DNA from: Candidatus Accumulibacter cognatus
GTDB taxonomy: Bacteria; Pseudomonadota; Gammaproteobacteria; Burkholderiales; Rhodocyclaceae
Length of the DNA: 64,000 nt
Assembly (NCBI GenBank): GCA_013414765.1
Contig: CP058708.1
Span: 4,397,553 to 4,461,552, forward strand
Direction: 5' to 3'
Of this stretch, positions 1 through 64,000 are shown in pieces. Both the position numbers and the translations under genes were made by a program. The notes below the pieces were generated by a model. It made no database searches. It was not told the DNA's origin and worked only from the letters and a program-made list of their open reading frames with translations. Position 1 is the stretch's first letter, and each line of letters begins with the position of its first letter.

Positions 1-853
1 CGCCGATGCGCGCACCCGATTCGCGGCTGATACGTTCGAGCAGGCGCGGGTCGGTGATGTTTTCGACGAACATCGCCCTGATCTTTTCCTGGCGGATCTG
101 CCGGATGATCGCGCCGACCTCGCCGGCCGAAGGCTCGGCGTCGGTGCTGACGCCAACCGGAGCGATGAAGCGGATCCCGTAGGCGCGGCCGAAGTAGGCG
201 AAAGCGTCATGTGAACTGACGACTTTGCGCCTTTCCGCCGGCAGGGCGCTGAAGGTGGCGCGGATTTCGCCGTCGAGAGTCGCCATCGCCTGGTCCAGGC
301 GGGCCGCATTGGCCTGATAGACGCTGCGGTTTGCCGGGTCCGCCTCGCCGAGTGCGGCAGCGATGTTGGCGATGTAACGGCGAGCGTTGGCGAGGTCCTG
401 CCAGGCATGCGGATCGAGGTCGCCGGGATGCTGGTGAGGGTCAGCATGCTTGCCGGCATGCGCCCGCGGCTGGCGCAACGCATGGACTCCCTGGCTGGCG
501 ACGACCAGCGGACCGGGATAGCCGGATGACTTGATCAGGCGGCCGATCCAGCCTTCGAAACCAAGCCCATTGACGATCACCAGTCGCGCCCGGGAAAGCG
601 TCCTGGCGTCGCTGGGTGTCGGTTGGTAGACATGCGCATCGGCACCAGGGCCGACCAGGGTGTACACCTGCACGCGGTCGCCGCCGACCTGCTGCGTCAG
701 ATCGCCGAGAATGCTGAAGCTGGCGACCACCGGAAGTGCTTCGCCAGCCACCGTCCGGCCGGTTGGCCCCAGACTGGCGATGGCCAGCAGCCATATTGCC
801 GCGAGTCGGAAAGGCGCGCTCAGAAGAATCATGTGCATGATTGGATTTCTCAT
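1..853 (-). CDS. znuA: Zinc/manganese ABC transporter substrate-binding protein (3' end outside window)
   Basis: This is a TroA/ZnuA-type periplasmic metal-binding protein, translated from the reverse strand and still open at the window edge (about 284 residues visible). An N-terminal signal peptide of roughly 35 residues with a hydrophobic core is followed by VVASFSILGDL and the VGPGADAHVYQPTPSD segment typical of the family. A histidine-containing loop (HAGKHADPHQHPGDLDPHAW, around residues 130-150) gives the metal ligands and favours zinc. The conserved SSHDAFAYFGRAYGI and FVENITDPRLLERIS segments follow. The ATG at 853 lies 7 bases after the stop of the permease gene, so the three genes form one operon in the order ATPase, permease, binding protein. 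Zinc rather than manganese is inferred only from the His-rich loop. Confidence 0.88.
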   Translation of the reverse strand, partial: MRNPIMHMILLSAPFRLAAIWLLAIASLGPTGRTVAGEALPVVASFSILGDLTQQVGGDRVQVYTLVGPGADAHVYQPTPSDARTLSRARLVIVNGLGFEGWIGRLIKSSGYPGPLVVASQGVHALRQPRAHAGKHADPHQHPGDLDPHAWQDLANARRYIANIAAALGEADPANRSVYQANAARLDQAMATLDGEIRATFSALPAERRKVVSSHDAFAYFGRAYGIRFIAPVGVSTDAEPSAGEVGAIIRQIRQEKIRAMFVENITDPRLLERISRESGARIG

Positions 854-859
854 CAGGGT

Positions 860-1741
860 TCAGCGTTCGAAATGCCAATTCGGCCGCCAGCGGCTGGCCA
901 GCGGCCCGAGCCGGCCGACTCCCATCGACAGCAGGTAGAGGGCGCCAAGCGTCAGCACGATGGCCGGTCCGGCCGGTAGGTTGACGTAGTACGACAGCAG
1001 CAGGCCGATCAGTGACCCGAAAAAAGCCGTCAGCACGGCGATCAGCAGCAGTGGGCCAAGGGTACCCACCCACAGGCGTGCCGTGGCCGCCGGCAGGATC
1101 ATGATGCCGACCGCCATCAACGTGCCGAGGGCGTGGAAACCGGCCACCAGGTTGAGCACCAGCAGGATCATGAAACCGTAGTGGGCGACCGGTGCGAGGC
1201 GGCTGATGCGCGCCAGGAAAGCCGGATCGCAGCCTTCGAGGGCGAACAGACGCAGCCCGATCGCGAGCGCGACCACCGATAGCGAGGCGAAACTGGCGAG
1301 CAGGTACAGCGCTGCGTCGTCGAGCGCGAGCACGCTGCCGAAGAGGACATGTAACAGATCCACGCTACTGCCGCGCAGCGAGATGATCAACACACCGGTG
1401 GAAAGCGAGAGCAGGTAGAAGGTCGCCAGGCTGGCATCCTCCTTGATCACCGTATTGCGCGCCACGCCACCGGCCAACACCGCCACCGCCAGGCCTGCGA
1501 TGAGGCCGCCGAGAGTCATCGCAGGGAGTGAAAGTCCGGCAATCAGATAGCCAATGGCCGCGCCCGGCAGGACCGCGTGCGACATCGCATCACCAGCGAG
1601 ACTCATGCGGCGCAACATCAGGAAGACACCGACTGGCGTTGCACCGAGCGACAGTGCCAGGCAACCGGCCAGTGCCCGGCGCATGAAGCTGAACTCTATG
1701 AATGGCGAGAACAGCGGCAGCGACGCGAACGTTTCGGTCAT
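860..1741 (-). CDS. znuB: Metal ABC transporter permease, ZnuB/MntB family
   Basis: A 293-residue integral membrane protein of the ABC-3 family, the channel part of the zinc/manganese importer. The sequence is mostly hydrophobic with 7-9 predicted membrane segments. It has the family hallmark AGDAMSHAVLPGAAIGYL near residue 50 and GTLMAVGIMILPAATARL near residue 205. Its ATG overlaps the stop of the upstream ATPase gene in an ATGA junction (1738-1741), so translation is probably coupled. Length is slightly above the usual 260-290 residues. No regulatory site was identified. Confidence 0.9.
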   Translation of the reverse strand: MTETFASLPLFSPFIEFSFMRRALAGCLALSLGATPVGVFLMLRRMSLAGDAMSHAVLPGAAIGYLIAGLSLPAMTLGGLIAGLAVAVLAGGVARNTVIKEDASLATFYLLSLSTGVLIISLRGSSVDLLHVLFGSVLALDDAALYLLASFASLSVVALAIGLRLFALEGCDPAFLARISRLAPVAHYGFMILLVLNLVAGFHALGTLMAVGIMILPAATARLWVGTLGPLLLIAVLTAFFGSLIGLLLSYYVNLPAGPAIVLTLGALYLLSMGVGRLGPLASRWRPNWHFER

Positions 1742-2589
1742 GTGCCCATCCGGTTGCTGTGACAGATCGCCGTGGTCTGGCCTTCACGGTGGCCTTCGGC
1801 GAGTTGGTGAGCGCGCAAGAGGTTTGCCTCGCTGAGTACGCTCGCGGTGTCACCGCGCGCGACGACTTCACGAGCGAGCAATAGTGTCTCCGGATACTCC
1901 TGGCGAACATGCTCGAGATCGTGCAGAACGGAGATCACCGTTCGTCCTTCACCGTGCCAGCGGCGTACCAGCGCCGCCAGGTCATGCACGCTGGCCACGT
2001 CGATTGCCCCATAGGGTTCGTCGAGCAGCACCAGCGGCGCATCCTGGAGCAGAACCCTGGCAAACAGCGCACGCTGCAACTGGCCGCCAGAGAGCGAGCC
2101 AATCGGGCGCCCTTCGAGTCCACCCAGGCCGACACCATCGATCGCCGCTTCAATGCGCCCGCGGCGAGCGCGGTTGAGGCCGGCAAAAGCACCGATTTCG
2201 CGCCACAGACCCATCGCCACAAAGTCATGAACGACGATCGGGAAGCTCGTGTCAAGCGTCGCCTGCTGCGTCAGGTAGGCAATCTGCCGGCGCCGCAGGC
2301 CGTTCAGGACGATCTTCCCCTGCAGGGGTCGCAGTTCGCCGGCGATACCCTTGAGCAGCGTCGATTTGCCGGCGCCGTTGGGGCCTACGATGGCCAGCAG
2401 ACTGCCGGTGGCGACTTCACCGCGCAGGTGGTGCACGGCTGGATGTCGGTTGTAGCCGAGCGTCAGGTTGTCAAAGTAGAGCAGCGCCTCAGCCTGCAAG
2501 GGCGGGCGCAGACATGGTGATCCCGCAGCGTTCAATCGAGTGCCCAGAGGACGGTCGTCCACAGCAGCAGCAGCGCGGCGATGGCCCAC
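1738..2589 (-). CDS. znuC: Metal ABC transporter ATP-binding protein, ZnuC family
   Basis: The ATPase of the metal importer. It carries Walker A GPNGAGKST, signature LSGGQLQRALFARVL, Walker B LVLLDEPYGAID and the switch histidine in VISVLHDLEHV. The Q-loop reads YLTQQ. The open frame starts with ATG at 2589, but the family similarity begins only around LLYFDNLTLGY, some 35 residues in. A TTG at 2499 is therefore a better candidate start, and the first 90 bases may be untranslated. The upstream part of the frame overlaps a small membrane protein gene in another frame. The short C-terminal extension (LAEGHREGQTTAICHSN) is unusual but ordinary for length. Confidence 0.87.
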   Translation of the reverse strand: MGHRRAAAAVDDRPLGTRLNAAGSPCLRPPLQAEALLYFDNLTLGYNRHPAVHHLRGEVATGSLLAIVGPNGAGKSTLLKGIAGELRPLQGKIVLNGLRRRQIAYLTQQATLDTSFPIVVHDFVAMGLWREIGAFAGLNRARRGRIEAAIDGVGLGGLEGRPIGSLSGGQLQRALFARVLLQDAPLVLLDEPYGAIDVASVHDLAALVRRWHGEGRTVISVLHDLEHVRQEYPETLLLAREVVARGDTASVLSEANLLRAHQLAEGHREGQTTAICHSNRMGT

Positions 2590-2675
2590 AGCAAGCGGAC
2601 GGCGGTGCTGCTGCAGAGCACCGGATCAAGCTTCAGGACGCCTGCCGATTGGGCTGAACGGAGTGGGGTAGACAT
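2532..2675 (-). CDS. Small single-pass membrane protein upstream of the metal transporter
   Basis: A 47-residue frame starting at ATG 2675 (MSTPLRSAQSAGVLKLD) with one clear hydrophobic helix (LLWAIAALLLLWTTVLWAL) at its C terminus and a stop at 2532. It is the first frame of the metal transporter operon on this strand and ends just before the probable start of the ATPase. The family is not recognised. The hydrophobic stretch and placement support a real gene, but such a short frame could be fortuitous. Confidence 0.45.
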   Translation of the reverse strand: MSTPLRSAQSAGVLKLDPVLCSSTAVRLLWAIAALLLLWTTVLWALD

Positions 2676-2739
2676 CAGACAGCGTAGTCGGCAGGGAAAA
2701 TTTCTGGTCGAAAGTGATGGCGAAATACAAATCTTGCCG

Positions 2740-3343
2740 CATTCGGCTGCTTAATGCAACCTTGTTGCGAAAACTCTCGCGGCTGATCGGCTGGCTGGAG
2801 AGGCAGGCTTGGTACGCCGTTTCGTTGACGATTACTGTATGTTGGTCGACTCGTTGCCAGCTATTCACACAGACGACCACGTGCAGCTTGAGCTGGCAAT
2901 GACCGTTCGAACCATCAGCATATTCGATGTCATGGACTCTGCTGAAGTGCTGTGGATGTCGGCCCACCTTGGGCGACGGCAGGGTTTGCTCATGAGCACA
3001 TGACTGGCCAGAGGCGGCACCCGGACATGCGGGAAGACAGGAAGCTGCGGTTGTTGAGTATCTGTGGCAGATTCTCGTGGCGGACCCAAACCGTCCAGCC
3101 GATCAAGCCGTCGCGCACGCCTACAGCCCGCACAGCACCGGACAACAGGAGACAGCCGAGCTGTCGGCCGCCGGTGGTGACGCCTGTGGTGATGAAGTCG
3201 CGCAACCGGTAACCGAAGGCACCCTGGAAACCCAGCGGGTGCCAGCGCGCCACCAGTGCATCCCACTGCGCCATACCATGGCCCGGTCGCAAACGACTTC
3301 CAGAGGCACCGATCCGAGAGCCGACAGCGCTATGAAGACTCAC
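2740..3343 (-). pseudogene. Decayed DUF4338 (DruA-like) transposase-type gene
   Basis: Three reverse-strand frames together resemble one protein. Residues from 3343 downward contain WHPLGFQGAFGYRLRDFI, GRQLGCLLLSGAVRAVGVRD, IGWTVWVRHENLPQILNN. After a frameshift near 3060 the text continues with VFPHVRVPPLASHVL. This is the DUF4338 pattern (shared by DruA and by certain transposase-associated proteins). A third frame around 2740-2930 (YADGSNGHC, ACLSSQPISRESF) looks like the C-terminal DDE part of such a transposase. At least two frameshifts make it non-functional. The DUF4338 match is fairly clear from the order of motifs; the DDE tail is less sure. Confidence 0.6.
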
Positions 3344-3557
3344 ATACTCTCGTCGGTGCCGTTGGATTTCCTACTATCCGTTAGGTGATCAGCGGAGGTG
3401 GCGTACTGCCCGCAGCAAATGACGAGCCCTCGCCAAAATGGAGAGAAGTGGGGTTATTAAACCCGGCTCTTGAATTCGTTGGCCTGGTAACTGCCTACGA
3501 GCCCGAAGACGCCGTGCTGACGGAAGGAATTTAAGGGCCTCCTTAATAATCAGTATC
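3344..3557. other. Short intergenic stretch with a small hairpin
   Basis: No gene is seen. Just downstream of the PEP-CTERM gene the sequence TTAAGGGCCTCCTTAA (about 3531-3546) forms a 6-bp stem with a 4-base loop, which could weakly help end transcription from the reverse strand. Confidence 0.3.
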
Positions 3558-5468
3558 TCAGCATCGCGGACGCCGACGCAGGGCCAGTACCACCGCGGGT
3601 CCCAGCAGCCACAGCACGCCCGGTTCCGGCACATCGGTGATTCGTGCATCGGTGAAGTGACCCGCCTGCAGGCGCAATTGCTCGAGAGACAGGCCCTCGT
3701 CACAGGAGAAGCACAGTCGGCCCACCTCCGTGTCCATGCCCAGTGCGAGGTTCGAGAGGTACAGGCTGCCGTCGCCGTCAGTGTCCACTCTGGGCGAGAA
3801 GGTAAAGTCCGTCACGCGGCCGCGGCAGGTCACGCAGAACAGCGTACCGATCTCCACGCCACTGATGACCACCGGCTCGTCGGCTTCGAACAGTTCGTCC
3901 GGCGGGCACGCGCCAGAATCGGCGAGACCACATCCGAACGACGAGATCTGGCGGAAAGTGCCTGCCACGGTGACATCGAAGTAGCCCGCATCGCCGTGTG
4001 TGCCATTGCGCAGGTTGCCGAAGCCGTGGCCGTCGGCCGCCACATCGCCCGCGCGCGCCACCGTCATGGTCAGGCTCGATGCCTCGCGCAGCAGGCGCGT
4101 CCGCGGGTCTTCCAGGAGGATCCGGAATGCTGGCGTGTCGATGGGGATCACGTTTGCCTTGAAGCTCGAATCCACCACCGGTGCCACGAAGCCATCCGCA
4201 TTCAGCTTCAGATTGAACAGCGGTGACGTGGTGCCTTCGAAGCCCAGCAATTCTGCGCTTACTTCTGGCCCCTCGAAGCTTGACTGGCCGGCGAACGCCA
4301 GCGACACAGCGCTGTGGATGTCAGCATCCAGCAGGTAGGAAGGCTTCACGAGCAGTTCCGACACGTTGGCGGCCGTGCGCAATTGCAGCGGGGTCGCCGG
4401 ATCGAAAATGCTCGTATAGCCCGGACCCTGCCACGCGCCGTGCTCGAACACCTGCACGGGCTGGTTGAAGAGGAGTGCCACGCGCGTCTTCGTGGTGATG
4501 TCGAACTGCGCGGAAAGCGATGCGGCGAACCCGAGATGACCGTCGAGCAACTGGTAGCTGAAGGGACCCACGCTGCCGTCTAGGGGGGGCAGGCCGCGTG
4601 CACGCAGAACCTTGTCCAGGCTGTCGCCGACGTCGAAGCCGAGGTTGAACAGTGGCACGGTGCCACCGTAGGAACGCGTGACGTTCGGCACCGCCGGGCC
4701 GGCCAGCGGGATCGGCGGGACGGGGCCGATCCCGCTGCCAAGGTCCTTGGTAATGCCGTCGTCGAGCTTAGAGCCGAGGTTGTTCTGCGTGAAGAACGGA
4801 ATGCGTGCGTTCACGAACTTCGGCAGGTCGGCACTACTACGCTTACAGAGAGGCCCAGCACAGGCTTCGGCGAACACGCTTGGGCCGAGGTTGAGCAGCG
4901 CAGACAAAGCGACATCGACACCCCCCAGCTCGAAGTTCACCGAGGGTTTCACGTTCGCAGGGCTCGAACCGAAGAACGACTTGTAGACATCCAACAGGTC
5001 ACCTTTCGGATCCTTTGCCGGTAGGAGAGCTGCGACGGTAAACTTCGTGTCCGTTGCATCGGCCAGACGGCTGGTGGGTGTCAGAGAAAAGCTTCGCCCT
5101 GCAACGGCCGCATAGTCGTCCGGATAGTCGAACTTCTGCCGCACGGGCAACGCGAGGTCGAATGTACCACCGGTGAGGTAGGCATCCACGCCGATACCCA
5201 CGCTGCCCTTCGCGGACACACCGACCGCCAACGGGCCGAAGGACTGACGGTATGCATCGATGTCGAACGGTGTCCTCAGATCGAACTGGCCGCGCGCGGA
5301 GAACGTGTTGCTCGCCGCAAACGCGTTCTGCGAGCGCGCCACGAACACGACATCGGCCTCGTATTTAGCTGCGTTTGCCTGCGGCGCGGCGCCGAGGACG
5401 AACAAGGCGGCCGCTGCCGCGAGCACGCGGCGAACGGTGCGGATTCGATTGCCGGAACTCGCGGGCAT
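3558..5468 (-). CDS. PEP-CTERM sorting-domain surface protein
   Basis: A 636-residue secreted protein. The ATG at 5468 is chosen because it puts a classical signal peptide at the N terminus (RRVLAAAAALFVLGAA, cleavage after ANA). The C terminus has the exosortase signal: VPEP, then a hydrophobic helix (LWLLGPAVVLAL), then RRRPR. The body is rich in beta-type sequence and resembles an extracellular matrix protein; no catalytic domain is recognised. Two closely spaced Cys groups (FGCGLADSGACPPD and LFCVTCRG) may form disulphides. An open frame extends 78 codons upstream but lacks coding character. PEP-CTERM proteins are processed by exosortase EpsH/XrtA in exopolysaccharide-producing Gram-negatives; that enzyme is not in this window. 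Confidence 0.85.
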   Translation of the reverse strand: MPASSGNRIRTVRRVLAAAAALFVLGAAPQANAAKYEADVVFVARSQNAFAASNTFSARGQFDLRTPFDIDAYRQSFGPLAVGVSAKGSVGIGVDAYLTGGTFDLALPVRQKFDYPDDYAAVAGRSFSLTPTSRLADATDTKFTVAALLPAKDPKGDLLDVYKSFFGSSPANVKPSVNFELGGVDVALSALLNLGPSVFAEACAGPLCKRSSADLPKFVNARIPFFTQNNLGSKLDDGITKDLGSGIGPVPPIPLAGPAVPNVTRSYGGTVPLFNLGFDVGDSLDKVLRARGLPPLDGSVGPFSYQLLDGHLGFAASLSAQFDITTKTRVALLFNQPVQVFEHGAWQGPGYTSIFDPATPLQLRTAANVSELLVKPSYLLDADIHSAVSLAFAGQSSFEGPEVSAELLGFEGTTSPLFNLKLNADGFVAPVVDSSFKANVIPIDTPAFRILLEDPRTRLLREASSLTMTVARAGDVAADGHGFGNLRNGTHGDAGYFDVTVAGTFRQISSFGCGLADSGACPPDELFEADEPVVISGVEIGTLFCVTCRGRVTDFTFSPRVDTDGDGSLYLSNLALGMDTEVGRLCFSCDEGLSLEQLRLQAGHFTDARITDVPEPGVLWLLGPAVVLALRRRPRC

Positions 5469-6145
5469 GACCTCCGGCCTGATGACATTTCTCGCGTGCT
5501 GATCCCGGTTTTTCCGAATAGCCCCCTGGAATCGGAGGCAGGAACAGCAAGCGGGCCCAGCACCCAAGCCCAATATCCGCGGATCCGATGTGGCAAATGC
5601 AAGTGTCTTCATTTGGAACTCCAAAGTATCCATAGAGGATCCAAACTGAGCAAACACCGTGCCATGGTTGAGCATGATGACGCGCCCTGGATTGGTTTTC
5701 ATTGCACTTCATGCGGTTAGCGCGAATGCTTGCGCTGTCAGCCGCTGGCAGGGAGCGAAAAGATCCCCGCTGTTCCGTTATCGCCAAGGGGAACTGTAAA
5801 AATTTTCGACACCTGCGAGGCCGGTAACGCGATACGACAGCGCTGATGTGAGCGTCTCTGGATTTCATCCTGGAATTCCAGCGAGGTATCCAATGGCTAT
5901 GCTATCCATCACACGAACTCAGCTCCGTGTGGTGCATCATCCATCGCGAGTCGTACGTTTGGCTGTGCGGCATGACGGCCCCGGCGCACACCAATGAGGT
6001 CGACCGTACATCCGTCGGACAGATGCTGTATGGCGATGAAATCCTTTCCGATGTCGTTACCGTACGTTACCGTAGGCGTGGTTTCGACGCTCGATCGTCG
6101 ATTATCATGAGACTCACGTAGACAGATCCAAAATGGAGGCCAGTA
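5469..6145. other. Intergenic region between PEP-CTERM gene and GntR gene
   Basis: No convincing gene in 677 bases. It must hold the divergent promoters of both neighbours. A perfect tandem duplication of CGTTACCGTA lies at 6055-6074, about 70 bases before the GntR start; it could be an operator or chance. A weak Shine-Dalgarno sequence (AAAATGGAGG) precedes the GntR ATG. Confidence 0.4.
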
Positions 6146-6910
6146 ATGACCGAAGTGATTCCAGTTGAAGCATTGGCGGAGCGTCTCCGGCCCAACCCAG
6201 GCAATTCCCAGCCTTACTATCAGCAGATTCTGCAGCAACTGACCGGCCTGATCGATTCCGGTGAATTGGCCGAAGGCGCCAACCTGCCCCCGGAACGGGT
6301 GCTCGCAGACTTGCTTGCCGTCAGCCGGACGACCGTCAAGCGCTGCTACGACTCGCTGCGCGAGTCCCATAAGCTGGCTTCCTACGGGCGTGGCGGCACC
6401 GTGGTTCGCGGTACGCCGCGCGTGAGTCCCGAAATGGGCCGGCTCAAGGGATTTTCCGAGGAAATGCGCGAACTGGGCATGACACCTTCCACGCGTCTGC
6501 TTGAACGCGTGGTGATACAGGATCGTACGCTGGCTTCCATGTTCGGACGCCCTTCGTCAGCGCGATTTCTCAAGATGGTGCGCTTGCGTCTGGGTGACGA
6601 ACAGCCCATGAGCTACGAGACAGCCTGGTATGACCTGGGCCTGGCACCGGACCTGGAGAATTGGGATACCAATGGTTCGGCCTATGCCTTCTTGCGCGAT
6701 CCGTGCGGGATCGTCCTCGCCGATGCGGATCAGAGCATCGAAGCGGTGCTGAGTTCTGAGCTGGAAAGCGAAGTATTCGGTTTTTCGGCGCCCGCGCCCT
6801 GTCTGTTGCTGAAGCGCCGCACCTACTCCAGCCACCGGAAACTTGTGGAATACGTGGAAGGGTTGTTCCGCGGCGATGCCTACGCGTATCGGTTGAAGCT
6901 GCGCGCTTGA
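6146..6910 (+). CDS. GntR family transcriptional regulator with UTRA domain (HutC subfamily)
   Basis: A 254-residue repressor-type protein. Residues 20-85 form the GntR winged helix (YYQQILQQLTGLIDSGEL, LPPERVLADLLAVSRTTVKRCYDSL), followed by a UTRA small-molecule sensing domain (about 105-250; FLKMVRLRLGDEQPMSYETAWY). HutC-type regulators respond to sugars, amino sugars or histidine-pathway metabolites. It converges on a PfkB-type kinase gene 170 bases away, so a role in sugar metabolism is possible but not shown. Its effector and operator are not known from the sequence. Confidence 0.9.
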   Translation: MTEVIPVEALAERLRPNPGNSQPYYQQILQQLTGLIDSGELAEGANLPPERVLADLLAVSRTTVKRCYDSLRESHKLASYGRGGTVVRGTPRVSPEMGRLKGFSEEMRELGMTPSTRLLERVVIQDRTLASMFGRPSSARFLKMVRLRLGDEQPMSYETAWYDLGLAPDLENWDTNGSAYAFLRDPCGIVLADADQSIEAVLSSELESEVFGFSAPAPCLLLKRRTYSSHRKLVEYVEGLFRGDAYAYRLKLRA

Positions 6911-6944
6911 GAGAACCCGCCGCGTTTGGGGTGAGCGCGGTCTG

Positions 6945-7123
6945 GTCACCGGATAACCGATGCCAACTCGAGGAAACTCAAATCCGGCTTGGCCCTTTGG
7001 CTTAGTCTATGGTTTGCTCGGGCAGGACCTGCCGCTGAGCGTGGTCAACGCGGTCATGGTCGTCCTGACTGGCGCCATCACGGCAATGAAGTTGCGGTTT
7101 GAACAGCCGCCAGGCCGCGTCTG
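6945..7123 (+). pseudogene. SemiSWEET sugar transporter remnant (C-terminal part, frameshifted)
   Basis: One frame gives KSGLALWL and, after a one-base shift near 7002, the next gives VYGLLGQDLPLSVVNAVMVV and TGAITAMKLRFEQ. Joined, they resemble the last membrane helix of SemiSWEET/PQ-loop transporters. No N-terminal half is seen, so this is a relic. It overlaps the 3' end of the kinase gene on the opposite strand. Identification rests on a short stretch. Confidence 0.45.
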
Positions 7124-8058
7124 AAATCGCGTAGCCGCTCCGCCGTCGGGAGTGCGGATAACACGCCCCGATGCGCGGCCATGAAAGCGCCACAGGCATT
7201 GGCCTGGTCGAGCGCGTCGGGGAGGGGGATGCCGGCTCCCAGACCGTATAACAGGCCGGCAGCAAAGGCATCGCCGGCACCGATGCTGTCGAGAGCGGTG
7301 ACGGGATAAGCCGGAGCGGCAACGCAATTCCCTGCGCGCGGAAAGGCGAGGGCTCCACGTGAGCCCAGGGTCAACACCAGAAGTTCGCCGGACCATGTGC
7401 GGAAGAAATCGGCTACGTGTCCGCGCACTTGCGCGAGGCAGCCCATCAGGGTGTCCTGAACCAGATCTCCACAGCCGATGAGCCCCTGCGCTTCAACTTC
7501 GTTGACGATGAGGATATCGCACAATGCCAAGAGCTGCGGCGCTGTGGGCTGCCAAGGTGAAGGGTTAAGCGCCGTGCGCACGCCATCCCTGCGTGCGCGG
7601 CGGAAGCATTCCCAAAGTACGCCCAGCGATGTCTCGAACTGGCCATAGACCAGATCGGCGGCTGCGATGGCGGCTTGTGAAAGAATCGCGTGACTGGCTT
7701 CGAGACGATCGTTCGCGCCGGGATACACGGCAATCAGGTTCTCGCCATTGGCGCCAATCAGTCCGGCGCCATGCCCGGACGGGGTGTCGAAGTCGAACAC
7801 CAGTTCCGTGGATATCCCTTCCGCGGCAAACAGATCGCGCAAACACCGGCCGCCGGAATCGCGCCCAACGCCAACCAGCGCGCTGACCTCGGCGCCCAAA
7901 CGGCGTGTGCCCACCGCTACATTGAGTCCCTTGCCACCCGGTTCCACCAGAAAGCCGTCGGCGCGCAGGGTTTCGGCCGCGCACGGCAGGCGCGCAACCA
8001 GCCAGCAGTAGGCCATGACCAGATTGGCGCAGACAAAGACATTGACACTCTTATCCAA
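7078..8058 (-). CDS. PfkB family carbohydrate kinase (ribokinase-like)
   Basis: A 326-residue ribokinase-superfamily kinase that phosphorylates a sugar or related alcohol with ATP. The N-terminal substrate motif is PGGKGLNVAVGTRRLGAEV (about residues 41-59). The C-terminal signature DSIGAGDAFAAGLLYGLGAG (around 260) holds the anion hole and catalytic Asp. ALNPSPW and LIVNEVEAQGL are further family landmarks. The exact substrate cannot be told; ribokinase, fructokinase and nucleoside kinases share these motifs. The start ATG at 8058 gives a slightly atypical N terminus (MDKSVNVFVCANLVMAY). The neighbouring SemiSWEET remnant and UTRA regulator hint at a former sugar-use locus. Confidence 0.88.
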   Translation of the reverse strand: MDKSVNVFVCANLVMAYCWLVARLPCAAETLRADGFLVEPGGKGLNVAVGTRRLGAEVSALVGVGRDSGGRCLRDLFAAEGISTELVFDFDTPSGHGAGLIGANGENLIAVYPGANDRLEASHAILSQAAIAAADLVYGQFETSLGVLWECFRRARRDGVRTALNPSPWQPTAPQLLALCDILIVNEVEAQGLIGCGDLVQDTLMGCLAQVRGHVADFFRTWSGELLVLTLGSRGALAFPRAGNCVAAPAYPVTALDSIGAGDAFAAGLLYGLGAGIPLPDALDQANACGAFMAAHRGVLSALPTAERLRDFRRGLAAVQTATSLP

Positions 8059-8236
8059 GACGGTTCATGACGATAGGAAAGTCGGAGCAGCAGCACAGCC
8101 GCTATTCGATTCGGCTCAAAGTATTCTGCCAACCAAGCCGGGGCCATCGTATTCACCTCCTGCAGGAAAGGTCAAGAGTCTGGAGCAAGTGCTCCGGCAA
8201 AATATCCTTCATTATTGATCAGATGCATCAATCTGG

Positions 8237-8256
8237 ATTCCGGAGTACGCCGGAAT
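8237..8256. repeat. Small dispersed-type palindrome (ATTCCGG/CCGGAAT)
   Basis: ATTCCGG, six bases, CCGGAAT form a perfect 7-bp inverted repeat followed by GACT. This resembles the ATTCC...GGAATGAC elements dispersed in many betaproteobacterial genomes (dRS3-like). Only one copy is in the window. It lies about 105 bases before the phoX start. The rest of 8059-8361 holds no gene that I can support. Confidence 0.5.
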
Positions 8257-8361
8257 GACTGTGGGCTGTTAGAAAAAATTTCCTCTGAGCCGCTACTGCT
8301 TGCCGATTGGCCCGCCAGCCTCGTCTGCCTGATAATTGCTTTTTTCGCTCTCTTTACAGCA

Positions 8362-10296
8362 ATGCCGCCCATGGATGACGATCCGGTCAGCAACGACAGC
8401 CCGAACCCGCATTTTGAACAGCTTCTCACAGCGCTTGCGCCACATGCCCAAATACGCCGCCGCCTGCTTCAACTGGGTCTCGGCAGTGTCGTACTGCCAT
8501 TTCTCGGCTTGCCCGCGCTGGCTGCTGCAGACCGATCAGAGATCGGTTTCAGAGCGATTGCCGCATCCACTGAGGATCTTGTACGCGTTCCCGAAGCCTA
8601 TATTCTGCAGGTGCTCTACGCTTGGGGGGACCCGATCTCGAATGGCCCGGCTTTCCGCTCCGATGCCGGTAACAGTGCCGCAGAGCAGGCCGAGCAGGCG
8701 GGAATGCATCACGACGGGATGCATTTCTTTCCTTTCGTCAGCCACGGCCAACCCTCGTCGACGCACGGCCTGCTGTGCGTGAACCACGAATACACCGACG
8801 AAAACCTGCTTCACCCGGATGGTGGCGCCAACTGGAGCGAGGCCAAGACGCTCAAGTCGCAAAATGCGCATGGCGTTTCGGTGATCGAGATCGAACTCAC
8901 AAGCCGCGGCAAGGACGTGCGCTGGCAGCTCGTCCGGCCTTCCACCTACGCCCGCAGGATCACGGCGCGCACGCCGATGCGCATCGACGGTCCGGCTGCC
9001 GGCACCGCTGCCATGCGCACCCGCGACGACGCGGGGGGGCAGCGCGTGGCCGGTACCCTCGCCAATTGCGCAATGGGCGTTACGCCCTGGGGCACCTACC
9101 TGACCTGCGAGGAGCATTTCAACGCGTACTTCAACGGACTCGACCAGCCGACGCCGACACAGAAACGTTACGGTATCCGTGCCCGGAGTGCCGGCTACCG
9201 CTGGCACGAGCATGACCGCCGTTTCGATGTGGCGAGCGAGCCCAACGAAGCCAATCGTTTCGGCTGGGTCGTCGAAATCGATCCCTGGAATCCGGGTAGC
9301 GAACCGGTCAAGCACACCGCACTCGGCCGCTTCAAACATGAGGGAGCGATGCTGACGCTGGCCGGCGATGGCCGGGTGGTGGTGTACATGGGCGACGACG
9401 AGGCTTTCGAGTATCTCTACAAGTACGTCTCACGTGATCGTTTCGACGCCGGCAAACCAGGCGGCGGTGCCGCGTTGCTCGCGCTTGGGACGCTGTACGT
9501 CGCCCGTTTTGCTGCCGATGGGCGCGGCCAGTGGATTGCTCTGCAGCATGGGCAGAACGGTCTCGACGCAGCCCATGGTTTTGCCGACCAGGCCGACGTC
9601 CTGATCCATACCCGTCAAGCTGCCGACCGTGTCGGAGCGACGAAGATGGACCGCCCGGAGTGGGTTGCCGTCCATCCACGAACCGGTGAAGTCTACTGTA
9701 GCCTGACCAACAACCGTCAGCGGAGCGCTGTCGACCCCGCCAATCCACGTGCCGACAACTCGTTCGGCCATATCATTCGCTGGCGCGAGGGAGACGGGCA
9801 GGGTGCTGCGGCAGCGGCCACCAGTTTCGCCTGGGACATCTTCGTTCTCTGCGGCGACCCACAGCATCCCGACCCCGACAAACGCGGCAACATCCGAGGT
9901 GACGCCTTTGCCAGTCCGGACGGGTTGTGGTTCGACCCCGACGGTCGCCTGTGGATTGCCACCGACATCTCCGGCAGTGCGGTCAATCGTGGCGACCATG
10001 AGCGATTCGGCAACAATCAGCTGCTGGTCGCCGACGTTGCAAGTGGCGAAATCCGGCGCTTTCTCACCGGGCCGAGAGGCTGCGAGATCACTGGACTCAC
10101 GGCCAGCCCTGATGGTTGCAACCTGTTCATCAACGTTCAGCATCCCGGTGAGGTCGTCGGTGGCCGTTTCGCTCCGGCCAAGCCGCTGACCGGGGCAGTC
10201 TGGCCAGCCAGTCAGTTCCCTGAACTGACCGGTGGCCGACCACGCTCGGCAACCATGGTCATCCGCCGCCAGGATGGCGGCATCGTTGGTTGCTGA
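8362..10296 (+). CDS. phoX: PhoX family phosphatase
   Basis: A 644-residue member of the PhoX/DUF839 family, calcium/iron-dependent periplasmic alkaline phosphatases that release phosphate from organic esters. The ATG at 8362 is preferred over the upstream frame because it places a twin-arginine-like signal (RRRLLQLGLG, then a hydrophobic run ending ALAAA) about 35-60 residues in. Family landmarks include LLCVNHEYTDE, NCAMGVTPWGTYLTCEEHF, YGWVVEIDPWNP-like RFGWVVEIDPWNP, HEGA and ASPDGLWFDPDGRLWIATD. The stop codon TGA at 10294-10296 overlaps the first base of an inverted-repeat element. Phosphate scavenging fits a phosphate-cycling bacterium, but no Pho box was identified upstream. Confidence 0.88.
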   Translation: MPPMDDDPVSNDSPNPHFEQLLTALAPHAQIRRRLLQLGLGSVVLPFLGLPALAAADRSEIGFRAIAASTEDLVRVPEAYILQVLYAWGDPISNGPAFRSDAGNSAAEQAEQAGMHHDGMHFFPFVSHGQPSSTHGLLCVNHEYTDENLLHPDGGANWSEAKTLKSQNAHGVSVIEIELTSRGKDVRWQLVRPSTYARRITARTPMRIDGPAAGTAAMRTRDDAGGQRVAGTLANCAMGVTPWGTYLTCEEHFNAYFNGLDQPTPTQKRYGIRARSAGYRWHEHDRRFDVASEPNEANRFGWVVEIDPWNPGSEPVKHTALGRFKHEGAMLTLAGDGRVVVYMGDDEAFEYLYKYVSRDRFDAGKPGGGAALLALGTLYVARFAADGRGQWIALQHGQNGLDAAHGFADQADVLIHTRQAADRVGATKMDRPEWVAVHPRTGEVYCSLTNNRQRSAVDPANPRADNSFGHIIRWREGDGQGAAAAATSFAWDIFVLCGDPQHPDPDKRGNIRGDAFASPDGLWFDPDGRLWIATDISGSAVNRGDHERFGNNQLLVADVASGEIRRFLTGPRGCEITGLTASPDGCNLFINVQHPGEVVGGRFAPAKPLTGAVWPASQFPELTGGRPRSATMVIRRQDGGIVGC

Positions 10297-10440
10297 GAGG
10301 TTGTCAAGAAATCGTCGCGAGCAGGCCGAGAGGCAAAGCGCGAGGGAGCGAACGACGAGACATATCAAATGGATAGGCGAGGAGTGAGCGACTGAGCAAC
10401 GCCGCAGATCGGTCGCGCAGTCGATTTATTCACAACCTCT
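10296..10440. mobile_element. 145-bp MITE-like element with 19-bp inverted ends
   Basis: The ends AGAGGTTGTCAAGAAATCG (10296-10314) and CGATTTATTCACAACCTCT (10422-10440) are inverted repeats matching at 16 of 19 positions. Nothing between them codes for a protein. The element lies exactly between two convergent genes; its left end completes the phoX stop and its right end supplies the last codons (Q-R-L) and stop of the anti-sigma gene. No certain target duplication was found, so a MITE is probable but an intergenic palindromic unit that acts as a terminator is also possible. Confidence 0.6.
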
Positions 10441-10648
10441 GAGGGGGATTCAAATCGGGGGTGGTGGGGGGCGCGTCGTCGACAGCCACCTGTTGCTGGC
10501 ACGCCTGTCGGATGAAAGACAGTTGCTTCTGGTAATTTCTGCAGCCGACACAGATCAACTTGTGCAGCCGCAGTGCAAAGCGATTGCCACCGTCAAGATC
10601 GCGGTCCATTTCTTCCGACATCAGCCGGATGGCTTCCTTGCAGTTCAT
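10430..10648 (-). CDS. Anti-sigma factor with zinc-finger (zf-HC2) motif
   Basis: A 72-residue cytosolic protein starting MNCKEAIRLMSEEMDRDL. The motif H-K-L-I-C-V-G-C, with the N-terminal Cys, matches the HxxxCxxC zinc-binding pattern of ECF anti-sigma factors. There is no membrane segment, so it would act in the cytoplasm. Its ATG overlaps the stop of the sigma gene in ATGA, a layout typical of sigma/anti-sigma pairs. The C-terminal codons and stop lie in the inverted-repeat element. Confidence 0.75.
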   Translation of the reverse strand: MNCKEAIRLMSEEMDRDLDGGNRFALRLHKLICVGCRNYQKQLSFIRQACQQQVAVDDAPPTTPDLNPPQRL

Positions 10649-11298
10649 TCTCGGGCCAGTTCTCCGGTCATGAACCATTTCTGATCGAGGCACAGGCGCA
10701 GACCCATGCGTGCCCGGTGCAGAACCACCCAGCAGTTGTTGCTGCTGATGGACAGTTCCTCGCAGATTTCGTCGGTTTCCAGACCAAGCATCTCACGCAT
10801 CATGAAAACGCGCGCTGTTGCTGCCGGCAGGCGATTCAGGCAGCTATCGAAGACCGCCCAGAAGCGCTGGTCCTCAAAACTCTTTTCCGGGTCTCCCCAG
10901 TCCGCAGGGCGGGCATCGCGTTGCCAGTGGCCGTTGGCGGAGAAAAGCGGGTCGAAATCGCTTTCATCGATCTCTTCTTCGGGGTCCTGGTAGTTCGGCT
11001 CGCGAACTCGTCGCCGGATGATGTCGACGATCTTGTTCTTGAGAATCGAAAAGACCCAGGTCTTGAATTTGGCCCGCTCGCCAAAACGGTCGGCCCCCTG
11101 TAGCGCGGCGAGCATCGCCTCCTGCACGGCATCTTCGGCACTAGCCTGGTCACGCAACTGCAGGATCGCGAAACGCAGCATCTCGCGCCGAAAACCGGCC
11201 ATTTCAGCGGCGATGGCCTCCGCATCCGGCGTTGGCTTCCGGCTCATGGCCCTGGGTAATGGCGTTTGCCCGATGTCGCTGCCGCTGTTCTCGATCAT
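10645..11298 (-). CDS. ECF-type RNA polymerase sigma factor
   Basis: A 217-residue sigma-70 family protein. Region 2 spans about residues 35-100 (RFAILQLRDQASAEDAVQEAMLAAL, FKTWVFSILKNKIVDIIRRR) and region 4 about 145-205 (LPAATARVFMMREMLGLETDEICEELSISSNNCWVVLHRARMGL). The linker is acidic (DPEEEIDESDFDP). It pairs with the zinc-finger anti-sigma gene downstream through a 4-base overlap. The regulon is unknown; a stress response is usual for this arrangement. No clear autoregulatory promoter was picked out upstream. Confidence 0.9.
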   Translation of the reverse strand: MIENSGSDIGQTPLPRAMSRKPTPDAEAIAAEMAGFRREMLRFAILQLRDQASAEDAVQEAMLAALQGADRFGERAKFKTWVFSILKNKIVDIIRRRVREPNYQDPEEEIDESDFDPLFSANGHWQRDARPADWGDPEKSFEDQRFWAVFDSCLNRLPAATARVFMMREMLGLETDEICEELSISSNNCWVVLHRARMGLRLCLDQKWFMTGELARE

Positions 11299-11533
11299 GC
11301 GGCCGTGTAGTCAGCAAGGAAGCGAAATGAGTCTGGCAAGGATCATTGTTCTCCAAAATAATGAGCAGCTGGACTCGCCGCCAAGGGTGGCAAAGTGACT
11401 GCAGCGTCGGGCAATGCAGCGGCAGTTTATACGCAAGTGGGCGTGCAGCATAGCCAGAGCATCCGCAATTTTGACCGAATATGGCACCCTCAGCGTAGCG
11501 TCTGGTCATCTTGTGCTAATATTCGCGCCCGAA

Positions 11534-11881
<348 letters not shown>

Positions 11882-11954
11882 TCGCGAAATGAGGCTCATC
11901 TGGTGCACCTTTGTAGTGCGATAATGGCCCCGGCACAAGAACAACAAATGACGA

Positions 11955-13454
11955 ATGATGGCGCAGCAACAGGCGGTTACCGTTGAGCAACTCGAATCCC
12001 ATCTATGGGAGTCCGCCAATATCCTGCGCGGCCCCGTGGACGCAGCCGACTTCAAGACCTACATCTTCCCGCTGCTGTTCTTCAAGCGCATCTGCGATGT
12101 CTGGGACGACGAGTACCAAGAGATCGTCGACGAGACCGGCGACGAGCAACTGGCCTGGTTTCCCGAGTCGCACCGGTTCCAGATCCCCCAGGACTGCCAC
12201 TGGAACGACGTGCGCACCAAGGCCACGAACGTCGGCGCAGCGATTCAGCGGGCCATGCGCGAGATCGAGAAGGCCAACCCCGACACGCTGTACGGCGTGT
12301 TCGGCGATGCGCAGTGGACGAACAAGGAACGCCTGTCCGACGCCCTGCTTAAGGACCTGATCGAGCACTTCTCCAAGCTGCCGCTGGGCAACCACGAAGT
12401 GGGCTCGGATGTGCTGGGTGACGCCTACGAGTACCTGATCAAGAAGTTCGCCGACGCCACCAACAAGAAGGCCGGCGAGTTCTACACGCCGCGCAGCGTG
12501 GTGCGGCTGATGATCGACATGCTCGATCCCAAGGAAGCCGAGACCATCTACGACCCCGCCTGTGGCACCGGCGGCATGTTGCTGGCCGCCGTGCAGCACG
12601 TCAAAGAGATGCACGGCGACGTCAAGCGGCTGTGGGGCAAGCTGTTCGGGCAAGAGAAAAACCTCACCACCTCATCCATCGCGCGAATGAACCTGTTCCT
12701 TCACGGCATCGAGGACTTCCAAATGGTGCGCGGCGACACGCTGCGCAACCCGGCCTTCTTCGACGGCGACCGGCTGGCCACCTTCGACTGCGTGATTGCC
12801 AACCCACCCTTCTCACTGGAGAAGTGGGGCGAGGACCTTTGGATCAACGACCCGTTCGGCCGCAACTTTGCCGGTCTGCCGCCCTCGTCCAGCGGCGACT
12901 TCGCCTGGGTGCAGCACATGGTCAAGTCCATGGCCGACGTGACCGGCCGCATGGCCGTGGTGCTGCCCCAGGGGGCGCTGTTCCGAAAAGGCGTGGAAGG
13001 CAGCATCCGGCAGAAGCTCCTGGAGATGGATCTGGTTGAGGCTGTGGTCGGATTGGCACCCAACCTCTTCTATGGCACTGGCCTGGCTGCGTGCATCCTG
13101 GTCTTGCGCAAGCGCAAGCCGGTCAAGCACAAGAAGAAGGTGCTGATCGCTGATGCGTCACGCCTGTTCCGCCGGGGGCGCGCGCAGAACTATCTGGAGC
13201 CGGAGCACGCCGCCGAGATCCTCGGCTGGTATCGCGGCTTTGCCGATGTGCAGGACGCGGCCCGGGTGGTCAATCTCGACGAGATCAAGGCCGAAGACTG
13301 GACCCTGAACATTTCGCGCTACGTCCTGCCACCGCTGCAAGAGGACATCCCGCCGCTGCCAGACGCGATTGCGGCATTCAAAGAAGCGCTGACCCGCTGC
13401 CGCGAGGCCGAAGAGCGCCTCGCGCAGGTCATGACCGAAGGGGGATGGCTGTAA
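11955..13454 (+). CDS. hsdM: Type I restriction-modification DNA methyltransferase subunit HsdM (first copy)
   Basis: A 499-residue N6-adenine methyltransferase. It has the HsdM N-terminal helical domain (residues 10-150; YIFPLLFFKRICDVWDDEY) and the catalytic domain. Motif I is YDPACGTGGML (about 198-208) and motif IV is ANPPF (about 282). EFYTPRSVVRLM, GQEKNLTTSSIARMNLFLHG and VLPQGALFRKG are classic. It methylates DNA as part of an M2S complex with HsdS. Two ATG codons in a row (11955, 11958) are possible starts. The stop overlaps the next gene (TAATG), which encodes a second, different HsdM. All key residues are present. Confidence 0.95.
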   Translation: MMAQQQAVTVEQLESHLWESANILRGPVDAADFKTYIFPLLFFKRICDVWDDEYQEIVDETGDEQLAWFPESHRFQIPQDCHWNDVRTKATNVGAAIQRAMREIEKANPDTLYGVFGDAQWTNKERLSDALLKDLIEHFSKLPLGNHEVGSDVLGDAYEYLIKKFADATNKKAGEFYTPRSVVRLMIDMLDPKEAETIYDPACGTGGMLLAAVQHVKEMHGDVKRLWGKLFGQEKNLTTSSIARMNLFLHGIEDFQMVRGDTLRNPAFFDGDRLATFDCVIANPPFSLEKWGEDLWINDPFGRNFAGLPPSSSGDFAWVQHMVKSMADVTGRMAVVLPQGALFRKGVEGSIRQKLLEMDLVEAVVGLAPNLFYGTGLAACILVLRKRKPVKHKKKVLIADASRLFRRGRAQNYLEPEHAAEILGWYRGFADVQDAARVVNLDEIKAEDWTLNISRYVLPPLQEDIPPLPDAIAAFKEALTRCREAEERLAQVMTEGGWL

Positions 13455-14971
13455 TGAGTCACCCAAGCAATCGCATCACCCAGCAGGATCTGGAGAGCTA
13501 TCTGTGGGGCGCCGCAGTGCTGCTGCGCGGCTTGATCGACGCCGGCGACTACAAGCAGTTCATCTTCCCGCTGCTGTTCTACAAGCGCGTCTCGGATGTC
13601 TGGGACGAGGAGTACCAGGCGGCGCTGGCCAACTCGGGCGGCGACCTCTCCTACGCGCAGTTTGCCGAGAACCACCGCTTCCAGATCCCCGAGGGCGCGC
13701 ACTGGAACGACGTGCGCCAGACACCGAAGAACGTCGGCGCAGCCATCCAGAAGGCCATGCGCGCGATCGAGACCGCCAACCCGGAGCTGCTCGACGGCAT
13801 CTTCGGCGACGCTCCCTGGACCAACCGCGAGCGCCTGCCCGACGAAACGCTGAAGAACCTGATCGAGCACTTCTCCACCCAGACGCTGTCGGTGGACAAC
13901 GTGCCCGAGGATGAACTCGGCAACGCCTACGAGTACCTGATCAAGAAGTTTGCGGACGACTCCGGCCACACGGCCGCCGAGTTCTACACCAACCGCACCG
14001 TCGTCCACCTGATGACGCAGCTACTGGCACCGCAGGCCGGCGAGTCGATCTACGACCCCACCTGCGGCACCGGCGGCATGCTGATCTCGGCGCTGGATGA
14101 AGTGAAGCGCTCGGCCGGCGAGTACCGCACGCTCAAGCTCTACGGGCAGGAGCGCAACCTCATCACCTCGTCCATCGCCCGCATGAATCTCTTCCTGCAT
14201 GGGGTGGAGGACTTCGAGATCATCCGCGGCGACACCCTGTCCGACCCCAAGCACATCAAGGGCGACCGCCTGCGCCGGTTCGACGTGATCCTGGCCAACC
14301 CTCCGTACTCCATCAAGCAGTGGAACCGCGAGGCGTGGAGCAGCGACAAGTGGGGTCGCAACTCCCTGGGCACGCCGCCGCAGGGCCGCGCCGACTATGC
14401 GTTTCAGCAGCACATCCTGACCAGCCTCACCGCCAAGGGGCGCTGCGCCGTGCTCTGGCCGCATGGCGTGCTTTTCCGCAATGAGGAACAGGCCATGCGC
14501 GCCAAGATGGTCGAGCAGGACTGGGTGGAGGCCGTCATCTGCCTGGGGCCCAACCTGTTCTACAACTCGCCGATGGAGTCGTGCATCGTCATCTGCAACC
14601 GCAAGAAGACGGCTGCACGCAAGGGCAAGGTGATCTTCATCGACGCGGTGAACGAGGTCACCCGCGAGCGGGCACAGAGCTCCCTCACACCTGCGCATCA
14701 GCAGCGTATCCTTGAGGCGTACAAAGCGTTTGCCGACGTGCCCGGTTTTGCCAAGGTCGTCACGCTGGCCGAGATCGGGGCCAACGGGGCCAACCTGTCG
14801 ATTCCGCTGTATGTGAAGCGGGTTGCCACCGCACCGGCAAGCGATAGCAATGGCGAGGCGGTATCGCTGCGCTCTGCCTGGGAGCAGTGGCAGACCGACG
14901 GCCGCGTCTTCTGGCAGCAGATGGATGCGCTGGTGGCAACGCTGGATGGGCTAACGGAAACGAAGTCATGA
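13454..14971 (+). CDS. hsdM: Type I DNA methyltransferase subunit HsdM (second, paralogous copy)
   Basis: A 505-residue paralogue of the preceding gene. N-terminal domain: YIFPLLFYKR-like FIFPLLFYKRVSDVWDEEY. Motif I is YDPTCGTGGML and motif IV is ANPPY. The two proteins are alike over the N-terminal 200 residues but differ in the C-terminal third. Both keep intact catalytic motifs, so neither is an obvious inactive subunit. ATG 13454 overlaps the hsdM1 stop; an in-frame ATG at 13445 is an alternative. The stop overlaps the start of the AlbA/ATPase gene (ATGATG region at 14968). A heteromeric M1M2S enzyme is one possibility; independent partners are another. Confidence 0.95.
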   Translation: MSHPSNRITQQDLESYLWGAAVLLRGLIDAGDYKQFIFPLLFYKRVSDVWDEEYQAALANSGGDLSYAQFAENHRFQIPEGAHWNDVRQTPKNVGAAIQKAMRAIETANPELLDGIFGDAPWTNRERLPDETLKNLIEHFSTQTLSVDNVPEDELGNAYEYLIKKFADDSGHTAAEFYTNRTVVHLMTQLLAPQAGESIYDPTCGTGGMLISALDEVKRSAGEYRTLKLYGQERNLITSSIARMNLFLHGVEDFEIIRGDTLSDPKHIKGDRLRRFDVILANPPYSIKQWNREAWSSDKWGRNSLGTPPQGRADYAFQQHILTSLTAKGRCAVLWPHGVLFRNEEQAMRAKMVEQDWVEAVICLGPNLFYNSPMESCIVICNRKKTAARKGKVIFIDAVNEVTRERAQSSLTPAHQQRILEAYKAFADVPGFAKVVTLAEIGANGANLSIPLYVKRVATAPASDSNGEAVSLRSAWEQWQTDGRVFWQQMDALVATLDGLTETKS

Positions 14972-16848
14972 TGCGTACCGCTGAAGACTTGTTTCAGGAG
15001 CTGTGCTCGCTGGACGAGTCCCATCGAATCGAGGCCAAACAGGCCAGGCGGATTGACCGTTCAGTCATGGAATCCGTCTGCGCGTTTGCCAACGAACCCG
15101 GTTTAGGAGGTGGCTACCTGCTGCTGGGTGTAGTCCGAGACGAACAAGATCTGTTCACAAATGCCTACAAGGTCGAAGGTATTGCTCATCCCGACAAGAT
15201 ACAATCCGACCTTGCCAGTCAATGTGCCAGCGTTTTCAATCGTCCGGTCCGGCCACGTGTGTCTGTCGAGGACTTGAGGGGCAAAACGGTCATTGTGGTT
15301 TATATTGCCGAGGCGGCCCCGACTGAAAAGCCTGTCTACCTCCAGAATCTCGGTTTGCCGAGGGGGGCTTATCGCAGGGTTGGCCCTACCGACCAAGAGG
15401 GCTCTGAAGACGACCTCATCGCACTTTATTCCGGCCACCAGCTTGACACCTTTGACGCAGCCGTCCTGTCGGATGCGGATTTGAGCGACTTCGATCCTGC
15501 GGCCATCAACGACTATCGCCAACAGCGCCGAGCTATCAATCCAGACGCCGAAGAACTGACCTGGCCGGACGAAGATCTGCTGCGCTCTCTGGGAAGCGCC
15601 AAGCGGGAGAACGGAGAACTCAGGCCAACGGTGTCCGGCATCCTGTTATTTGGCACGGGGATGGCTCTGCGGCGCTGCTTTCCGATGACTCGTATCGATT
15701 ACATCCGCGTACCGGGGCGTCAATGGGTTGAAAACCCGGACCACCGCTTTGACACGCTGGAGATTCGTGCCTCCCTTTTTACCGCGATACGCCGAGCCAC
15801 CAATACGGTTCGTGACGAGTTGATCCAATCCTTCTCACTTCCCGAAGGTGCGCTTGCACGAGAAGATGAACCGGTATTGCCCCTTCGGGTCATCCGTGAA
15901 GCCATCGTCAACGCAGTCATGCACCGCAGTTACCGGATCCACGGCACGATCCAGATCATCCGCTATGCCAACCGGCTGGAAATCCGCAATCCCGGACACT
16001 CCATCAAGGATGAGGAGCAATTGGGCGAGCCGGGTTCAGAGACGCGTAATCCGCGGATCGCTGCTGTGCTGCACGAGGTGAACATCGCTGAAACCAAGGG
16101 CAGTGGCATTCGCGCCATGCGCGAACTGATGCTTGCCCATGATCTGCTCCCTCCAACTTTCGAGTCCTCCCGACGGCCCGACCAATTTGTGGCCACCTTC
16201 CTGTTCCATCACTTTCTCGGGCCGGCAGATCTGGCCTGGCTTCGGAGACTGACCAACGAGCAGATCAGCGACGAAGAAGCGCGTGCTCTGGTGTTTGTCC
16301 GCGAGTTGGAAGCCATCGACAACGCTGCATACCGGACGATCAACCGAACCGATACGCTCAACGCCTCCGGACACTTACGCCGACTACGCGACCTGGATCT
16401 CTTGGCGATGAAAGGGGGAGGTAGCCGTACCTACTACGTCCCCGGTTCCCGTTTCTTGGCTAGCCTAGTGCCTCCGGCAACCGATACACACCAGCCACCA
16501 CCTCACAGTCACCAGCTTGACCAGAATAGTCACCAGCTTGATATGGATGGTCACCAGTTGCTGGCGACTGTTCCTGAGTCCTTGCGTAACCGTATCCCGC
16601 CCGCAGGCAGCAAGCCCCGACGCGAAGTCCTTCGGGTCTTGATAGAGGATCTGTGCCGCTGGCGCTCTCTAAGCGCCCGTGAACTGGCGATTATTCTCCG
16701 TGGCCGGGAGCAGAAGCCCCTTGTTCGTGATTACCTGACCCCCATGGTCGAAGAAGGTGTGTTGGCATACACCATTCCGGCAATGGCAAAGCACCCGGAT
16801 CAACACTATACCGTTCCAGACTTGGTACCAGAGGCCGAGCGTGGCTGA
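14968..16848 (+). CDS. AlbA_2 / GHKL-ATPase protein of the type I locus
   Basis: A 626-residue protein of the group called ATP-binding protein or putative transcriptional regulator (Schlafen AlbA_2 family). The N-terminal AlbA_2 domain (about 10-150) contains RIEAKQARRIDRSVMESVCAFAN and GGYLLLGVV. A HATPase_c_4 domain (about 300-420) has AIVNAVMHRSYRI, RLEIRNPG and NPRIAAVL...ETKGSGIRAMRE. A C-terminal winged-helix part follows. Such genes are frequent between hsdM and hsdS/hsdR. Their role is not settled, though regulation is often suggested. The linker contains three copies of a 7-residue unit with SHQLD. The gene overlaps hsdM upstream and hsdS downstream, so it is part of the operon. Confidence 0.85.
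   Translation: MMRTAEDLFQELCSLDESHRIEAKQARRIDRSVMESVCAFANEPGLGGGYLLLGVVRDEQDLFTNAYKVEGIAHPDKIQSDLASQCASVFNRPVRPRVSVEDLRGKTVIVVYIAEAAPTEKPVYLQNLGLPRGAYRRVGPTDQEGSEDDLIALYSGHQLDTFDAAVLSDADLSDFDPAAINDYRQQRRAINPDAEELTWPDEDLLRSLGSAKRENGELRPTVSGILLFGTGMALRRCFPMTRIDYIRVPGRQWVENPDHRFDTLEIRASLFTAIRRATNTVRDELIQSFSLPEGALAREDEPVLPLRVIREAIVNAVMHRSYRIHGTIQIIRYANRLEIRNPGHSIKDEEQLGEPGSETRNPRIAAVLHEVNIAETKGSGIRAMRELMLAHDLLPPTFESSRRPDQFVATFLFHHFLGPADLAWLRRLTNEQISDEEARALVFVRELEAIDNAAYRTINRTDTLNASGHLRRLRDLDLLAMKGGGSRTYYVPGSRFLASLVPPATDTHQPPPHSHQLDQNSHQLDMDGHQLLATVPESLRNRIPPAGSKPRREVLRVLIEDLCRWRSLSARELAIILRGREQKPLVRDYLTPMVEEGVLAYTIPAMAKHPDQHYTVPDLVPEAERG
16507..16569 (+). repeat. Three 21-bp in-frame tandem units in the AlbA/ATPase gene
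   Basis: Units begin at 16507, 16528 and 16549, each starting (A/G)GTCACCAG and encoding (S/G)HQL plus three further residues. Unit length is a multiple of three, so gain or loss of copies changes linker length without shifting the frame. The third unit has diverged. Confidence 0.7.
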
Positions 16849-18031
16849 GAAGCAACTGAAACCCGGCTGGCAGATCTGGCGCTTCGATCAGATGGCGACC
16901 AACGTCAACGTGCGCGTCGACAACCCGTCCGAGTCAGGGATGGAGCACTACGTCGGCCTCGAACACCTCGATCCCGACTCCCTGAAAATTCGCCGCTGGG
17001 GTACGCCGAATGATGTAGAAGCCACCAAGCTGATGTTCAAGAAGGGCGACATCATTTTTGGTCGCCGCCGTGCCTACCAGCGAAAGCTCGGTGTGGCCGA
17101 GTTCGACGGGATTTGCTCAGCCCATGCGATGGTGCTGCGGGCCAAGCCTGACATCGTGCTGCCCGAGTTTCTTCCGTTCTTCATGCAGAGTGATCTGTTT
17201 ATGAATCGGGCGGTGGAGATTTCGGTGGGGTCACTTTCGCCGACGATCAACTGGAAAACGATGGCTGTGCAGCAATTTGCATTGCCGCCGAAGGTTGAGC
17301 AGCAGCGCATACTGGAAGGGCTCAAGTCGTCCTATGACCTTGTAGAGTCTTTTCAAGATCTAATTTTTGCATGTGAGCAGTTGTGGAAGTCAAGGACAAC
17401 GGACTTGTTTGCCACTGGAACCAGAGTGGAGAAGGTGCAACTCGGAGACCTAGTTGATTATTCGTCTGATGGTCCATTCGGAAGCAAGCTAAAGACCGAG
17501 CATTACTCTGACCAAGGCGCTCGTGTCATTCGATTGAACAACATTGATCCGCTCGAATTTAACAATGCCGACTCAGCATTTGTTCCGCTGGAATACTTCC
17601 GTGAACTGCATGGCTATGAGGTGAAAGGCGGGGACGTCATCATTGCAGGGCTAGGCGATGATCGAATCCCCATGGGGCGTGCTTGCATCGTTCCCTTGGA
17701 AATTGGAGCGGCAATAAACAAGGCGGATTGCTACTGCCTCCGAACCAGCGAGAAGTTATCGGCTAGGTACCTAATTCATTTTCTGAACAGTAATGAAGGT
17801 TTGAAGCAGGCACGCTCGATGGCGCAAGGCACCACGCGAAAACGATTGAACCTCTCAAATATCAGGCGTTTTGGCATACCGTTCCGATCATTGGCTGAAC
17901 AGGATGAAATTGCGGAAGAGCTTGATTCATATCTGTCGGCCAAAAAGAAAGCAGTAGCCCGATTGGAATCGTCACTCGTAGTTCGCGATCAGATGCGTGA
18001 ATCAGCGTTCGCGGGGGTGGCACATGTTTAA
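16841..18031 (+). CDS. hsdS: Type I restriction-modification specificity subunit HsdS
   Basis: A 396-residue specificity subunit that recognises the bipartite DNA target. A GTG at 16841, overlapping the previous gene by 8 bases, gives the start (MAEKQLKPGWQIWRF). Two target-recognition halves are seen. The first (about 1-190) ends with SVGSLSPTINWKTMAVQQFALPP, then a helical spacer EQQRILEGLKSSYDLVESFQDL. The second (about 205-380) ends with TTRKRLNLSNIRRFGIPFRSLAEQDEIAEEL. Length is normal. AT content rises in the second half, typical of recombining recognition domains. The last 8 bases overlap hsdR. Confidence 0.92.
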   Translation: MAEKQLKPGWQIWRFDQMATNVNVRVDNPSESGMEHYVGLEHLDPDSLKIRRWGTPNDVEATKLMFKKGDIIFGRRRAYQRKLGVAEFDGICSAHAMVLRAKPDIVLPEFLPFFMQSDLFMNRAVEISVGSLSPTINWKTMAVQQFALPPKVEQQRILEGLKSSYDLVESFQDLIFACEQLWKSRTTDLFATGTRVEKVQLGDLVDYSSDGPFGSKLKTEHYSDQGARVIRLNNIDPLEFNNADSAFVPLEYFRELHGYEVKGGDVIIAGLGDDRIPMGRACIVPLEIGAAINKADCYCLRTSEKLSARYLIHFLNSNEGLKQARSMAQGTTRKRLNLSNIRRFGIPFRSLAEQDEIAEELDSYLSAKKKAVARLESSLVVRDQMRESAFAGVAHV

Positions 18032-19174
18032 CGAATCCAACACTGTCGAAGCCTACGTTCGTGACCTGCTCGCAGGACCGATCAAAGCTGTACCGGCCAA
18101 CACTATCCAGGAACCGCTCGCCAGCTATGGTCCGAGCCCTAAGGGCATCGGCTGGCGCTACGCAGTCCCCGCCGAGGTACCGCGCCAGATCCAGGAGGTG
18201 ATGGTCGAGCCCTGGTTGCGCGATGCGCTGATCCGCCTGAACCCCGAGATCGCCGCCGATCCTGACCTTGCCGACCAGGTGCTCTACAAGCTTCGCGCCA
18301 TCGTGCTGTCGGTGCGCTCGGATGGCCTGATCCGCGCCAACGAGGAGATGACCGCCTGGATGCGTGGCGAGCGCTCCATGCCCTTCGGCACCAACAACGA
18401 GCATGTGCCGGTGCGGCTGATCGACCTGGACGACCCGAAGCAGAACCAGTACATCGTCACCCAACAGTTCATCTACCGCGCAGGGCCCACCGAGCGGCGG
18501 GCTGATCTGGTGCTGCTGGTCAACGGTCTGCCGCTGGTGCTGATCGAGGCCAAGACACCGGTCAAGAAGTGCATCAGCTGGGTGGATGGTGCGGTGCAGG
18601 TGCACGATGACTACGAGAAGTTCGTGCCTGAGCTCTTCGTGTGCAACGTGTTCTCGGTGGCCACCGAGGGCAAGGCCTACCACTACGGGTCGATCGGCCT
18701 GCCAGTCAAGGACTGGGGGCCTTGGCACCTGGACGGCGGCGATGCGCAGCACCACCCGCTGAAGTCTCTCAGGCTCTCGGCCGAAAGCATGCTGCGCCCG
18801 CATGTGGTGCTGGACATCCTCGGCAGCTTCACCCTGTTCGCCACGGACAAGAAGAAGCGCCGCATCAAGATCATCTGCCGCTACCAGCAGTACGAGGCGG
18901 CCAACAAGATCGTCGAGCGGGTGCTGGCGGGTCACCCGAGGAAGGGCTTGATCTGGCACTTCCAGGGCTCGGGCAAGTCGCTGCTGATGGTGTTCGCCGC
19001 GCAGAAGCTGCGCATGCATGCTGGCCTGAAGAACCCCACGGTGCTGATCGTGGTAGACCGGATCGACCTCGACAGCCAGATCACCGGCACCTTCACTAGC
19101 AGCCTGTCGGACTTTACCCTTGCCGCCCGCTGAATATGCTACAATCATAGCTGTTCCAGGAACGGAGGTCCGGC

Positions 19175-20533
19175 ATGTCCCATTTCATCGTCACCGATCG
19201 CAAGACCGACTACCTGCTGCCGCCGTCACTCGACGATTGGTTGAACGAGGATCATTTGGCGCGATTCATTGTGGAGGTGATCGACTCGCTTGATTTGTCG
19301 AAGCTGACGCGGCAGTACGCTGGACGGGGATCGAAGGCGTACCATCCGGCGACGCTGCTGGCCATTCTGGTCTATGGCTACGCGACGGGTATTTTCTCCA
19401 GCCGCAGGCTGGAGCAGGCGACCTACGATTCGGTCGCCTTTCGCTACATTGCCGCCGGCAGCCATCCCGATCACGACAGCCTGGCGACGTTCCGCCGGCG
19501 TTTTCTGGAGGAACTGAGCGACTTGTTCGTGCAGGTTCTGGAGATGGCCCGGGAGATGAAGCTGCTCAAACTGGGCAATGTCTGTCTTGACGGCACGAAG
19601 ATTCAGGCCAACGCCTCCCGCCACCGTGCGCTTTCGCACGGCCACATCGAAAAGCTGGAAGCGCCACTCAAGGCGGAGGTGCAGGAACTGTTCGCGCTGG
19701 CCGAACAGGCGGATCAGGCGGAGGTTCCGGACGGCGTCAGCCTGCCGGAAGAAATCAAGCGCCGCGAAGATCGGCTGGTGGCGATGGCGGCGGCCAAGGC
19801 GAAGATTGCGGCGCGGGCCGAGGAGCGCGATCAGCGAGAGAAGGCGCAGTACGACGAGAAGAGGGCGCGGCGCAAGGCGAAAGAAGAAGAGACCGGCAGG
19901 AAGTGGGGGGGCAGAGTGCCCAAAGCCCCCGAGCCCGGCGTACGGGACAGTGACCAGATCAATCTGACCGACGAAGAATCGCGCATCATGCCGGTGGCCG
20001 GTGGCGGCTTCGAGCAGGCGTACAACGCCCAGGCGGCGGTTGATCCCGCGACCCTGCTGGTGGTGGCGGTCGGCGTGACGCAAGCCCCCAACGACAAGGA
20101 GCAGGTCGAGCCGATGCTGGCGACGCTCCAGGCGCAGGCCGATGGGCTGGGTTCCGTGCACGGGATGATCGCCGACACGGGCTTCTACAGCGAGAAGAAC
20201 ATCAAGGCGTGCGAGGCGGCCGGCATCGTCCCCTTGATCGCGGTGGCGCGCGACGAGCACCATCCTGACTGGCGGGAGCGGCATAGCGAACCGGCCGCGC
20301 TACCGGAGCATGCGACACCCGTGCAGGCCATGTCGCATCGTTTGAAGACCAGAGCGGGGCGAGCGCTCTATGCGTTGCGCAAGCAGACCGTCGAGCCGGT
20401 CTTCGGCATCATCAAGTCGGTCATGGGCTTTCGCCAGTTTTCCTTGCGGGGTTGGCAGAAGGTCACCGGGGAATGGACGCTGGTCTGCCTGGCGTGGAAT
20501 TTGAAGCGCATGGCCAAGTTGCGCCCGCAGTAG
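19175..20533 (+). CDS. IS1182-family transposase
   Basis: A 452-residue DDE transposase. The N-terminal DUF772 domain shows YHPATLLAILVYGYATGIFSSRRLE and SHPDHDSLATFRRRF, followed by CLDGTKIQANASRHRALSH. A charged coiled-coil insert lies at about 180-245. The C-terminal DDE part has AYNAQAAVD, ADTGFYSEKN and KQTVEPVFGIIKSVMGFRQFSLRG. A good ribosome binding site (GGAACGGAGG) precedes ATG 19175. It moves its own element. No frameshift is seen. Confidence 0.95.
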   Translation: MSHFIVTDRKTDYLLPPSLDDWLNEDHLARFIVEVIDSLDLSKLTRQYAGRGSKAYHPATLLAILVYGYATGIFSSRRLEQATYDSVAFRYIAAGSHPDHDSLATFRRRFLEELSDLFVQVLEMAREMKLLKLGNVCLDGTKIQANASRHRALSHGHIEKLEAPLKAEVQELFALAEQADQAEVPDGVSLPEEIKRREDRLVAMAAAKAKIAARAEERDQREKAQYDEKRARRKAKEEETGRKWGGRVPKAPEPGVRDSDQINLTDEESRIMPVAGGGFEQAYNAQAAVDPATLLVVAVGVTQAPNDKEQVEPMLATLQAQADGLGSVHGMIADTGFYSEKNIKACEAAGIVPLIAVARDEHHPDWRERHSEPAALPEHATPVQAMSHRLKTRAGRALYALRKQTVEPVFGIIKSVMGFRQFSLRGWQKVTGEWTLVCLAWNLKRMAKLRPQ

Positions 20534-20555
20534 AGAAAAACGAGGAAAAAACCTC

Positions 20556-20591
20556 AAAAAGGCCGGAAAATCGACAAATTCCGGCCTTTTT
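20556..20591 (+). terminator. Terminator hairpin inside the IS
   Basis: AAAAAGGCCGGAA pairs with TTCCGGCCTTTTT around a 10-base loop, 22 bases after the transposase stop. The symmetric A and T tracts would let it work in both directions, isolating hsdR's 3' part from IS transcription. Confidence 0.85.
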
Positions 20592-22613
20592 CATGCCGAA
20601 AAGTAAAATTTGTCGGTTTCCCGGGCTCCAAGTCCGACAGGCTGCTAGGGCGGACATACCCAACCTGGAGAAGGCCGACAGCAGGGAGAAGCTGCAGCAG
20701 TTGCTGGCGCAGGATGTGCGCAAGATCATCATCACGACAATCTTCAAGTTCGGCGAGGCCAGCGGGGCGCTGAACACGCGCAGCAACATCATCGCGCTGG
20801 TGGACGAGGCCCACCGCACGCAAGAAGGCGACCTGGGCCGCAAGATGCGCGAGGCCCTGCCCAACGCATTCTTGTTCGGCCTGACAGGCACGCCGATCAA
20901 CCGGGCCGACCGCAATACCTTCTACGCCTTCGGTGCCGACGAGGACGAGAAGGGCTACATGAGCCGCTACGGCTTCGAGGAGTCGATCCGCGACGGTGCC
21001 ACGCTGAAGCTGCACTTCGAGCCCCGGCTGATCGACCTGCACATCGACAAGGCTGCGCTGGACGCCGCCTACAAGGACCTGACAGGGGGCCTGTCGGACC
21101 TGGACAAGGACAACCTCGCCAAGACCGCCGCCAAGATGGCCGTGCTGGTCAAGACGCCCGAGCGCATCCGCAAGGTGTGCGAGGACATCGTCGAGCATTT
21201 CCAGACCAAGGTGGAGCCCAACGGCTTCAAGGGCCAGATCGTCACCTTCGACCGCGAGTCGTGCCTGCTGTTCAAGGCCGAGCTGGACAAGCTGCTGCCG
21301 CCCGAGGCCACGGACATCGTGATGTCGGTGCAGGCATCCGACAAGAAGGACCACCCGGAGTACGCGAAGTACGACCGCACACGTGACGAAGAGGAGCGGC
21401 TGCTGGACCGCTTCCGCGCGCCCGAAGACCCGCTGAAGCTGATCATCGTTACGGCCAAGCTGCTGACGGGCTTCGACGCGCCCATCCTGCAAGTGATGTA
21501 CCTGGACAAGCCATTGCGGGACCACACGCTGCTGCAGGCCATCTGCCGTGTGAACCGCACTTACTCCGAGCAGAAGACCCACGGCCTGATCGTGGACTAC
21601 CTCGGCATCTTCGACGATGTGGCGGCGGCGCTGGAGTTCGACGACCAGAGCGTCAAGCAGGTGGTCAGCAACATCCAGGAGCTGAAGGACAAGCTGCCCG
21701 AAGCGATGCAGAAGTGCCTGGCCTTCTTTGCCGGCTGCGATCGCAGCTTGCAGGGGTACGAGGGCCTGATCGCCGCGCAGCAGTGCCTGCCCAACAACGA
21801 GGTGCGAGACAACTTCGCTGGCGAGTACAGCGTGCTCAACAAGATCTGGGAGGCACTGTCACCGGATGGTGTTCTTGGCCCCTTCGAGAAGGACTACAAG
21901 TGGCTGTCGCAGGTGTACCAGTCGGTGCAGCCGTCCAGCGGCCACGGCAAGCTGATCTGGCATTCCCTGGGCGCCAAGACGATCGAGCTGATCCACCAGA
22001 ACGTGCATGTTGACGCCGTGCGGGACGATCTCGACACACTGATACTGGACGCCGATCTCCTGGAGGCCGTGCTCTCGAACCCCGACCCGAAGAAGGCCAA
22101 GGAGATCGAGATCAAGCTCAAGCGCCGGCTGCGCGGGCACGGCGGCAACCCCAAGTTCAAGAAGCTGTCGGAACGGCTCGATGCGCTGAAGGAGCGCTTC
22201 GAGTCCGGACAGATCAACAGCGTCGAGTTTCTGAAGCAGCTGCTGGAGATCGCCAGGGAAACCGTGCAAGCCGAGAAGGAAGTGCCGCCCGAAGAGGAGG
22301 AGGACCGTGGCAAGGCGGCCCTGACCGAACTGTTCAACGAAGTCAGGACGGCCAGTACGCCGATCATCGTCGAACGTGTGGTCGCCGACATCGACGAAAT
22401 CGTGCGGCTGGTCCGCTTCCCCGGCTGGCAGGGAACGCAGGCGGGCGAGCGTGAGGTCAGGAAGGCACTCAGGAAGTCGCTCTTCAAATACAAGCTGCAT
22501 GCCGACGAGGAATTGTTCGATAAGGCATTCGGCTACATCCGGCAGTACTACTGATCGGAGGTGCCGTGGAAATACAGTCACATCCTGGTTGGTTATACAT
22601 TTCGAATAATAGA

Positions 22614-23171
22614 ATGAACAATTTATTAGTGACTATTGCTCTCGTGTTACTTGCCACAACCGCTCACGCCCAATACCGATGCGTGGAAAACGGGCGGACT
22701 ACCCTGACTGATCGCCCATGCGCTTCAGAGCAGGGACAAAGCAACCCGCAGCCCCAAGGCAAACCAAACAACGTCATTGGTGAAGTTACCAATTCTGCTT
22801 ATGCGACGACGACGGGTGGTTGGCGAGGCCAAGCACAATATCAAGCCAATGTGGGAGGAACGATTGCGCAGGAGGCACACGCGGTCGTTCAGATGATCAT
22901 AGAAATTGATCCACAGGGCAAAATACTCGGATCGAGCCCTGAAAACGGCTGCAAACTCAAGGGACTGGCTACGCCAGGGGTGATTTCCACCATCGCAAAC
23001 CTTGACGTGACATTTTACGAATGTGCGTATACAGGCTTCAATCGCCGGATGTCTGGGACACTGAGCATTAATTCAGCTCAGAAGCATGCTCAGCTTACAC
23101 TGAATGCAATCTCGGTTGGGCTGGGCAAAGTCGCGGGAACGTTTGACATCCGTGCCACCTTGCGCCGGTAA
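22614..23171 (+). CDS. Secreted DUF4124-type protein
   Basis: A 185-residue protein. The ATG at 22614 gives a clean signal peptide (MNNLLVTIALVLLATTAHAQ). Directly after it comes YRCVENGRTTLTDRPC, the DUF4124 pattern found in many proteobacterial envelope proteins. The rest is not recognised. It follows hsdR by 60 bases, but its lower GC and different style suggest an island passenger rather than part of the restriction system. Function unknown. Confidence 0.7.
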   Translation: MNNLLVTIALVLLATTAHAQYRCVENGRTTLTDRPCASEQGQSNPQPQGKPNNVIGEVTNSAYATTTGGWRGQAQYQANVGGTIAQEAHAVVQMIIEIDPQGKILGSSPENGCKLKGLATPGVISTIANLDVTFYECAYTGFNRRMSGTLSINSAQKHAQLTLNAISVGLGKVAGTFDIRATLRR

Positions 23172-23224
23172 CTGGCACAAGTGGCTTATAGGAAAGCAGT
23201 CGTCATGGTAGACGGTGATTAGTG

Positions 23225-24097
23225 ATGGCAAGAAGAAATACCAGCATTATTGATGACTTGTTTGGAATCGCTGCGATGCTGCCGTGGTGGGTAGGAAGTA
23301 CTCTGGCCGTCGTCGCCTATGTAGTTCTACACAGGTATGCGTCCGCGGATGTACCGACCAATGTTTCTCCTGGGCAGGTTGGGCAAATGGTCTTCGGTCA
23401 GATGACCAAGGTGCTAGCCTTCTACGGTCAGTTCATTATCCCTCTACTGCTATTGGCCGGCGCAGCCGCATCCTTCTTCGGACGACGCAAACGTGAAGGC
23501 CTCGTACGCGATGCTGGTGGCGACAGGTCCGGTGCGACCCTGCGTGCACTGAGTTGGAAGGACTTCGAGTTGCTTGTCGGCGAAGCCTTCCGAATGCGTG
23601 GCTTTTCGGTGGTTGAAACTGGCGGAGGTGGTTACGATGGCGGTATTGACCTCCAATTGAAGAAAGGCAGCGAAGTCTTTCTCGTGCAATGCAAGCAGTG
23701 GCGCGCCTACAAGGTGTCGGTCAATGTGGTGCGTGAATTGTTCGGCGTGATGGCATCGCAGGGCGCGACCGGAGGATTTGTTGTCACCTCGGGCACATTC
23801 AGTGCCGATGCGCGCTCTTTCGTGGAAGGGAAGAACATTGAGTTAATCGATGGCTCAGCGCTCCAGGGCATGATTGAAAGGGTCAGTTGCGCCCAACCGG
23901 AGATGATGTCCGTCCGTGGAGTTTCAAACAGGGCAGAGCCACATCTACAGACCACCGCGCTGGTAATGGAGCCAACTTGCCCACGTTGCGGTAGCGCCAT
24001 GGCCAAGCGCATTGCCAAACAGGGGTCGAAGGCAGGAGGTGCGTTTTGGGGATGTACTGCGTTCCCGAAGTGCCGTGGTGTCAGGGCAATCGAGTAG
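23225..24097 (+). CDS. Membrane-anchored Mrr-like restriction endonuclease with C-terminal zinc finger
   Basis: A 290-residue protein. Two N-terminal membrane segments (about 16-35 and 60-80) are followed by an Mrr_cat PD-(D/E)xK domain (about 105-215). Its core reads GGGGYDGGIDLQ...FLVQCKQWR, giving the catalytic D and the QxK pair. A C-terminal topoisomerase-type zinc finger (CPRCGSAMAKR...GGAFWGCTAFPKC) follows. Mrr-like enzymes cut methylated or foreign DNA. GTG at 23222 is an alternative start one codon earlier. Located in the type I restriction island, it is probably part of a defence cluster; membrane-anchored Mrr proteins with zinc ribbons are known but their exact job is not. Confidence 0.82.
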   Translation: MARRNTSIIDDLFGIAAMLPWWVGSTLAVVAYVVLHRYASADVPTNVSPGQVGQMVFGQMTKVLAFYGQFIIPLLLLAGAAASFFGRRKREGLVRDAGGDRSGATLRALSWKDFELLVGEAFRMRGFSVVETGGGGYDGGIDLQLKKGSEVFLVQCKQWRAYKVSVNVVRELFGVMASQGATGGFVVTSGTFSADARSFVEGKNIELIDGSALQGMIERVSCAQPEMMSVRGVSNRAEPHLQTTALVMEPTCPRCGSAMAKRIAKQGSKAGGAFWGCTAFPKCRGVRAIE

Positions 24098-24218
24098 CGT
24101 GTGCTTCCGGGACAACGGACAGGCACCACATCCTTACCGAAGAGCCAACTCTGTCAGTGTCCGTTGTCAGGAGAGGGCAGGGAGAAACACTGAGGAACTA
24201 TGCAACACCTCGTTCCCC

Positions 24219-24614
24219 CTATCGATCACCACCCACCCCAAACCGCACCCCCTGTCCCTCCCACTCCACCGGAAACGGCAGCATCAGATCCGTCAACGTC
24301 AGCGAAGCCGGCTGCTTCCCCGCCAGGATCGCCTCGACGATGTCCGGCGCCAGCAGCGCCAATCGCACTACCCGACTCACGAACGACGCATTGATCTGCT
24401 CCGCCCTGGCGATGTCTTCCAGGCAGGCATATGTCCCGTTCTCCAGCAGCTTTTGCCAGCGAAAAGCCCGGGCAATCGCCTTGATCACCGTGTTGTCGAT
24501 CGTGGCCATCGGCATCGGGTTGCCCTGCGTGCCATCCGGCAGTACGATCACCTTGCGACCACCCCGCTTCCTGAAGGTCATGGGCAGATCGACAGAAATC
24601 ACTTCCGCCATCAC
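24219..24614 (-). CDS. Small protein paired with serine recombinase
   Basis: A 131-residue frame whose ATG overlaps the recombinase stop in ATGA. The middle (ACLEDIARAEQINASFVSRVVRLALLAPDIVEAIL) looks like a helix-turn-helix. Such small genes regularly follow large serine recombinases in proteobacterial islands and may aid recombination or regulate it; this is a contextual inference. The frame is intact even though its partner is broken. Confidence 0.65.
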   Translation of the reverse strand: MMAEVISVDLPMTFRKRGGRKVIVLPDGTQGNPMPMATIDNTVIKAIARAFRWQKLLENGTYACLEDIARAEQINASFVSRVVRLALLAPDIVEAILAGKQPASLTLTDLMLPFPVEWEGQGVRFGVGGDR

Positions 24615-25880
24615 GCCACCTTCCTTGCTGGCATCACCGACTGGATCAGTTCCTTCATCCCCGCCGTCTTCATGTCGATGCGCAAACCCGTCTGGCTGAC
24701 CGTCACCTGCTCCACCAGCAACTGAATAATCCGCGCCTGCTCAGCGGGGAAGAGTTCATCCCAGACTGGCTCGATGGACTGCAGCATCGTGATGACCTGC
24801 TGTGCGTCTGCTGCCGGATCAAGCGCCACCACCTCGCGAATGGCCTGCGACATCACCTCGGGCGCCTGCAGCACCTTCCTCACCTGCGCGATCACCGCCG
24901 CCTCGATCTCACCGGCCGGCACGCGCGTCACTGAGCACGCCTCCTTGCCGATCTTCATAGACGCCGTATTCACATAGTAGCGATACACCTTGTCGCCCTT
25001 GTGCGTCGCGCCCGGCGTCATCGCCCAGCCATCGTCAGCGAAGATCAAGCCTTTCAGCAGGGCAGGGGCACGCGATGGCCGATTCTGCCGAGCCCGTTCT
25101 TCCGGCTCCCAACGCCCCAGTATCGCCTGCACCTCGTCCCACACCGCCCGGTCCAGAATCGCCTCGTGCTCGCCGGCGAAATGCTGACCCTTGTACGCAG
25201 CAACGCCGATGAAGACCGGATTCTTGAAGAGCCTGTACAGATGCCCTTGTCGATCGGTGTTCCAGCAAGGGTCTTGTCCTTGAGCGTCGTCCAGGACTTC
25301 GTCGTCACGCCCTCGGCGCGCAGTTCCCGGCACAGTGCGGTCATCGAGCCGAGCGCGATGTAGTACCCAACAACCGCCTGACCAGCGCCGCCTCGTTCGG
25401 ATTGGGCACCAGTTTTCGATCGACGACATCGTAGCCCAACGGCGGCATGCCACCCATCCAGATCCCCTTCGCCCGACTGGCGGCGATCTTGTCTCGCACG
25501 CGTTCCCCGCCAAGCTCCCGCTCGAACTGCGCTAACGACAAGAGGATGTTCAAGGTCAGCCGTCCCATCGACGTGGTGGTGTTGAATTGCTGCGTGACCG
25601 AGAAACGAAGGTCACTTTCTGGGCGTCGAAGAGTTCGACGAGTTTCGCGAAATCCGCCAGCGATCGCGACAGGCGGTCGATCTTGTAGACCACGATCACA
25701 TCGACCAGCCCCTCGCGCACATCGTCCAGCAGGCGCTGCTCGCCCGGCCGGTTGAGCGTGCCCCCGGAGAATCCGCCATCGTTGTAAGCATCCGGCAGCG
25801 CCACCCAGCCTTCCGATTTTTGCGAAGCGATGTACGCTTCGCAGGCATCACGCTGCGCATCGAGCAAATTGTAGTTCTGC
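24611..25880 (-). pseudogene. Large serine recombinase, truncated and frameshifted
   Basis: Several reverse-strand frames together spell a large serine recombinase: YNLLDAQRDACEAYIASQ, DAYNDGGFSGG, VYKIDRLSRSLADFAKLVELF, then after a shift near 25590 GRLTLNILLSLAQFERE and GMPPLGYDVVDRKL. Further shifts lie near 25360 and 25250. The recombinase zinc-beta-ribbon part follows (KNPVFIGVAAYKGQ, HEAILDRAVWDEVQAIL). The N terminus with the catalytic serine is missing: at 25880 the sequence passes straight into the right copy of the flanking repeat. At least three frameshifts plus the missing start make it dead. Confidence 0.88.
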
Positions 25881-26143
25881 TCCGCCAGGAAACCGGCTGC
25901 AAACGCTCTGCCGCCAATACGAACACCCCGCTTAACACCTTGTTTTACGTGTATTTCGTTTATGGCTCCTGACTTCACTCACCTCACAAATGTCATATCC
26001 GGGCTCTTAAAGGCCAAATCTCTCGCAACCTCCTGACTTCGGGATTCTGGTACGGATTTTTCAAGTGATTGTTTTCGCTTTTGAATTATTGGTGATAGGT
26101 GGATTTCGCGTTGGCGTGTGCTTTGGTTTCGTGGGGTACGCCA
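25880..26143. repeat. Right copy of ~265-bp direct repeat bounding the island
   Basis: Begins CTCCGCCAGGA, identical to the tRNA-Ser 3' end plus flank, and continues in parallel with 11616-11881 at about 80 percent identity to GGTTTCGTGGGGTACGCC. The terminator hairpin of the left copy is degraded here. The segment 26144-26299 beyond it has no recognised gene. Confidence 0.8.
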
Positions 26144-26299
26144 ATATAATCAATGTGGTTATTGGCAAGAGGCAGATAGCCAATCTGGACGCCGACAACC
26201 AGAGAAGGTCTGCTGAGGCTGACGGGGCAGAAAGAGCAACAGAGCACCGTTACTGGCAGTGAGGTATCATCGCTGCATACAGGAACTTCAGGGTATGCC

Positions 26300-27595
26300 G
26301 TGTTGAGGTGTCTCCTCCTTGCCCTTGCCGTCTTGGTTGGCAACCAGAATTCCCTGGCCGATCCGAGCCAGAATTATCCGTTTTCGATCGAAACCGAGAA
26401 AGAAGGCGATGGCCACCGTATCGTGGCTCGCAACAATGGGCCTGCCCCAATCTCCGTGAAGGTCTCGATTGCTGACTCCCAGTACATCACAACAGATCGA
26501 CCATTCCCCGTCTTTGCCGTAGTCCCTCCAGGAGGAGGAACCCTGTATCTGGCGCACATACGGCCAGCGATGACAGGTGTTGGCTATTCCTTCCGTACCC
26601 ATAGTTCCTGGGTGCTCGGGGACTTCAACGCTCAGCAAAGCCCTGACGCGCTGTACCGCTTGCCCTACCGAGATGGTACGGCATACCGCATTGGACAGGC
26701 TCCTGGTGGCCCGATAACCACCCACACCACGCCTGACAGCCTGTACGCAGTAGACATCGGCTTGCCGGAGGGAGCTCCGATTGTCGCTGCCCGCGATGGC
26801 GTGGTGATCTACACCGAGGCAAATCAGGTCTATGGTGGGCAGAGTCCAGATATGGTGAGCAAAGCCAACGAAGTGCGGATACTGCATGTTGATGGCACGA
26901 TCGCCGTGTATGCACACCTGGCTCATGGCGGCGTGTACGTCTATCCGGGCCAAAGGGTGACAGCAGGGACACAAATCGGACTGGCTGGCTCTACCGGGTA
27001 TTCTTCGGGGCCACATCTGCATTTCGCAGTAGAGACTGTGGTGCGATCAGGAGATGGCTTGGCAATGGTCTCCGTGCCGATCCAGTTTTATGTGGGCAAC
27101 CCGCCCATAGCGTTCGCACCACGGTTTGGAATGCTGGTCGCCGCTGATTATTCGTCTCCTGGTCGGATGCCTGATGTCGAAGCGCCACAGATGGCAGGCA
27201 AGGCATCAGTCACCACTCAAACTGCCACAGGCAACCGTGAGATGGTCATATCTTTTGAAGTGCCTGCTCCACTTCGAGCGTGGCTCCTTCTTATTCCTGC
27301 CTGGCAATGGGCAATCGGTACGGTTTCCTTGATTTTCCTGCTGACTTTCCTGGACAGTAAAAGGAAGGACTGGCGGCGAGCAACCAAGATGCAGGAACCG
27401 ACCCTACGCTCCAGGCCAGCAGAAGAACCGCTCAGGCATGGACTTTCGGCACGCGACAAACTGGTAATTGCCTGTGGCGGTGATAGGCAACGGGCTGATC
27501 GACTGCAAGAGTACGAGTATCACCGATCACCCGGCATCAGCAACGAGGAAGCTGCCCAGAGGGCGTGCGAGAGGCTCCAGCGAGATCGGCATTGA
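26300..27595 (+). CDS. M23 family metallopeptidase with C-terminal membrane anchor
   Basis: A 431-residue protein beginning at GTG 26300 with a signal-like N terminus (LLLALAVLVGNQNSLAD). A beta-rich region (25-130) precedes the M23/LytM peptidase domain (about 135-235). Zinc and catalytic residues are visible: YAVDIGLPEGAPIVAARDGVV (H replaced by Y-A-V-D, Asp present), VYAHL and GYSSGPHLHFAVE (HLH). A transmembrane helix lies near 335-355, followed by a charged cytoplasmic tail of about 75 residues. Family members cleave peptidoglycan cross-links or activate other hydrolases. The cytoplasmic tail is unusual. GC is lower than in neighbours. Confidence 0.85.
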   Translation: MLRCLLLALAVLVGNQNSLADPSQNYPFSIETEKEGDGHRIVARNNGPAPISVKVSIADSQYITTDRPFPVFAVVPPGGGTLYLAHIRPAMTGVGYSFRTHSSWVLGDFNAQQSPDALYRLPYRDGTAYRIGQAPGGPITTHTTPDSLYAVDIGLPEGAPIVAARDGVVIYTEANQVYGGQSPDMVSKANEVRILHVDGTIAVYAHLAHGGVYVYPGQRVTAGTQIGLAGSTGYSSGPHLHFAVETVVRSGDGLAMVSVPIQFYVGNPPIAFAPRFGMLVAADYSSPGRMPDVEAPQMAGKASVTTQTATGNREMVISFEVPAPLRAWLLLIPAWQWAIGTVSLIFLLTFLDSKRKDWRRATKMQEPTLRSRPAEEPLRHGLSARDKLVIACGGDRQRADRLQEYEYHRSPGISNEEAAQRACERLQRDRH

Positions 27596-27796
27596 TGGCA
27601 TAGTTGAAGGCCCCATGCCACGCAACGGGTACGCCAACGCGAAATGTGCGCTTGGTGGCAAGGTGGATAACGTCAGTTCGGGATAACGAAGCCAAAAAAT
27701 TAGCGTTAACACATTGATGTGAAACGGATAAGAGCCAATGTTGTCTTGGCCGTTCGAGTGCATGACCTGATCAACCACGTACACGGAGGCTTCATC
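27596..27796. other. Intergenic region before IS982 remnant
   Basis: No gene supported. TACGCCAACGCGAAATG near 27632-27648 matches, with one difference, the sequence just beyond the end of the left island repeat (TACGCCATCGCGAAATG, about 11875-11891). The 11-mer GGGTACGCCAA also occurs at the end of the right repeat. Confidence 0.4.
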
Positions 27797-28159
27797 ATGG
27801 ACGATCTGACCGAGACTGACTGCCGGATGGACGACTTCTACAAAGCGGTCGAACCCCAACTCAAGGCCCGGTTGGTGACTGATGGCCAATGGCATCGGTC
27901 GAGGAAAGGCAGCCTGTCCGTGCCGGAGTTGATGACGCTGGTCGTACTGTTTCATCAGATTCGCTACCGACAGTTCACATCCTTCTATCTGAACCCTGTT
28001 GGCCGATACCTGTGCAGCGAGTTTCCCCGGCTACCGATCTATAAGCGGTGTGTCGAGTGGCTGCCACGCTGCACGATAGCCTTGGCCGCCCTGTTCGAGG
28101 AACTCACGGACAAGTGCTCCGGGGGGTCGATTGCCGATTCCACCCCCATCGCCGTCTGA
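27797..28159 (+). pseudogene. IS982-type transposase, N-terminal fragment
   Basis: A 120-residue frame resembling the first third of IS982 transposases: LSVPELMTLVVLFHQIRYRQFTSFYL, LCSEFPRLPIYKRCVEW and IADSTPIAV, then a stop just after the first catalytic Asp region. The remainder of the transposase is absent, replaced by unrelated sequence. It differs from the complete IS982-type element at 57 kb. Confidence 0.8.
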
Positions 28160-28171
28160 AAGAATTTGCGG

Positions 28172-28281
28172 ATTCCGCGCCGCCGGGTGTAGCGCCCACC
28201 GAAGTAGAGCGTCGTGATTTTGCACGGCGTCCCGGCTCGGGTCTTGGCTCCGCAAGGCAGGTCCCACAGGTTGGCAGGCAT
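28172..28281 (-). pseudogene. Fragment of an HGG-motif small protein
   Basis: The reverse strand reads MPANLWDLPCGAKTRAGTPC followed by KITTLYFGGRY. CGAKTRAGTPCK is typical of small phage/plasmid-associated proteins with a C-terminal HGG motif; here the tail is lost. Only about 35 residues are visible, so it is a tentative call for a gene scrap. Confidence 0.4.
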
Positions 28282-28285
28282 CGGC

Positions 28286-28458
28286 GGCGGCCGGACTGGC
28301 CCTACAACCTTATCGCGATGGTGCATGGTGGCTCGCGCGACGAGGTGTTGCAGAAGGTCTCGGAAATCGTCCGGCTGCTCGGCCAAGCCTGTCGCGCGCA
28401 TGACGTCCTGTTCTCGACCGAGATCCTGAAGAAGGCCGAAGGGCGCCTCGGCGATTGA
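28286..28458 (+). pseudogene. C-terminal fragment of AsnC/Lrp-type siroheme decarboxylase-like protein
   Basis: The last ~57 codons (RPDWPYNLIAMVHGGSRDEV ... HDVLFSTEILKKAEGRLGD) resemble the C terminus of the NirD/L/G/H and AhbA/B siroheme decarboxylases, which share an AsnC-like fold (WPYNLYCMVH...). The upstream part is missing and replaced by IS982 and HGG-protein scraps. Another radical-SAM-associated AsnC-like protein is possible. Confidence 0.45.
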
Positions 28459-28542
28459 CCGCGGCGCACCTCGGCGTTAGAGTTCGCCGCAGGCAACAGG
28501 GCAGGCGTCGTCGCCGGCCGCGCGCGGCAGGAGGAGTGAAAC

Positions 28543-28992
28543 ATGGCTTCGATACAGATGCAGCGGCGCAACTTCATGCGCCATCCGGCGGACATTCCGC
28601 TCGACATCGCCATCCGTGGCACGCATCGCGACGTCGTGCAGCGGTTGAAGGACGTCAGCGAAGGCGGCCTGGCGTACCTGAGCCGACGGCCACTGGGCAC
28701 CGGTTCGACGGTCGTGCTCTCGATTCCGCTCGTACAGCCGCCGTTCAGCGCCGCCGGGGTGGTGGTCTGGTGTCACCGCCAGGGAAGCGTTTACGAGGTT
28801 GGCGTCCGTTTTGCCGACGCCGACGACCTCTTCGCCGCCCGCATGGTCGAGCAGGTATGCCAGATCGAGCACTATCGGCAGCAGGTGCAGCGCGCCGAGG
28901 GGAGAGTGCTCGACGCCGAGACGGCGGCGCGCGAATGGATCAAGCGCTACGCGGCAAGCTTCCCGGCGCTCGGCAAGGGCAGCACCCACTGA
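28543..28992 (+). CDS. PilZ domain protein (c-di-GMP receptor)
   Basis: A 149-residue protein. The PilZ domain (about 6-105) has the c-di-GMP binding motifs RRNFMRH (RxxxR) and DVSEGGLAYL ((D/N)xSxxG). The C-terminal 45 residues are helical and charged (HYRQQVQRAEGRVLDAETAAREW). It may pass c-di-GMP signals from the cyclases at 33.9 and 60 kb to motility or matrix functions, which is an inference. Strong RBS (GGAGGAGTG). The next gene follows 16 bases later. Confidence 0.88.
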   Translation: MASIQMQRRNFMRHPADIPLDIAIRGTHRDVVQRLKDVSEGGLAYLSRRPLGTGSTVVLSIPLVQPPFSAAGVVVWCHRQGSVYEVGVRFADADDLFAARMVEQVCQIEHYRQQVQRAEGRVLDAETAAREWIKRYAASFPALGKGSTH

Positions 28993-29008
28993 CGGGCGGA
29001 CGCGGCAA

Positions 29009-29491
29009 ATGGCGAACGAGCGGCTGCCGGTGACGCCGGCGATCCGCGTCCTGCGCGCCGCCGGCGTCGCTTTCTCGGATCATCCCTACACTTGGCAGGA
29101 ACGCGGCGGGACGGCGGCCAGCAGCCGCGAACTCGGCGTCGACGAACACGCGGTGATCAAGACTCTGATCATGGAGGACGAGCGCCGGCAGCCGCTGATC
29201 GTCCTCATGCATGGCGACAGTGAAGTGTCGACCCGGAAGCTCGCGCGCCGGCTGGCGGTCAAGTCGATCGTCCCTTGCCGGCCCGAGGTCGCCAACCGCC
29301 ACTCCGGCTACCTGGTCGGCGGCACCAGCCCGTTCGGCACGCGCAAGCCGATGCCGGTGTACCTCGAGCGCAGCATTCTCGACCTCGAGCGGATCTTCAT
29401 CAACGCCGGCCGGCGGGGTTACCTCGTCGCCATCGCACCGTCGGTGCTCGTCGACCTGCTGCACCCCGAATTGGTCGACGTCGCGGCCTGA
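29009..29491 (+). CDS. ybaK: YbaK/EbsC-type Cys-tRNA(Pro) deacylase
   Basis: A 160-residue single-domain editing protein that hydrolyses mischarged Cys-tRNA(Pro). Family landmarks are HPYTWQERGGTAASSRELGVDEHAVIKTLIM (with the conserved Lys of VIKTL), VNGDSEVSTRKLAR-like MHGDSEVSTRKLARRLAVKSI and YLVGGTSPFGTRKPMPVYLE. ATG 29009 follows the PilZ gene closely. Length is normal. Confidence 0.9.
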   Translation: MANERLPVTPAIRVLRAAGVAFSDHPYTWQERGGTAASSRELGVDEHAVIKTLIMEDERRQPLIVLMHGDSEVSTRKLARRLAVKSIVPCRPEVANRHSGYLVGGTSPFGTRKPMPVYLERSILDLERIFINAGRRGYLVAIAPSVLVDLLHPELVDVAA

Positions 29492-29533
29492 AGGCGTCCG
29501 GTTGCGGCCGGCGCACAGGCGGCGCGACGTCGT

Positions 29534-32008
29534 TCAGGCCGCACCGCGGTCGCCGGCCTCCTGCTTCTGCTGCGCGATACTGACGGCCAGCGGTCGCGAG
29601 GTATCGAGGTGCAGGTCCCGCTGCGGAAACGGAATGGCGATGCCGGCCGCCGCCAACCCCTTCTCGATCGCGAAACGCAGGTCACTATCCACGCGGCGCC
29701 CCGACAGCCGCAGCGGTCCGAGTTCGACCCAGAAGACCAGCACCAGCAGCAGCGCGCTGTCGGCGAAGTCTTCGAAGAAGACATCCGGTGGCGGGTCCTT
29801 GAGCACCTCGCCATGATCCGCGGCGCAGCCAAGAATGATCTCGGCTGCGCGCTGGGTCGGTGAGCCATAGGCGATGCCGACGCGGATCTCGCGCCGGATG
29901 CGCGGGTTGGAGTAGGTCCAGTTCACCACCTGGTTCTCGAGGAAGCTCGAGTTCGGAACCAGCGCCTCGACACCGTCGAAGCCGCGCACGGTGGATGCGC
30001 GCAGGTCGACCGCGACGACGTGGCCCGTCGTCCCACCGAGCTGAATGATGTCGCCGACGCGGATCTTGCGCTCGAAGAGGACGATGATGCCGCTGATGAC
30101 GTTCTTGATGATCGTCTGCGTGCCGAAACCCACGCCGATCGCCAGCGCACCGCCGAGAAACGCGAACGCGGTCAGCGGGATGCGCGCCAGATTGAGAATG
30201 AAGATCACCAGCAGCACGCCGAGAGCGATCATTGCCCAGCGACGGACGACGCTGGCAAGCTGCTGGTCGACGCCGAAGCGTTGCACCATCACCCGCTGCA
30301 GCCGGCGCGCCAGCGCTGCGAACAGCCAGTAGCCGACGACGAACAGGAACAGCGCGCCGATGCTCTTGCCGACGGTGACGCCATAGCTGACGGTGACGCT
30401 CTTGCCGTCGACGATCGTCGATTCGTCGACGGCGAACATCTCGAAATTCCAGATCCGCTTGAAGGCCTCGCCGATCTCCAGGGCAGCGACCCGCCAGTCC
30501 TTCGCCCGGGCGCCGCTGCCAGCTCCACCGAGATCGCCGAGCCAGCGGTCGATCTGCCGCAGCAGTTCCGTTACGATCCGCTCGACCCGCTCGAAGGCCT
30601 GGCTCTGCTCGCGCTGGGCCGCCAGCAGCTCGGTCGATTGCGCCGACGATGCGGCACCGGCCGCACTCACCTGCGTTCGCGCCTCCTGCTCGCGCACTGC
30701 GGCCCGTGCCTCGTGTGCCATCTGCTGCACGAGCTGGCGGCGGCCCTCCAACTCTTCCCGTGTGCGCGTCAGCCAGGCGATGACGGTCTGCCTCGTCGCG
30801 GCATCCTGCGCACGATAGCCGACATAGCGCTGTCCCCATGCGTCGATACTCGCCTGCAGCAGCGTCTGTGCCCAGCTCAGCGCCAGCAGACGGATGCGGT
30901 CGCTCTCGAGCTGGGCATCCAGCACATGCAAACGCTGCGCCGCCTGCGCACCGTCGCGTCCGGCATCGGCGACAAGCCGCTCGCGTTCGGCCGCGCGCCG
31001 GCCGTTCTCGGCAAGCAGTCTTTCAGCTTCCGAGTTGAGTTGCTTCAGCTCCTTGCGCAACAGCGCCTGCTGCTGCTCGAGTTCGTCCTTGCTGAGTTCC
31101 TGCTCAGGCAGAACCCGCGTCAGAAGCCGCTCCATCTCCGTGTCGCGCGCCTGCAGCGTTTTCGATTCGGTGGCGATCTTGTCCTTCGCGAGGCCGATAT
31201 TGACCAGTTCGGTCTCGGCGAGCTGCCGCCGCAGCAGGCTCGTGTCGCGGTTGTCCCGCTCGCGGTCGGTCTCCTGCTGGCCGCGGGCGCGGCTCAGCCG
31301 GTCCTCGGCCAGGCGAACCGCCTCAGCGGCCTTGCGTTGTTCCTCGATCTGCCCGACTTTAAGGGTGTCGAGCGCGCGATCGGCCGCCGCCAGTCGCTGC
31401 ATGAGGATGCGCACGGCGCGCTGCGCGTCGCGCAGGGCATCGACGCGCAAGGCCGGGTACGGTCCCGGACCGCCGAAGCCGGCGAGCAGTTCCTGCTGCT
31501 GCGGGTCCGGCGGTTTCGGCCGCTTGAGATTCTCGATGTCGTCGAGCAGCTTGATCTTCTCGCCATACGCGACGACGAGGCGGTCGAGCAAGCGACGTCG
31601 CTCGCTGACCGACGGGTTCTCGGTTGGCCGCGGTACTCCCTGCTCGACCCGGAACGCCTCCTGTTGCCGGCTCGCCTCGGCCAGGTTGCGGGCGGCCTTG
31701 TCGCGCGGCTTCTCCTCCGGTTCGCTGCTAGTCGCCGGCAGTGCGCCCGTCGTCTTCGACCAGGGGATCTGCGCCTGTGCCGGCACTGCCGGCAGAAGCA
31801 GGAGCAGGATCAGCAGCGGCCAGCAGTCGGGCCACCGGAACCGTCTGCCGACGGCGGCGGCTGGCAGAAGGTGGCATCGACTGCGCCACCAGGCGCGCGA
31901 ACGGTCCTGCCGACAGACGGTGGCAGGCGACGTGTCACGGCTGGCGCGACCGATGGTGACGGCAACGGTCGGCTGGGCAGGGCAGCTTCGGGCGGGTGTC
32001 TTCATCAT
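29534..32008 (-). CDS. Large MscS-type mechanosensitive channel (MscK/KefA-like)
   Basis: An 824-residue membrane protein. ATG 32008 (with a second ATG at 32005) is chosen; the longer frame upstream is arginine-rich and not coding-like. A hydrophobic signal/anchor (LLILLLLLPAVPAQA) is followed by a 400-residue periplasmic coiled-coil region rich in Glu, Gln and Arg. Then come several membrane helices and the MscS domain: ALAIGVGFGTQTIIKNVISGIIVLFE (pore helix), RVGDIIQLGGTTGHVVAVDLR and VPNSSFLENQVVNWT. Such channels release solutes on hypo-osmotic shock. It ends 42 bases after the convergent ybaK gene. Confidence 0.9.
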   Translation of the reverse strand: MMKTPARSCPAQPTVAVTIGRASRDTSPATVCRQDRSRAWWRSRCHLLPAAAVGRRFRWPDCWPLLILLLLLPAVPAQAQIPWSKTTGALPATSSEPEEKPRDKAARNLAEASRQQEAFRVEQGVPRPTENPSVSERRRLLDRLVVAYGEKIKLLDDIENLKRPKPPDPQQQELLAGFGGPGPYPALRVDALRDAQRAVRILMQRLAAADRALDTLKVGQIEEQRKAAEAVRLAEDRLSRARGQQETDRERDNRDTSLLRRQLAETELVNIGLAKDKIATESKTLQARDTEMERLLTRVLPEQELSKDELEQQQALLRKELKQLNSEAERLLAENGRRAAERERLVADAGRDGAQAAQRLHVLDAQLESDRIRLLALSWAQTLLQASIDAWGQRYVGYRAQDAATRQTVIAWLTRTREELEGRRQLVQQMAHEARAAVREQEARTQVSAAGAASSAQSTELLAAQREQSQAFERVERIVTELLRQIDRWLGDLGGAGSGARAKDWRVAALEIGEAFKRIWNFEMFAVDESTIVDGKSVTVSYGVTVGKSIGALFLFVVGYWLFAALARRLQRVMVQRFGVDQQLASVVRRWAMIALGVLLVIFILNLARIPLTAFAFLGGALAIGVGFGTQTIIKNVISGIIVLFERKIRVGDIIQLGGTTGHVVAVDLRASTVRGFDGVEALVPNSSFLENQVVNWTYSNPRIRREIRVGIAYGSPTQRAAEIILGCAADHGEVLKDPPPDVFFEDFADSALLLVLVFWVELGPLRLSGRRVDSDLRFAIEKGLAAAGIAIPFPQRDLHLDTSRPLAVSIAQQKQEAGDRGAA

Positions 32009-32094
32009 GAGGTTGCCGATGGTAGCGCAAAGCGGTCGGTCGATGCTGGCCAGGCGAGACCTTGACGGGAGATCCGGTTGCAGGTGGCGGCAAG

Positions 32095-32322
32095 AACCAG
32101 AAAAAGAGACTGGAGCGGCCGCTACGTGACTGCGCGCGTCCTCCCTTCGCCCTTGAGCACTTGCAGCAACGCGACGCCGGGCATCGGGCCTATCACTATC
32201 CCAAGCCACGGCCCGACGGCCCACGCGATCTGGTGCTGACGCCGCGGGAACTGATCGACCGGATCGCCGCCCCGGTGCCACGACCGCGGCGCATCACCTT
32301 CGGTAGGTCCGGGCAGGTGTGA
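32095..32322 (+). pseudogene. IS91-family transposase fragment
   Basis: About 75 residues (LRDCARPPFALEHLQQRD, YHYPKPRPDGPRDLVLTPRE and LIDRIAAPVPRPR) match the C-terminal part of IS91-type (Y2) transposases, which normally continue into HRHRYFGVLAPN. Here the match ends and a stop follows. Neither catalytic tyrosine nor ends are present. Confidence 0.75.
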
Positions 32323-32936
32323 AATCAAGACAAGCTGATATTCGTCGTGGGATGACTCGCACCTGTCACCCGGAAAGTCGCCGCCAGCGGCTCCTGTCCG
32401 GGCGGCAGGCGGTGCTGAGCGTGCGCTGTGGGAAGTCTTCTGGCAGATTCCGACGCTCCCCGTACGAAATCGGTGATTGACAGGAACGGCCAGAGTCCAA
32501 GATGCCCCCCACTCATCGCATTGAATTTTCTATCCTTTATCCTTTCTGGTTCGCGAATGGTGCTGCTGGAAACCGAGTGAGTATTGCGCAGTCGATATCA
32601 GAAAATCCGCGCCGAACTGAACGCGTTTTTCACCGCGCTGTTGGAAACCGACGACACCCTGATAGAGGATGTCGAAGCCGTCAGCTTTGCCCTGACTGGT
32701 CCTCCGAGTCCGGGAAGGAGCATTACATCGGTCTGGATCTGATGTCATCGACCATGGACTCATAACCTGGCCTGTATGCGAACGAAAAGCAAACATCCTT
32801 GATCCCGCCACTTACAATTCTCCAGAATCACCTTCCTGCTGCCCCTGTCCGTCGATGTCGATCCCCACACAAGACGCCAGGGATGGCCTTAGAGTTCTCT
32901 GGGCGGCAGATAATCTTCATTCCTTCAGGGCATTAC
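32323..32936. other. Gene-poor stretch with an unrecognised reading-frame scrap
   Basis: No complete gene. From about 32585 the plus strand reads RYQKIRAELNAFFTALLETD then DTLIEDVEAVSFALTGPPS, a plausible helical protein segment, then switches frame to ESGKEHYIGLDLMSSTMDS and stops at 32764. It looks like the relic of a gene but I do not recognise the family. Confidence 0.35.
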
Positions 32937-33537
32937 ATGACGAAAATGCACCAGACTCCAAACCTGTCCTCACTAGCGCAAACAATCACAAGGGATGGAA
33001 AGACTGTTCGAGTCGATATTTACGGAGATGGCGAAGGTGGCTGGCTCCTGGAAGTGGTCGATGAACATGGGAACTCCACCGTTTGGGATGACCCGTTTGC
33101 AAGCGACCGTGAGGCTCTTGCCGAAGCGCTGAGCACGATCGATGAGGATGGAATTGACTCGTTGATTGGCTTGCCAGCTGGCGCGCAGAAAGCGAAGGAT
33201 CTGAATCAGCCCCTGTCCAGAGCCGAACTCAACGAACTCAACGAGCTTAACGAGTTTCTGGCCGACGAGTCCATTGAGGAGATGTCAATGGATGTCTCGA
33301 CGCTGGAAGGCTTCCTGACCGCGATTGTCATCGGTCCACGCGCCGTACACCTGCCAGCGTGTCAGCCAGCCTGGTGGAGTCGTGCAGCACGAATTTCGCC
33401 TGGGCGGGCAGAAAGCGGTTGCGTCGGTAGTCCGTGGCGGGCCAAAAGTCGGCCGCAACGATCCCTGTCCTTGTGGCAGTGGCAAGAAGTTCAAGAAATG
33501 CTGCGGAGCGGGCGACGCTGCGGCCCCTTTGCACTGA
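32937..33537 (+). pseudogene. UPF0149/YecA-type SEC-C protein, broken
   Basis: Starting at ATG 32937, the frame gives MHQTPNLSSLAQTITRDGKT, a novel small domain, then LNQPLSRAELNELNE and [17 protein letters not shown], typical of YecA/UPF0149 proteins. From about 33340 the match moves to another frame: [19 protein letters not shown], a C-terminal SEC-C zinc motif. The middle of the UPF0149 domain is missing, so an internal deletion plus frameshift is inferred. A short in-frame duplication (LNELNELNE) is also seen. Confidence 0.75.
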
Positions 33538-33879
33538 GGTGTGAAGTGAAGACGCCACGCCGGTTGTCTGTTTCTTCCCTCCGATCACCTGCTCGGACTT
33601 CTACCTCATTGACGCCGACGAACCAGAGGTGATCGCGCAAACTGTCGTTGATCTGGTGCAGATAAGTCTGCCCTGAAAGTTTAACGTCGATCCGGTTCGG
33701 GGCAGCCAGAAGAAGGAGCTGGCCATGGCGGTCAAGGGAAAAGCAGGTCGAGCAGCGCTGGTCGAAACTGAAGGAGCATCTGTCAGTGGCCGGCAGGGAA
33801 TCCACTGTACGCCCTATACTCTGCGCAACCGGCGCCGCCGTGGCAGCCGGAGCCTGCGACTACACGCGAGGGGTGAATG
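33538..33879. other. Intergenic region before diguanylate cyclase
   Basis: I see no supported gene here. TACGCCCTATACTCTGCGC near 33810-33828 contains a possible -10 element (TATACT) for the downstream cyclase gene; a matching -35 is not clear. Confidence 0.3.
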
Positions 33880-34944
33880 ATGAGCAAGGGCAAGGGACGG
33901 ACAACGGCGACCGATTTGGCCGGGCCGGGCAGCAAGATTCTTGCGGGCGGGTTTTCGCCTCGGCTATGCCACCGGCTGGCGGCGTGTATCGCCGCCATGG
34001 CAACCCTGGAGACGATTTCCTCGCCGATCATCCCCTATATCGCCGCCTGGCGCGAACATGAGAAAGTCATCTGGTATGAATATGTCGGGGCGAAGTTTCT
34101 CGCCCTTCTCGGCTGCGATCGGGAGGAAGTGGACGAGGTTTTCCGTCAGAGTATCGTTGACCGGCGCCTCTACCGATATGCCGATCGAGAGAGCAAGGTG
34201 GAGGAGGAAATCGTAACCCGGGCCGAGTTGCGTGGCGATCAGGCCGGCCTGCGCGAGGAAGTGAAGAAAGCGGGGGCGGTGGAGTTCGTCTATCAACTGG
34301 CCTTGCCGGAGGGGAAGAGGATCTGGCTGAAGGACCAGGCCAATATCGAGGTCTTTGTCGAGGACCGGATCTGTCTCTCCATTGGCTGCCTGACCGAGGT
34401 CACCAAGGAGATGGAGCAGAAGGATCTGCTGGAAAAAATCGGCTATTTCGACGAACTGACCAAATTGCCGAAACGGACCATCCTCCAACGGATTCTCGAG
34501 ATGAATATCGGTAATCTCCGCCGCGGCCACGTGACCGATTTTGTCTTTCTGTTGTTGGACATCGATCATTTCAAGGCAGTGAACGACATGCATGGCCATC
34601 AGGCCGGGGACCAGATCCTGGTCGGCTTCGCCGAGGTAATGCGAGCCACCAAGCGGCATGAGGATGAGATCGGTCGATATGGTGGCGAAGAGTTTTACGG
34701 ATTCTCCATCGGCAGCTTGAACAACGGCATCCAATTTGCCGAGCGACTGAGGCAGGCAGTAGCCGGCAGCGAGTTTGTCTTTGATCGGGAGCGGGTTCCG
34801 GTCACCGTCTCCGTCGGCTTGGTAGCGGCGAGCCAACTCGCGGGGGATGGAGAAATCAGTGCCGAGGAGTTGGTACGGGTAGCAGATCGGCGGTTGTACT
34901 TGGCCAAGGAAGAAGGGCGAAATCGTGTAGTCTTTCGAGGCTGA
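33880..34944 (+). CDS. Diguanylate cyclase (GGDEF domain)
   Basis: A 354-residue soluble enzyme that makes c-di-GMP from two GTP. Residues 40-175 form an N-terminal sensory region (EHEKVIWYEYVGAKFLALLG...) not clearly assignable but PAS-like at its end. The GGDEF domain (about 185-354) contains LDIDHFKAVNDMHGHQAGD, active-site GGEEF in RYGGEEF, and RHED five residues before it, matching the inhibitory I-site RxxD. Both catalysis and product feedback therefore look intact. ATG 33877 and 33880 are adjacent alternatives. Confidence 0.88.
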   Translation: MSKGKGRTTATDLAGPGSKILAGGFSPRLCHRLAACIAAMATLETISSPIIPYIAAWREHEKVIWYEYVGAKFLALLGCDREEVDEVFRQSIVDRRLYRYADRESKVEEEIVTRAELRGDQAGLREEVKKAGAVEFVYQLALPEGKRIWLKDQANIEVFVEDRICLSIGCLTEVTKEMEQKDLLEKIGYFDELTKLPKRTILQRILEMNIGNLRRGHVTDFVFLLLDIDHFKAVNDMHGHQAGDQILVGFAEVMRATKRHEDEIGRYGGEEFYGFSIGSLNNGIQFAERLRQAVAGSEFVFDRERVPVTVSVGLVAASQLAGDGEISAEELVRVADRRLYLAKEEGRNRVVFRG

Positions 34945-34965
34945 TACATCAGGAATCATGAGGGG

Positions 34966-35023
34966 GGTGCGTCAGATGCCCTACCGCAGCCTTGATGCGC
35001 GAACATCATGCTACTGACGCACC
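34966..35023. repeat. Inverted repeat at 3' end of metal ATPase gene
   Basis: GGTGCGTCA (34966-34974) is repeated inverted as TGACGCACC (35015-35023), spanning the stop of the reverse-strand ATPase gene and located after the convergent cyclase gene. It could form a long-loop hairpin; there is no T run. Confidence 0.4.
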
Positions 35024-37299
35024 AGCCTCAGACCGTTAGCCACAACCAGAAGACTCGCGCCCATATCAGCGAAGACCGCCATCCACATGCTGCCCATACC
35101 CAGCAGCGTGAGTACCAGGAAAACGGACTTGATACCCAATGCGAGCGTGATGTTTTGTACCAGGACCGTCCGGGTGATGCGCGACAGGCGGACAAAGCGC
35201 GCAATCTTGTTCAAGTCGTCATCCATCAGAGCTACGTCAGCCGTCTCGATGGCCGTATCGGTACCCGCCGCGCCCATGGCAAAGCCGATGTCGGCTCGCG
35301 CCAGGGCAGGGGCATCGTTGATCCCGTCGCCCACCATGCCAACCTTGCCGCTCTGCGCGTAGCGTTCGATTGCGCACAGCTTGTCTTCTGGCAGTTGATC
35401 GCCCAAGGCTTCGTCGATTTCAACCTGGGCCGCGATGGCGCGCGCGGTGTGTGCGTTGTCGCCGGTCAGCATGACTGTTTTGATGCCCAACTCATGTAGT
35501 GCCCGGATCGCGGCGCGGCTACTGTTCTTGACCGTATCGGCCACGGCAAACAGGACGAGCACGCGCTCGCCATCGGTGAGCAGAATGACTGTCTTACCTT
35601 GTTCTTCCAACTCACCAAGCTGGACCTCGAGGGGGGGAGTACATACGCCAAGTTCATGGATCAGCCGATGGTTGCCAAGCTGATAATGCACGCCGTCCAC
35701 TGTGCCGCGCACACCTCGCCCAGGAAGAGCGGCGAAGTCGGCCACATCAGGCAGGATGCTGCCATTCTGCTGTCCGGCTGTGGCTATGGCGTGAGAAACC
35801 GGGTGATCGGAGCGCCCAGCAAGACTGGTGGCAACACGGACTGCATCCAGTCCGACCGGCTGATCCAGCAAGACGGTATCCGTCAACACCGGTTTGCCGT
35901 GCGTGATGGTGCCGGTCTTGTCGAATGCCAGCCACGCCAGCTTGTGGCCTTCTTCGAGATAAACACCGCCCTTAATCAAAATGCCGTGGCGGGCCGCTGC
36001 GGCCAGACCGCTGACGATGGTCACGGGAGTCGAAATGACCAAGGCGCACGGACAGGCTATGACCAGCAGAACCAGCGCCCGGTATACCCAATCGTGCCAG
36101 CCTTCGCCGAGCAGCAACGGCGGCACGAGAGCCAGCGCCAAGGCAAAGGCGAACACCACCGGCGTGTAAACCCTGGCAAATTGATCGACAAAACGCTGGG
36201 TAGGGGCACGTGCGCCTTGCGCATCTTCGACCGCATGAATGATGCGCGCCAGGGTCGAATGTGTGGCTTCAGCAGTGACCCGGTACTCAAATGAACCAGA
36301 TTCGTTGATTGTTCCTGCGAACACACTGTCACCAACTGATTTCTCGACGGGCAAGCTCTCGCCAGTAATCGGCGCTTGGTTGATATTTGAGCGTCCAGCC
36401 AGCACCACACCATCGAGGGCAATTCGTTCCCCTGGCTTGACCCGCACGATTTGGCCAATGGCCACGTCCTTGGCCGACATGTCGGCCCAATCGCCGTTTG
36501 CCTGCCGTACTGTCGCCAGTTCAGGCGCGAGTTGCACCAAGCCGCGGATGGCATGGCGTGCCCGATCCAGCGACTTGGCCTCGATCAACTCGGCAAGAGT
36601 GAACAGAACCATGACCATTGCCGCTTCCGGCCATTGCCGCAGCAGTACCGCGCCAGTAACCGCAATGCTCATCAAGGCATTGATATTCAAATTGCCGTGG
36701 CGCAATGCAAGCCAGCCCTTTTGGTAAGTGCCTAGGCCGCAGAGGGTGATGGCAACGAGTGCCAGCAGCGCCGATAACCATTCCTGCATGCCAATCCAAT
36801 GCGCGATTTCCGCACCCAGTGCAGACACGCCGGCCACGACAAGGAGCCACCAGGTTCTTCCGGCCGGCTCGGTGAGCGCTGTTTTGGGGGGGGACTCCAT
36901 CGCTTCGGAATTCATGCCCAAGTCGCGGATGGCTGCTTCAACGGCGGCTAGGGCGCCGCTGTCATGGACGACCGACAGCACTCGCTGCATCAGGTTGAAT
37001 TGCAGTCCTTGCACGGAGGCCATGCCGCCAAGTTTCTTGCGAATCAACGCTTCCTCGGTGGCGCAATCCATCTGGGCAATGCGTAGGCGGGTCAGTGTCG
37101 AGCCAGCCGGAATATGGGCCGTGACCCAGTTAGCGTCATCTGAGCTTGGCACCCTTAACGAAACGTCTGCGGAGCACGCATGACCATGGTCGTTCGAATG
37201 TACGTGATCGTGATGAGCGCGCAAGCTGTGGTCACCAGCTGAATGGTCATGGCTGCAAGCGTGGTGAGCATGCGTGGATTTCTTGGGGCGATAGGACAT
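35011..37299 (-). CDS. cadA: Heavy-metal P1B-type ATPase (CadA/ZntA-like efflux pump)
   Basis: A 762-residue ATP-driven exporter of Zn, Cd and/or Pb. The N terminus is rich in histidine (HAHHACSHDHS, HHDHVHSNDHGH) and is followed by a heavy-metal-associated domain with MDCATEE. Transmembrane metal site CPC lies in VIACPCALVISTP. Catalytic phosphorylation motif DKTGT, then the HP locus in SDHPVSHAI and GDGINDAPALARADIGFAMG complete the set. ATG 37299 is chosen because the MerR-type promoter overlaps the longer frame starting at 37335. It is divergent from a MerR regulator, and metal-induced expression is expected. Confidence 0.92.
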   Translation of the reverse strand: MSYRPKKSTHAHHACSHDHSAGDHSLRAHHDHVHSNDHGHACSADVSLRVPSSDDANWVTAHIPAGSTLTRLRIAQMDCATEEALIRKKLGGMASVQGLQFNLMQRVLSVVHDSGALAAVEAAIRDLGMNSEAMESPPKTALTEPAGRTWWLLVVAGVSALGAEIAHWIGMQEWLSALLALVAITLCGLGTYQKGWLALRHGNLNINALMSIAVTGAVLLRQWPEAAMVMVLFTLAELIEAKSLDRARHAIRGLVQLAPELATVRQANGDWADMSAKDVAIGQIVRVKPGERIALDGVVLAGRSNINQAPITGESLPVEKSVGDSVFAGTINESGSFEYRVTAEATHSTLARIIHAVEDAQGARAPTQRFVDQFARVYTPVVFAFALALALVPPLLLGEGWHDWVYRALVLLVIACPCALVISTPVTIVSGLAAAARHGILIKGGVYLEEGHKLAWLAFDKTGTITHGKPVLTDTVLLDQPVGLDAVRVATSLAGRSDHPVSHAIATAGQQNGSILPDVADFAALPGRGVRGTVDGVHYQLGNHRLIHELGVCTPPLEVQLGELEEQGKTVILLTDGERVLVLFAVADTVKNSSRAAIRALHELGIKTVMLTGDNAHTARAIAAQVEIDEALGDQLPEDKLCAIERYAQSGKVGMVGDGINDAPALARADIGFAMGAAGTDTAIETADVALMDDDLNKIARFVRLSRITRTVLVQNITLALGIKSVFLVLTLLGMGSMWMAVFADMGASLLVVANGLRLVRQ

Positions 37300-37328
37300 G
37301 GTGCGATCCAATTGTCTGAATATTGCGC

Positions 37329-37359
37329 ATTTCACACCCTGAAGCTACTATAGGGTCAA
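37329..37359 (-). promoter_or_regulatory. MerR-type (CadR/PbrR-like) operator and promoter of the metal ATPase
   Basis: ACCCTGAAGCTACTATAGGGT (37336-37356; 21 bases written here as arms ACCCT and AGGGT around an 11-base centre) is a dyad very like the CadR/PbrR operators. On the minus strand TTGACC (-35, 37359-37354) and TGAAAT (-10, 37334-37329) are 19 bp apart, the over-long spacing used by MerR regulators to activate by DNA untwisting. Confidence 0.8.
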
Positions 37360-37377
37360 GTGTTTTGGAGCCTACCC

Positions 37378-37809
37378 ATGAAGATCGGGGAACTCGCCCA
37401 AGTGGCGCAATGCACGGTGGAGACCGTGCGCTACTACGAAAAGGCAGGATTGTTGGCGCCTCCGGCACGCACGGCGGCCAACTACCGCAGCTATGGCAAT
37501 GCTCACGTCGACCGGCTGCGCTTCATCCGTAACTGTCGGGCGTTGGATATGACGCATGCAGAGATCCATGGTTTGCTGGGCTTGATGGATCAACCTGCCG
37601 GCGATTGCGGTGGTATCAATCAGCTTCTTGACGAGCACATTGCACACGTCGATGTACGTATTGCTGAGCTGTCCCAACTCAAGCAGCAACTCCGTGAATT
37701 GAGGCAATGCTGCCAAAGCGAACAGGCCGTGGACGCATGCGGCATTTTGCAGGGTCTGGCGTCAATGGAAACTGCGCAAAGACACGAACGGCACACGCAC
37801 CTCGGCTAA
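37378..37809 (+). CDS. cadR: MerR family heavy-metal regulator (CadR/PbrR-like)
   Basis: A 143-residue metal sensor. The N-terminal winged helix reads MKIGELAQVAQCTVETVRYYEKAGLL. A dimerisation helix follows (about 80-115), then the C-terminal metal loop. Cysteines at CRALDM, DCGGIN, RQCCQ and DACGIL fit the Cys set used by CadR/PbrR proteins, and a His-rich tail (RHERHTHLG) is typical of CadR. It is divergent from the ATPase gene and shares its control region. Cd versus Pb versus Zn preference cannot be told. Confidence 0.88.
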   Translation: MKIGELAQVAQCTVETVRYYEKAGLLAPPARTAANYRSYGNAHVDRLRFIRNCRALDMTHAEIHGLLGLMDQPAGDCGGINQLLDEHIAHVDVRIAELSQLKQQLRELRQCCQSEQAVDACGILQGLASMETAQRHERHTHLG

Positions 37810-37883
37810 GCTTGCAGCACCACGAATCCCGACCTGATCGCGCAATCCCAATCGTCCAAGGAAGTGACGGACAAGGCGCTTTC

Positions 37884-38747
37884 CTACCCCGGAAAAGACG
37901 ACTGTACAGCCCGCTTCGATGCCTGTTGGTCGCCAGCCATCTTTAGCGCCTGCGCCAACCGGTCGAGCATTTGGCGCCAGTGGCTGCCTTCCCAAAAGAC
38001 ACGCCGGCATACTGAGCAGGTGCTGAAGTCCTGCTGGTGTTCTCGCACACGGGGTGGCAGGGCGTCGAGGATTTGCGCCTTTTCCACGGCCAGGAGCGGG
38101 GCGTTGCACTTGAGGCAGCGGGAGAGTGGTCGCAGGCTGCCGGCAAGATCGAGGCGGGCGAGGATTTCGGAGAGCTGCGCATCCGGCTTCTGCGCATATA
38201 CGTAACAACCGCGGCTGATGCTCCGTCGTTTGAGCAACTCACGGTCGCGAGTCAATACGATGCGTTCGTCGCTGCCGGCGATGCGCTCAATCTCGGCATC
38301 GTCGAAAGCATTGTCGTAGACGGTATCGAATCCAGCCATCCGCAAAAGACGGGCCAGGCCACCCAGATGGGCGTCGGCAACAAAGCGCGTGATATGCAAA
38401 GGGTGGGGGCGCAGGCGCAGCAGGGGGCTAATGTCGAAAGCCTCGAACTTCGGATAGACGGAGATGCGGTCGCCTGGTCGCAGGCGCTGGGCGAAGTCAA
38501 CCGAGACCCCATTGACGAGAATCAGATCAACCTCGGTGTGCGGCACACCGATGGCTTCGATCACATGCTTGATGGTCGCCTCCGTAGCGCAGTCGAAGTC
38601 GAATTCCCGCCGGCGCCGCTCAGGGGCGATGAAGTCGTTCAATTCCGCGTAAAAACGGAAACTTGCCACCACGGTGGCGGCCGGTCGTTTCTTGCGCGCG
38701 CCGAGATCCTTCAGGGATGGCGCAACAGGTGAAATTCGGTTTGTCAT
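37884..38747 (-). CDS. Mut7-C RNase-type protein with N-terminal ubiquitin-like domain
   Basis: A 287-residue protein. The N-terminal part (25-110) is a MoaD/ThiS-like beta-grasp domain (ASFRFYAELNDFI, VNGVSVDFAQRLRPGDRISVYP). It is fused to a Mut7-C domain (about 120-275): FVADAHLGGLARLLRMAGFDT, acidic positions in DRELLKRR and ERIVLTRD, and a zinc ribbon (SRCLKCNAPLL, CSVCRRVFWEGSHW). Mut7-C is a PIN-like putative RNase. ATG 38747 has a strong RBS (GAAAGGA); the upstream extension of the frame is rejected. Divergent from the HTH-cupin gene. Confidence 0.85.
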   Translation of the reverse strand: MTNRISPVAPSLKDLGARKKRPAATVVASFRFYAELNDFIAPERRRREFDFDCATEATIKHVIEAIGVPHTEVDLILVNGVSVDFAQRLRPGDRISVYPKFEAFDISPLLRLRPHPLHITRFVADAHLGGLARLLRMAGFDTVYDNAFDDAEIERIAGSDERIVLTRDRELLKRRSISRGCYVYAQKPDAQLSEILARLDLAGSLRPLSRCLKCNAPLLAVEKAQILDALPPRVREHQQDFSTCSVCRRVFWEGSHWRQMLDRLAQALKMAGDQQASKRAVQSSFPG

Positions 38748-38911
38748 GGAGATCCTTTCACCGCTACACAAGGCGGTGCACGACCAGGTAGCCGCCGCCG
38801 CCAAGTGTAATGAAATGCCCTGATGGATATTCTGATTTTCGGCGGCCTCTGTGTTTGGTAACATCAGATCAGCATCGCGGATGTCCTTTCCCTACCCAGG
38901 AGAGCAAGCCC

Positions 38912-39640
38912 ATGACGGCCCTTGATCCCATTGCCCGAGCACGCTCGATGCGGCGGGAACGCGATCTGAAAATGGTCGCCGCCTGGACGGCAGGGCATTC
39001 CCATACCGAGATTGCCCGGGCCTTTCAACTCTCCAGGGAAAACGTCAAGGACCGGCTCGAGCGGCATTTCCGGGCCAAACAGCGGGAGGCAAGCAGCGAT
39101 CCCTTCGACAAGATCAGTCCTCGCCTGCGAACGCTGCTCATCAAGGAAGGCCTGACGACGGTCAATGAGGTGGTTGGACGGTACAGGAGCAAAGCGCTTT
39201 CCAAGATGCGAAACTTCGGCCGCAAGAGCCTCCAGGAAATCGAAATGTGCTTCCCCGTCAATCGTCTGTACCAGCACTACGCAGCGGTCCCGCCCTATAT
39301 CACCAAGGATGGCTCTGAAATCCGCGAGCTGATGCACCCTGCGGTTCAGGGTAACCGCAACCAGAGCCTGGCCGAAGCCACGCTTTCTGCCGGCACCAGA
39401 ACGATGCTGCACAGGCATCTCGTGACGGAAGAGATCTACCACATCACCGCCGGCGAAGGACAGATGACTCTGGGAGCGGATCTGTTCAAGGTCGGGGTTG
39501 GCGACACCATCTGCATCGCGCCGGGAACGGCACACTGCATTGCAGCATCGACGACCGGTGCACTGGTGTTGCTCTGCTGTTGCTCGCCAGCCTACTCGCA
39601 TACAGATACGGAAATTCTTGAAACTGGCCAGGAGGATTGA
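38912..39640 (+). CDS. HTH - RNAP alpha-CTD-like - cupin fusion protein
   Basis: A 242-residue protein with three recognisable parts. Residues 17-55 (LKMVAAWTAGHSHTEIARAF, QLSRENVKDRLERHF) form a sigma-region-4-like helix-turn-helix. Residues 68-106 (ISPRLRTLLIKEGLTTVNEVV, then RSKALSKMRNFGRKSLQEIE) closely resemble the RNA polymerase alpha C-terminal domain. Residues 125-225 form a cupin with motif 1 GTRTMLHRHLVTEEIYHITA-G and motif 2 GDTICIAPGTAHCI, giving three His and one Glu as metal ligands. A ligand- or metal-sensing transcription factor is an attractive inference; the cupin might instead be an enzyme. RBS CAGGAGAG precedes ATG 38912. Confidence 0.8.
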   Translation: MTALDPIARARSMRRERDLKMVAAWTAGHSHTEIARAFQLSRENVKDRLERHFRAKQREASSDPFDKISPRLRTLLIKEGLTTVNEVVGRYRSKALSKMRNFGRKSLQEIEMCFPVNRLYQHYAAVPPYITKDGSEIRELMHPAVQGNRNQSLAEATLSAGTRTMLHRHLVTEEIYHITAGEGQMTLGADLFKVGVGDTICIAPGTAHCIAASTTGALVLLCCCSPAYSHTDTEILETGQED

Positions 39641-39700
39641 GGATGGAGCGATCATCGGCTCGACGATCCGTTTCGATGTCTGACAGGACGGCAAGAATCC

Positions 39701-39898
39701 GCTGGCGAGTAGCTCATTTGTGGTATCCGATTCTTCTCGGTCTACACCTGCGAGGGCAAGAACATTTCCCTGCCGCTGGCCTGGAGTGGCGTGCCGGTGG
39801 AGGCGAAGAGCCTGGACAAGAAGGCCCTGGAGCAAGCGATGAAAGGGCACATCGTGGCAGAAGCGCGGTTAGTAGGCACCTATCGAAAGGGGCGTTGA
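39701..39898 (+). pseudogene. PEBP (YbhB/YbcL) family remnant with internal deletion
   Basis: LASSSF in one frame is followed in another by YTCEGKNISLPLAWSGVPVE and directly by LDKKALEQAMKGHIVAEARL-VGTYRKG. These are the first and last pieces of a phosphatidylethanolamine-binding-like protein (about 150-180 residues when whole). The central half is deleted and the start is frameshifted. Confidence 0.65.
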
Positions 39899-39964
39899 TC
39901 TCGTGGCGCACGTACCCTGAGGCAACTTGCCTGAATTTTTGCCGGGACGGACGAGTGGCGTAGG

Positions 39965-40588
39965 ATGTCAGACAAGTTCCCCGAGACCCTCGCCATGCGC
40001 TTCTCGTCGCAATCCTTCGCCCTTCTTGCTTTCCTGGCAATCCCGCTGGTCATCGTCCTCGGCGTTCTGGCGCATCAGTTGATCGATCCTGAACTCGCCC
40101 GCGGCACGGCTGACTACGTCGGCAACTACGCGCTGCTCGAACGCCTACGCCAGGCCTGCCTGATTCTTTCTTTCGCCCTCGCCGGCGGGCTCTGGTTTCT
40201 CGCCTTTGGACTTCTTCTGGTGGCCCGGCAGCGATCGCTCCTCTGGCTCGTCCTCGCCTTTCTCGGGCCACTCGGGCTGGTTGCAGTGGCTGTCGTCGGC
40301 CGTGCCCCGGCGGCTGGCGGCGAGCGCGCCGCGTGGCCGTGGCGACTGGCGCGCGAGGCCGCGATCTTTGTCGCCATCGTTGTTCTGGCGCACTTCTTGG
40401 TCTACGCCAAGAACGAGGTCTTGATTGCCTGGACCGCAGCATCGCGTGGCGTCGAGAGTGCCGTCATCATTGCTGAACAGACAGCGTCGAGCGGCATGTG
40501 GGCGTTTGGCGAGTTCCTGCAAATCCTTTTCCTGACCGGCCTGTTCTACCTCGTGCGTCCGCTTGTTGGGCGCCGGAAGCCGACCTGA
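39965..40588 (+). CDS. Hypothetical inner-membrane protein
   Basis: A 207-residue frame with about five hydrophobic segments: AFLAIPLVIVLGVLAH, LILSFALAGGLWFLAFGLLL, LLWLVLAFLGPLGLVAVAVV, AAIFVAIVVLAHFLVYA and FLQILFLTGLFYLVRPLV. No family is recognised. The second ATG (39995, MRFSSQSF) may be the true start. Base composition and codon use match the neighbouring core genes. Confidence 0.65.
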   Translation: MSDKFPETLAMRFSSQSFALLAFLAIPLVIVLGVLAHQLIDPELARGTADYVGNYALLERLRQACLILSFALAGGLWFLAFGLLLVARQRSLLWLVLAFLGPLGLVAVAVVGRAPAAGGERAAWPWRLAREAAIFVAIVVLAHFLVYAKNEVLIAWTAASRGVESAVIIAEQTASSGMWAFGEFLQILFLTGLFYLVRPLVGRRKPT

Positions 40589-40733
40589 GCAGTCGCCTCA
40601 GGCTGATTGTCTGCATCTTCTGTCGCGGATCCTTTCATCGGCAGAAGGACCGGAGCGCGTCCCGGCTTGCCAAGGGAAGAAATGGCAAGTCCTGGACTCT
40701 TGGCAGTAGACTGACGCTTTCTCCGCTGAGTTG

Positions 40734-41315
40734 ATGTCGATGGAACGTTGCCCTTGGTGCGAAGGTTTTGACCTTTACCGTGCATACCATGATTCCGAAT
40801 GGGGCGTACCGCTCTACGATGATCGGTCACTTTTTGAGCTGCTGATCCTGGAGGGAGCACAGGCCGGTTTGTCCTGGGCGACGATCCTGAAGAAAAGAGA
40901 AAACTATCGGCGTGCTTTCGATGGTTTCGATCCTGTCAAGATTGCCGCGTACGACGACGGAAAAGTTGCGGCACTGTTGGCAGATTCGGGGATCGTCCGA
41001 AATCGCGCCAAGGTTGCCGCAGCCATCCAGAACGCCAAAGCGTACCTGGCGCTCACAGACGATGGACCGTCGTTCAGCGATTTTCTTTGGCGTTTCGTCG
41101 ATGACGTCCCGATTCAGAATCAATGGACTTCTATGGCCGAGGTACCGGCCAGGACGACACGGTCGGATGCAATGAGCAAGGCTTTGGGTCGAGCCGGGTT
41201 CAAGTTCGTTGGTTCGACGATCTGCTATGCGTTCATGCAGTCGTCTGGCATGGTCAACGACCATCTGACGACGTGCCCGCGTCATGGCGAAGTCAAAGAT
41301 CGCTTCCACAGGTGA
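40734..41315 (+). CDS. tag: DNA-3-methyladenine glycosylase I
   Basis: A 193-residue base-excision repair enzyme that removes 3-methyladenine from alkylated DNA. Typical features: RCPWCEGFDLYRAYHDSEWGVPLYDD at the N terminus, LILEGAQAGLSWATILKKRENYR (helix-hairpin-helix region with the catalytic Glu), and C-terminal GFKFVGSTICYAFMQSSGMVNDH. Four zinc ligands are accounted for (C, H near the start; H, C in DHLTTCPRH). Length normal. It sits upstream of umuDC, though not in the same operon. Confidence 0.93.
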   Translation: MSMERCPWCEGFDLYRAYHDSEWGVPLYDDRSLFELLILEGAQAGLSWATILKKRENYRRAFDGFDPVKIAAYDDGKVAALLADSGIVRNRAKVAAAIQNAKAYLALTDDGPSFSDFLWRFVDDVPIQNQWTSMAEVPARTTRSDAMSKALGRAGFKFVGSTICYAFMQSSGMVNDHLTTCPRHGEVKDRFHR

Positions 41316-41355
41316 TGCTTCCTGTCACTCGTTCGAACAGCTTGGCTGACTTTTC

Positions 41356-41541
41356 ATGGGCCAAGGCCGATGTCATGGTTTGCTGCCTGCATGGCAGGCG
41401 GTCGTGTTCTGCAACAACAGCGACGCCTTTACCACGACATTCAAGACGGCCGTTGGAAGCGGGGTGGTGGTGGCGAAAGGCAAACCGGCGTTACTGCTAT
41501 CCGACGGCACCAACGTCGTTTGCGTGACGCCGGACAGCTGA
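41356..41541 (+). pseudogene. Phage tail/structural protein-like scrap
   Basis: A 61-residue frame whose later part (AVGSGVVVAKGKPALLLSDG, TNVVCVTPDS) resembles the repetitive C-terminal segments of phage tail proteins. A related sequence (DGMHVVRVTPDS) recurs at about 43490-43530 on the other side of umuDC. Both are short; the assignment to a phage is tentative. Confidence 0.3.
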
Positions 41542-41612
41542 TGGGAGCGACGAAGGTCCGCGAAGGTGACCAGCGTACCTGTTCAAGCGTACAGGGTCAT
41601 CCCCAGTTTGAG

Positions 41613-41655
41613 TCCACAACAGGGCACCGCTCATTTATACTGTTCATTTGATCAG
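41613..41655 (+). promoter_or_regulatory. Probable SOS promoter of umuDC with LexA-like box
   Basis: TCCACA (41613-41618) and TATACT (41636-41641) are 17 bp apart. CTGTTCATTTGATCAG (41640-41655) matches the CTGT-N8-ACAG LexA consensus with one mismatch and overlaps the -10 box, 19 bases before the umuD start. Confidence 0.6.
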
Positions 41656-41673
41656 CCATGATTCGGTTGTTTG

Positions 41674-42132
41674 ATGAACCACCTTGTACGAACATTGCTC
41701 CAGGTTCCGGAAATCGTCGAGCAGAATCCTTGTGCCGCGGAAATCATCCAGTTTGCTCACCGGATCTCCGCTGGATTTCCATCTCCGGCGGCAGACCATG
41801 CTGAAGAGGGGCTGGATCTCAACGACTATCTGATCCGCAACAAGCCCGCCACCTTCATGTTTACCGTGCGCGGCGACTCCATGATCGGCGCCAGTATCGA
41901 GGATGGAGACAAGGTGCTCGTCGACCGCGCTTTGACCCCGAAGAGTCACGACATCATCGTGGCCGTCGTGGACGGTGAATACACCATCAAACGCCTGTAC
42001 CGATACCGAGGACGCGTCGAACTGCGCCCAGAAAACCCCCACTATCCACCTATCATCCTCGCAGAGGGCGAAGCACTGCAAACTTGGGGCGTCGTGGTGG
42101 GGGTCGTGCGCCGCTATCCCGTGCGGGGATAG
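41674..42132 (+). CDS. umuD: Translesion polymerase V subunit / self-cleaving protease UmuD
   Basis: A 152-residue S24 peptidase. The catalytic Ser is in [10 protein letters not shown] and the Lys in [11 protein letters not shown]. The probable self-cleavage site is the Ala-Gly of [10 protein letters not shown] near residue 33. After RecA-stimulated cleavage, UmuD' joins UmuC to make the mutagenic polymerase Pol V. It is followed two bases later by umuC. ATG 41674 has an upstream in-frame TTG as alternative. Confidence 0.93.
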
Positions 42133-42134
42133 CC

Positions 42135-43424
42135 GTGTCGGCCCCGCCGCAGTTCGCCCTGGTGGACGTGAACAACTTCTACGTTTCCTGCGAACGCGTC
42201 TTTCAACCGAAGCTGGAAAACGTCCCGCTGGTGGTGCTCTCCAACAACGATGGCTGTGCGGTCGCCCGCAGTCCCGAGGTCAAGGCGCTGGGCGTGACCA
42301 TGGGAACGCCCTGGTTCAAGATGAAGGATTGGGCAGGTCAGCACGGCATTCGGGCCTTCTCCTCGAACTACGCCTTGTACGGTGACATGAGCAACCGGGT
42401 GGTCACCATCCTGCGGGACTTCACCCCGGATATCGAGGTCTACAGCGTCGACGAAAGCTTTCTGCGTATCGAAGCGGTCGCACACCTTTACGGTGGCGCC
42501 TCAGCCATGGGCCGGCAGATGCGTGAGCGGATCAAACAGTGGACAGGATTGCCCGTGTGTGTCGGATGTGGGCCGACCAAGACGCTGGCCAAACTGGCCA
42601 ACCACCTCGCCAAGAAGCACGGCGTTTTCAGCGGCGTGTGCGATCTTCATTCGCTTTCTCGTCCTGAACGGCTGCAGTGGATGCATAAAATCGAGGTCGG
42701 TGAAGTTTGGGGGATAGGCCGGCGCCTCGTGACCCGCTTGCAAGCCATGGACATCCACACCGTGCTTGACCTGCGGAATGCCTCGCCAAAGCACCTCCGG
42801 ACCCAGTTCGGGGTGGTGATGGAGCGTACGTGCAGCGAGCTGAGAGGCATTTCCTGCCTTGAACTGGAGGACATCGCGCCACCCAAGCAACAGATCATGT
42901 CGTCGCGCAGCTTCGGCATCCCGGTGGAATCCATTGCCGAGCTGGGCGAGGCCGTGTCGACCTACGTTGCCAGAGCGGCCGAGAAACTGCGCCGGCAAGC
43001 CTCGGTAGCCGCCGCCGTCCACGTCTTCGTGCAGACCAATCGCTTCAGGGACGACGAGCCCCAATACCACGCGGGTCGCCTGGTGCCGCTCCCCGAACCC
43101 AGCGACGATACGCTGGTGCTGACCCGGTACGCCCTGACGGGGTTGAAGGCGATCTTCAAGCCGGGGTACCGATACAAGAAAGCGGGGATCATGCTCACCC
43201 TGCTGTCGGACAAAGCCACGCGGCAGGGGTCCCTTTTAGATGATCCGGAAGCACGCGTTCGTTCGGCAAGACGGATGGCCGCGCTGGACGCGATCAACCG
43301 CCAATTCGGACGCGATACCTTGCGCTCGGGAACCAGTGGTACGGCACGGCGGTGGGGGATGCGGTCGGAGAACCGGTCCCCGCGCTATACGACCCGGTGG
43401 GACGAGTTGCCGGAAGTGTCTTGA
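42135..43424 (+). CDS. umuC: Translesion DNA polymerase V catalytic subunit UmuC
   Basis: A 429-residue Y-family polymerase. GTG 42135, two bases after the umuD stop, gives the conserved start ([17 protein letters not shown] with the first catalytic Asp). YSVDESFL holds the next two acidic residues. [27 protein letters not shown] and SSRSFGIPV are further landmarks. The C-terminal DUF4113 part ([25 protein letters not shown]) is complete. It copies past DNA lesions under SOS control. Confidence 0.95.
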
Positions 43425-43944
43425 GACGGTTCACCGACGGCAGCGCGGCTCCACGACGTCCAGGATGTCAGCGGAAACTGGCGCCATGCTGGTCGATGGC
43501 ATGCATGTCGTTCGCGTGACGCCGGATAGCCCGGACAGTAGCGCCCCACCAATACCCCCCCGTTTCATCACCCGACCGCCCGAGGCACCCGCCTTCGGCG
43601 GTCTTTCTTGCATTGGAGATTCACCATGCCAGAACCCACCAGTAGTGGTGTCGCCGGAGCTGCCGCCCTCGAGGCGGCCGCTGGCGCAGCAACGGACGGC
43701 ACACTGCTCTCGACCATCGTGGTGATGCCGATGACGTCACCACGAACTCATCGGGAGTGGGCGGTTGGCTGGGTTTTCAACTTCATCGAGAAAAACCGGA
43801 ATACCGGAATCGATGATGTCGCCCAGGTGAGCCTGCACTGGTGCGAACTACTCGACGTCACCGCAGATCAAGCGCATGCGGATGCCGCAAACGCCTTCTG
43901 CCGTATTCACCCTGATGACTTGCCGTGAACCGGTGTCCTTCGAA
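43425..43944 (+). other. Region of phage-like and unrecognised scraps downstream of umuC
   Basis: No complete gene. A frame from 43626 begins MPEPTSSGVAGAAALEAAAG, which resembles the start of small phage holin-like proteins, but then runs into unrelated text. Near 43487-43530 lies a sequence related to the scrap at 41.5 kb (VRVTPDS). The palindrome GCCCGAGG...CCTTCGGCGG near 43580-43600 may be a weak terminator. Confidence 0.35.
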
Positions 43945-44136
43945 CAAACGCGCAGGATGGTGAGATTTCTGGCTACGGTGGGTCACACGGTCAATCGCAA
44001 GCGGGTACAACGCCTGATGCGGCAGATGGGGCTGGTGGGTATGGCGCCGGGACCCAACACCAGCCAAGCACACCCGGAGCACAAGGTCTATCCGTACTTG
44101 CTGCGCGGGGTGGCTGTGGTCGGGCCCAACCAGGTA
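43945..44136 (+). pseudogene. IS3-family transposase (orfB) fragment
   Basis: The frame gives RRMVRFLATVGHTVNRKRVQ, RLMRQMGLVGMAPGPNTSQA and HPEHKVYPYLLRGVAVVGPNQV, the HTH_21 region of IS3-type orfB. The match stops just before the DDE core (WSTDITY). No ends or orfA are seen. Confidence 0.8.
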
Positions 44137-44200
44137 CCGCAGGAGGCGGTGAGGAACGCAGCGCACCCTTCGTGCTGGTAGCCTTGACGGCGCGTTGCGC

Positions 44201-45343
44201 TCAACAAGGCGCCTCGCGGCCGGACTCCGGCGGCATCAACGCGTAATGCGTGCTGCGTCCACCGGCATTTGATCTGACCAGGACGCCTCGTTGCAGCAGC
44301 TCGTGGATATCCCGCAGCGCCGTATCGGACGAGCACTTGGCGATCGCCGCCCACTTGCTGCTGGTCAGCTTGCCTTCAAAGCCATCGAGCAGCCGGTTGA
44401 GCAGTTTGATTTGCCGCTCATTCATCGGCGTACCCGCCCAGCGCTGCCAGAAGCTGGCCTTGGTGAGCACAGCGGCCAGCGTCTCTTCGGCAGCGTCGAC
44501 GGCCCGCAGCAGGCAGCCGACGAACCATTCCAGCCAGTCGGTGACCTCCAGCGTCCCCTTCTGAGTGCGTTCGAGCCAATCGTAGTAGTCCCGACGCTCG
44601 CGTTGCATCTGGGCCGACACGCTGTAGAAGCGCTGCGTCGACCGCTCGCCCCGTGCCAGCGCCATGTCGCCGACGGCTCGGGCGATGCGCCCGTTGCCAT
44701 CTTCAAAAGGATGGACGGTCACCAGCCACAGGTGAGCCAGTCCCGCCTTGATCACCGGGTCGGCGGACTGATCGCCGTTGAACCAGCACAGGAAGTTCGA
44801 CATTTCGCCAGCCAGCGAATGGGCTGGTGGTGCCTCGTAGTGCACCTTCTGTCGGCCCAGGGGGCCGGAAACAACCTGCATCGGTCCCAGTGTGTCGTCA
44901 CGCCAGGCACCGACCCTGATCCTCGATAGCCCGCTGTAGCCGGTAGGAAACAGTGCGGCATGCCAGCCAAACAGGCGCTCCGGGGTCAGCGCGCTGGCGT
45001 GCTGCCGAGTGGCATCCAGGACCATGTCGACGACACCTTCGACGTTCCGGTCGACCGGAGCCAAACCGCCGATGTCCACACCCAGCCGGCGCGCGAGCGA
45101 CGAGCGAACCGAATCGGCGTTGAGTTTTTCGCCCTCGATCTCGCTGGTTTTGAGCACGTCTTCGGTCAGTACCTGGAGCGTGGCCTGCTCGCGCAGCCCG
45201 ACGCCGAGCTCATGCAGGCGCCCGAGCAAGCGTCCCTGCGATTGGTGCACCTCAGCAAGCGGCTGCGCCAGCCTCTGGTGGTCGAAACGCCAGTTTGGCC
45301 AATCGTCCTGCTGCCAGATGAAGCGCTTGTTTCCGTCATTCAT
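44201..45343 (-). CDS. Fic family AMPylase with N-terminal inhibitory helix (class II)
   Basis: A 380-residue protein. The N-terminal DUF4172 part contains TSEIEG (about residues 66-71), which fits the (S/T)xxxE(G/N) inhibitory motif of class II Fic proteins. The Fic core (about 115-275) carries HPFEDGNGRIAR near 212, with the catalytic His. A C-terminal winged helix follows (TSSKWAAIAKCSSDTALRDI). Fic enzymes transfer AMP or other nucleotides to protein hydroxyls. The target is unknown. The fused DNA-binding domain suggests a regulatory or toxin-like role. It is a single gene, flanked by an IS3 fragment on one side and gene remnants on the other. Confidence 0.9.
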   Translation of the reverse strand: MNDGNKRFIWQQDDWPNWRFDHQRLAQPLAEVHQSQGRLLGRLHELGVGLREQATLQVLTEDVLKTSEIEGEKLNADSVRSSLARRLGVDIGGLAPVDRNVEGVVDMVLDATRQHASALTPERLFGWHAALFPTGYSGLSRIRVGAWRDDTLGPMQVVSGPLGRQKVHYEAPPAHSLAGEMSNFLCWFNGDQSADPVIKAGLAHLWLVTVHPFEDGNGRIARAVGDMALARGERSTQRFYSVSAQMQRERRDYYDWLERTQKGTLEVTDWLEWFVGCLLRAVDAAEETLAAVLTKASFWQRWAGTPMNERQIKLLNRLLDGFEGKLTSSKWAAIAKCSSDTALRDIHELLQRGVLVRSNAGGRSTHYALMPPESGREAPC

Positions 45344-45400
45344 GCGGTAATTGTGTGGGCCAGTCTCGGCAAGGTCAAGATAATCGCCGCATAGAATGCG

Positions 45401-45941
45401 GTGATTGGCAGCCGGATTCGCCGCATTCCGTTGACTAACGGCCGCATGGCAAGAGAAGGTCTGCCGACTTCACCGCCACCGGCGGCACTAACGCAGCTAC
45501 CTTCCCTCCAATTGCCTGATGAAATTCAATTGATTATTCCGTCCAAGGCAATTCCCAAAGGTGGCGGCAATACCGACGAGCCTATTCGCACTCGCGGCTG
45601 GATCCACTGGCACCATCTCCTAACGCCGCGGCCGTTGTTGATCATCAAGGTCTTAGCCGAGCAATCCGGAGCCTTGTCGAATAGCAGGGAGAAGACCGCG
45701 GCCAATCTGCTCGGCGCTATCTAACTGGAGTTCCTGACTTTGTCTTTGGCATACGGGTCTCGCTCACGATAAAGGCAAAGATGTGTTCAGCCACCAAGCT
45801 GAACACACTCTTCAATTACTGGTGGAGCCGCAATCTCGCCCGCCACATGTCAGACAACGGTTTGCAGATGCTCATGTTCCCTCATCAAAATAACGGCGGA
45901 GGAAGTCGGCGAGGAACTGCGCGATGCGGATTGATGTTGCC
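45401..45941 (+). pseudogene. Unrecognised gene remnant
   Basis: A frame ending at 45724 reads LPDEIQLIIPSKAIPKGGGN followed by TDEPIRTRGWIHWHHLLTPR, then PLLIIKVLAEQSGA. A different frame further on gives KMCSATKLNTLFNYWWSRNL. Together these look like pieces of one decayed protein, with W and H patterns vaguely like DUF1156-type DNA methylases, but I cannot confirm the family. No intact gene lies between the Fic gene and the efflux operon. Confidence 0.3.
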
Positions 45942-47357
45942 TCATCTTACGTAATCCCATCCACCCCCCATCGCCTTCGCCAGATCGATCAGTGCAAAGC
46001 GCACGTCGCGCGCGGCCAGGATCTGCAGGGTCTGCGCCTGGAGGAGCTGGCGCTGCGCGTCGAGCACCTCGATGTAGCCCGAGTAGCCGGAACGGTAGCG
46101 CAGTTCGGCGAGTTCGAGCGAGGTTTTCAGCCTCTGTGCGCGCTCGCTCTGCGCGGCGAGTGCGTCGCGGGTGCTGCGGTTGGCGATCAGCGCGTCGCGC
46201 GTTTCACGAAAGGCGCTCTGCACGGTCTGCATGTAGCTGACCACGGCGGCTTCGCGGCGGGCGGTCTCGGCTTCGATGTTGGCCTCGATCGCTTTCAATC
46301 CGATCAGGGGCTGCAGCAGCGAGGCGCCGATCCCCCAGGCGAGTGCCGGCGTGGAAAACAGCTTGGCAAGCGCCGCCGACTCGGAACCGTAAGAGGCGGT
46401 CAGTGACAGCGACGGAAAATACTGCGCGCGCGCGGCATCGATGCGCAGGCTCGCGGCGGCGAGCTGGGCTTCGACCTGTCTGATGTCCGGCCGGCGTTCG
46501 AGCAGATCCGAGGGTAGCCCCGACGGTACCTCCGGGACATCAAGCAGGCGGACCTGCGTCAGGTCGCGGGTGATCTTCGCCGCGAAGACCTCGCGCGGCG
46601 AACGGCCGACGATCGCCGCCAGCGCCGACTCGTAGGTGCCGACCGCGCGCTCGGCGACGGCGACGTTGGCGGCCACGGCCGCACGTTCGGCCTGCGCGCG
46701 CTGCAGATCGTAGTCACCGATGAGGCCGGCCTGGTGGAGATCGACCTGCAGGGCGACCGTCTCGTCGCGCGACTGCAGCGTGTCACGCAGCATCGCCAGT
46801 TCGGCGTCGGCCGCGAGCAGGCCGAAGTACGCGCGCGCGGTCTCGGCCGCGACCGCGGTGCGTACCGTCTGGCGTGCGTATTCGGTCGCCAGCAGCTCGC
46901 TGCGCGCGGCGCTCGCCCCGTTGCGATAACGTCCCCAGAGGTCGACTTCGTAGGCAGCGCGCAAACCGACGAGATAATCATTGTTGGTCGGATTGAAATT
47001 CTCCGGCAACGGCTGCGAACCGACCAGCGTCATGCGGTTGCGGCGGGTATCGATACCGAGGTTCATGCTCGGGTAGAGGTAGGACTGGGCGAGCAGCACG
47101 TTCGCGCGCGCCAGATCGACGCGCACCATCGCCGCCCGCAGGTCGAGGTTGTGGGCCAGCGCCTCTTCCATCAGCGCCGTCAGGGTAGGATCGTTGAAGG
47201 TCGTCCACCAGCGTTCGAGATCTGGCGCGGCGGTCGCGCTCGCCGGTGGCAGGTCGAGCAGCGGCGGTGTGGTCGGGGTCGACTGGCAGGCGGCGAGCGC
47301 GAATGTCGTCACGGTGACGAGAGCAAGGGCGCGTAGCGTCCGGCGGGGGTCAGTCAT
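45942..47357 (-). CDS. RND efflux outer membrane lipoprotein (OprM/NodT family)
   Basis: A 471-residue outer membrane channel. A lipoprotein signal peptide ends in the lipobox LAAC (Cys at about residue 24). WWTTFNDPTLTALMEEALAHNLDL starts the typical repeat; helical hairpins follow, with RPDIRQVEAQLAAASLRIDAARAQYFPSL in the second half. It conducts substrates from the RND pump through the outer membrane. The start overlaps the stop of the pump gene by 8 bases, so the three genes form one operon. Confidence 0.92.
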   Translation of the reverse strand: MTDPRRTLRALALVTVTTFALAACQSTPTTPPLLDLPPASATAAPDLERWWTTFNDPTLTALMEEALAHNLDLRAAMVRVDLARANVLLAQSYLYPSMNLGIDTRRNRMTLVGSQPLPENFNPTNNDYLVGLRAAYEVDLWGRYRNGASAARSELLATEYARQTVRTAVAAETARAYFGLLAADAELAMLRDTLQSRDETVALQVDLHQAGLIGDYDLQRAQAERAAVAANVAVAERAVGTYESALAAIVGRSPREVFAAKITRDLTQVRLLDVPEVPSGLPSDLLERRPDIRQVEAQLAAASLRIDAARAQYFPSLSLTASYGSESAALAKLFSTPALAWGIGASLLQPLIGLKAIEANIEAETARREAAVVSYMQTVQSAFRETRDALIANRSTRDALAAQSERAQRLKTSLELAELRYRSGYSGYIEVLDAQRQLLQAQTLQILAARDVRFALIDLAKAMGGGWDYVR

Positions 47358-50300
47358 GTTCGCCTCCTTTCGCGAGCGGTTCCGGCGCCGGGGGGACGAC
47401 CGGGATGACGTGGTGCAGGTGCCGCACCTCGTCGAGCAACTCGTCGTGCGAGCGCGTTTCGCGAATGCGCCGGTCGTAGAGTACCTTGAAGAACAGTGGC
47501 ACGTGGAAGACGGCGAGCAGGGTGGCGGCGATCATGCCGCCCATCACGCCGGTACCCACCGAGTGGCGCGCGCCGGCACCGGCGCCGGTCGAGATGGCGA
47601 GCGGCAGGACGCCGAGGATGAATGCCAGCGAGGTCATCAGGATCGGCCGGAAACGCAGGCGGGCCGCCTCGATCGCCGAGGCCGAAGCCGACAGACCCTC
47701 GGCGTGTTTCAACACCGCGAACTCGACGATCAGGATGGCGTTCTTGGCGGCGAGGCCGAGCAGCGTCACCAGACCGATCTGGAAATACACATCGTTGGTC
47801 AGCGGTGTCGCATGAAAAAATGGCCCGATGAGATTTTTCGCCCAGATCGCGACGAGTGCGCCGAAAGTGCCGAAGGGCAGCGCCAGCAGCACCGACAGCG
47901 GCAGCGACCACTTCTCGTACTGTGCGGCAAGGATCAGAAAGACCATCACCACCGCAAGGCCGAGTGCGAAGGTCGAGGCGCCGCTCGATTTCTTCTCCTG
48001 ATACGACGAACCGCCCCAGTCGAAGCTGAAGTCCGGCGGCAGCACTTCTTTCGCGATCTGCTCGACGCGCGCGATGCCCTGACCGGAACTGATGCCGGGC
48101 GCCGTCTGGCCGATGACCTTGACCGCCGGCAGATTGTTGAAACGGTCGAGCGAATCCGGTCCGGATGCGTGCTTGACGTTGACCAGCGCGGACAGCGGCA
48201 CCATCTCGCCCTTCTGCGAGCGCACATAGAGTCCCTCGATGTCGTCCGGGCGCTTGCGGTATTCGGGTTCGGCCGACATCAGTACCTGCCAGGTGCGTCC
48301 GTACTTGTTGAAATCGTTGACGTAGTAGGTGCCGAGCGTCGACGACAGCGCGGCAAACACCTCGTCGATCGCGACGCCAGCCTTCTTGGCCTTCTCGCGG
48401 TCGACGTCCACGAAGAGTTGCGGAACGCTCGCGCGCCACAAGGTCTGCGCGCCGCCGAGCTGCGGGTCGCTGTTGGCGCGCGCGAGGAATTGCTGCAGTA
48501 CTTCCTGCAGGCGTCTGGGCCCGCCGTCACCGCGATTCTGGATGAAGAACTCGTAGCCGCCGGCGGTGCCGAGACCGAAGATCGCCGGCGGATTGAAGGC
48601 CAGTACCAGCGCTTCCCTGATGCCCGCGGTTTTCATGAACAGTTCGCCAACCAACTGCTGCGAAGTCGTCTGGCGCTCGTGCCAGGGCTTCTGGGTCACG
48701 AACAGGGTCGCCGCATTGTTGCGAAAACCGCCGCCAATGAAGTCGAAGCCGGCGAAGGCCACGACGTCCTGGTTGTCGGGATTGCTGCGTACCGCCGCCT
48801 CGACCTGTTCGACGACCCGGGTGGTGCGTTCGAGCGTCGCACCGTCGGGGAGAATCACCGCGCTGATGAAGAAACCCTGGTCCTCCTCGGGGACCAGGCT
48901 GCCCGGCGTCGTGCGCCACAGGAAGGCGGTGATCGCCACCATGCCGGCGAACAGCAGCAGCACCCGCGCGGCACGCCGGATCATCCAGACGACGCCGTCG
49001 AGGTAGTGCCCGGTGACACGGGCAAACCAGGCATTGAACCAGCGGAAGAAGCGGTTCGGCGGACGGTGGCCGTGCTGGAGCATGATCACGCAGAGCGATG
49101 GCGACAGCGTCAGCGCGACGATTCCGGAGAGCACCACCGAGATCGAGATGGTCACCGCGAACTGCCGATACAGCTCGCCGGTCAGCCCGCCGAGGAAGGC
49201 GATCGGCACGAACACTGCGGTCAGCGTCAGGACGATGGCGATGATCGGGCCGGTCACTTCGTGCATCGCCTGCACCGCCGCGTCACGCGGCGGCAGGCCT
49301 TGCTCGCGCATGATCCGCTCGACGTTTTCCAGTACGACGATGGCGTCGTCGACGACGATGCCGATCGCCAGCACCATGCCGAACAGGGTCAGCGTGTTGA
49401 TCGAATAGCCGAGCAGGTAGATGCCGGCGAAGGTGCCGATCAAGGACACCGGGACGGCGGCGAAGGGGATGATCGCCGCTCGCCAGCTCTGCAGGAACAG
49501 GTACACCACCAGGAAGACGAGCAACATCGCTTCGCCCAAGGTCTTCAGCACCTCCTCGATCGAGACCTTGACGAAGCGTGTCGTGTCGTAGGGTACCGCA
49601 TAGCTCAGGCCTTCGGGAAAGCGCTGCTGGAGCTCGTCTACGGTGCCCAGCACACTTTTCGCGACGTCGAGCGCGTTCGCGCCGGGCGACAGGAAGATGC
49701 CGACGAGGGTAGCCGGCTGGCCGTTGTAGCGACCGTTGAACTCGTAGTCGCGCGAACCGAGTTCGACGCGCGCGACATCGTCGAGACGCACCGTCGAACC
49801 GTCGGGGTTGGCGCGGACGATGATCTCCCGGAACTGCGCCGGGTCGGCGAGGCGACCCTTGGAAGTGACCGTGTACACCAGGTCCTGGCCCTTGCTGATC
49901 GGCGACTGGCCGACCTTGCCGGCGGCGAACTGCGCGTTCTGTTCGTTGATCGCACTGGCGACGTCGCCGGGGGTGAGCTTCAACTGCGCCAGGCGATCAG
50001 GCTTGAGCCAGATGCGCATGGCGTAGTCCTTGGCGCCGAAGATCTGCACATTGGTCGTTCCCGGCAGCCGCTTCAGACGGTCGAGAACATTCAGCGTCAC
50101 GTAATTCGAGGTGAACAGGTCATCATAGCGGCCGTCGGGCGAATAGAAGGCGAGCACCTGTAGGAACGCCGAAGAGCCTGGCTCGACGGTCACGCCCTGG
50201 CGGCGTACCTCCAGCGGCAGCCGCGATTCGACCTGCTTGACGCGGTTGCTGACATTGACCGCGGCGATGTCGATCTGGGTGCCGATCTCGAAGGTCACCT

Positions 50301-50574
50301 GGATCTGCGTGAGGCCGTTCGACGATGAATTCGACGACATGTAGATCATGCCGGGCAGACCGTTGATCGCGTTTTCGAGCGGCGCTGCGACGGTCGATTC
50401 GAGCACTTCGGCCGAGGCACCGGGATAGGTGGCCTGCACCGTGACCACCGGCGGTGCGATTTCCGGGTACTGGGCGATCGGGAGTGAGCGCATCGCCGCC
50501 AGGCCGGCAACGATGAGCAACACCGAGATGACCACCGCGAAGATCGGGCGGTCGATGAAGAAGCGAGAGAACAT
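47350..50574 (-). CDS. acrB: RND multidrug efflux pump, inner-membrane transporter (HAE1/AcrB family)
   Basis: A 1074-residue proton-driven exporter. The N terminus is MFSRFFIDRPIFAVVISVLL. Twelve membrane helices are expected. The proton-relay pair is visible in GIVVDDAIVVLENVERIM (two Asp). FTPLCMVILQHG-like SPSLCVIMLQHG, large periplasmic loops and GLAAKNAILIVEFA (conserved Lys) are standard. It takes up hydrophobic compounds from the periplasm or membrane and passes them to the outer membrane channel. It follows the adaptor gene by 17 bases. Confidence 0.95.
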   Translation of the reverse strand: MFSRFFIDRPIFAVVISVLLIVAGLAAMRSLPIAQYPEIAPPVVTVQATYPGASAEVLESTVAAPLENAINGLPGMIYMSSNSSSNGLTQIQVTFEIGTQIDIAAVNVSNRVKQVESRLPLEVRRQGVTVEPGSSAFLQVLAFYSPDGRYDDLFTSNYVTLNVLDRLKRLPGTTNVQIFGAKDYAMRIWLKPDRLAQLKLTPGDVASAINEQNAQFAAGKVGQSPISKGQDLVYTVTSKGRLADPAQFREIIVRANPDGSTVRLDDVARVELGSRDYEFNGRYNGQPATLVGIFLSPGANALDVAKSVLGTVDELQQRFPEGLSYAVPYDTTRFVKVSIEEVLKTLGEAMLLVFLVVYLFLQSWRAAIIPFAAVPVSLIGTFAGIYLLGYSINTLTLFGMVLAIGIVVDDAIVVLENVERIMREQGLPPRDAAVQAMHEVTGPIIAIVLTLTAVFVPIAFLGGLTGELYRQFAVTISISVVLSGIVALTLSPSLCVIMLQHGHRPPNRFFRWFNAWFARVTGHYLDGVVWMIRRAARVLLLFAGMVAITAFLWRTTPGSLVPEEDQGFFISAVILPDGATLERTTRVVEQVEAAVRSNPDNQDVVAFAGFDFIGGGFRNNAATLFVTQKPWHERQTTSQQLVGELFMKTAGIREALVLAFNPPAIFGLGTAGGYEFFIQNRGDGGPRRLQEVLQQFLARANSDPQLGGAQTLWRASVPQLFVDVDREKAKKAGVAIDEVFAALSSTLGTYYVNDFNKYGRTWQVLMSAEPEYRKRPDDIEGLYVRSQKGEMVPLSALVNVKHASGPDSLDRFNNLPAVKVIGQTAPGISSGQGIARVEQIAKEVLPPDFSFDWGGSSYQEKKSSGASTFALGLAVVMVFLILAAQYEKWSLPLSVLLALPFGTFGALVAIWAKNLIGPFFHATPLTNDVYFQIGLVTLLGLAAKNAILIVEFAVLKHAEGLSASASAIEAARLRFRPILMTSLAFILGVLPLAISTGAGAGARHSVGTGVMGGMIAATLLAVFHVPLFFKVLYDRRIRETRSHDELLDEVRHLHHVIPVVPPAPEPLAKGGEHD

Positions 50575-50591
50575 CGGGACGTATACTCCGC

Positions 50592-51827
50592 TTATCGGGT
50601 TGCTGGGTCGGCGGCCGGCGCTGCGGCAACCGGCGGCTGGCCGGGGAGGGACGTGGTGGCGGGCTCGCTGATGCGTACCGGCGAGTTCGGCATCATGATC
50701 CGCGCCAGCCCGTCGACGATCACGCGGTCACCGGCGGCGAGCCCCGATTCGATCAGCCAGACGTTCGTACCGTCGCTCCGGGACCAGTCGCCGACGATCA
50801 CCGGTCTCGGGACGGCAATGTCCTTGCCGTCCTGGTCCTTGCCGGCGACGTAGACAAACTTGCCCTGCGGTCCTTCGAGTACCGCCACCTGTGGCACTGC
50901 CAGCGCACCCTGACGCTGTGCACCCTTGAGCGCAACGCGAACGAACTGGCCCGGCTTCAGCGCGAGGTCGGCATTGGTGATCTCGGCGCGCATTTCGTAG
51001 GTGCCGGTCTGCGGGTTGACACGCGTGTCGGCGAAGTTGATGCGGCCGCTGCGCGGGAAGGTCGAGCCGTCGGAGAGCTTCACCGAAACCTCGAAGGCAT
51101 TGTCGCGCGGCAGCGTCAGGCGACCGTCGGCCATCGCCTTGTTCAACCGTAACTGCTCGTTGTCGGAGACGCTGAACAGCACCCAGATCGGGTCGACCTG
51201 CGAGACCGTCGTCAGCAAGGTCGTATTGGCGTTGGCCAGGCTGCCTTCCGATTGCTGGGCGCGGCTCGACAGACCGTTGATCGGCGCCACGACGCGTGTG
51301 TAGGCGAGGTTGAGCCTGGCTTCGGTCAGCTTCGCCTGTGCCGCCTTGATCGATGCGGCGGCGAACTCGGCGGCGGAAGCTGCGTCGTCGGCTTCCTTCT
51401 GGCCGATCGCCTTGCGCTCGGCGAGTGGCTTGAGCCGAGCGGCTTCGCGGTCGGCCTGGGTCTTCTGGGCCTGGGCACGCAGCAACTCGGCCTCGGCGGA
51501 CGCCAGTTGCGCCGCGAAGGGTTTGGCGTCGAGCAGGAACAGCGGCTGCCCGGCGCGCACCGCTGCCCCTTCCTGGTAGAGTCGTTTCTCGACGATGCCG
51601 GTGACCCGTGCCCGTACCTCGGCATCCTTCGATCCGGCGGTCTGCCCGACGTATTCGAAGGTCACCGGGAATGATGCCGGCTGGACGTTGATCGTCGTCA
51701 CCTCGGGGGGCGGAAAACCACCCATGCCGCCGGGCGCCTGCTGCTGCCCGCAACCGGCAGCGGCCGCCGCGGCGAGGATCAACAGGAGCAGTGAAGGAGA
51801 GAAAAGACGGGCAGGGGAGGCTGACAT
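50592..51827 (-). CDS. acrA: RND efflux periplasmic adaptor (MFP, AcrA family)
   Basis: A 411-residue membrane fusion protein linking pump and outer membrane channel. The lipobox AAAGC gives a lipoprotein N terminus. Barrel-sandwich/lipoyl halves (VRARVTGIVEKRLYQEGAAV, LFLLDAKPF and YTRVVAPINGLSS) flank a coiled-coil hairpin (about 105-175). First gene of the operon on this strand, divergent from a TetR regulator with an operator between them. Confidence 0.94.
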   Translation of the reverse strand: MSASPARLFSPSLLLLILAAAAAAGCGQQQAPGGMGGFPPPEVTTINVQPASFPVTFEYVGQTAGSKDAEVRARVTGIVEKRLYQEGAAVRAGQPLFLLDAKPFAAQLASAEAELLRAQAQKTQADREAARLKPLAERKAIGQKEADDAASAAEFAAASIKAAQAKLTEARLNLAYTRVVAPINGLSSRAQQSEGSLANANTTLLTTVSQVDPIWVLFSVSDNEQLRLNKAMADGRLTLPRDNAFEVSVKLSDGSTFPRSGRINFADTRVNPQTGTYEMRAEITNADLALKPGQFVRVALKGAQRQGALAVPQVAVLEGPQGKFVYVAGKDQDGKDIAVPRPVIVGDWSRSDGTNVWLIESGLAAGDRVIVDGLARIMMPNSPVRISEPATTSLPGQPPVAAAPAADPATR

Positions 51828-51985
51828 GAAGAGTCCTTTATTACTATGAAAGTCGCGAGCGACTCACGAATCTCCACTTCCCCTTGCGGGTGAAGGGTCG
51901 GGTGAGATGGGGAATTCGCAGAGCATGCTCTGCGCCCATCGAACGATTCCGGCGCGCAAGCTGGCATGCGCCCTGCAAGGGAGTG

Positions 51986-52038
51986 AAACGGTCATGACTT
52001 TCATCATCGAGGGGTGTCTTGCAAAGTCATGACCGTTT
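51986..52038. repeat. Perfect 16-bp inverted repeat upstream of efflux operon
   Basis: AAACGGTCATGACTTT (51986-52001) and AAAGTCATGACCGTTT (52023-52038) are exact complements, 21 bases apart. Each arm contains the palindrome GTCATGAC. It may be a double operator, a strong cruciform, or a small mobile repeat. Further palindromes (GCAGAGCATGCTCTGC near 51917) and a REP-like GC-rich block (about 51880-51900) fill the rest of this 312-bp intergenic region. Confidence 0.7.
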
Positions 52039-52085
52039 GGCTCGCATCGCGTTTCGGGATAACACGACTTGCAGAAGGTACGAAT

Positions 52086-52113
52086 TTTACGTACATTCAA
52101 GAATGTTTGTAAA
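52086..52113. promoter_or_regulatory. AcrR/TtgR-type operator
   Basis: The dyad TTTACGTACATTC-AA-GAATGTTTGTAAA matches in 11 of 13 positions per arm and resembles the TTTACA..CATTC..GAATGT palindromes bound by AcrR/TtgR repressors. It lies 27 bases before the TetR gene and on the side facing the efflux operon, so it can repress both. Confidence 0.75.
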
Positions 52114-52140
52114 TAGTCTTGATGCAGGGGGACAGAAGAA

Positions 52141-52815
52141 ATGGTGAGAAGGACGAAAGACGAGGCGTTGGCGACTCGCGAAGCGTTGCTCGATGCCGCC
52201 GAGCGGGTGTTCTGTGCCAGCGGCGTGACCAGCGCAACGCTGGGCGACGTGGCAAGCGCCGCTGGTGTCACCCGTGGCGCCGTCTACTGGCACTTCCGCG
52301 ACAAGGGCGAACTGTTCGGCGCGATGTGCAGCCGCGCCACGCTGCCCTTGCAAAGTCGCCTTGAGCAGGCGGCGGATGGCGACGGTGACGACGCCATCGC
52401 CACCCTGCATGCGGTGTCGGTGCAGGCCATGCGCGAGATCGCCCTGAACCCGCGCACGCGCGCGGTGCTGGATATCCTGCTCTGCAAGTCCGAACGGCTG
52501 CCCCAACCGGCTGACGGGGCGCCGCAAATCGACGAAATGGATCGCCAATGTGCCAACGCCCTCGAGCGCATCATCGTCCGTGCCATCGTGCAGGGCCACC
52601 TGTCCGCCGACACCGACAGCCATCTCGCGGCACACTTGCTGCAGACGTTCTTCCACGGGGTGATCCAGCACTGGCTGATGCATCCGGAAGCCTTCGACCT
52701 GAACACCGCGGCACCGGCGATGGTGGACACGATGATCGCCGGTCTGGTCGCGGCGCCGCCGCGGCGGGGTACTGGCGAGGGGCCGGGATCGCCTTGCGTT
52801 CGCGACGAAACCTGA
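52141..52815 (+). CDS. acrR: TetR/AcrR family efflux repressor
   Basis: A 224-residue repressor. The N-terminal TetR helix-turn-helix reads LLDAAERVFCASGVTSATLG, then GVTRGAVYWHFRDKGELF. The C-terminal ligand domain matches AcrR/TtgR in layout (FFHGVIQHWLMHPEAFDL). It is divergent from the efflux operon and has an AcrR-like dyad directly upstream. It probably falls off DNA when it binds pump substrates. Confidence 0.92.
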   Translation: MVRRTKDEALATREALLDAAERVFCASGVTSATLGDVASAAGVTRGAVYWHFRDKGELFGAMCSRATLPLQSRLEQAADGDGDDAIATLHAVSVQAMREIALNPRTRAVLDILLCKSERLPQPADGAPQIDEMDRQCANALERIIVRAIVQGHLSADTDSHLAAHLLQTFFHGVIQHWLMHPEAFDLNTAAPAMVDTMIAGLVAAPPRRGTGEGPGSPCVRDET

Positions 52816-52921
52816 CGGTCGTGTGTGTGCTCCGCCTGTCAACGTTCCATCCATCCGGCTCTGATCTCTTCGTCACCGGCAATGCTCAACTTGTTTCGGT
52901 GATTTTGGATAAATGGCTTGC

Positions 52922-53326
52922 CTATGTTCGACGCTCCGGACGAAGTCCCGAAGTCTGTTTCGAGCGGGTGTGCCCGCGATAGACCAGCCAGCCGTACAGG
53001 GAACAGTTAACGACGATCACCACGGCGCCCAGAGTGAACTGCATGCTGCGTGTGAGTTCGGCAGGATAGATGATCGGCAGCAGGTAATGCTCGATGAAAC
53101 TGCCGCGATAGCCAGCTTCGCCGGCAGCCTGTCGCCAGCGATTTTCCAGTGGCGTCAGCGGACACTCCCTGCCGGTCAACTCGACCAGGGCGCCCCAGCA
53201 GACGGCCGGGAGGTGGGCCAGCGCCAGCCGTGGCCAGCGCAGTACCAGCACGCCTCCGAGAACGACGAAGACGATGAACAGCAAATGGACCAGAACGAGG
53301 GCGTCTGCCAGGAGTCGATCGCTCAC
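52922..53326 (-). CDS. DUF2784 family membrane protein
   Basis: A 134-residue protein with three to four membrane segments (LVHLLFIVFVVLGGVLVLRW, GAVVIVVNCSLYGWLVY). GRECPLTPLENRWRQAAGE and YRGSFIEHYLLPIIYP are hallmarks of DUF2784. A GTG start at 53326 overlaps the Hsp15 stop (GTGA). Function unknown. Confidence 0.85.
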   Translation of the reverse strand: MSDRLLADALVLVHLLFIVFVVLGGVLVLRWPRLALAHLPAVCWGALVELTGRECPLTPLENRWRQAAGEAGYRGSFIEHYLLPIIYPAELTRSMQFTLGAVVIVVNCSLYGWLVYRGHTRSKQTSGLRPERRT

Positions 53327-53736
53327 GCGGCATTCTCGTTGAAGCCCCTGATCTGCCGCCGCGCCTTCTTGGTTGGCCGACCACGCAGCTCGCTGCCGGG
53401 AACCGGCGCCAGTTGCCGGGCTTCCCGGGCCGCCGCGCGCCGCGCGCGGCTCTCTGCACTTTCCTCGTAGAGTTGCTGCGCTTCGCTTGCCGGGCGGCGC
53501 TGTTCGTTGAGGCCGCATACGACGATGCTCCAGACGACGTCGCCGATGGCGATTTCGAGGCGGTCGGTACAGCGCAGCTCGCGTGCCGCCTTGACGGTGT
53601 GACCGTCCATCTTGACGTGGCCGGCGGCGATCGCCTGCGCTGCCAGCGAGCGCGTCTTGTAGAAGCGTGCCGCCCACAGCCATTTGTCGATGCGCATGCG
53701 CTCCAGTACAGCTTGCGTAGGTTCGGTCAAGGCCAT
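53323..53736 (-). CDS. hslR: S4-domain heat-shock protein Hsp15 (HslR)
   Basis: A 137-residue RNA-binding protein. The S4 domain reads RIDKWLWAARFYKTRSLAAQAI then GHVKMDGHTVKAARELRCTD, followed by a basic C-terminal tail (SRARRAAAREARQL, RGRPTKKARRQI). Hsp15 binds free 50S subunits carrying a blocked peptidyl-tRNA. RBS GGAGG precedes the ATG. It is coupled to the DUF2784 gene. Confidence 0.92.
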   Translation of the reverse strand: MALTEPTQAVLERMRIDKWLWAARFYKTRSLAAQAIAAGHVKMDGHTVKAARELRCTDRLEIAIGDVVWSIVVCGLNEQRRPASEAQQLYEESAESRARRAAAREARQLAPVPGSELRGRPTKKARRQIRGFNENAA

Positions 53737-53784
53737 TCCTCCAATCCCCTGTTTCCTGTTTCCTGATGTTCCTGTTCCGGCGTC

Positions 53785-54354
53785 TTATTCCCGGCTCGGA
53801 CGTTTGCCGAGCTTGCGCTGCAGCGTGCGGCGGTGCATTTTCAGGGCGCGTGCGGTGGCCGAGATATTGCCCTGATGCTCGGCCAGCACGCGCTGGATGT
53901 GCTCCCACTCGAGCCGATCGATCGACAGCGGTGAGCCGGCAACCGGAATCGCCGAATCACCGCTGTTGCCCTTGTTGAGCGCTGCAACGACGGCATCGGC
54001 ATCGCAGGGTTTGGCCAGGTAGTGGACAGCGCCGAGCTTGATGGCCTCGATCGCGGTGGCGATGCTGGCGTAGCCGGTGAGCATGACGATGCGCGTGTTC
54101 GGGTCGAGTTCGATCAGTTTCTCGATCAGCACCAGTCCCGATGCGCCCGGCATCTTGAGATCGATGACCGCGTACTCGGGTGCCTGGGTCTGGGCCTTGG
54201 CGATCGCCGTGGCGACATTGGCGGCAACGGTCACGGCATAACCACGACGGTCCAGGGCACGTCCAAGAACGCGTCGGAATGCGTCGTCGTCATCGACCAG
54301 CAGCAGCGTCGACCGTTCGTCGTCTGCCTGATTTGCTTCGGGAGTGGCAATCAT
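53785..54354 (-). CDS. regA: Response regulator RegA/PrrA/ActR family
   Basis: A 189-residue two-component regulator. The receiver domain (15-130) has LLLVDDDDAF, phosphate-accepting Asp in YAVIDLKMPGASG and the conserved Lys in LAKPCDADAV. A Fis-type helix-turn-helix at the C terminus (HIQRVLAEHQGNISATARALKMHRRTLQRKL) matches RegA. Partner kinase is 4 bases upstream. The pair controls redox-dependent genes in proteobacteria. Confidence 0.92.
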   Translation of the reverse strand: MIATPEANQADDERSTLLLVDDDDAFRRVLGRALDRRGYAVTVAANVATAIAKAQTQAPEYAVIDLKMPGASGLVLIEKLIELDPNTRIVMLTGYASIATAIEAIKLGAVHYLAKPCDADAVVAALNKGNSGDSAIPVAGSPLSIDRLEWEHIQRVLAEHQGNISATARALKMHRRTLQRKLGKRPSRE

Positions 54355-54358
54355 GGCA

Positions 54359-55732
54359 TCAGCCTTTCAGGCGGTGCAGGGGCAGGGTGACACGGGTGCG
54401 GGCGCCACCATGCGCATCATCGCGGTTGCAGAGTTCAACCCTGCCACCGAAACGTTCGATGGCGGCGTTGCTGAGGAACAGGCCGATGCCGATACCGCGT
54501 GGTCGGTCCTGAGCATCGACCTTGGTGCTGAAAAAGGCTTCGCCAAGGTGTTGTGCCGTTGCTGCATCGAGGCCGGTGCCACGGTCGAGTATCTCGACGA
54601 GCAGTTGCCCGGCATCCCAGCTTGCGGAAAATCGGAGTGCTTCCGGGCTGCTGCCGTTGGCATCGGCAGCATTGTCGAGCAGGTTGAGGATCGCCTGTGC
54701 GAGTGTACGGTCGGCGGCGATCAGCGGTGCCGGCTGCGCACCCTGCAGCGTCACGCTGAGCCGTGCGTGCGGACGGATGATCTGCCATTCGTCGAGTAGA
54801 CGGTGCAGGTAGGCGTCGAGCGGCAGCGAACGCAGGCTTTCGTCACGCTCCTGGCCAGTCGCAGCGAGGATTTGCGAGATCGTCTGTTTGCAGCGATCGA
54901 CCTGCTCACGCAACAGTTGCAGGTCTTCCTGCCATTCGGCCGGGTCTGTGTGCTTGAGTTCGAGTTCGCGGATCACCACGGCCATCGTCCCGAGCGGCGT
55001 CCCCAATTGGTGCGCTGCGCCGGCGGCGAGGGTGCCGAGCGAGAGAATCTGCTCGTTCCGCAGCGCCTCTTCGCGGGCAGCGGCGAGTTCGCGTTCACGC
55101 TCCTTGAGGGCGTTGGCCATGCGCGTCAGGAAAAAGGCGACGACGCCGACACTGATCACGAAATTCAACCACATGCCCAGTACATGGAGGGCAAAGCCGC
55201 TGCCGTGCGCGGCATGTTCGCCGGCACTGCCGGTGGCGCGTGCAAGCAAGGCTTCGAACTGCGCGAGATCGCCTTGCGGGGGAGGCAGCGGCAACTTCCA
55301 GAACATCAGAAAAGTGTAGGCAACCAGGGTCATCCCCGCCATCGCCCAGGCCTGCCGTGCCGGCAGCATCGCCGCAGCCAGGGTGGGTGGCAGCAGGAAC
55401 AGCGAAACGAAGGGATTGGTCGAGCCTCCGGCAAAGTAGAGCAGCAGCGCGAGGATGCCGACGTCGATGGCCAGATGGGCGAAGATTTCGCTTTCGGAAC
55501 AGCGGCCACCCTTGTGGATGCGCCATTGAGTCAGCAGATTGACAGCGGCGAGGAGGGCGATGGCGGCGCTCATCGGTACGACATCGAGCGGGATTTTCAG
55601 CCAGGTCACGGCCAGGACCAGGACCACGGCCTGGGTCAGCACTTCAACCCGGCGCAGGGCCAACAGGCGTTGCAGCGGGTTCGCCGGGCGCAGGCGCACA
55701 GCTCCTGGCAGCGCGTGATTGGTGTGAGGCAT
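54359..55732 (-). CDS. regB: Redox-sensing histidine kinase RegB/PrrB family
   Basis: A 457-residue kinase. Six membrane helices lie in the N-terminal 200 residues, with the quinone-site motif GGSTNPF. The H-box is AAGAAHQLGTPLGTMAVV. The redox-active cysteine is present in VDRCKQTISQIL. ATP-binding motifs are NLLDNAADAN, DRGTGLD and GIGIGLFL. ATG 55732 (MPHTNHALP) is preferred; an in-frame ATG 13 codons upstream is possible. It phosphorylates RegA in response to quinone or oxygen status. Confidence 0.93.
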   Translation of the reverse strand: MPHTNHALPGAVRLRPANPLQRLLALRRVEVLTQAVVLVLAVTWLKIPLDVVPMSAAIALLAAVNLLTQWRIHKGGRCSESEIFAHLAIDVGILALLLYFAGGSTNPFVSLFLLPPTLAAAMLPARQAWAMAGMTLVAYTFLMFWKLPLPPPQGDLAQFEALLARATGSAGEHAAHGSGFALHVLGMWLNFVISVGVVAFFLTRMANALKERERELAAAREEALRNEQILSLGTLAAGAAHQLGTPLGTMAVVIRELELKHTDPAEWQEDLQLLREQVDRCKQTISQILAATGQERDESLRSLPLDAYLHRLLDEWQIIRPHARLSVTLQGAQPAPLIAADRTLAQAILNLLDNAADANGSSPEALRFSASWDAGQLLVEILDRGTGLDAATAQHLGEAFFSTKVDAQDRPRGIGIGLFLSNAAIERFGGRVELCNRDDAHGGARTRVTLPLHRLKG

Positions 55733-55842
55733 GAGTTGATGCGACCTCTGGCAGCCGTCAAAGGACGACATTTTACGCCGGGTGCACTTTCCTGGGCGCA
55801 GACGGGTCGCCCAGGGGGAGAACTGCAGAATTGCTGTCTGGT

Positions 55843-55871
55843 TTGGTGTTTGCCCCGCCTTCTGTTACAAT
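55843..55871 (+). promoter_or_regulatory. Promoter of tRNA-Ser(GGA)
   Basis: TTGGTG (55843-55848) and TACAAT (55866-55871) are 17 bp apart, 12 bases before the tRNA. Confidence 0.65.
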
Positions 55872-55883
55872 CCGCCTCCTCCC

Positions 55884-55973
55884 GGAGAGATGGATGAGCG
55901 GTTTAAGTCGCACGCCTGGAAAGCGTGTTTAGGATTATTCCTAACGCGGGTTCGAATCCCGCTCTCTCCGCCA
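55884..55973 (+). tRNA. tRNA-Ser (anticodon GGA)
   Basis: A 90-base type II tRNA. Acceptor GGAGAGA pairs with TCTCTCC, followed by G and encoded CCA. The anticodon arm CACGC-CTGGAAA-GCGTG gives GGA. A long variable arm (TTTAGGATTATTCCTAA) is present. It marks the left side of the decayed 56-60 kb segment. Confidence 0.97.
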
Positions 55974-56384
55974 GTAACAGCCAGAAAAGACAGTCGTAGC
56001 AAGGGTTTCAGGTTTATGAAAATGGGAATACCATCATTGATCCCATCAAATCTGATGCGATTGCATGGCATGTCGTGAGACAACAAAGCCTCAGCTTGAG
56101 GATTCCGTGCCTGTCACAAAAATGTAGGCAGCGTTACTTGATCGGCGGTCTGTCTGACGATGTGCTGAATCAGATCGGTCTGGCCGCCGCCAGCAACATC
56201 GCGCTTCGTCTTGTCCCTGGCGCCAGATTGGTCCATGCGCCGGTGACGGAAACCTTGCCGGAAACCATGAACCTTGCCCTGAACCATCGCCGCACCAAGG
56301 AAAATCCCGGTGCACGTCCGGGTCTGGTCCGATATCAAGCAAGCGGCCTTCGATTCGGCGTAAAAATCCCAACTTCCTGAAATC
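55974..56384. other. Gene-poor stretch after tRNA-Ser(GGA)
   Basis: No gene that I can support. Reverse-strand frames here run on from the broken small gene at 56.4-56.7 kb without recognisable domains. No clear second copy of the tRNA 3' end was found downstream. Confidence 0.35.
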
Positions 56385-56720
56385 TCTGCAACATGCTTTC
56401 GTGTTCGCTGCTGCAATAGCTTTCCAAGCCGTCAACGTGGCCTGATCTGCTGCCCTTCGGGCTTCAATGAGTGAATCGACAACCGTGTCGTCAAAGGCTT
56501 TCGCGATTTCTGCAAGGTGGCGAACGGCAAATATCGTGTTGGCCTCCAGATCTTCTGGGTTCCTGGCCACGCTGATAGCCGTATCCAGAAACATCGAAGC
56601 GCCATCCAGCTCATCATCGGTCGAAATGCCTTCGCTGATCACGAAGAACTATGCAAGGCTGCCAGCCGGCACGAAGTAGGGATTGGCTGCGGTCGGGGTC
56701 GCGTGCTGTGTCGTGCTCAT
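56385..56720 (-). pseudogene. Small hypothetical gene interrupted by an in-frame TAG
   Basis: ATG 56720 begins MSTTQHATPTAANPYFVPAG-SLA; a TAG follows, and the same frame continues as FFVISEGISTDDELDGASMF, then LDTAISVARNPEDLEANTIF and AVRHLAEIAKAFDDTVVDSL. The pattern PYFVPAG...A...LL...AVRHL..MAK is shared by small DUF3077/DUF6124-like proteins of unknown function. Because the frame is kept, a single nonsense mutation (or readthrough) is the only visible lesion. Its ATG overlaps the stop of the upstream gene. Confidence 0.6.
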
Positions 56721-56938
56721 GGTTGCAGCCCTCCAGCGGCTGCCTCGTCGCGCCAGGTGTTCGCCGGGCGCGCAAACCTGTCGGCAACATGGATCCCTGC
56801 GACGATCAGGGCGTCGGTTGTGAAGTGGTGATCGTCGTTCTGGATGGCGCCGATGATGGTCGAAAGACAGGCGAAGCGAAGGCATCGCCACAGCACTTCA
56901 GGGCAGCGCTGATGGCGCCATGGAACAGGTAGAACGCG
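56717..56938 (-). pseudogene. 3' part of an unknown gene cut by IS982-type insertion
   Basis: The reverse frame ends LSTIIGAIQNDDHHFTTDAL-IVAGIHVADRFARPANTWRD and stops at 56717, overlapping the next gene by 4 bases (ATGA). The 5' part would lie beyond the insertion at 57904, but the matching frame there is short and poor. Family unknown. Confidence 0.45.
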
Positions 56939-57904
56939 ATGTGCAACTAATGAGAAGTCGTGCTGACCTATACCGGGTTCGCAACCCTCAGAGTCAGCCA
57001 TGCCCCTCGAAACCTTCATGGTCACTGTCTACTGCCTTGTTTGCGAGGCGCTGAACATTGTCGTTCCTGGGGGGAACCCGCGCAAGCGAGGATTTCCCCC
57101 CAAATTGTCGGATGCTGAGGCCCTGACAATGGCGTTCGTCGGTACCGTCCTCGGATACCAAAGTGACAAGGCCGTTTGGAAGTACTTCCTCCGGCATTGG
57201 GCCGCAGGGTTCCCGAGTCTGGGCGACCGTTCGACTTTCGTCCGGCAACTAGCCAACCTCGGCCATATCGAAGCCTTTCTGCACCAGCACTGGGCAAGGA
57301 CGCTGGAGGCGTTCGCGGCGAAAGTGCATCTCGTGGACGGATTCCCCGTGCCCGTGTGCCACCCCAGGCGGGTCGGTCGCCGCACCCTCTTCCGGGGCGA
57401 GGCGGGTTGGGGCTTCTGCGCCTCAAAAGATGAGCATTACTTTGGTTTCCATGGCCTCGTGCTCACGACGGCGGACGGCATCATCACGGGGGTAGCCTCG
57501 AGGGCGGCCCATATCGATGAACGTGACGCCCTCTTTGACCTGCCGTTGGAGTACAGTCGCGGGGCGTTGTTCGGCAACAAAGGGTTCATCCGTCCCATTC
57601 TGACCGAGGATTTATCCGCGATGGGCATGACTCTCCATTCTCCCTTGCGCAGGAACATGATGGACTCGCGCCCCAAATCCCTCGTCGACCACATCGTCTC
57701 GGTACGCCGCCGTGTTGAGACCGTCATCGGGCAGCTTGCCGAACGCTTCTCCGCCGAACGTACCGGAGCACGGATGCTCTGGCAGTTGGTTTCCCGTATC
57801 TACAGGAAAGTCGCCGCCCATCCCTTGTGCGTCCTGCTCAACCAGTCCTTGGGACGACCCCTGCTGGATTTCGAAGGGCTGGTCACAGAGTAAAAGTTGC
57901 ACAT
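56939..57904 (+). mobile_element. Complete IS982-type insertion sequence
   Basis: ATGTGCAACT (56939-56948) is repeated inverted as AGTTGCACAT (57895-57904). CGCG flanks both sides (56935-56938 and 57905-57908), a possible palindromic target duplication. The 966-bp element contains one intact transposase gene. Confidence 0.8.
57000..57893 (+). CDS. IS982-family transposase
   Basis: A 297-residue DDE transposase. Landmarks: LSDAEALTMAFVGTVLGYQSDKAVW, GDRSTFVRQLANLGHIEAFLH, first acid in VHLVDGFPVPVC, SKDEHYFGFHGLVLTTADG and C-terminal RRRVETVIGQLAERF with the catalytic Glu. The frame is intact, so the element may still move. It differs from the fragment at 27.8 kb. Confidence 0.93.
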   Translation: MPLETFMVTVYCLVCEALNIVVPGGNPRKRGFPPKLSDAEALTMAFVGTVLGYQSDKAVWKYFLRHWAAGFPSLGDRSTFVRQLANLGHIEAFLHQHWARTLEAFAAKVHLVDGFPVPVCHPRRVGRRTLFRGEAGWGFCASKDEHYFGFHGLVLTTADGIITGVASRAAHIDERDALFDLPLEYSRGALFGNKGFIRPILTEDLSAMGMTLHSPLRRNMMDSRPKSLVDHIVSVRRRVETVIGQLAERFSAERTGARMLWQLVSRIYRKVAAHPLCVLLNQSLGRPLLDFEGLVTE

Positions 57905-57908
57905 CGCG

Positions 57909-58271
57909 TAGGTAGAGGCTGCCGAAGCTCTGCTCGGGGCCAGCCGGCGGGTTCTCGGACGCTTATTTGCCGAACGAGGCCATGAGCGCAGCCCGCTCAA
58001 TGGAGAGTCGTGAGTCGGCCAAGCCAGACTCGATGATCGGAATCAGGGCTGCGGCGGCTCGGAGGCAGTTGGTTTCCGGGGTTGAGGGTGGAATCCGCCT
58101 CTATATGCGTTTATTCTAGTGGGGACAGGCCGCCCCCCGTTACAGCACAGTCGATCACTCACGACCGACGCCGAAATGCTTCATCTACCCCGACCACTTA
58201 GCGGAAAATACAGCATCAGGTCCTTCAACTTCAGAGGCGCCGATGGCTTTCCTGCCAGCCGCCATTCCACC
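57909..58271. other. Gene-poor stretch right of the IS982 element
   Basis: No supported gene. It probably contains the displaced 5' end of the gene interrupted by the IS and the decayed 5' end of the following thermonuclease gene. Confidence 0.35.
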
Positions 58272-58685
58272 ATGTTCCTAGACGCCAACCACGAACAGAA
58301 CGAGATCCGGCTCACCGGCATCGATGCCCTTGAGAAGTCCCAACCCTTAGGGCAGCGCTCGAAGCAATCCATGTCGGCTCCCTTGTTCGGAAAGGAAGTC
58401 GATGTCCAGTAGCACAAGCCCGACCGCTACCAGCGCATCATTGGAAAGGTCATGGTCGCAGACCCGAACTGCCGAACAAAACGGTGTCCCAAAACGCTTG
58501 AAGCCGACCTCGTACAACTCACGGTCGGCTTCGCCTGGTGGTATCAGAAATACGCGAAGAAGCAGTCGCCCGAGGATGCGGGGCGATATCAATTCGCCGA
58601 GCAGGAAGCTCGTGCGAAGCGTGCCGGCCTGTGGGCCGATGGTCACCCGATTCCTCCCTGGGATTGGCGGCGTGGTACACGGTAA
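58272..58685 (+). pseudogene. Thermonuclease (SNase)-type protein with in-frame TAG
   Basis: The frame gives NEIRLTGIDALEKSQPLGQR then LFGKEVDVQ, a TAG, and continues unchanged with HKPDRYQRIIGKVMVADPNC, QLTVGFAWWYQKYAK, FAEQEARAKRAGLWAD and PPWDWRRG. These are the SNase landmarks (R in IRLTGID, E/R in DRYQR region). The stop sits where the family has Trp (VQWHK), so TGG to TAG is the likely change. The N-terminal signal region is not recognisable. Inactive unless the stop is read through. Confidence 0.8.
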
Positions 58686-58696
58686 GGAGGAACAAA

Positions 58697-59386
58697 ATGG
58701 ATAGTGCCTTCAGCGCGGTCAGGAAGAAGTCACAGGCGATCGCTGTTGCCGTTGTCTTGCTGGGTCTAGTGATGATCAATCTCTTAACGCTGACCGATAA
58801 CAGCGTGCATGCGAAAGCCTACGGATTTCTGGAAAGCATCGCACGAGCGACGGTGGGTGTCGGAGTGCTCCAGAATAGCCCAACCGAGGTCGCAAGGCGC
58901 GCCGTTGAGGGTACGCGAGAACTGAGATCTCAGAATGAGCACCTCGTATCCCGGAATCAGGATCTGCTATCCGAGAATGAGCGCGTGGTATTGCAGAAAA
59001 AGAACCTGGCGCATCGTACCCTGATCCTGGTGGACGCCGTAAACACACTCATCGCGCACACCAGTGCTCTTCAGGCAGAAATGATCAAAGTAACCGTACG
59101 GGCACAGTGGTATGAGAAGCGGCACGAGGAGATGCGAGGCGTGGCGCATGACATCTTGAAGCGCACTACCGCGAGGCTTTCCAGGGGTACCGTTCGCAGC
59201 GCTTCGACCTTGTCCGGGAAAGCGCTTCCAGTTGTCGGGGCCGCGGTGGCAATAGGTGCGACTGTAATGGATTTGATAGACACTTGCGAAATGATGAAGG
59301 ACATGAACCACCTTGCCAAGTCGATGGAATTGCCGGAAGAGGAGGGGCTGTCGTCTGTTTGCGGGGTCGCATTGCCTGCTTGGTAG
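58697..59386 (+). CDS. Hypothetical single-pass membrane protein with coiled coil
   Basis: A 229-residue protein with a strong RBS (GTAAGGAGG) and ATG 58697. One membrane helix lies near the N terminus (AIAVAVVLLGLVMINLL). A coiled-coil region follows (about 65-110; RELRSQNEHLVSRNQDLLSE). A second hydrophobic stretch (LPVVGAAVAIGATVMDLI) is near the C terminus. Family not recognised. It follows the thermonuclease remnant by 11 bases. Confidence 0.7.
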   Translation: MDSAFSAVRKKSQAIAVAVVLLGLVMINLLTLTDNSVHAKAYGFLESIARATVGVGVLQNSPTEVARRAVEGTRELRSQNEHLVSRNQDLLSENERVVLQKKNLAHRTLILVDAVNTLIAHTSALQAEMIKVTVRAQWYEKRHEEMRGVAHDILKRTTARLSRGTVRSASTLSGKALPVVGAAVAIGATVMDLIDTCEMMKDMNHLAKSMELPEEEGLSSVCGVALPAW

Positions 59387-59410
59387 GATGTGGCGGAAGA
59401 GCGAACGGTG

Positions 59411-59637
59411 ATGCTCCAGAATCAATGGCCGGCGACGATTGATGAGGGAGTCGGCGTGGTGATCGCTACCCTGTCGGACGAGGAGAGGGCGAGCATCGCC
59501 GACCTGGCGCAGGCGCAACTCATCGGGCTACACTTCGGCCTGGGGATGTGGATTCGGAAACATCTTGGTCTGTGGAGGGGCAATGATGGGCTGATGCAGG
59601 CCATCAGGGAGCGTGGCCAGACGATTCACCCTGACCC
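59411..59637 (+). pseudogene. DUF6794-type small protein, 3' end replaced by IS1595 fragment
   Basis: The frame reads WPATIDEGVGVVIATLSDEE, then LIGLHFGLGMWIRKHLGLWR and GNDGLMQ, matching DUF6794-like proteins (LISLHFGLG.WIRN..GLW.GN). After about 59637 the sequence switches to an IS1595-type transposase in a different frame, so the C terminus is lost. Confidence 0.6.
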
Positions 59638-59819
59638 GTCTATACGGACGAGTATGACCTCTACGCTCGCCTGCCCGAGTGGGGTTACGGACACAAGACG
59701 GTGGGCCACAGCCGGGGCGAGTACGCCTGCGATGAGGATGGCGGTGGCTTCCATGAGGTCCATGTCAATACGATGGAAGGCTTTTGGTCATTGCTGCGCT
59801 CCTGGTTACGTCAGCGATG
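59638..59819 (+). pseudogene. IS1595-family transposase fragment
   Basis: VYTDEYDLYARLPEWGYGHK, TVGHSRGEYACDEDGG and VHVNTMEGFWSLLRSWLR are the C-terminal catalytic region of ISXO2/IS1595-type transposases. Both ends of the element are missing. Confidence 0.85.
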
Positions 59820-60056
59820 GATGGTGCTTCGTCCGGCTTGTCTTGCTGATCGTCGCCAGCATTCTTTCCAGAGGGCCTTTCCATCGGGCAGGGTTCTCGC
59901 CGGTACGGTAACCGCTGGTGGTGGCCCAGCCCGGACTCGATTCGACCGCGCAGGCGACTGGCCGTTTCGGTCTTGCTCTCCCAGATCGGTTCCAGCGCTT
60001 TCTGCTGCGCCTCGGCCAGGCTCACTATGGCGCCAAGATGCCCGGCAACGCCGTGT
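59820..60056 (-). pseudogene. Tyrosine recombinase (integrase) fragment
   Basis: On the reverse strand HGVAGHLGAIVSLAEAQQKA then LEPIWESKTETASRLRGRIE leads, after a frameshift near 59940, to WATTSGYRTGENPARWKGPL. This is the N-terminal SAM-like core-binding segment of P4-type integrases (TKTETASR.RGRIE.VLDWA...GENPARWKGHL). The catalytic domain is absent. It suggests that an integrated element once lay near tRNA-Ser(GGA). Confidence 0.75.
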
Positions 60057-60080
60057 TGCGTTTCTCCAACATGATTGCGG

Positions 60081-62915
60081 CTATCCCATCCCGTACTCGC
60101 GTGCCTCGCTCTCCGGCAGGGGAGGGCTGAAGTAATAGCCCTGCAACTCGTCGCAGTCGAGCGAGCGCAGAAATGCGAGTTGGGCTGCGGTCTCGACACC
60201 TTCGGCGACGACCTTGAGGCCGAGATTGTGTGCCAGTCCGATGGTGGCGGTACAGATCACCGCATCGTTGGTGTCGTCCTCGATGTCCTTGACGAAGGTG
60301 CGGTCGAGTTTCAGCCGATCGATGGGCAGCAACTTGAGGTAGGCCAGCGAGGAGTAGCCGGTGCCGAAGTCATCGATCGCCAGCCCGATGCCGAGCGACT
60401 TCAGCGCGCGCAGGTTCTCGATCGCGATCTGCGGATTGTCCATCGCCGCGGTTTCCGTGACCTCGAGTTCCAGCAGCGCGGGTGCAAGGCCGGTGCGGCC
60501 GAGAACCTTGCGCACTAGGCCGACGATGCACGGGTCCTTAAGCTGGCGGCGCGAAAGGTTGACCGCGACGCGGGTCGCGCCGCCGCGGCGCGCCTGCCAG
60601 CGCACGGCAGCATTGCAGGCTTCCTCCAGCACCCATGCCCCGAGCGCCTCGATCAGGCCGGTTTCCTCGGCGATGGGAATGAACTGGTCGGGGGGCACCA
60701 GGCCGCCATCCTTCTTCCAGCGCACTAGCGCCTCGAAGCCGACGACGCATTCGCCGTCATTGGCGATCTGCGGCTGGTAATGCAAAATGAACTCGCCTGC
60801 CTCCAGCGCGTTGCGCAGATCGACCTCCATGCGGGTGCGGTTCAACACTAGTTCCGACAGGCACGCGTCGAAACGCTGGTACTGCCCACGCCCGCTGCGC
60901 TTGGCGTGGTACATGGCGATATCGGCATTGCGCAGCAACAAATGCCGGTCGCGTGCGTCGTCGGGAAACACGACGATGCCGACCGAGACCGAGGACTGGA
61001 TCCGGACACCGACGACGTTGAAGGGGGCGGCCATGGCGTCGACGATCTTGCGGGCGACGGTCTCGATGTGCCGGGAATCCGCGATGTCGGTCAGGACGAC
61101 GACGAATTCGTCGCCACCAAACCGCGCCACGATATCGCAGTTCCGGACACTCGAGGTCAGTCGGGCCGCCACTTCGATCAGGAAGCCATCGCCCACCGAA
61201 TGGCCCTGCGTATCGTTGATCGCCTTGAAGCGGTCCATGTCGAGGAACATCACTGCCACCTGGGTCTTGTGGCGCAGGGCTTCGGCCAGCGCGTGGTCGA
61301 GCCGGGCTTCGAGGTTGTAGCGATTTGCCAGCCCGGTGAGGGTATCGCGGTGCGCGAGGCGTTCGATGGCCTCGGCAGCGCCGTGCTTTTCCGTGATGTC
61401 GGTATAGATGGTGACGAAGCCGCCATCCGGCAGCGGCAAGCCGCGGATCTCCAGCACCGTGCCGTTGGGCCGCGTGCGCTCGAACACATGCGGCTGCTGG
61501 GTGGCTGCGCGCGCCAGCAGCGCCGCCACCGAGGCGTCGATGTCGTCGATCTTGCCGTACTCGCCGCGCTCCGCGTTATAGCGGAAGAATCGCTCCAGCG
61601 TTGGCTCTCCCTCGAACAGTTCGGGCGGAAAATCGAGCAGGCGGGCGTACTCGGCATTGCTGGCGACCAGGCGCATCTCCTTGTCGAACAGGGTGACGCC
61701 GCCCGGAATGTTGTCCAACAGGGTCTGGAAGACCTGATTGCGCCGTCGCAACTCGTTTTCGGTGAGCTTGCGCTGGGTGATGTCGAGGTAGATGGTGACG
61801 AAGCCGCCGCCGGGCAGCGGCGCCCCGGACACCTCGATGGTTGTGCCGTCAGGGCGCGTGCGCTCGAAGTGATGCGCGACCGGATGGTGGGCGCGCTCCA
61901 CCATCTCGGCGACGGTCTTTTCCACATCGACATCGCCGTACTCGCCGCGCTCGGCGTTGTAGCGGATGACATCGGCAAAGCTAGGCTGCAGGGCGGCATA
62001 CTCGTTGGGAAACTCAAGCAGGCGCTTGGCTTCGGCATTGAACAGCGCAAGCTTCAGGTTTTCGTCGAATACCGTGACGCCGCCGGGCATGTTGGCAACC
62101 AGAGCCTGCAGCATGGCATTCTGCCGCTCTAGGGCAAGCTCCGATTGCTTGCGGTCGGTGATGTCGGTGTAGGTGGTAACGAAGCCGATCACGTTCTCGC
62201 CATGCCGCATCGGCCGCCCCTCGACCAGATGCGTGCGCCCGCCGGGACGGGTGCGCTCGAAGCGATGCGCCTGGAACTGCAGCGCCAGCTTGCGCCGGGC
62301 GGCGACGTGGTCCTCCGGCGCACCGGGACCGTATTCGCCGCGCCGCGCCGGAAAGATGGTCAGATCATCAAAGGAGACATCCTGATGCACCGCCTCGGCC
62401 GGCAGTTCGAGGACGTCGAGCAGCATCTGGTTCCAGTATTTGAGGCGCAGGTGTTCGTCGAACACCGAGACCCCCTGCGGCAGGTGGCGCACGACCGAGC
62501 GCAGGTATTCGACGTGGCGCTCCAGATCCTGCTGCGAGGCCGTAAGCTCGGTGATATCGGAATAGAAGGTGACAAAGCCCCCGTCAGGCAACGGCGCGCC
62601 CCGGATGTCCAGCACCGTTCCGTTGGGTCGCGTGCGCTTGAAATGATGCGGCAGCCGCTGGCGTGCCCGTGCCATGAAGGCTGCGACCATTTCATCGACA
62701 TCGCACGGCCCGTATTCGCCGCGCAGGGCGTTGAAGCGCGCCAGTTCTTCCAGCGTCGGCATCTGCCCGACGAACATCGCCTCGGGAAACTCCAGCAGGT
62801 CGATCAACTGCCGGTTACAGGCGACCAAACGCATCTCGGCGTCGAACAGGGAAACCGCCGCAGGGATGTTGTCGATCATGGTGCGGAGTATGGACGCCCG
62901 GCTGTCGGCGATCAT
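60081..62915 (-). CDS. Four-PAS GGDEF-EAL c-di-GMP enzyme
   Basis: A 944-residue cytosolic signalling protein. Four PAS domains of the PAS_7 type repeat at about residues 12-125, 135-250, 262-375 and 388-500; each has F(D)E/DxxxR/KL, RGEYG and ERTRP(N/D/G)G(T/R). The GGDEF domain (about 515-675) has active-site GGDEF with an RNCD I-site five residues before it. The EAL domain (about 690-935) has FEALVRW, VNLS, VTETAAM, DDFGTGYSSL, KLDRTFV and AEGVET, so phosphodiesterase residues look complete. Both making and breaking of c-di-GMP are possible. No transmembrane segments. Confidence 0.93.
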   Translation of the reverse strand: MIADSRASILRTMIDNIPAAVSLFDAEMRLVACNRQLIDLLEFPEAMFVGQMPTLEELARFNALRGEYGPCDVDEMVAAFMARARQRLPHHFKRTRPNGTVLDIRGAPLPDGGFVTFYSDITELTASQQDLERHVEYLRSVVRHLPQGVSVFDEHLRLKYWNQMLLDVLELPAEAVHQDVSFDDLTIFPARRGEYGPGAPEDHVAARRKLALQFQAHRFERTRPGGRTHLVEGRPMRHGENVIGFVTTYTDITDRKQSELALERQNAMLQALVANMPGGVTVFDENLKLALFNAEAKRLLEFPNEYAALQPSFADVIRYNAERGEYGDVDVEKTVAEMVERAHHPVAHHFERTRPDGTTIEVSGAPLPGGGFVTIYLDITQRKLTENELRRRNQVFQTLLDNIPGGVTLFDKEMRLVASNAEYARLLDFPPELFEGEPTLERFFRYNAERGEYGKIDDIDASVAALLARAATQQPHVFERTRPNGTVLEIRGLPLPDGGFVTIYTDITEKHGAAEAIERLAHRDTLTGLANRYNLEARLDHALAEALRHKTQVAVMFLDMDRFKAINDTQGHSVGDGFLIEVAARLTSSVRNCDIVARFGGDEFVVVLTDIADSRHIETVARKIVDAMAAPFNVVGVRIQSSVSVGIVVFPDDARDRHLLLRNADIAMYHAKRSGRGQYQRFDACLSELVLNRTRMEVDLRNALEAGEFILHYQPQIANDGECVVGFEALVRWKKDGGLVPPDQFIPIAEETGLIEALGAWVLEEACNAAVRWQARRGGATRVAVNLSRRQLKDPCIVGLVRKVLGRTGLAPALLELEVTETAAMDNPQIAIENLRALKSLGIGLAIDDFGTGYSSLAYLKLLPIDRLKLDRTFVKDIEDDTNDAVICTATIGLAHNLGLKVVAEGVETAAQLAFLRSLDCDELQGYYFSPPLPESEAREYGMG

Positions 62916-63396
62916 CGGTATTCCTCCTGTTGGAAACAGCGGGTCGCGCGAGGTCTTCGGCTCAGTCTAGCATTCGCGTCATGCTTGATCTAGGTCAACC
63001 TATGGCCGCACCCGATACGATAGAAAAGACAAACGCAGGGTCCGGTGCAAGCGACGCGTAGATTTGTGAGCATCGCAGAATACCCCGAGCACCGACTGCC
63101 AGCAACAGAGCTTGGGAGGTTGCTAACGCCATCCTAACGCCGCGGTCTCAGGGGCTTCGAGCACGTCCGTGGAGGTAGATGCAATGTCATCGGTTTTGTC
63201 CTGTCTTGACGGCTGCGATCAGCACACACAGGCCGCCTTTGCCTGCCGGCAATCGCCCGGCATACCGCCTCGTGCTAGTCTGTTGGCCTGCGACGACTAC
63301 GTACTCGGGTTCGAGAACCCACGGGCTACACAATGCGAGCACCCGACCCGGTTGCCGAGGCGCGGATTAAAACCTTCCCAGCTGGCGCAGGCCTTG
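62916..63396. other. Intergenic region before the right-edge gene
   Basis: No separate gene is supported. A plus-strand frame is open from 63184 into the right-edge gene but its first 70 codons (rich in Cys, Pro, Arg) do not look like protein. Promoters for both flanking genes are presumably here. Confidence 0.3.
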
Positions 63397-64000
63397 ATGG
63401 TTCTATGTCTTGCCGTAGCTATGCCGGACGCGCTGGCTGGAGCCGTGACCGAAACTCACTCTTACCTCCAAGCGCCCGACAGCGAAAAAGTGTTCGACTA
63501 TCAGTTAGCCGAATCAATCAGGAAAGCGTTGGGCGGGAAGTTCGACGATCTCACGGTTGTGATCTCGGCCTGCATGTCCGGCGGGTTCGCCACTGAGATC
63601 GGCGCCAAACTCATGAACCAAGTCGGCAAGTGGAGCGTCACGACTTCGCGGGATCAGTCGAAGGTCGAGCGGTTTGCGGAGACCGACTCCAAAGTTTACG
63701 AACGCTTCGAAGGCCTCAAGTCCCAGACGGACCCCGACAAGTGGATACATGGCTGGGAAGCGGTCTGGGTTAAGCAACTGCTGTCCCACCCGAACAGCAC
63801 GATCCAACAGCTTTACGACGCTGCCAAGACAGGCGACTACGATCAAGCTGGAGCAAAGACATCAAGGCTTCAGTTTTCGGCTGCTGGGAACCAGTCCAAA
63901 GTCTCGCTGGACGACAAGAGTCGTTCCCTTGTCTGGTACAACTACGACCGCGCCGCCGGCGCTGGCGCCTACCAGCTCTACCGGGGCCTCATTGGAGCGG
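63397..64000 (+). CDS. Secreted protein with caspase-like Cys motif (3' end outside window)
   Basis: An open frame to the window edge. From ATG 63397 a signal-like segment (MVLCLAVAMPDALAG) leads to VTETHSYLQAPDSEKVFDYQ, then KALGGKFDDLTVVISACMSG-GFATEIGAKL. LTVVISACMSGGF resembles the strand-plus-Cys motif of caspase-like and C13-type peptidases (DxCxSGG). The partner His motif (HG) that should precede it is not seen, so the N-terminal part may be deleted, or the likeness may be superficial. Later text (SVTTSRDQSKVERFAETD, LVWYNYDRAAGAGAYQLYRG) is unrecognised. Confidence 0.45.
   Translation, partial: MVLCLAVAMPDALAGAVTETHSYLQAPDSEKVFDYQLAESIRKALGGKFDDLTVVISACMSGGFATEIGAKLMNQVGKWSVTTSRDQSKVERFAETDSKVYERFEGLKSQTDPDKWIHGWEAVWVKQLLSHPNSTIQQLYDAAKTGDYDQAGAKTSRLQFSAAGNQSKVSLDDKSRSLVWYNYDRAAGAGAYQLYRGLIGA

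Follow-up and report, generated by a model that had tools for sequence, protein, structure and literature searches.

A probable PacII-class type I restriction-modification operon with two distinct HsdM genes, a variable cargo slot and a split hsdR in Candidatus Accumulibacter cognatus

Canonical type I restriction-modification enzymes, such as EcoKI and EcoR124I, contain two copies of one HsdM, which raises the question of what two different HsdM proteins do when a single type I operon encodes both. We investigated such an operon in a 64-kb stretch of DNA, the whole of which is referred to here as the window. The operon shares with EcoKI and EcoR124I the HsdM, HsdS and HsdR domains and a predicted trimeric methyltransferase, but differs from them in having two different HsdM. 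The original prediction described two adjacent, different HsdM genes that overlap by one base, carry CGTGGML and contain either NPPF or NPPY, and this was borne out by intact frames and Pfam matches; its end at 18031 leaves out hsdR, which starts at 18024. The genes form an overlapping string on the plus strand, in the order hsdM1, hsdM2, a Schlafen gene with AlbA_2 and HATPase_c_4 domains, hsdS and hsdR, and the features up to hsdS are as follows.

11955-13454, + strand: HsdM1, predicted m6A subunit (NPPF, AGEF), 499 aa; Pfam N6_Mtase/HsdM_N; best solved match 7vru_A; M1 clade
13454-14971, + strand: HsdM2, predicted m4C subunit (NPPY, AAEF), 505 aa; Pfam match; best solved match 7vru_B; M2 clade
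14968-16848, + strand: Schlafen AlbA_2 + HATPase_c_4 (GHKL) + winged-helix protein, 626 aa, cargo of the M2-S junction; Pfam match; swapped across relatives
16841-18031, + strand: HsdS with two target recognition domains (TRDs), GTG start, 396 aa; Pfam Methylase_S; match to 7vru_C
17066-17125, + strand: DNA-contact segment of TRD1, RR.YQ.K...H; equivalents of PacII R75, R76, Y78, Q79, K81 and H94 all kept

An open reading frame check found no internal stops in the four frames within 11955-18031. The overlap between hsdM1 and hsdM2 lies in TAATG, and an alternative in-frame ATG at 13445 would extend HsdM2 to 508 aa and the overlap to ten bases. A pattern scan of 11500-12100 found no sigma-70-like promoter.

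The two HsdM proteins share 49% identity. Both have CGTGGML as motif I, and motif IV is NPPF in M1 (12801-12812) and NPPY in M2 (14297-14308). Both proteins matched Pfam N6_Mtase (329 bits for HsdM1 and 304 for HsdM2) and also passed HsdM_N. Among solved structures, the best match of M1 was 7vru_A (586.9 bits, with 465.3 for 7vru_B), and that of M2 was 7vru_B (611.8 bits, with 468.2 for 7vru_A). We take chains A, B and C of 7vru to be PacII M1, M2 and S, an identification of our own made from chain lengths, motifs and contact residues together with PMC9613975.

A type I class that combines m6A with m4C was reportedly described by Morgan and colleagues in 2016. The PacII study credits this non-canonical class to an earlier paper and describes enzymes in which M1 (NPPF, m6A) and M2 (NPPY, m4C) form an M1M2S heterotrimer (PMC9613975). 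The feature that sets this class apart, two different HsdM encoded with a single HsdS, is present in the window; a canonical enzyme, with one HsdM serving both half-sites, was ruled out by the two distinct HsdM encoded. The subunit-specific homology to PacII likewise supports the earlier suggestion of a heteromeric M1-M2-S complex with a different methylase for each half-site.

Relatives were found with M2 as the query, and the best 80 of at least 583, at about 68% identity or more, were analysed, so that conservation was measured on close kin and the sample is biased. M1 lay directly upstream of M2 (gap of at most 680 bp) in 75 of these 80 relatives, so the pairing is no chance arrangement. 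Four of the five misses (L014, L025, L043 and L078) have contigs that begin at or near M2, with the end of M1 still visible in L014, and the fifth, L058, comes from a metagenome assembly, contains an unreadable residue and has M1 and M2 in one fused frame. An hsdS followed M2 in 73 of the 80, the other seven ending early or showing no hsdS in view, and in these 73 a single hsdS, divided into two frames in L069, lay between M2 and hsdR. The order M1-M2-(cargo)-S-R is thus conserved among the relatives sampled, with the cargo slot variable.

This arrangement bears on whether each HsdM might pair with its own HsdS to give two separate m6A methyltransferases. The genome does contain further type I systems that have an hsdM of their own, but the operon has one hsdS, its relatives have one between M2 and hsdR, the two hsdM genes travel together in order, and PacII M2 on its own fails to bind S (PMC9613975). 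We therefore find the pairing with different HsdS subunits, which had also been suggested, unsupported and extremely improbable.

To compare the two subunits, a tree and alignment were made from the 67 M1 and 80 M2 proteins of sufficient length, together with the pair from the window and four further HsdM of the same genome. M1 and M2 each formed a pure clade (68 rows, support 0.984, and 81 rows, support 0.995, respectively). Motif IV was NPPF in 68/68 M1 rows and NPPY in 81/81 M2 rows, and the M1 rows had AGEF (68/68) where the M2 rows had AAEF (76/81) or AQEF (the other 5), the window rows being included throughout. Every relative shared 68% identity or more (rounded) with the window protein of its own clade, versus the 49% between window M1 and M2. 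The two genes adjoin and are homologous, as redundant copies from a recent tandem duplication would be, but the two pure clades, the motif IV difference in every row and the higher identity within clades than between them exclude a recent duplication. This origin, which had been named in advance as a finding that would count against two specialized subunits, is almost certainly wrong.

The TRDs of HsdS were compared with those of PacII, whose TRD1 reads a CCC half-site with R75, R76 and H94 contacting bases and Y78, Q79 and K81 contacting the backbone (PMC9613975). The window HsdS matched 7vru_C with 222 bits, and all six cited contacts (6/6) were kept. At the six positions, the 73 relatives had RRYQKD (42), RRYQKH, as in the window (21), RRYLKT (9) or RRW-KH (one, L058). 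Grouping at 60% identity gave 3 groups of TRD1 among 74 sequences (window included) and 40 groups of TRD2 among 70 sequences (four too short being omitted), and the window TRD2 remained ungrouped even at 40% identity. Among the relatives sampled, the presumed cytosine-side TRD types are few and the adenine-side types many. These results suggest that a CCC-type cytosine half is read with M2 and an adenine half with M1.

The operon resembles PacII in its M1 (NPPF, AGEF), its M2 (NPPY, AAEF), its S with a CCC-type TRD1 and its type I HsdR. It differs in the Schlafen cargo between M2 and S, in an hsdR split by an insertion sequence (IS), and in a dissimilar TRD2, so that the adenine half-site is probably another one. 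A further difference lies in an arginine of M2, R29, which in the PacII study is highly conserved in M2 and not in M1 subunits, described as a trend, and which has counterparts in about 80% of classical HsdM (PMC9613975). The equivalent arginine is kept in M2 of the window, and it is also found in all 68 M1 rows (ILRG), window included; 7vru chain A has a threonine at this position in an alignment with window M1. The asymmetry and pocket blocking of PacII may therefore not transfer in detail to the clade of the window. PacII M2 is capable of adenine methylation too (PMC9613975), and NPPY is for that reason no proof of m4C.

In the mechanism that we propose, HsdM1 and HsdM2 would assemble with one HsdS into an asymmetric M1M2S heterotrimer. 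TRD1, of the CCC type, would offer a cytosine to M2 for conversion to N4-methylcytosine, and TRD2 would offer an adenine of the opposite strand to M1 for conversion to N6-methyladenine. The two strands are thus predicted to be tagged differently, one with m6A and the other with m4C. An intact HsdR would convert M1M2S to a nuclease.

A type I HsdR is encoded in the operon, but it is split, as the features downstream of hsdS indicate.

18024-19095, + strand: 5' part of hsdR, with ATG at 18024; HSDR_N nuclease domain and beginning of the SWI2/SNF2 motor (Pfam HSDR_N; SWI2_SNF2 positions 1-72)
19096-20648, + strand: IS1182-family element inside hsdR; transposase 19175-20533 (NF033551); terminal inverted repeats of 19 nt and CTAG at either border
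20650-22554, + strand: 3' part of hsdR; rest of the motor and C-terminal region (TIGR00348 positions 326-666; SWI2_SNF2 positions 76-219)

The transposase scored 374.8 bits against NF033551 (cut-off 270) and lies between terminal inverted repeats, as in the IS1182 family; the repeats are perfect over their 19 nt, and CTAG bordered the element in 10/10 copies read. With 40 of 106 candidates scored, the genome contained at least 24 copies of 99-100%, this one included, as well as four diverged full-length copies and fragments. The element interrupts the motor domain, with SWI2_SNF2 matches on both sides, and the 5' frame of hsdR stops inside it, at 19133. A 13-nt inverted repeat with T residues at its end lies 3' of the transposase gene (20556-20591) and resembles a terminator; a terminator scan of the plus strand did not list it, because its loop exceeds the limit of the scan.

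An hsdR was present in 69 loci of relatives, and one open frame crossed the window's insertion point in 68 of them, two of which (L014 and L056) reach the contig end beyond it; the lone exception was L069. The split makes HsdR function doubtful, so the system most likely marks DNA and no longer cuts it, methylation being probably kept in this genome and restriction lost. The split HsdR could in principle be complemented, though the six further hsdR matches of the genome are all at other loci. The wording "apparently active" is thus apt for the two methylases alone.

The operon lies in a larger block, with the following features at its borders and downstream of hsdR.

11534-11623, + strand: tRNA-Ser (CGA), its 3' end being the left border of the operon block (ARAGORN)
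22566-23171, + strand: DUF4124 protein, also within the block (Pfam, 23.8 bits against a cut-off of 22)
23222-24097, + strand: Mrr-like (type IV) endonuclease with a topoisomerase-type zinc ribbon in the same block (Pfam Mrr_cat, 108 bits)
24611-25513, - strand: partial gene for a large serine recombinase, with Pfam hits of 25.5 and 33.5 bits (Recombinase domain and zinc ribbon)
25880-26143, + strand: left-border sequence of ~265 bp in a second copy, with 84% identity to 11616-11881 by self-comparison; probable right border

DNA identity with an operon of the same genus (L141) starts inside the 3' end of tRNA-Ser, the tRNA of L141 being tRNA-Ser (GCT), and extends, as segments of 89-91%, over M1, M2, hsdR and part of S. 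The second copy of the border sequence lies near the serine recombinase part. In the island of L141 the recombinase frame is longer, as judged by reading frame only. With M2 as the query and E values up to 1e-100, 3 of the 25 genomes from the same genus had a match, counting this one. Over all 41 genomes searched there were 5 with a match, one of the five (G220) at only 53% identity, as expected of an M1. These features suggest that the operon block was acquired horizontally.

We examined what the third gene of the operon contributes. The N-terminal domain of its product resembles 2kyy and Schlafen N-domains and contains an AlbA_2 domain (Pfam), the GHKL ATPase domain matches PF13749 (63.6 bits, cut-off 26), and the C-terminal half contains winged-helix-like folds. 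The PrrC/RloC-type anticodon nuclease family was absent among the protein's Pfam hits (2) and PADLOC hits (3, of pAgo systems).

In the 73 relatives with hsdS in view, among the best 80 of at least 583, the M2-S junction was empty in 36 and loaded in 37, with Schlafen, Gabija, HTH-peptidase, Fic, a helicase and three unclassified; the S-R junction was closed in the relatives sampled. The Schlafen gene occupied the junction in 15/73 and was missing from it in 58/73. On the M2 tree, with 76 labelled rows in 7 states and the five unlabelled rows left out, at least 29 cargo changes were counted. Shuffling 100 times gave 37.6 on average and 35 as the lowest value, which points to some inheritance and much exchange. 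The window M2 has 93-94% identity to M2 proteins whose systems hold no cargo, a Schlafen that is only 47% identical, or Gabija. The nearest relatives of the window Schlafen gene (83% and 79%) are in two other genomes of the family; one is found in a different type I operon, between its hsdS and hsdR, and the other shares an operon with GmrSD and an N6_N4 methylase. A 52% identical copy lies in the same genome between a single hsdM and hsdS, where two stop codons were flagged, yet a 633-aa open frame covers the place.

The original prediction had the AlbA/ATPase gene regulating the choice between methylases. The winged-helix-like folds would suit a transcriptional regulator of the operon or such a chooser, but the gene is missing from near-identical systems (M2 of L016, with Schlafen, and of L010, with an empty junction, are 98.4% identical) and its copy in the same genome adjoins a single hsdM. 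Given also the many junctions without it, this role is unsupported and we consider it very unlikely. The Schlafen-GHKL-winged-helix protein is most likely a swappable cargo and no methylase selector. In the mechanism proposed above, it would be an accessory effector in the exchange junction, most likely a putative backup RNase against phage.

Second defence modules inside hsd operons have precedents. PrrC is embedded in the type IC operon of EcoprrI (PMC3874165), DarTG2 of EPEC lies between hsdS and hsdR (PMC12255303), in contrast to the M2-S slot of the relatives sampled here, and TgvAB of Vibrio VPI-2 consists of defence genes inside a type I operon (PMC11411939). Schlafen-kinase-wHTH proteins, which like the window protein combine a Schlafen core, a GHKL-type ATPase and a winged helix, are listed among the backup suicidal effectors of BREX (PMC12839542); the window protein differs in residing in a type I operon, and its RNase function is putative. 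In nine single-HsdM control loci, other genes lay between the hsd genes in eight, seven with RhuM and one with genes weakly similar to Gabija and Schlafen, the ninth having only a gap. Insertion of genes among hsd genes is therefore not unique to the m6A/m4C class.

These precedents bring up a PrrC-like guard, which would stay inactive as long as the methyltransferase complex is whole and be set free once an inhibitor from a phage binds that complex. The Schlafen gene lies between M2 and S much as prrC lies in the type IC operon (PMC3874165 and PMC12707154), BREX uses similar proteins as backup suicidal effectors, and PacII is bound by Ocr and ArdA (PMC9613975). Against this, most relatives lack a Schlafen gene in the slot, the same family occurs in other defence operons, and the gene is intact here despite the split HsdR, which makes control by an intact HsdR unlikely. 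We regard such a guard as unlikely, if still credible. Somewhat further from what we would expect is a broader version, in which the M2-S junction would serve specifically as the place where entire second defence systems are exchanged, with S-R closed and the cargo coupled to M1M2S as a guard that needs M1M2S and not HsdR. If this were true, loss of HsdR would have left an asymmetric epigenetic marker and a Schlafen alarm, a natural experiment.

Taken together, it is highly probable that the locus encodes a non-canonical type I system of the m6A/m4C (PacII) class with an M1M2S enzyme, acting by methylation only here, with the Schlafen protein as accessory cargo; the IS1182-family split of hsdR would account for the loss of cutting in this genome. 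This kind of system has already been described, and the locus is a further case with a cargo slot of interest. Two HsdM genes in one type I operon would thus reflect an established sharing of tasks, in which each subunit handles one type of base, and are no peculiarity of this genome. In the relatives sampled, cytosine-side recognition appears to come in very few types, the adenine side is highly variable, and the M2-S junction appears to be a swap site for entire defence systems, Gabija and Schlafen-GHKL proteins among them. The copy in the window has probably turned methylation-only through an insertion sequence.

The block that carries the operon is about 14 kb long and runs from the 3' end of a tRNA-Ser gene to a place where the left-border sequence recurs; the same operon was found in another genome of the genus (locus L141). 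The two stretches are as follows.

Window, 11534-26143: operon-bearing block, tRNA-Ser 3' end to second copy of the left-border sequence
L141, 537-15237: same operon in the same-genus genome

The window block also contains an Mrr-like endonuclease gene and a partial serine recombinase gene, and it is probably a tRNA-associated island. The L141 operon adjoins a different tRNA-Ser gene (GCT) from that of the window, and on its far side is a serine recombinase frame that is longer than the window's. Unlike the window operon, it lacks the Schlafen cargo gene, and its hsdR is uninterrupted. Among 60 loci scanned, L029, L068 and L072 had a tmRNA, a tRNA-Cys and a tRNA-Leu gene, respectively, upstream of the hsdM1 frame at a distance of about 350 bp or less, a placement like that of tRNA-Ser in the window.

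The IS1182-family element that splits hsdR in the window is strongly expanded in its own genome, where at least 24 copies at 99-100% identity, including the hsdR-splitting copy, and four diverged full-length copies of the family were detected.

The slot between hsdM2 and hsdS carried various cargo genes in the relatives retrieved with HsdM2. Gabija gene pairs occupied it in seven loci (L019, L036, L038, L039, L043, L066 and L074), and in L049, which has no hsdS in view, a Gabija gene pair was located downstream of hsdM2. A recurring 109-aa protein and an HTH-M78 peptidase protein were encoded in the slot of L024, L040, L051, L054, L056, L063, L080, L083 and others. In profile scans of these two proteins from L040, the single locus scanned, the peptidase protein matched PD-Lambda-2_B at 115.6 bits, and the 109-aa protein had no Pfam hit. 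Two further stretches repeated these arrangements: L142, of the same genus, was identical to L063 in gene positions and stretch length, and the Gabija pair of L019 was found in L143 at 100% identity; therefore, these are not independent loci. The window's own genome also has two type I loci with a single HsdM and embedded genes: L132 carries RhuM between M and S and an IS copy before hsdR, and in L131 the M-S junction holds a Schlafen-GHKL gene.

The gap between hsdM1 and hsdM2 was filled in L034, L039 and L088 by related proteins of about 204-227 aa, which by eye look like an HTH plus a GIY-YIG nuclease. In L058, from a metagenome assembly, a single 1010-aa frame (8492-11521) spans both HsdM1 and HsdM2, representing either a natural fusion or a sequencing error. 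Arginine R29 of the M2 subunit of PacII, the solved M1M2S methyltransferase, was reported not to be conserved in M1 subunits (PMC9613975); in our alignment of the window's clade, the equivalent arginine was present in all 68 of the 68 HsdM1 sequences.
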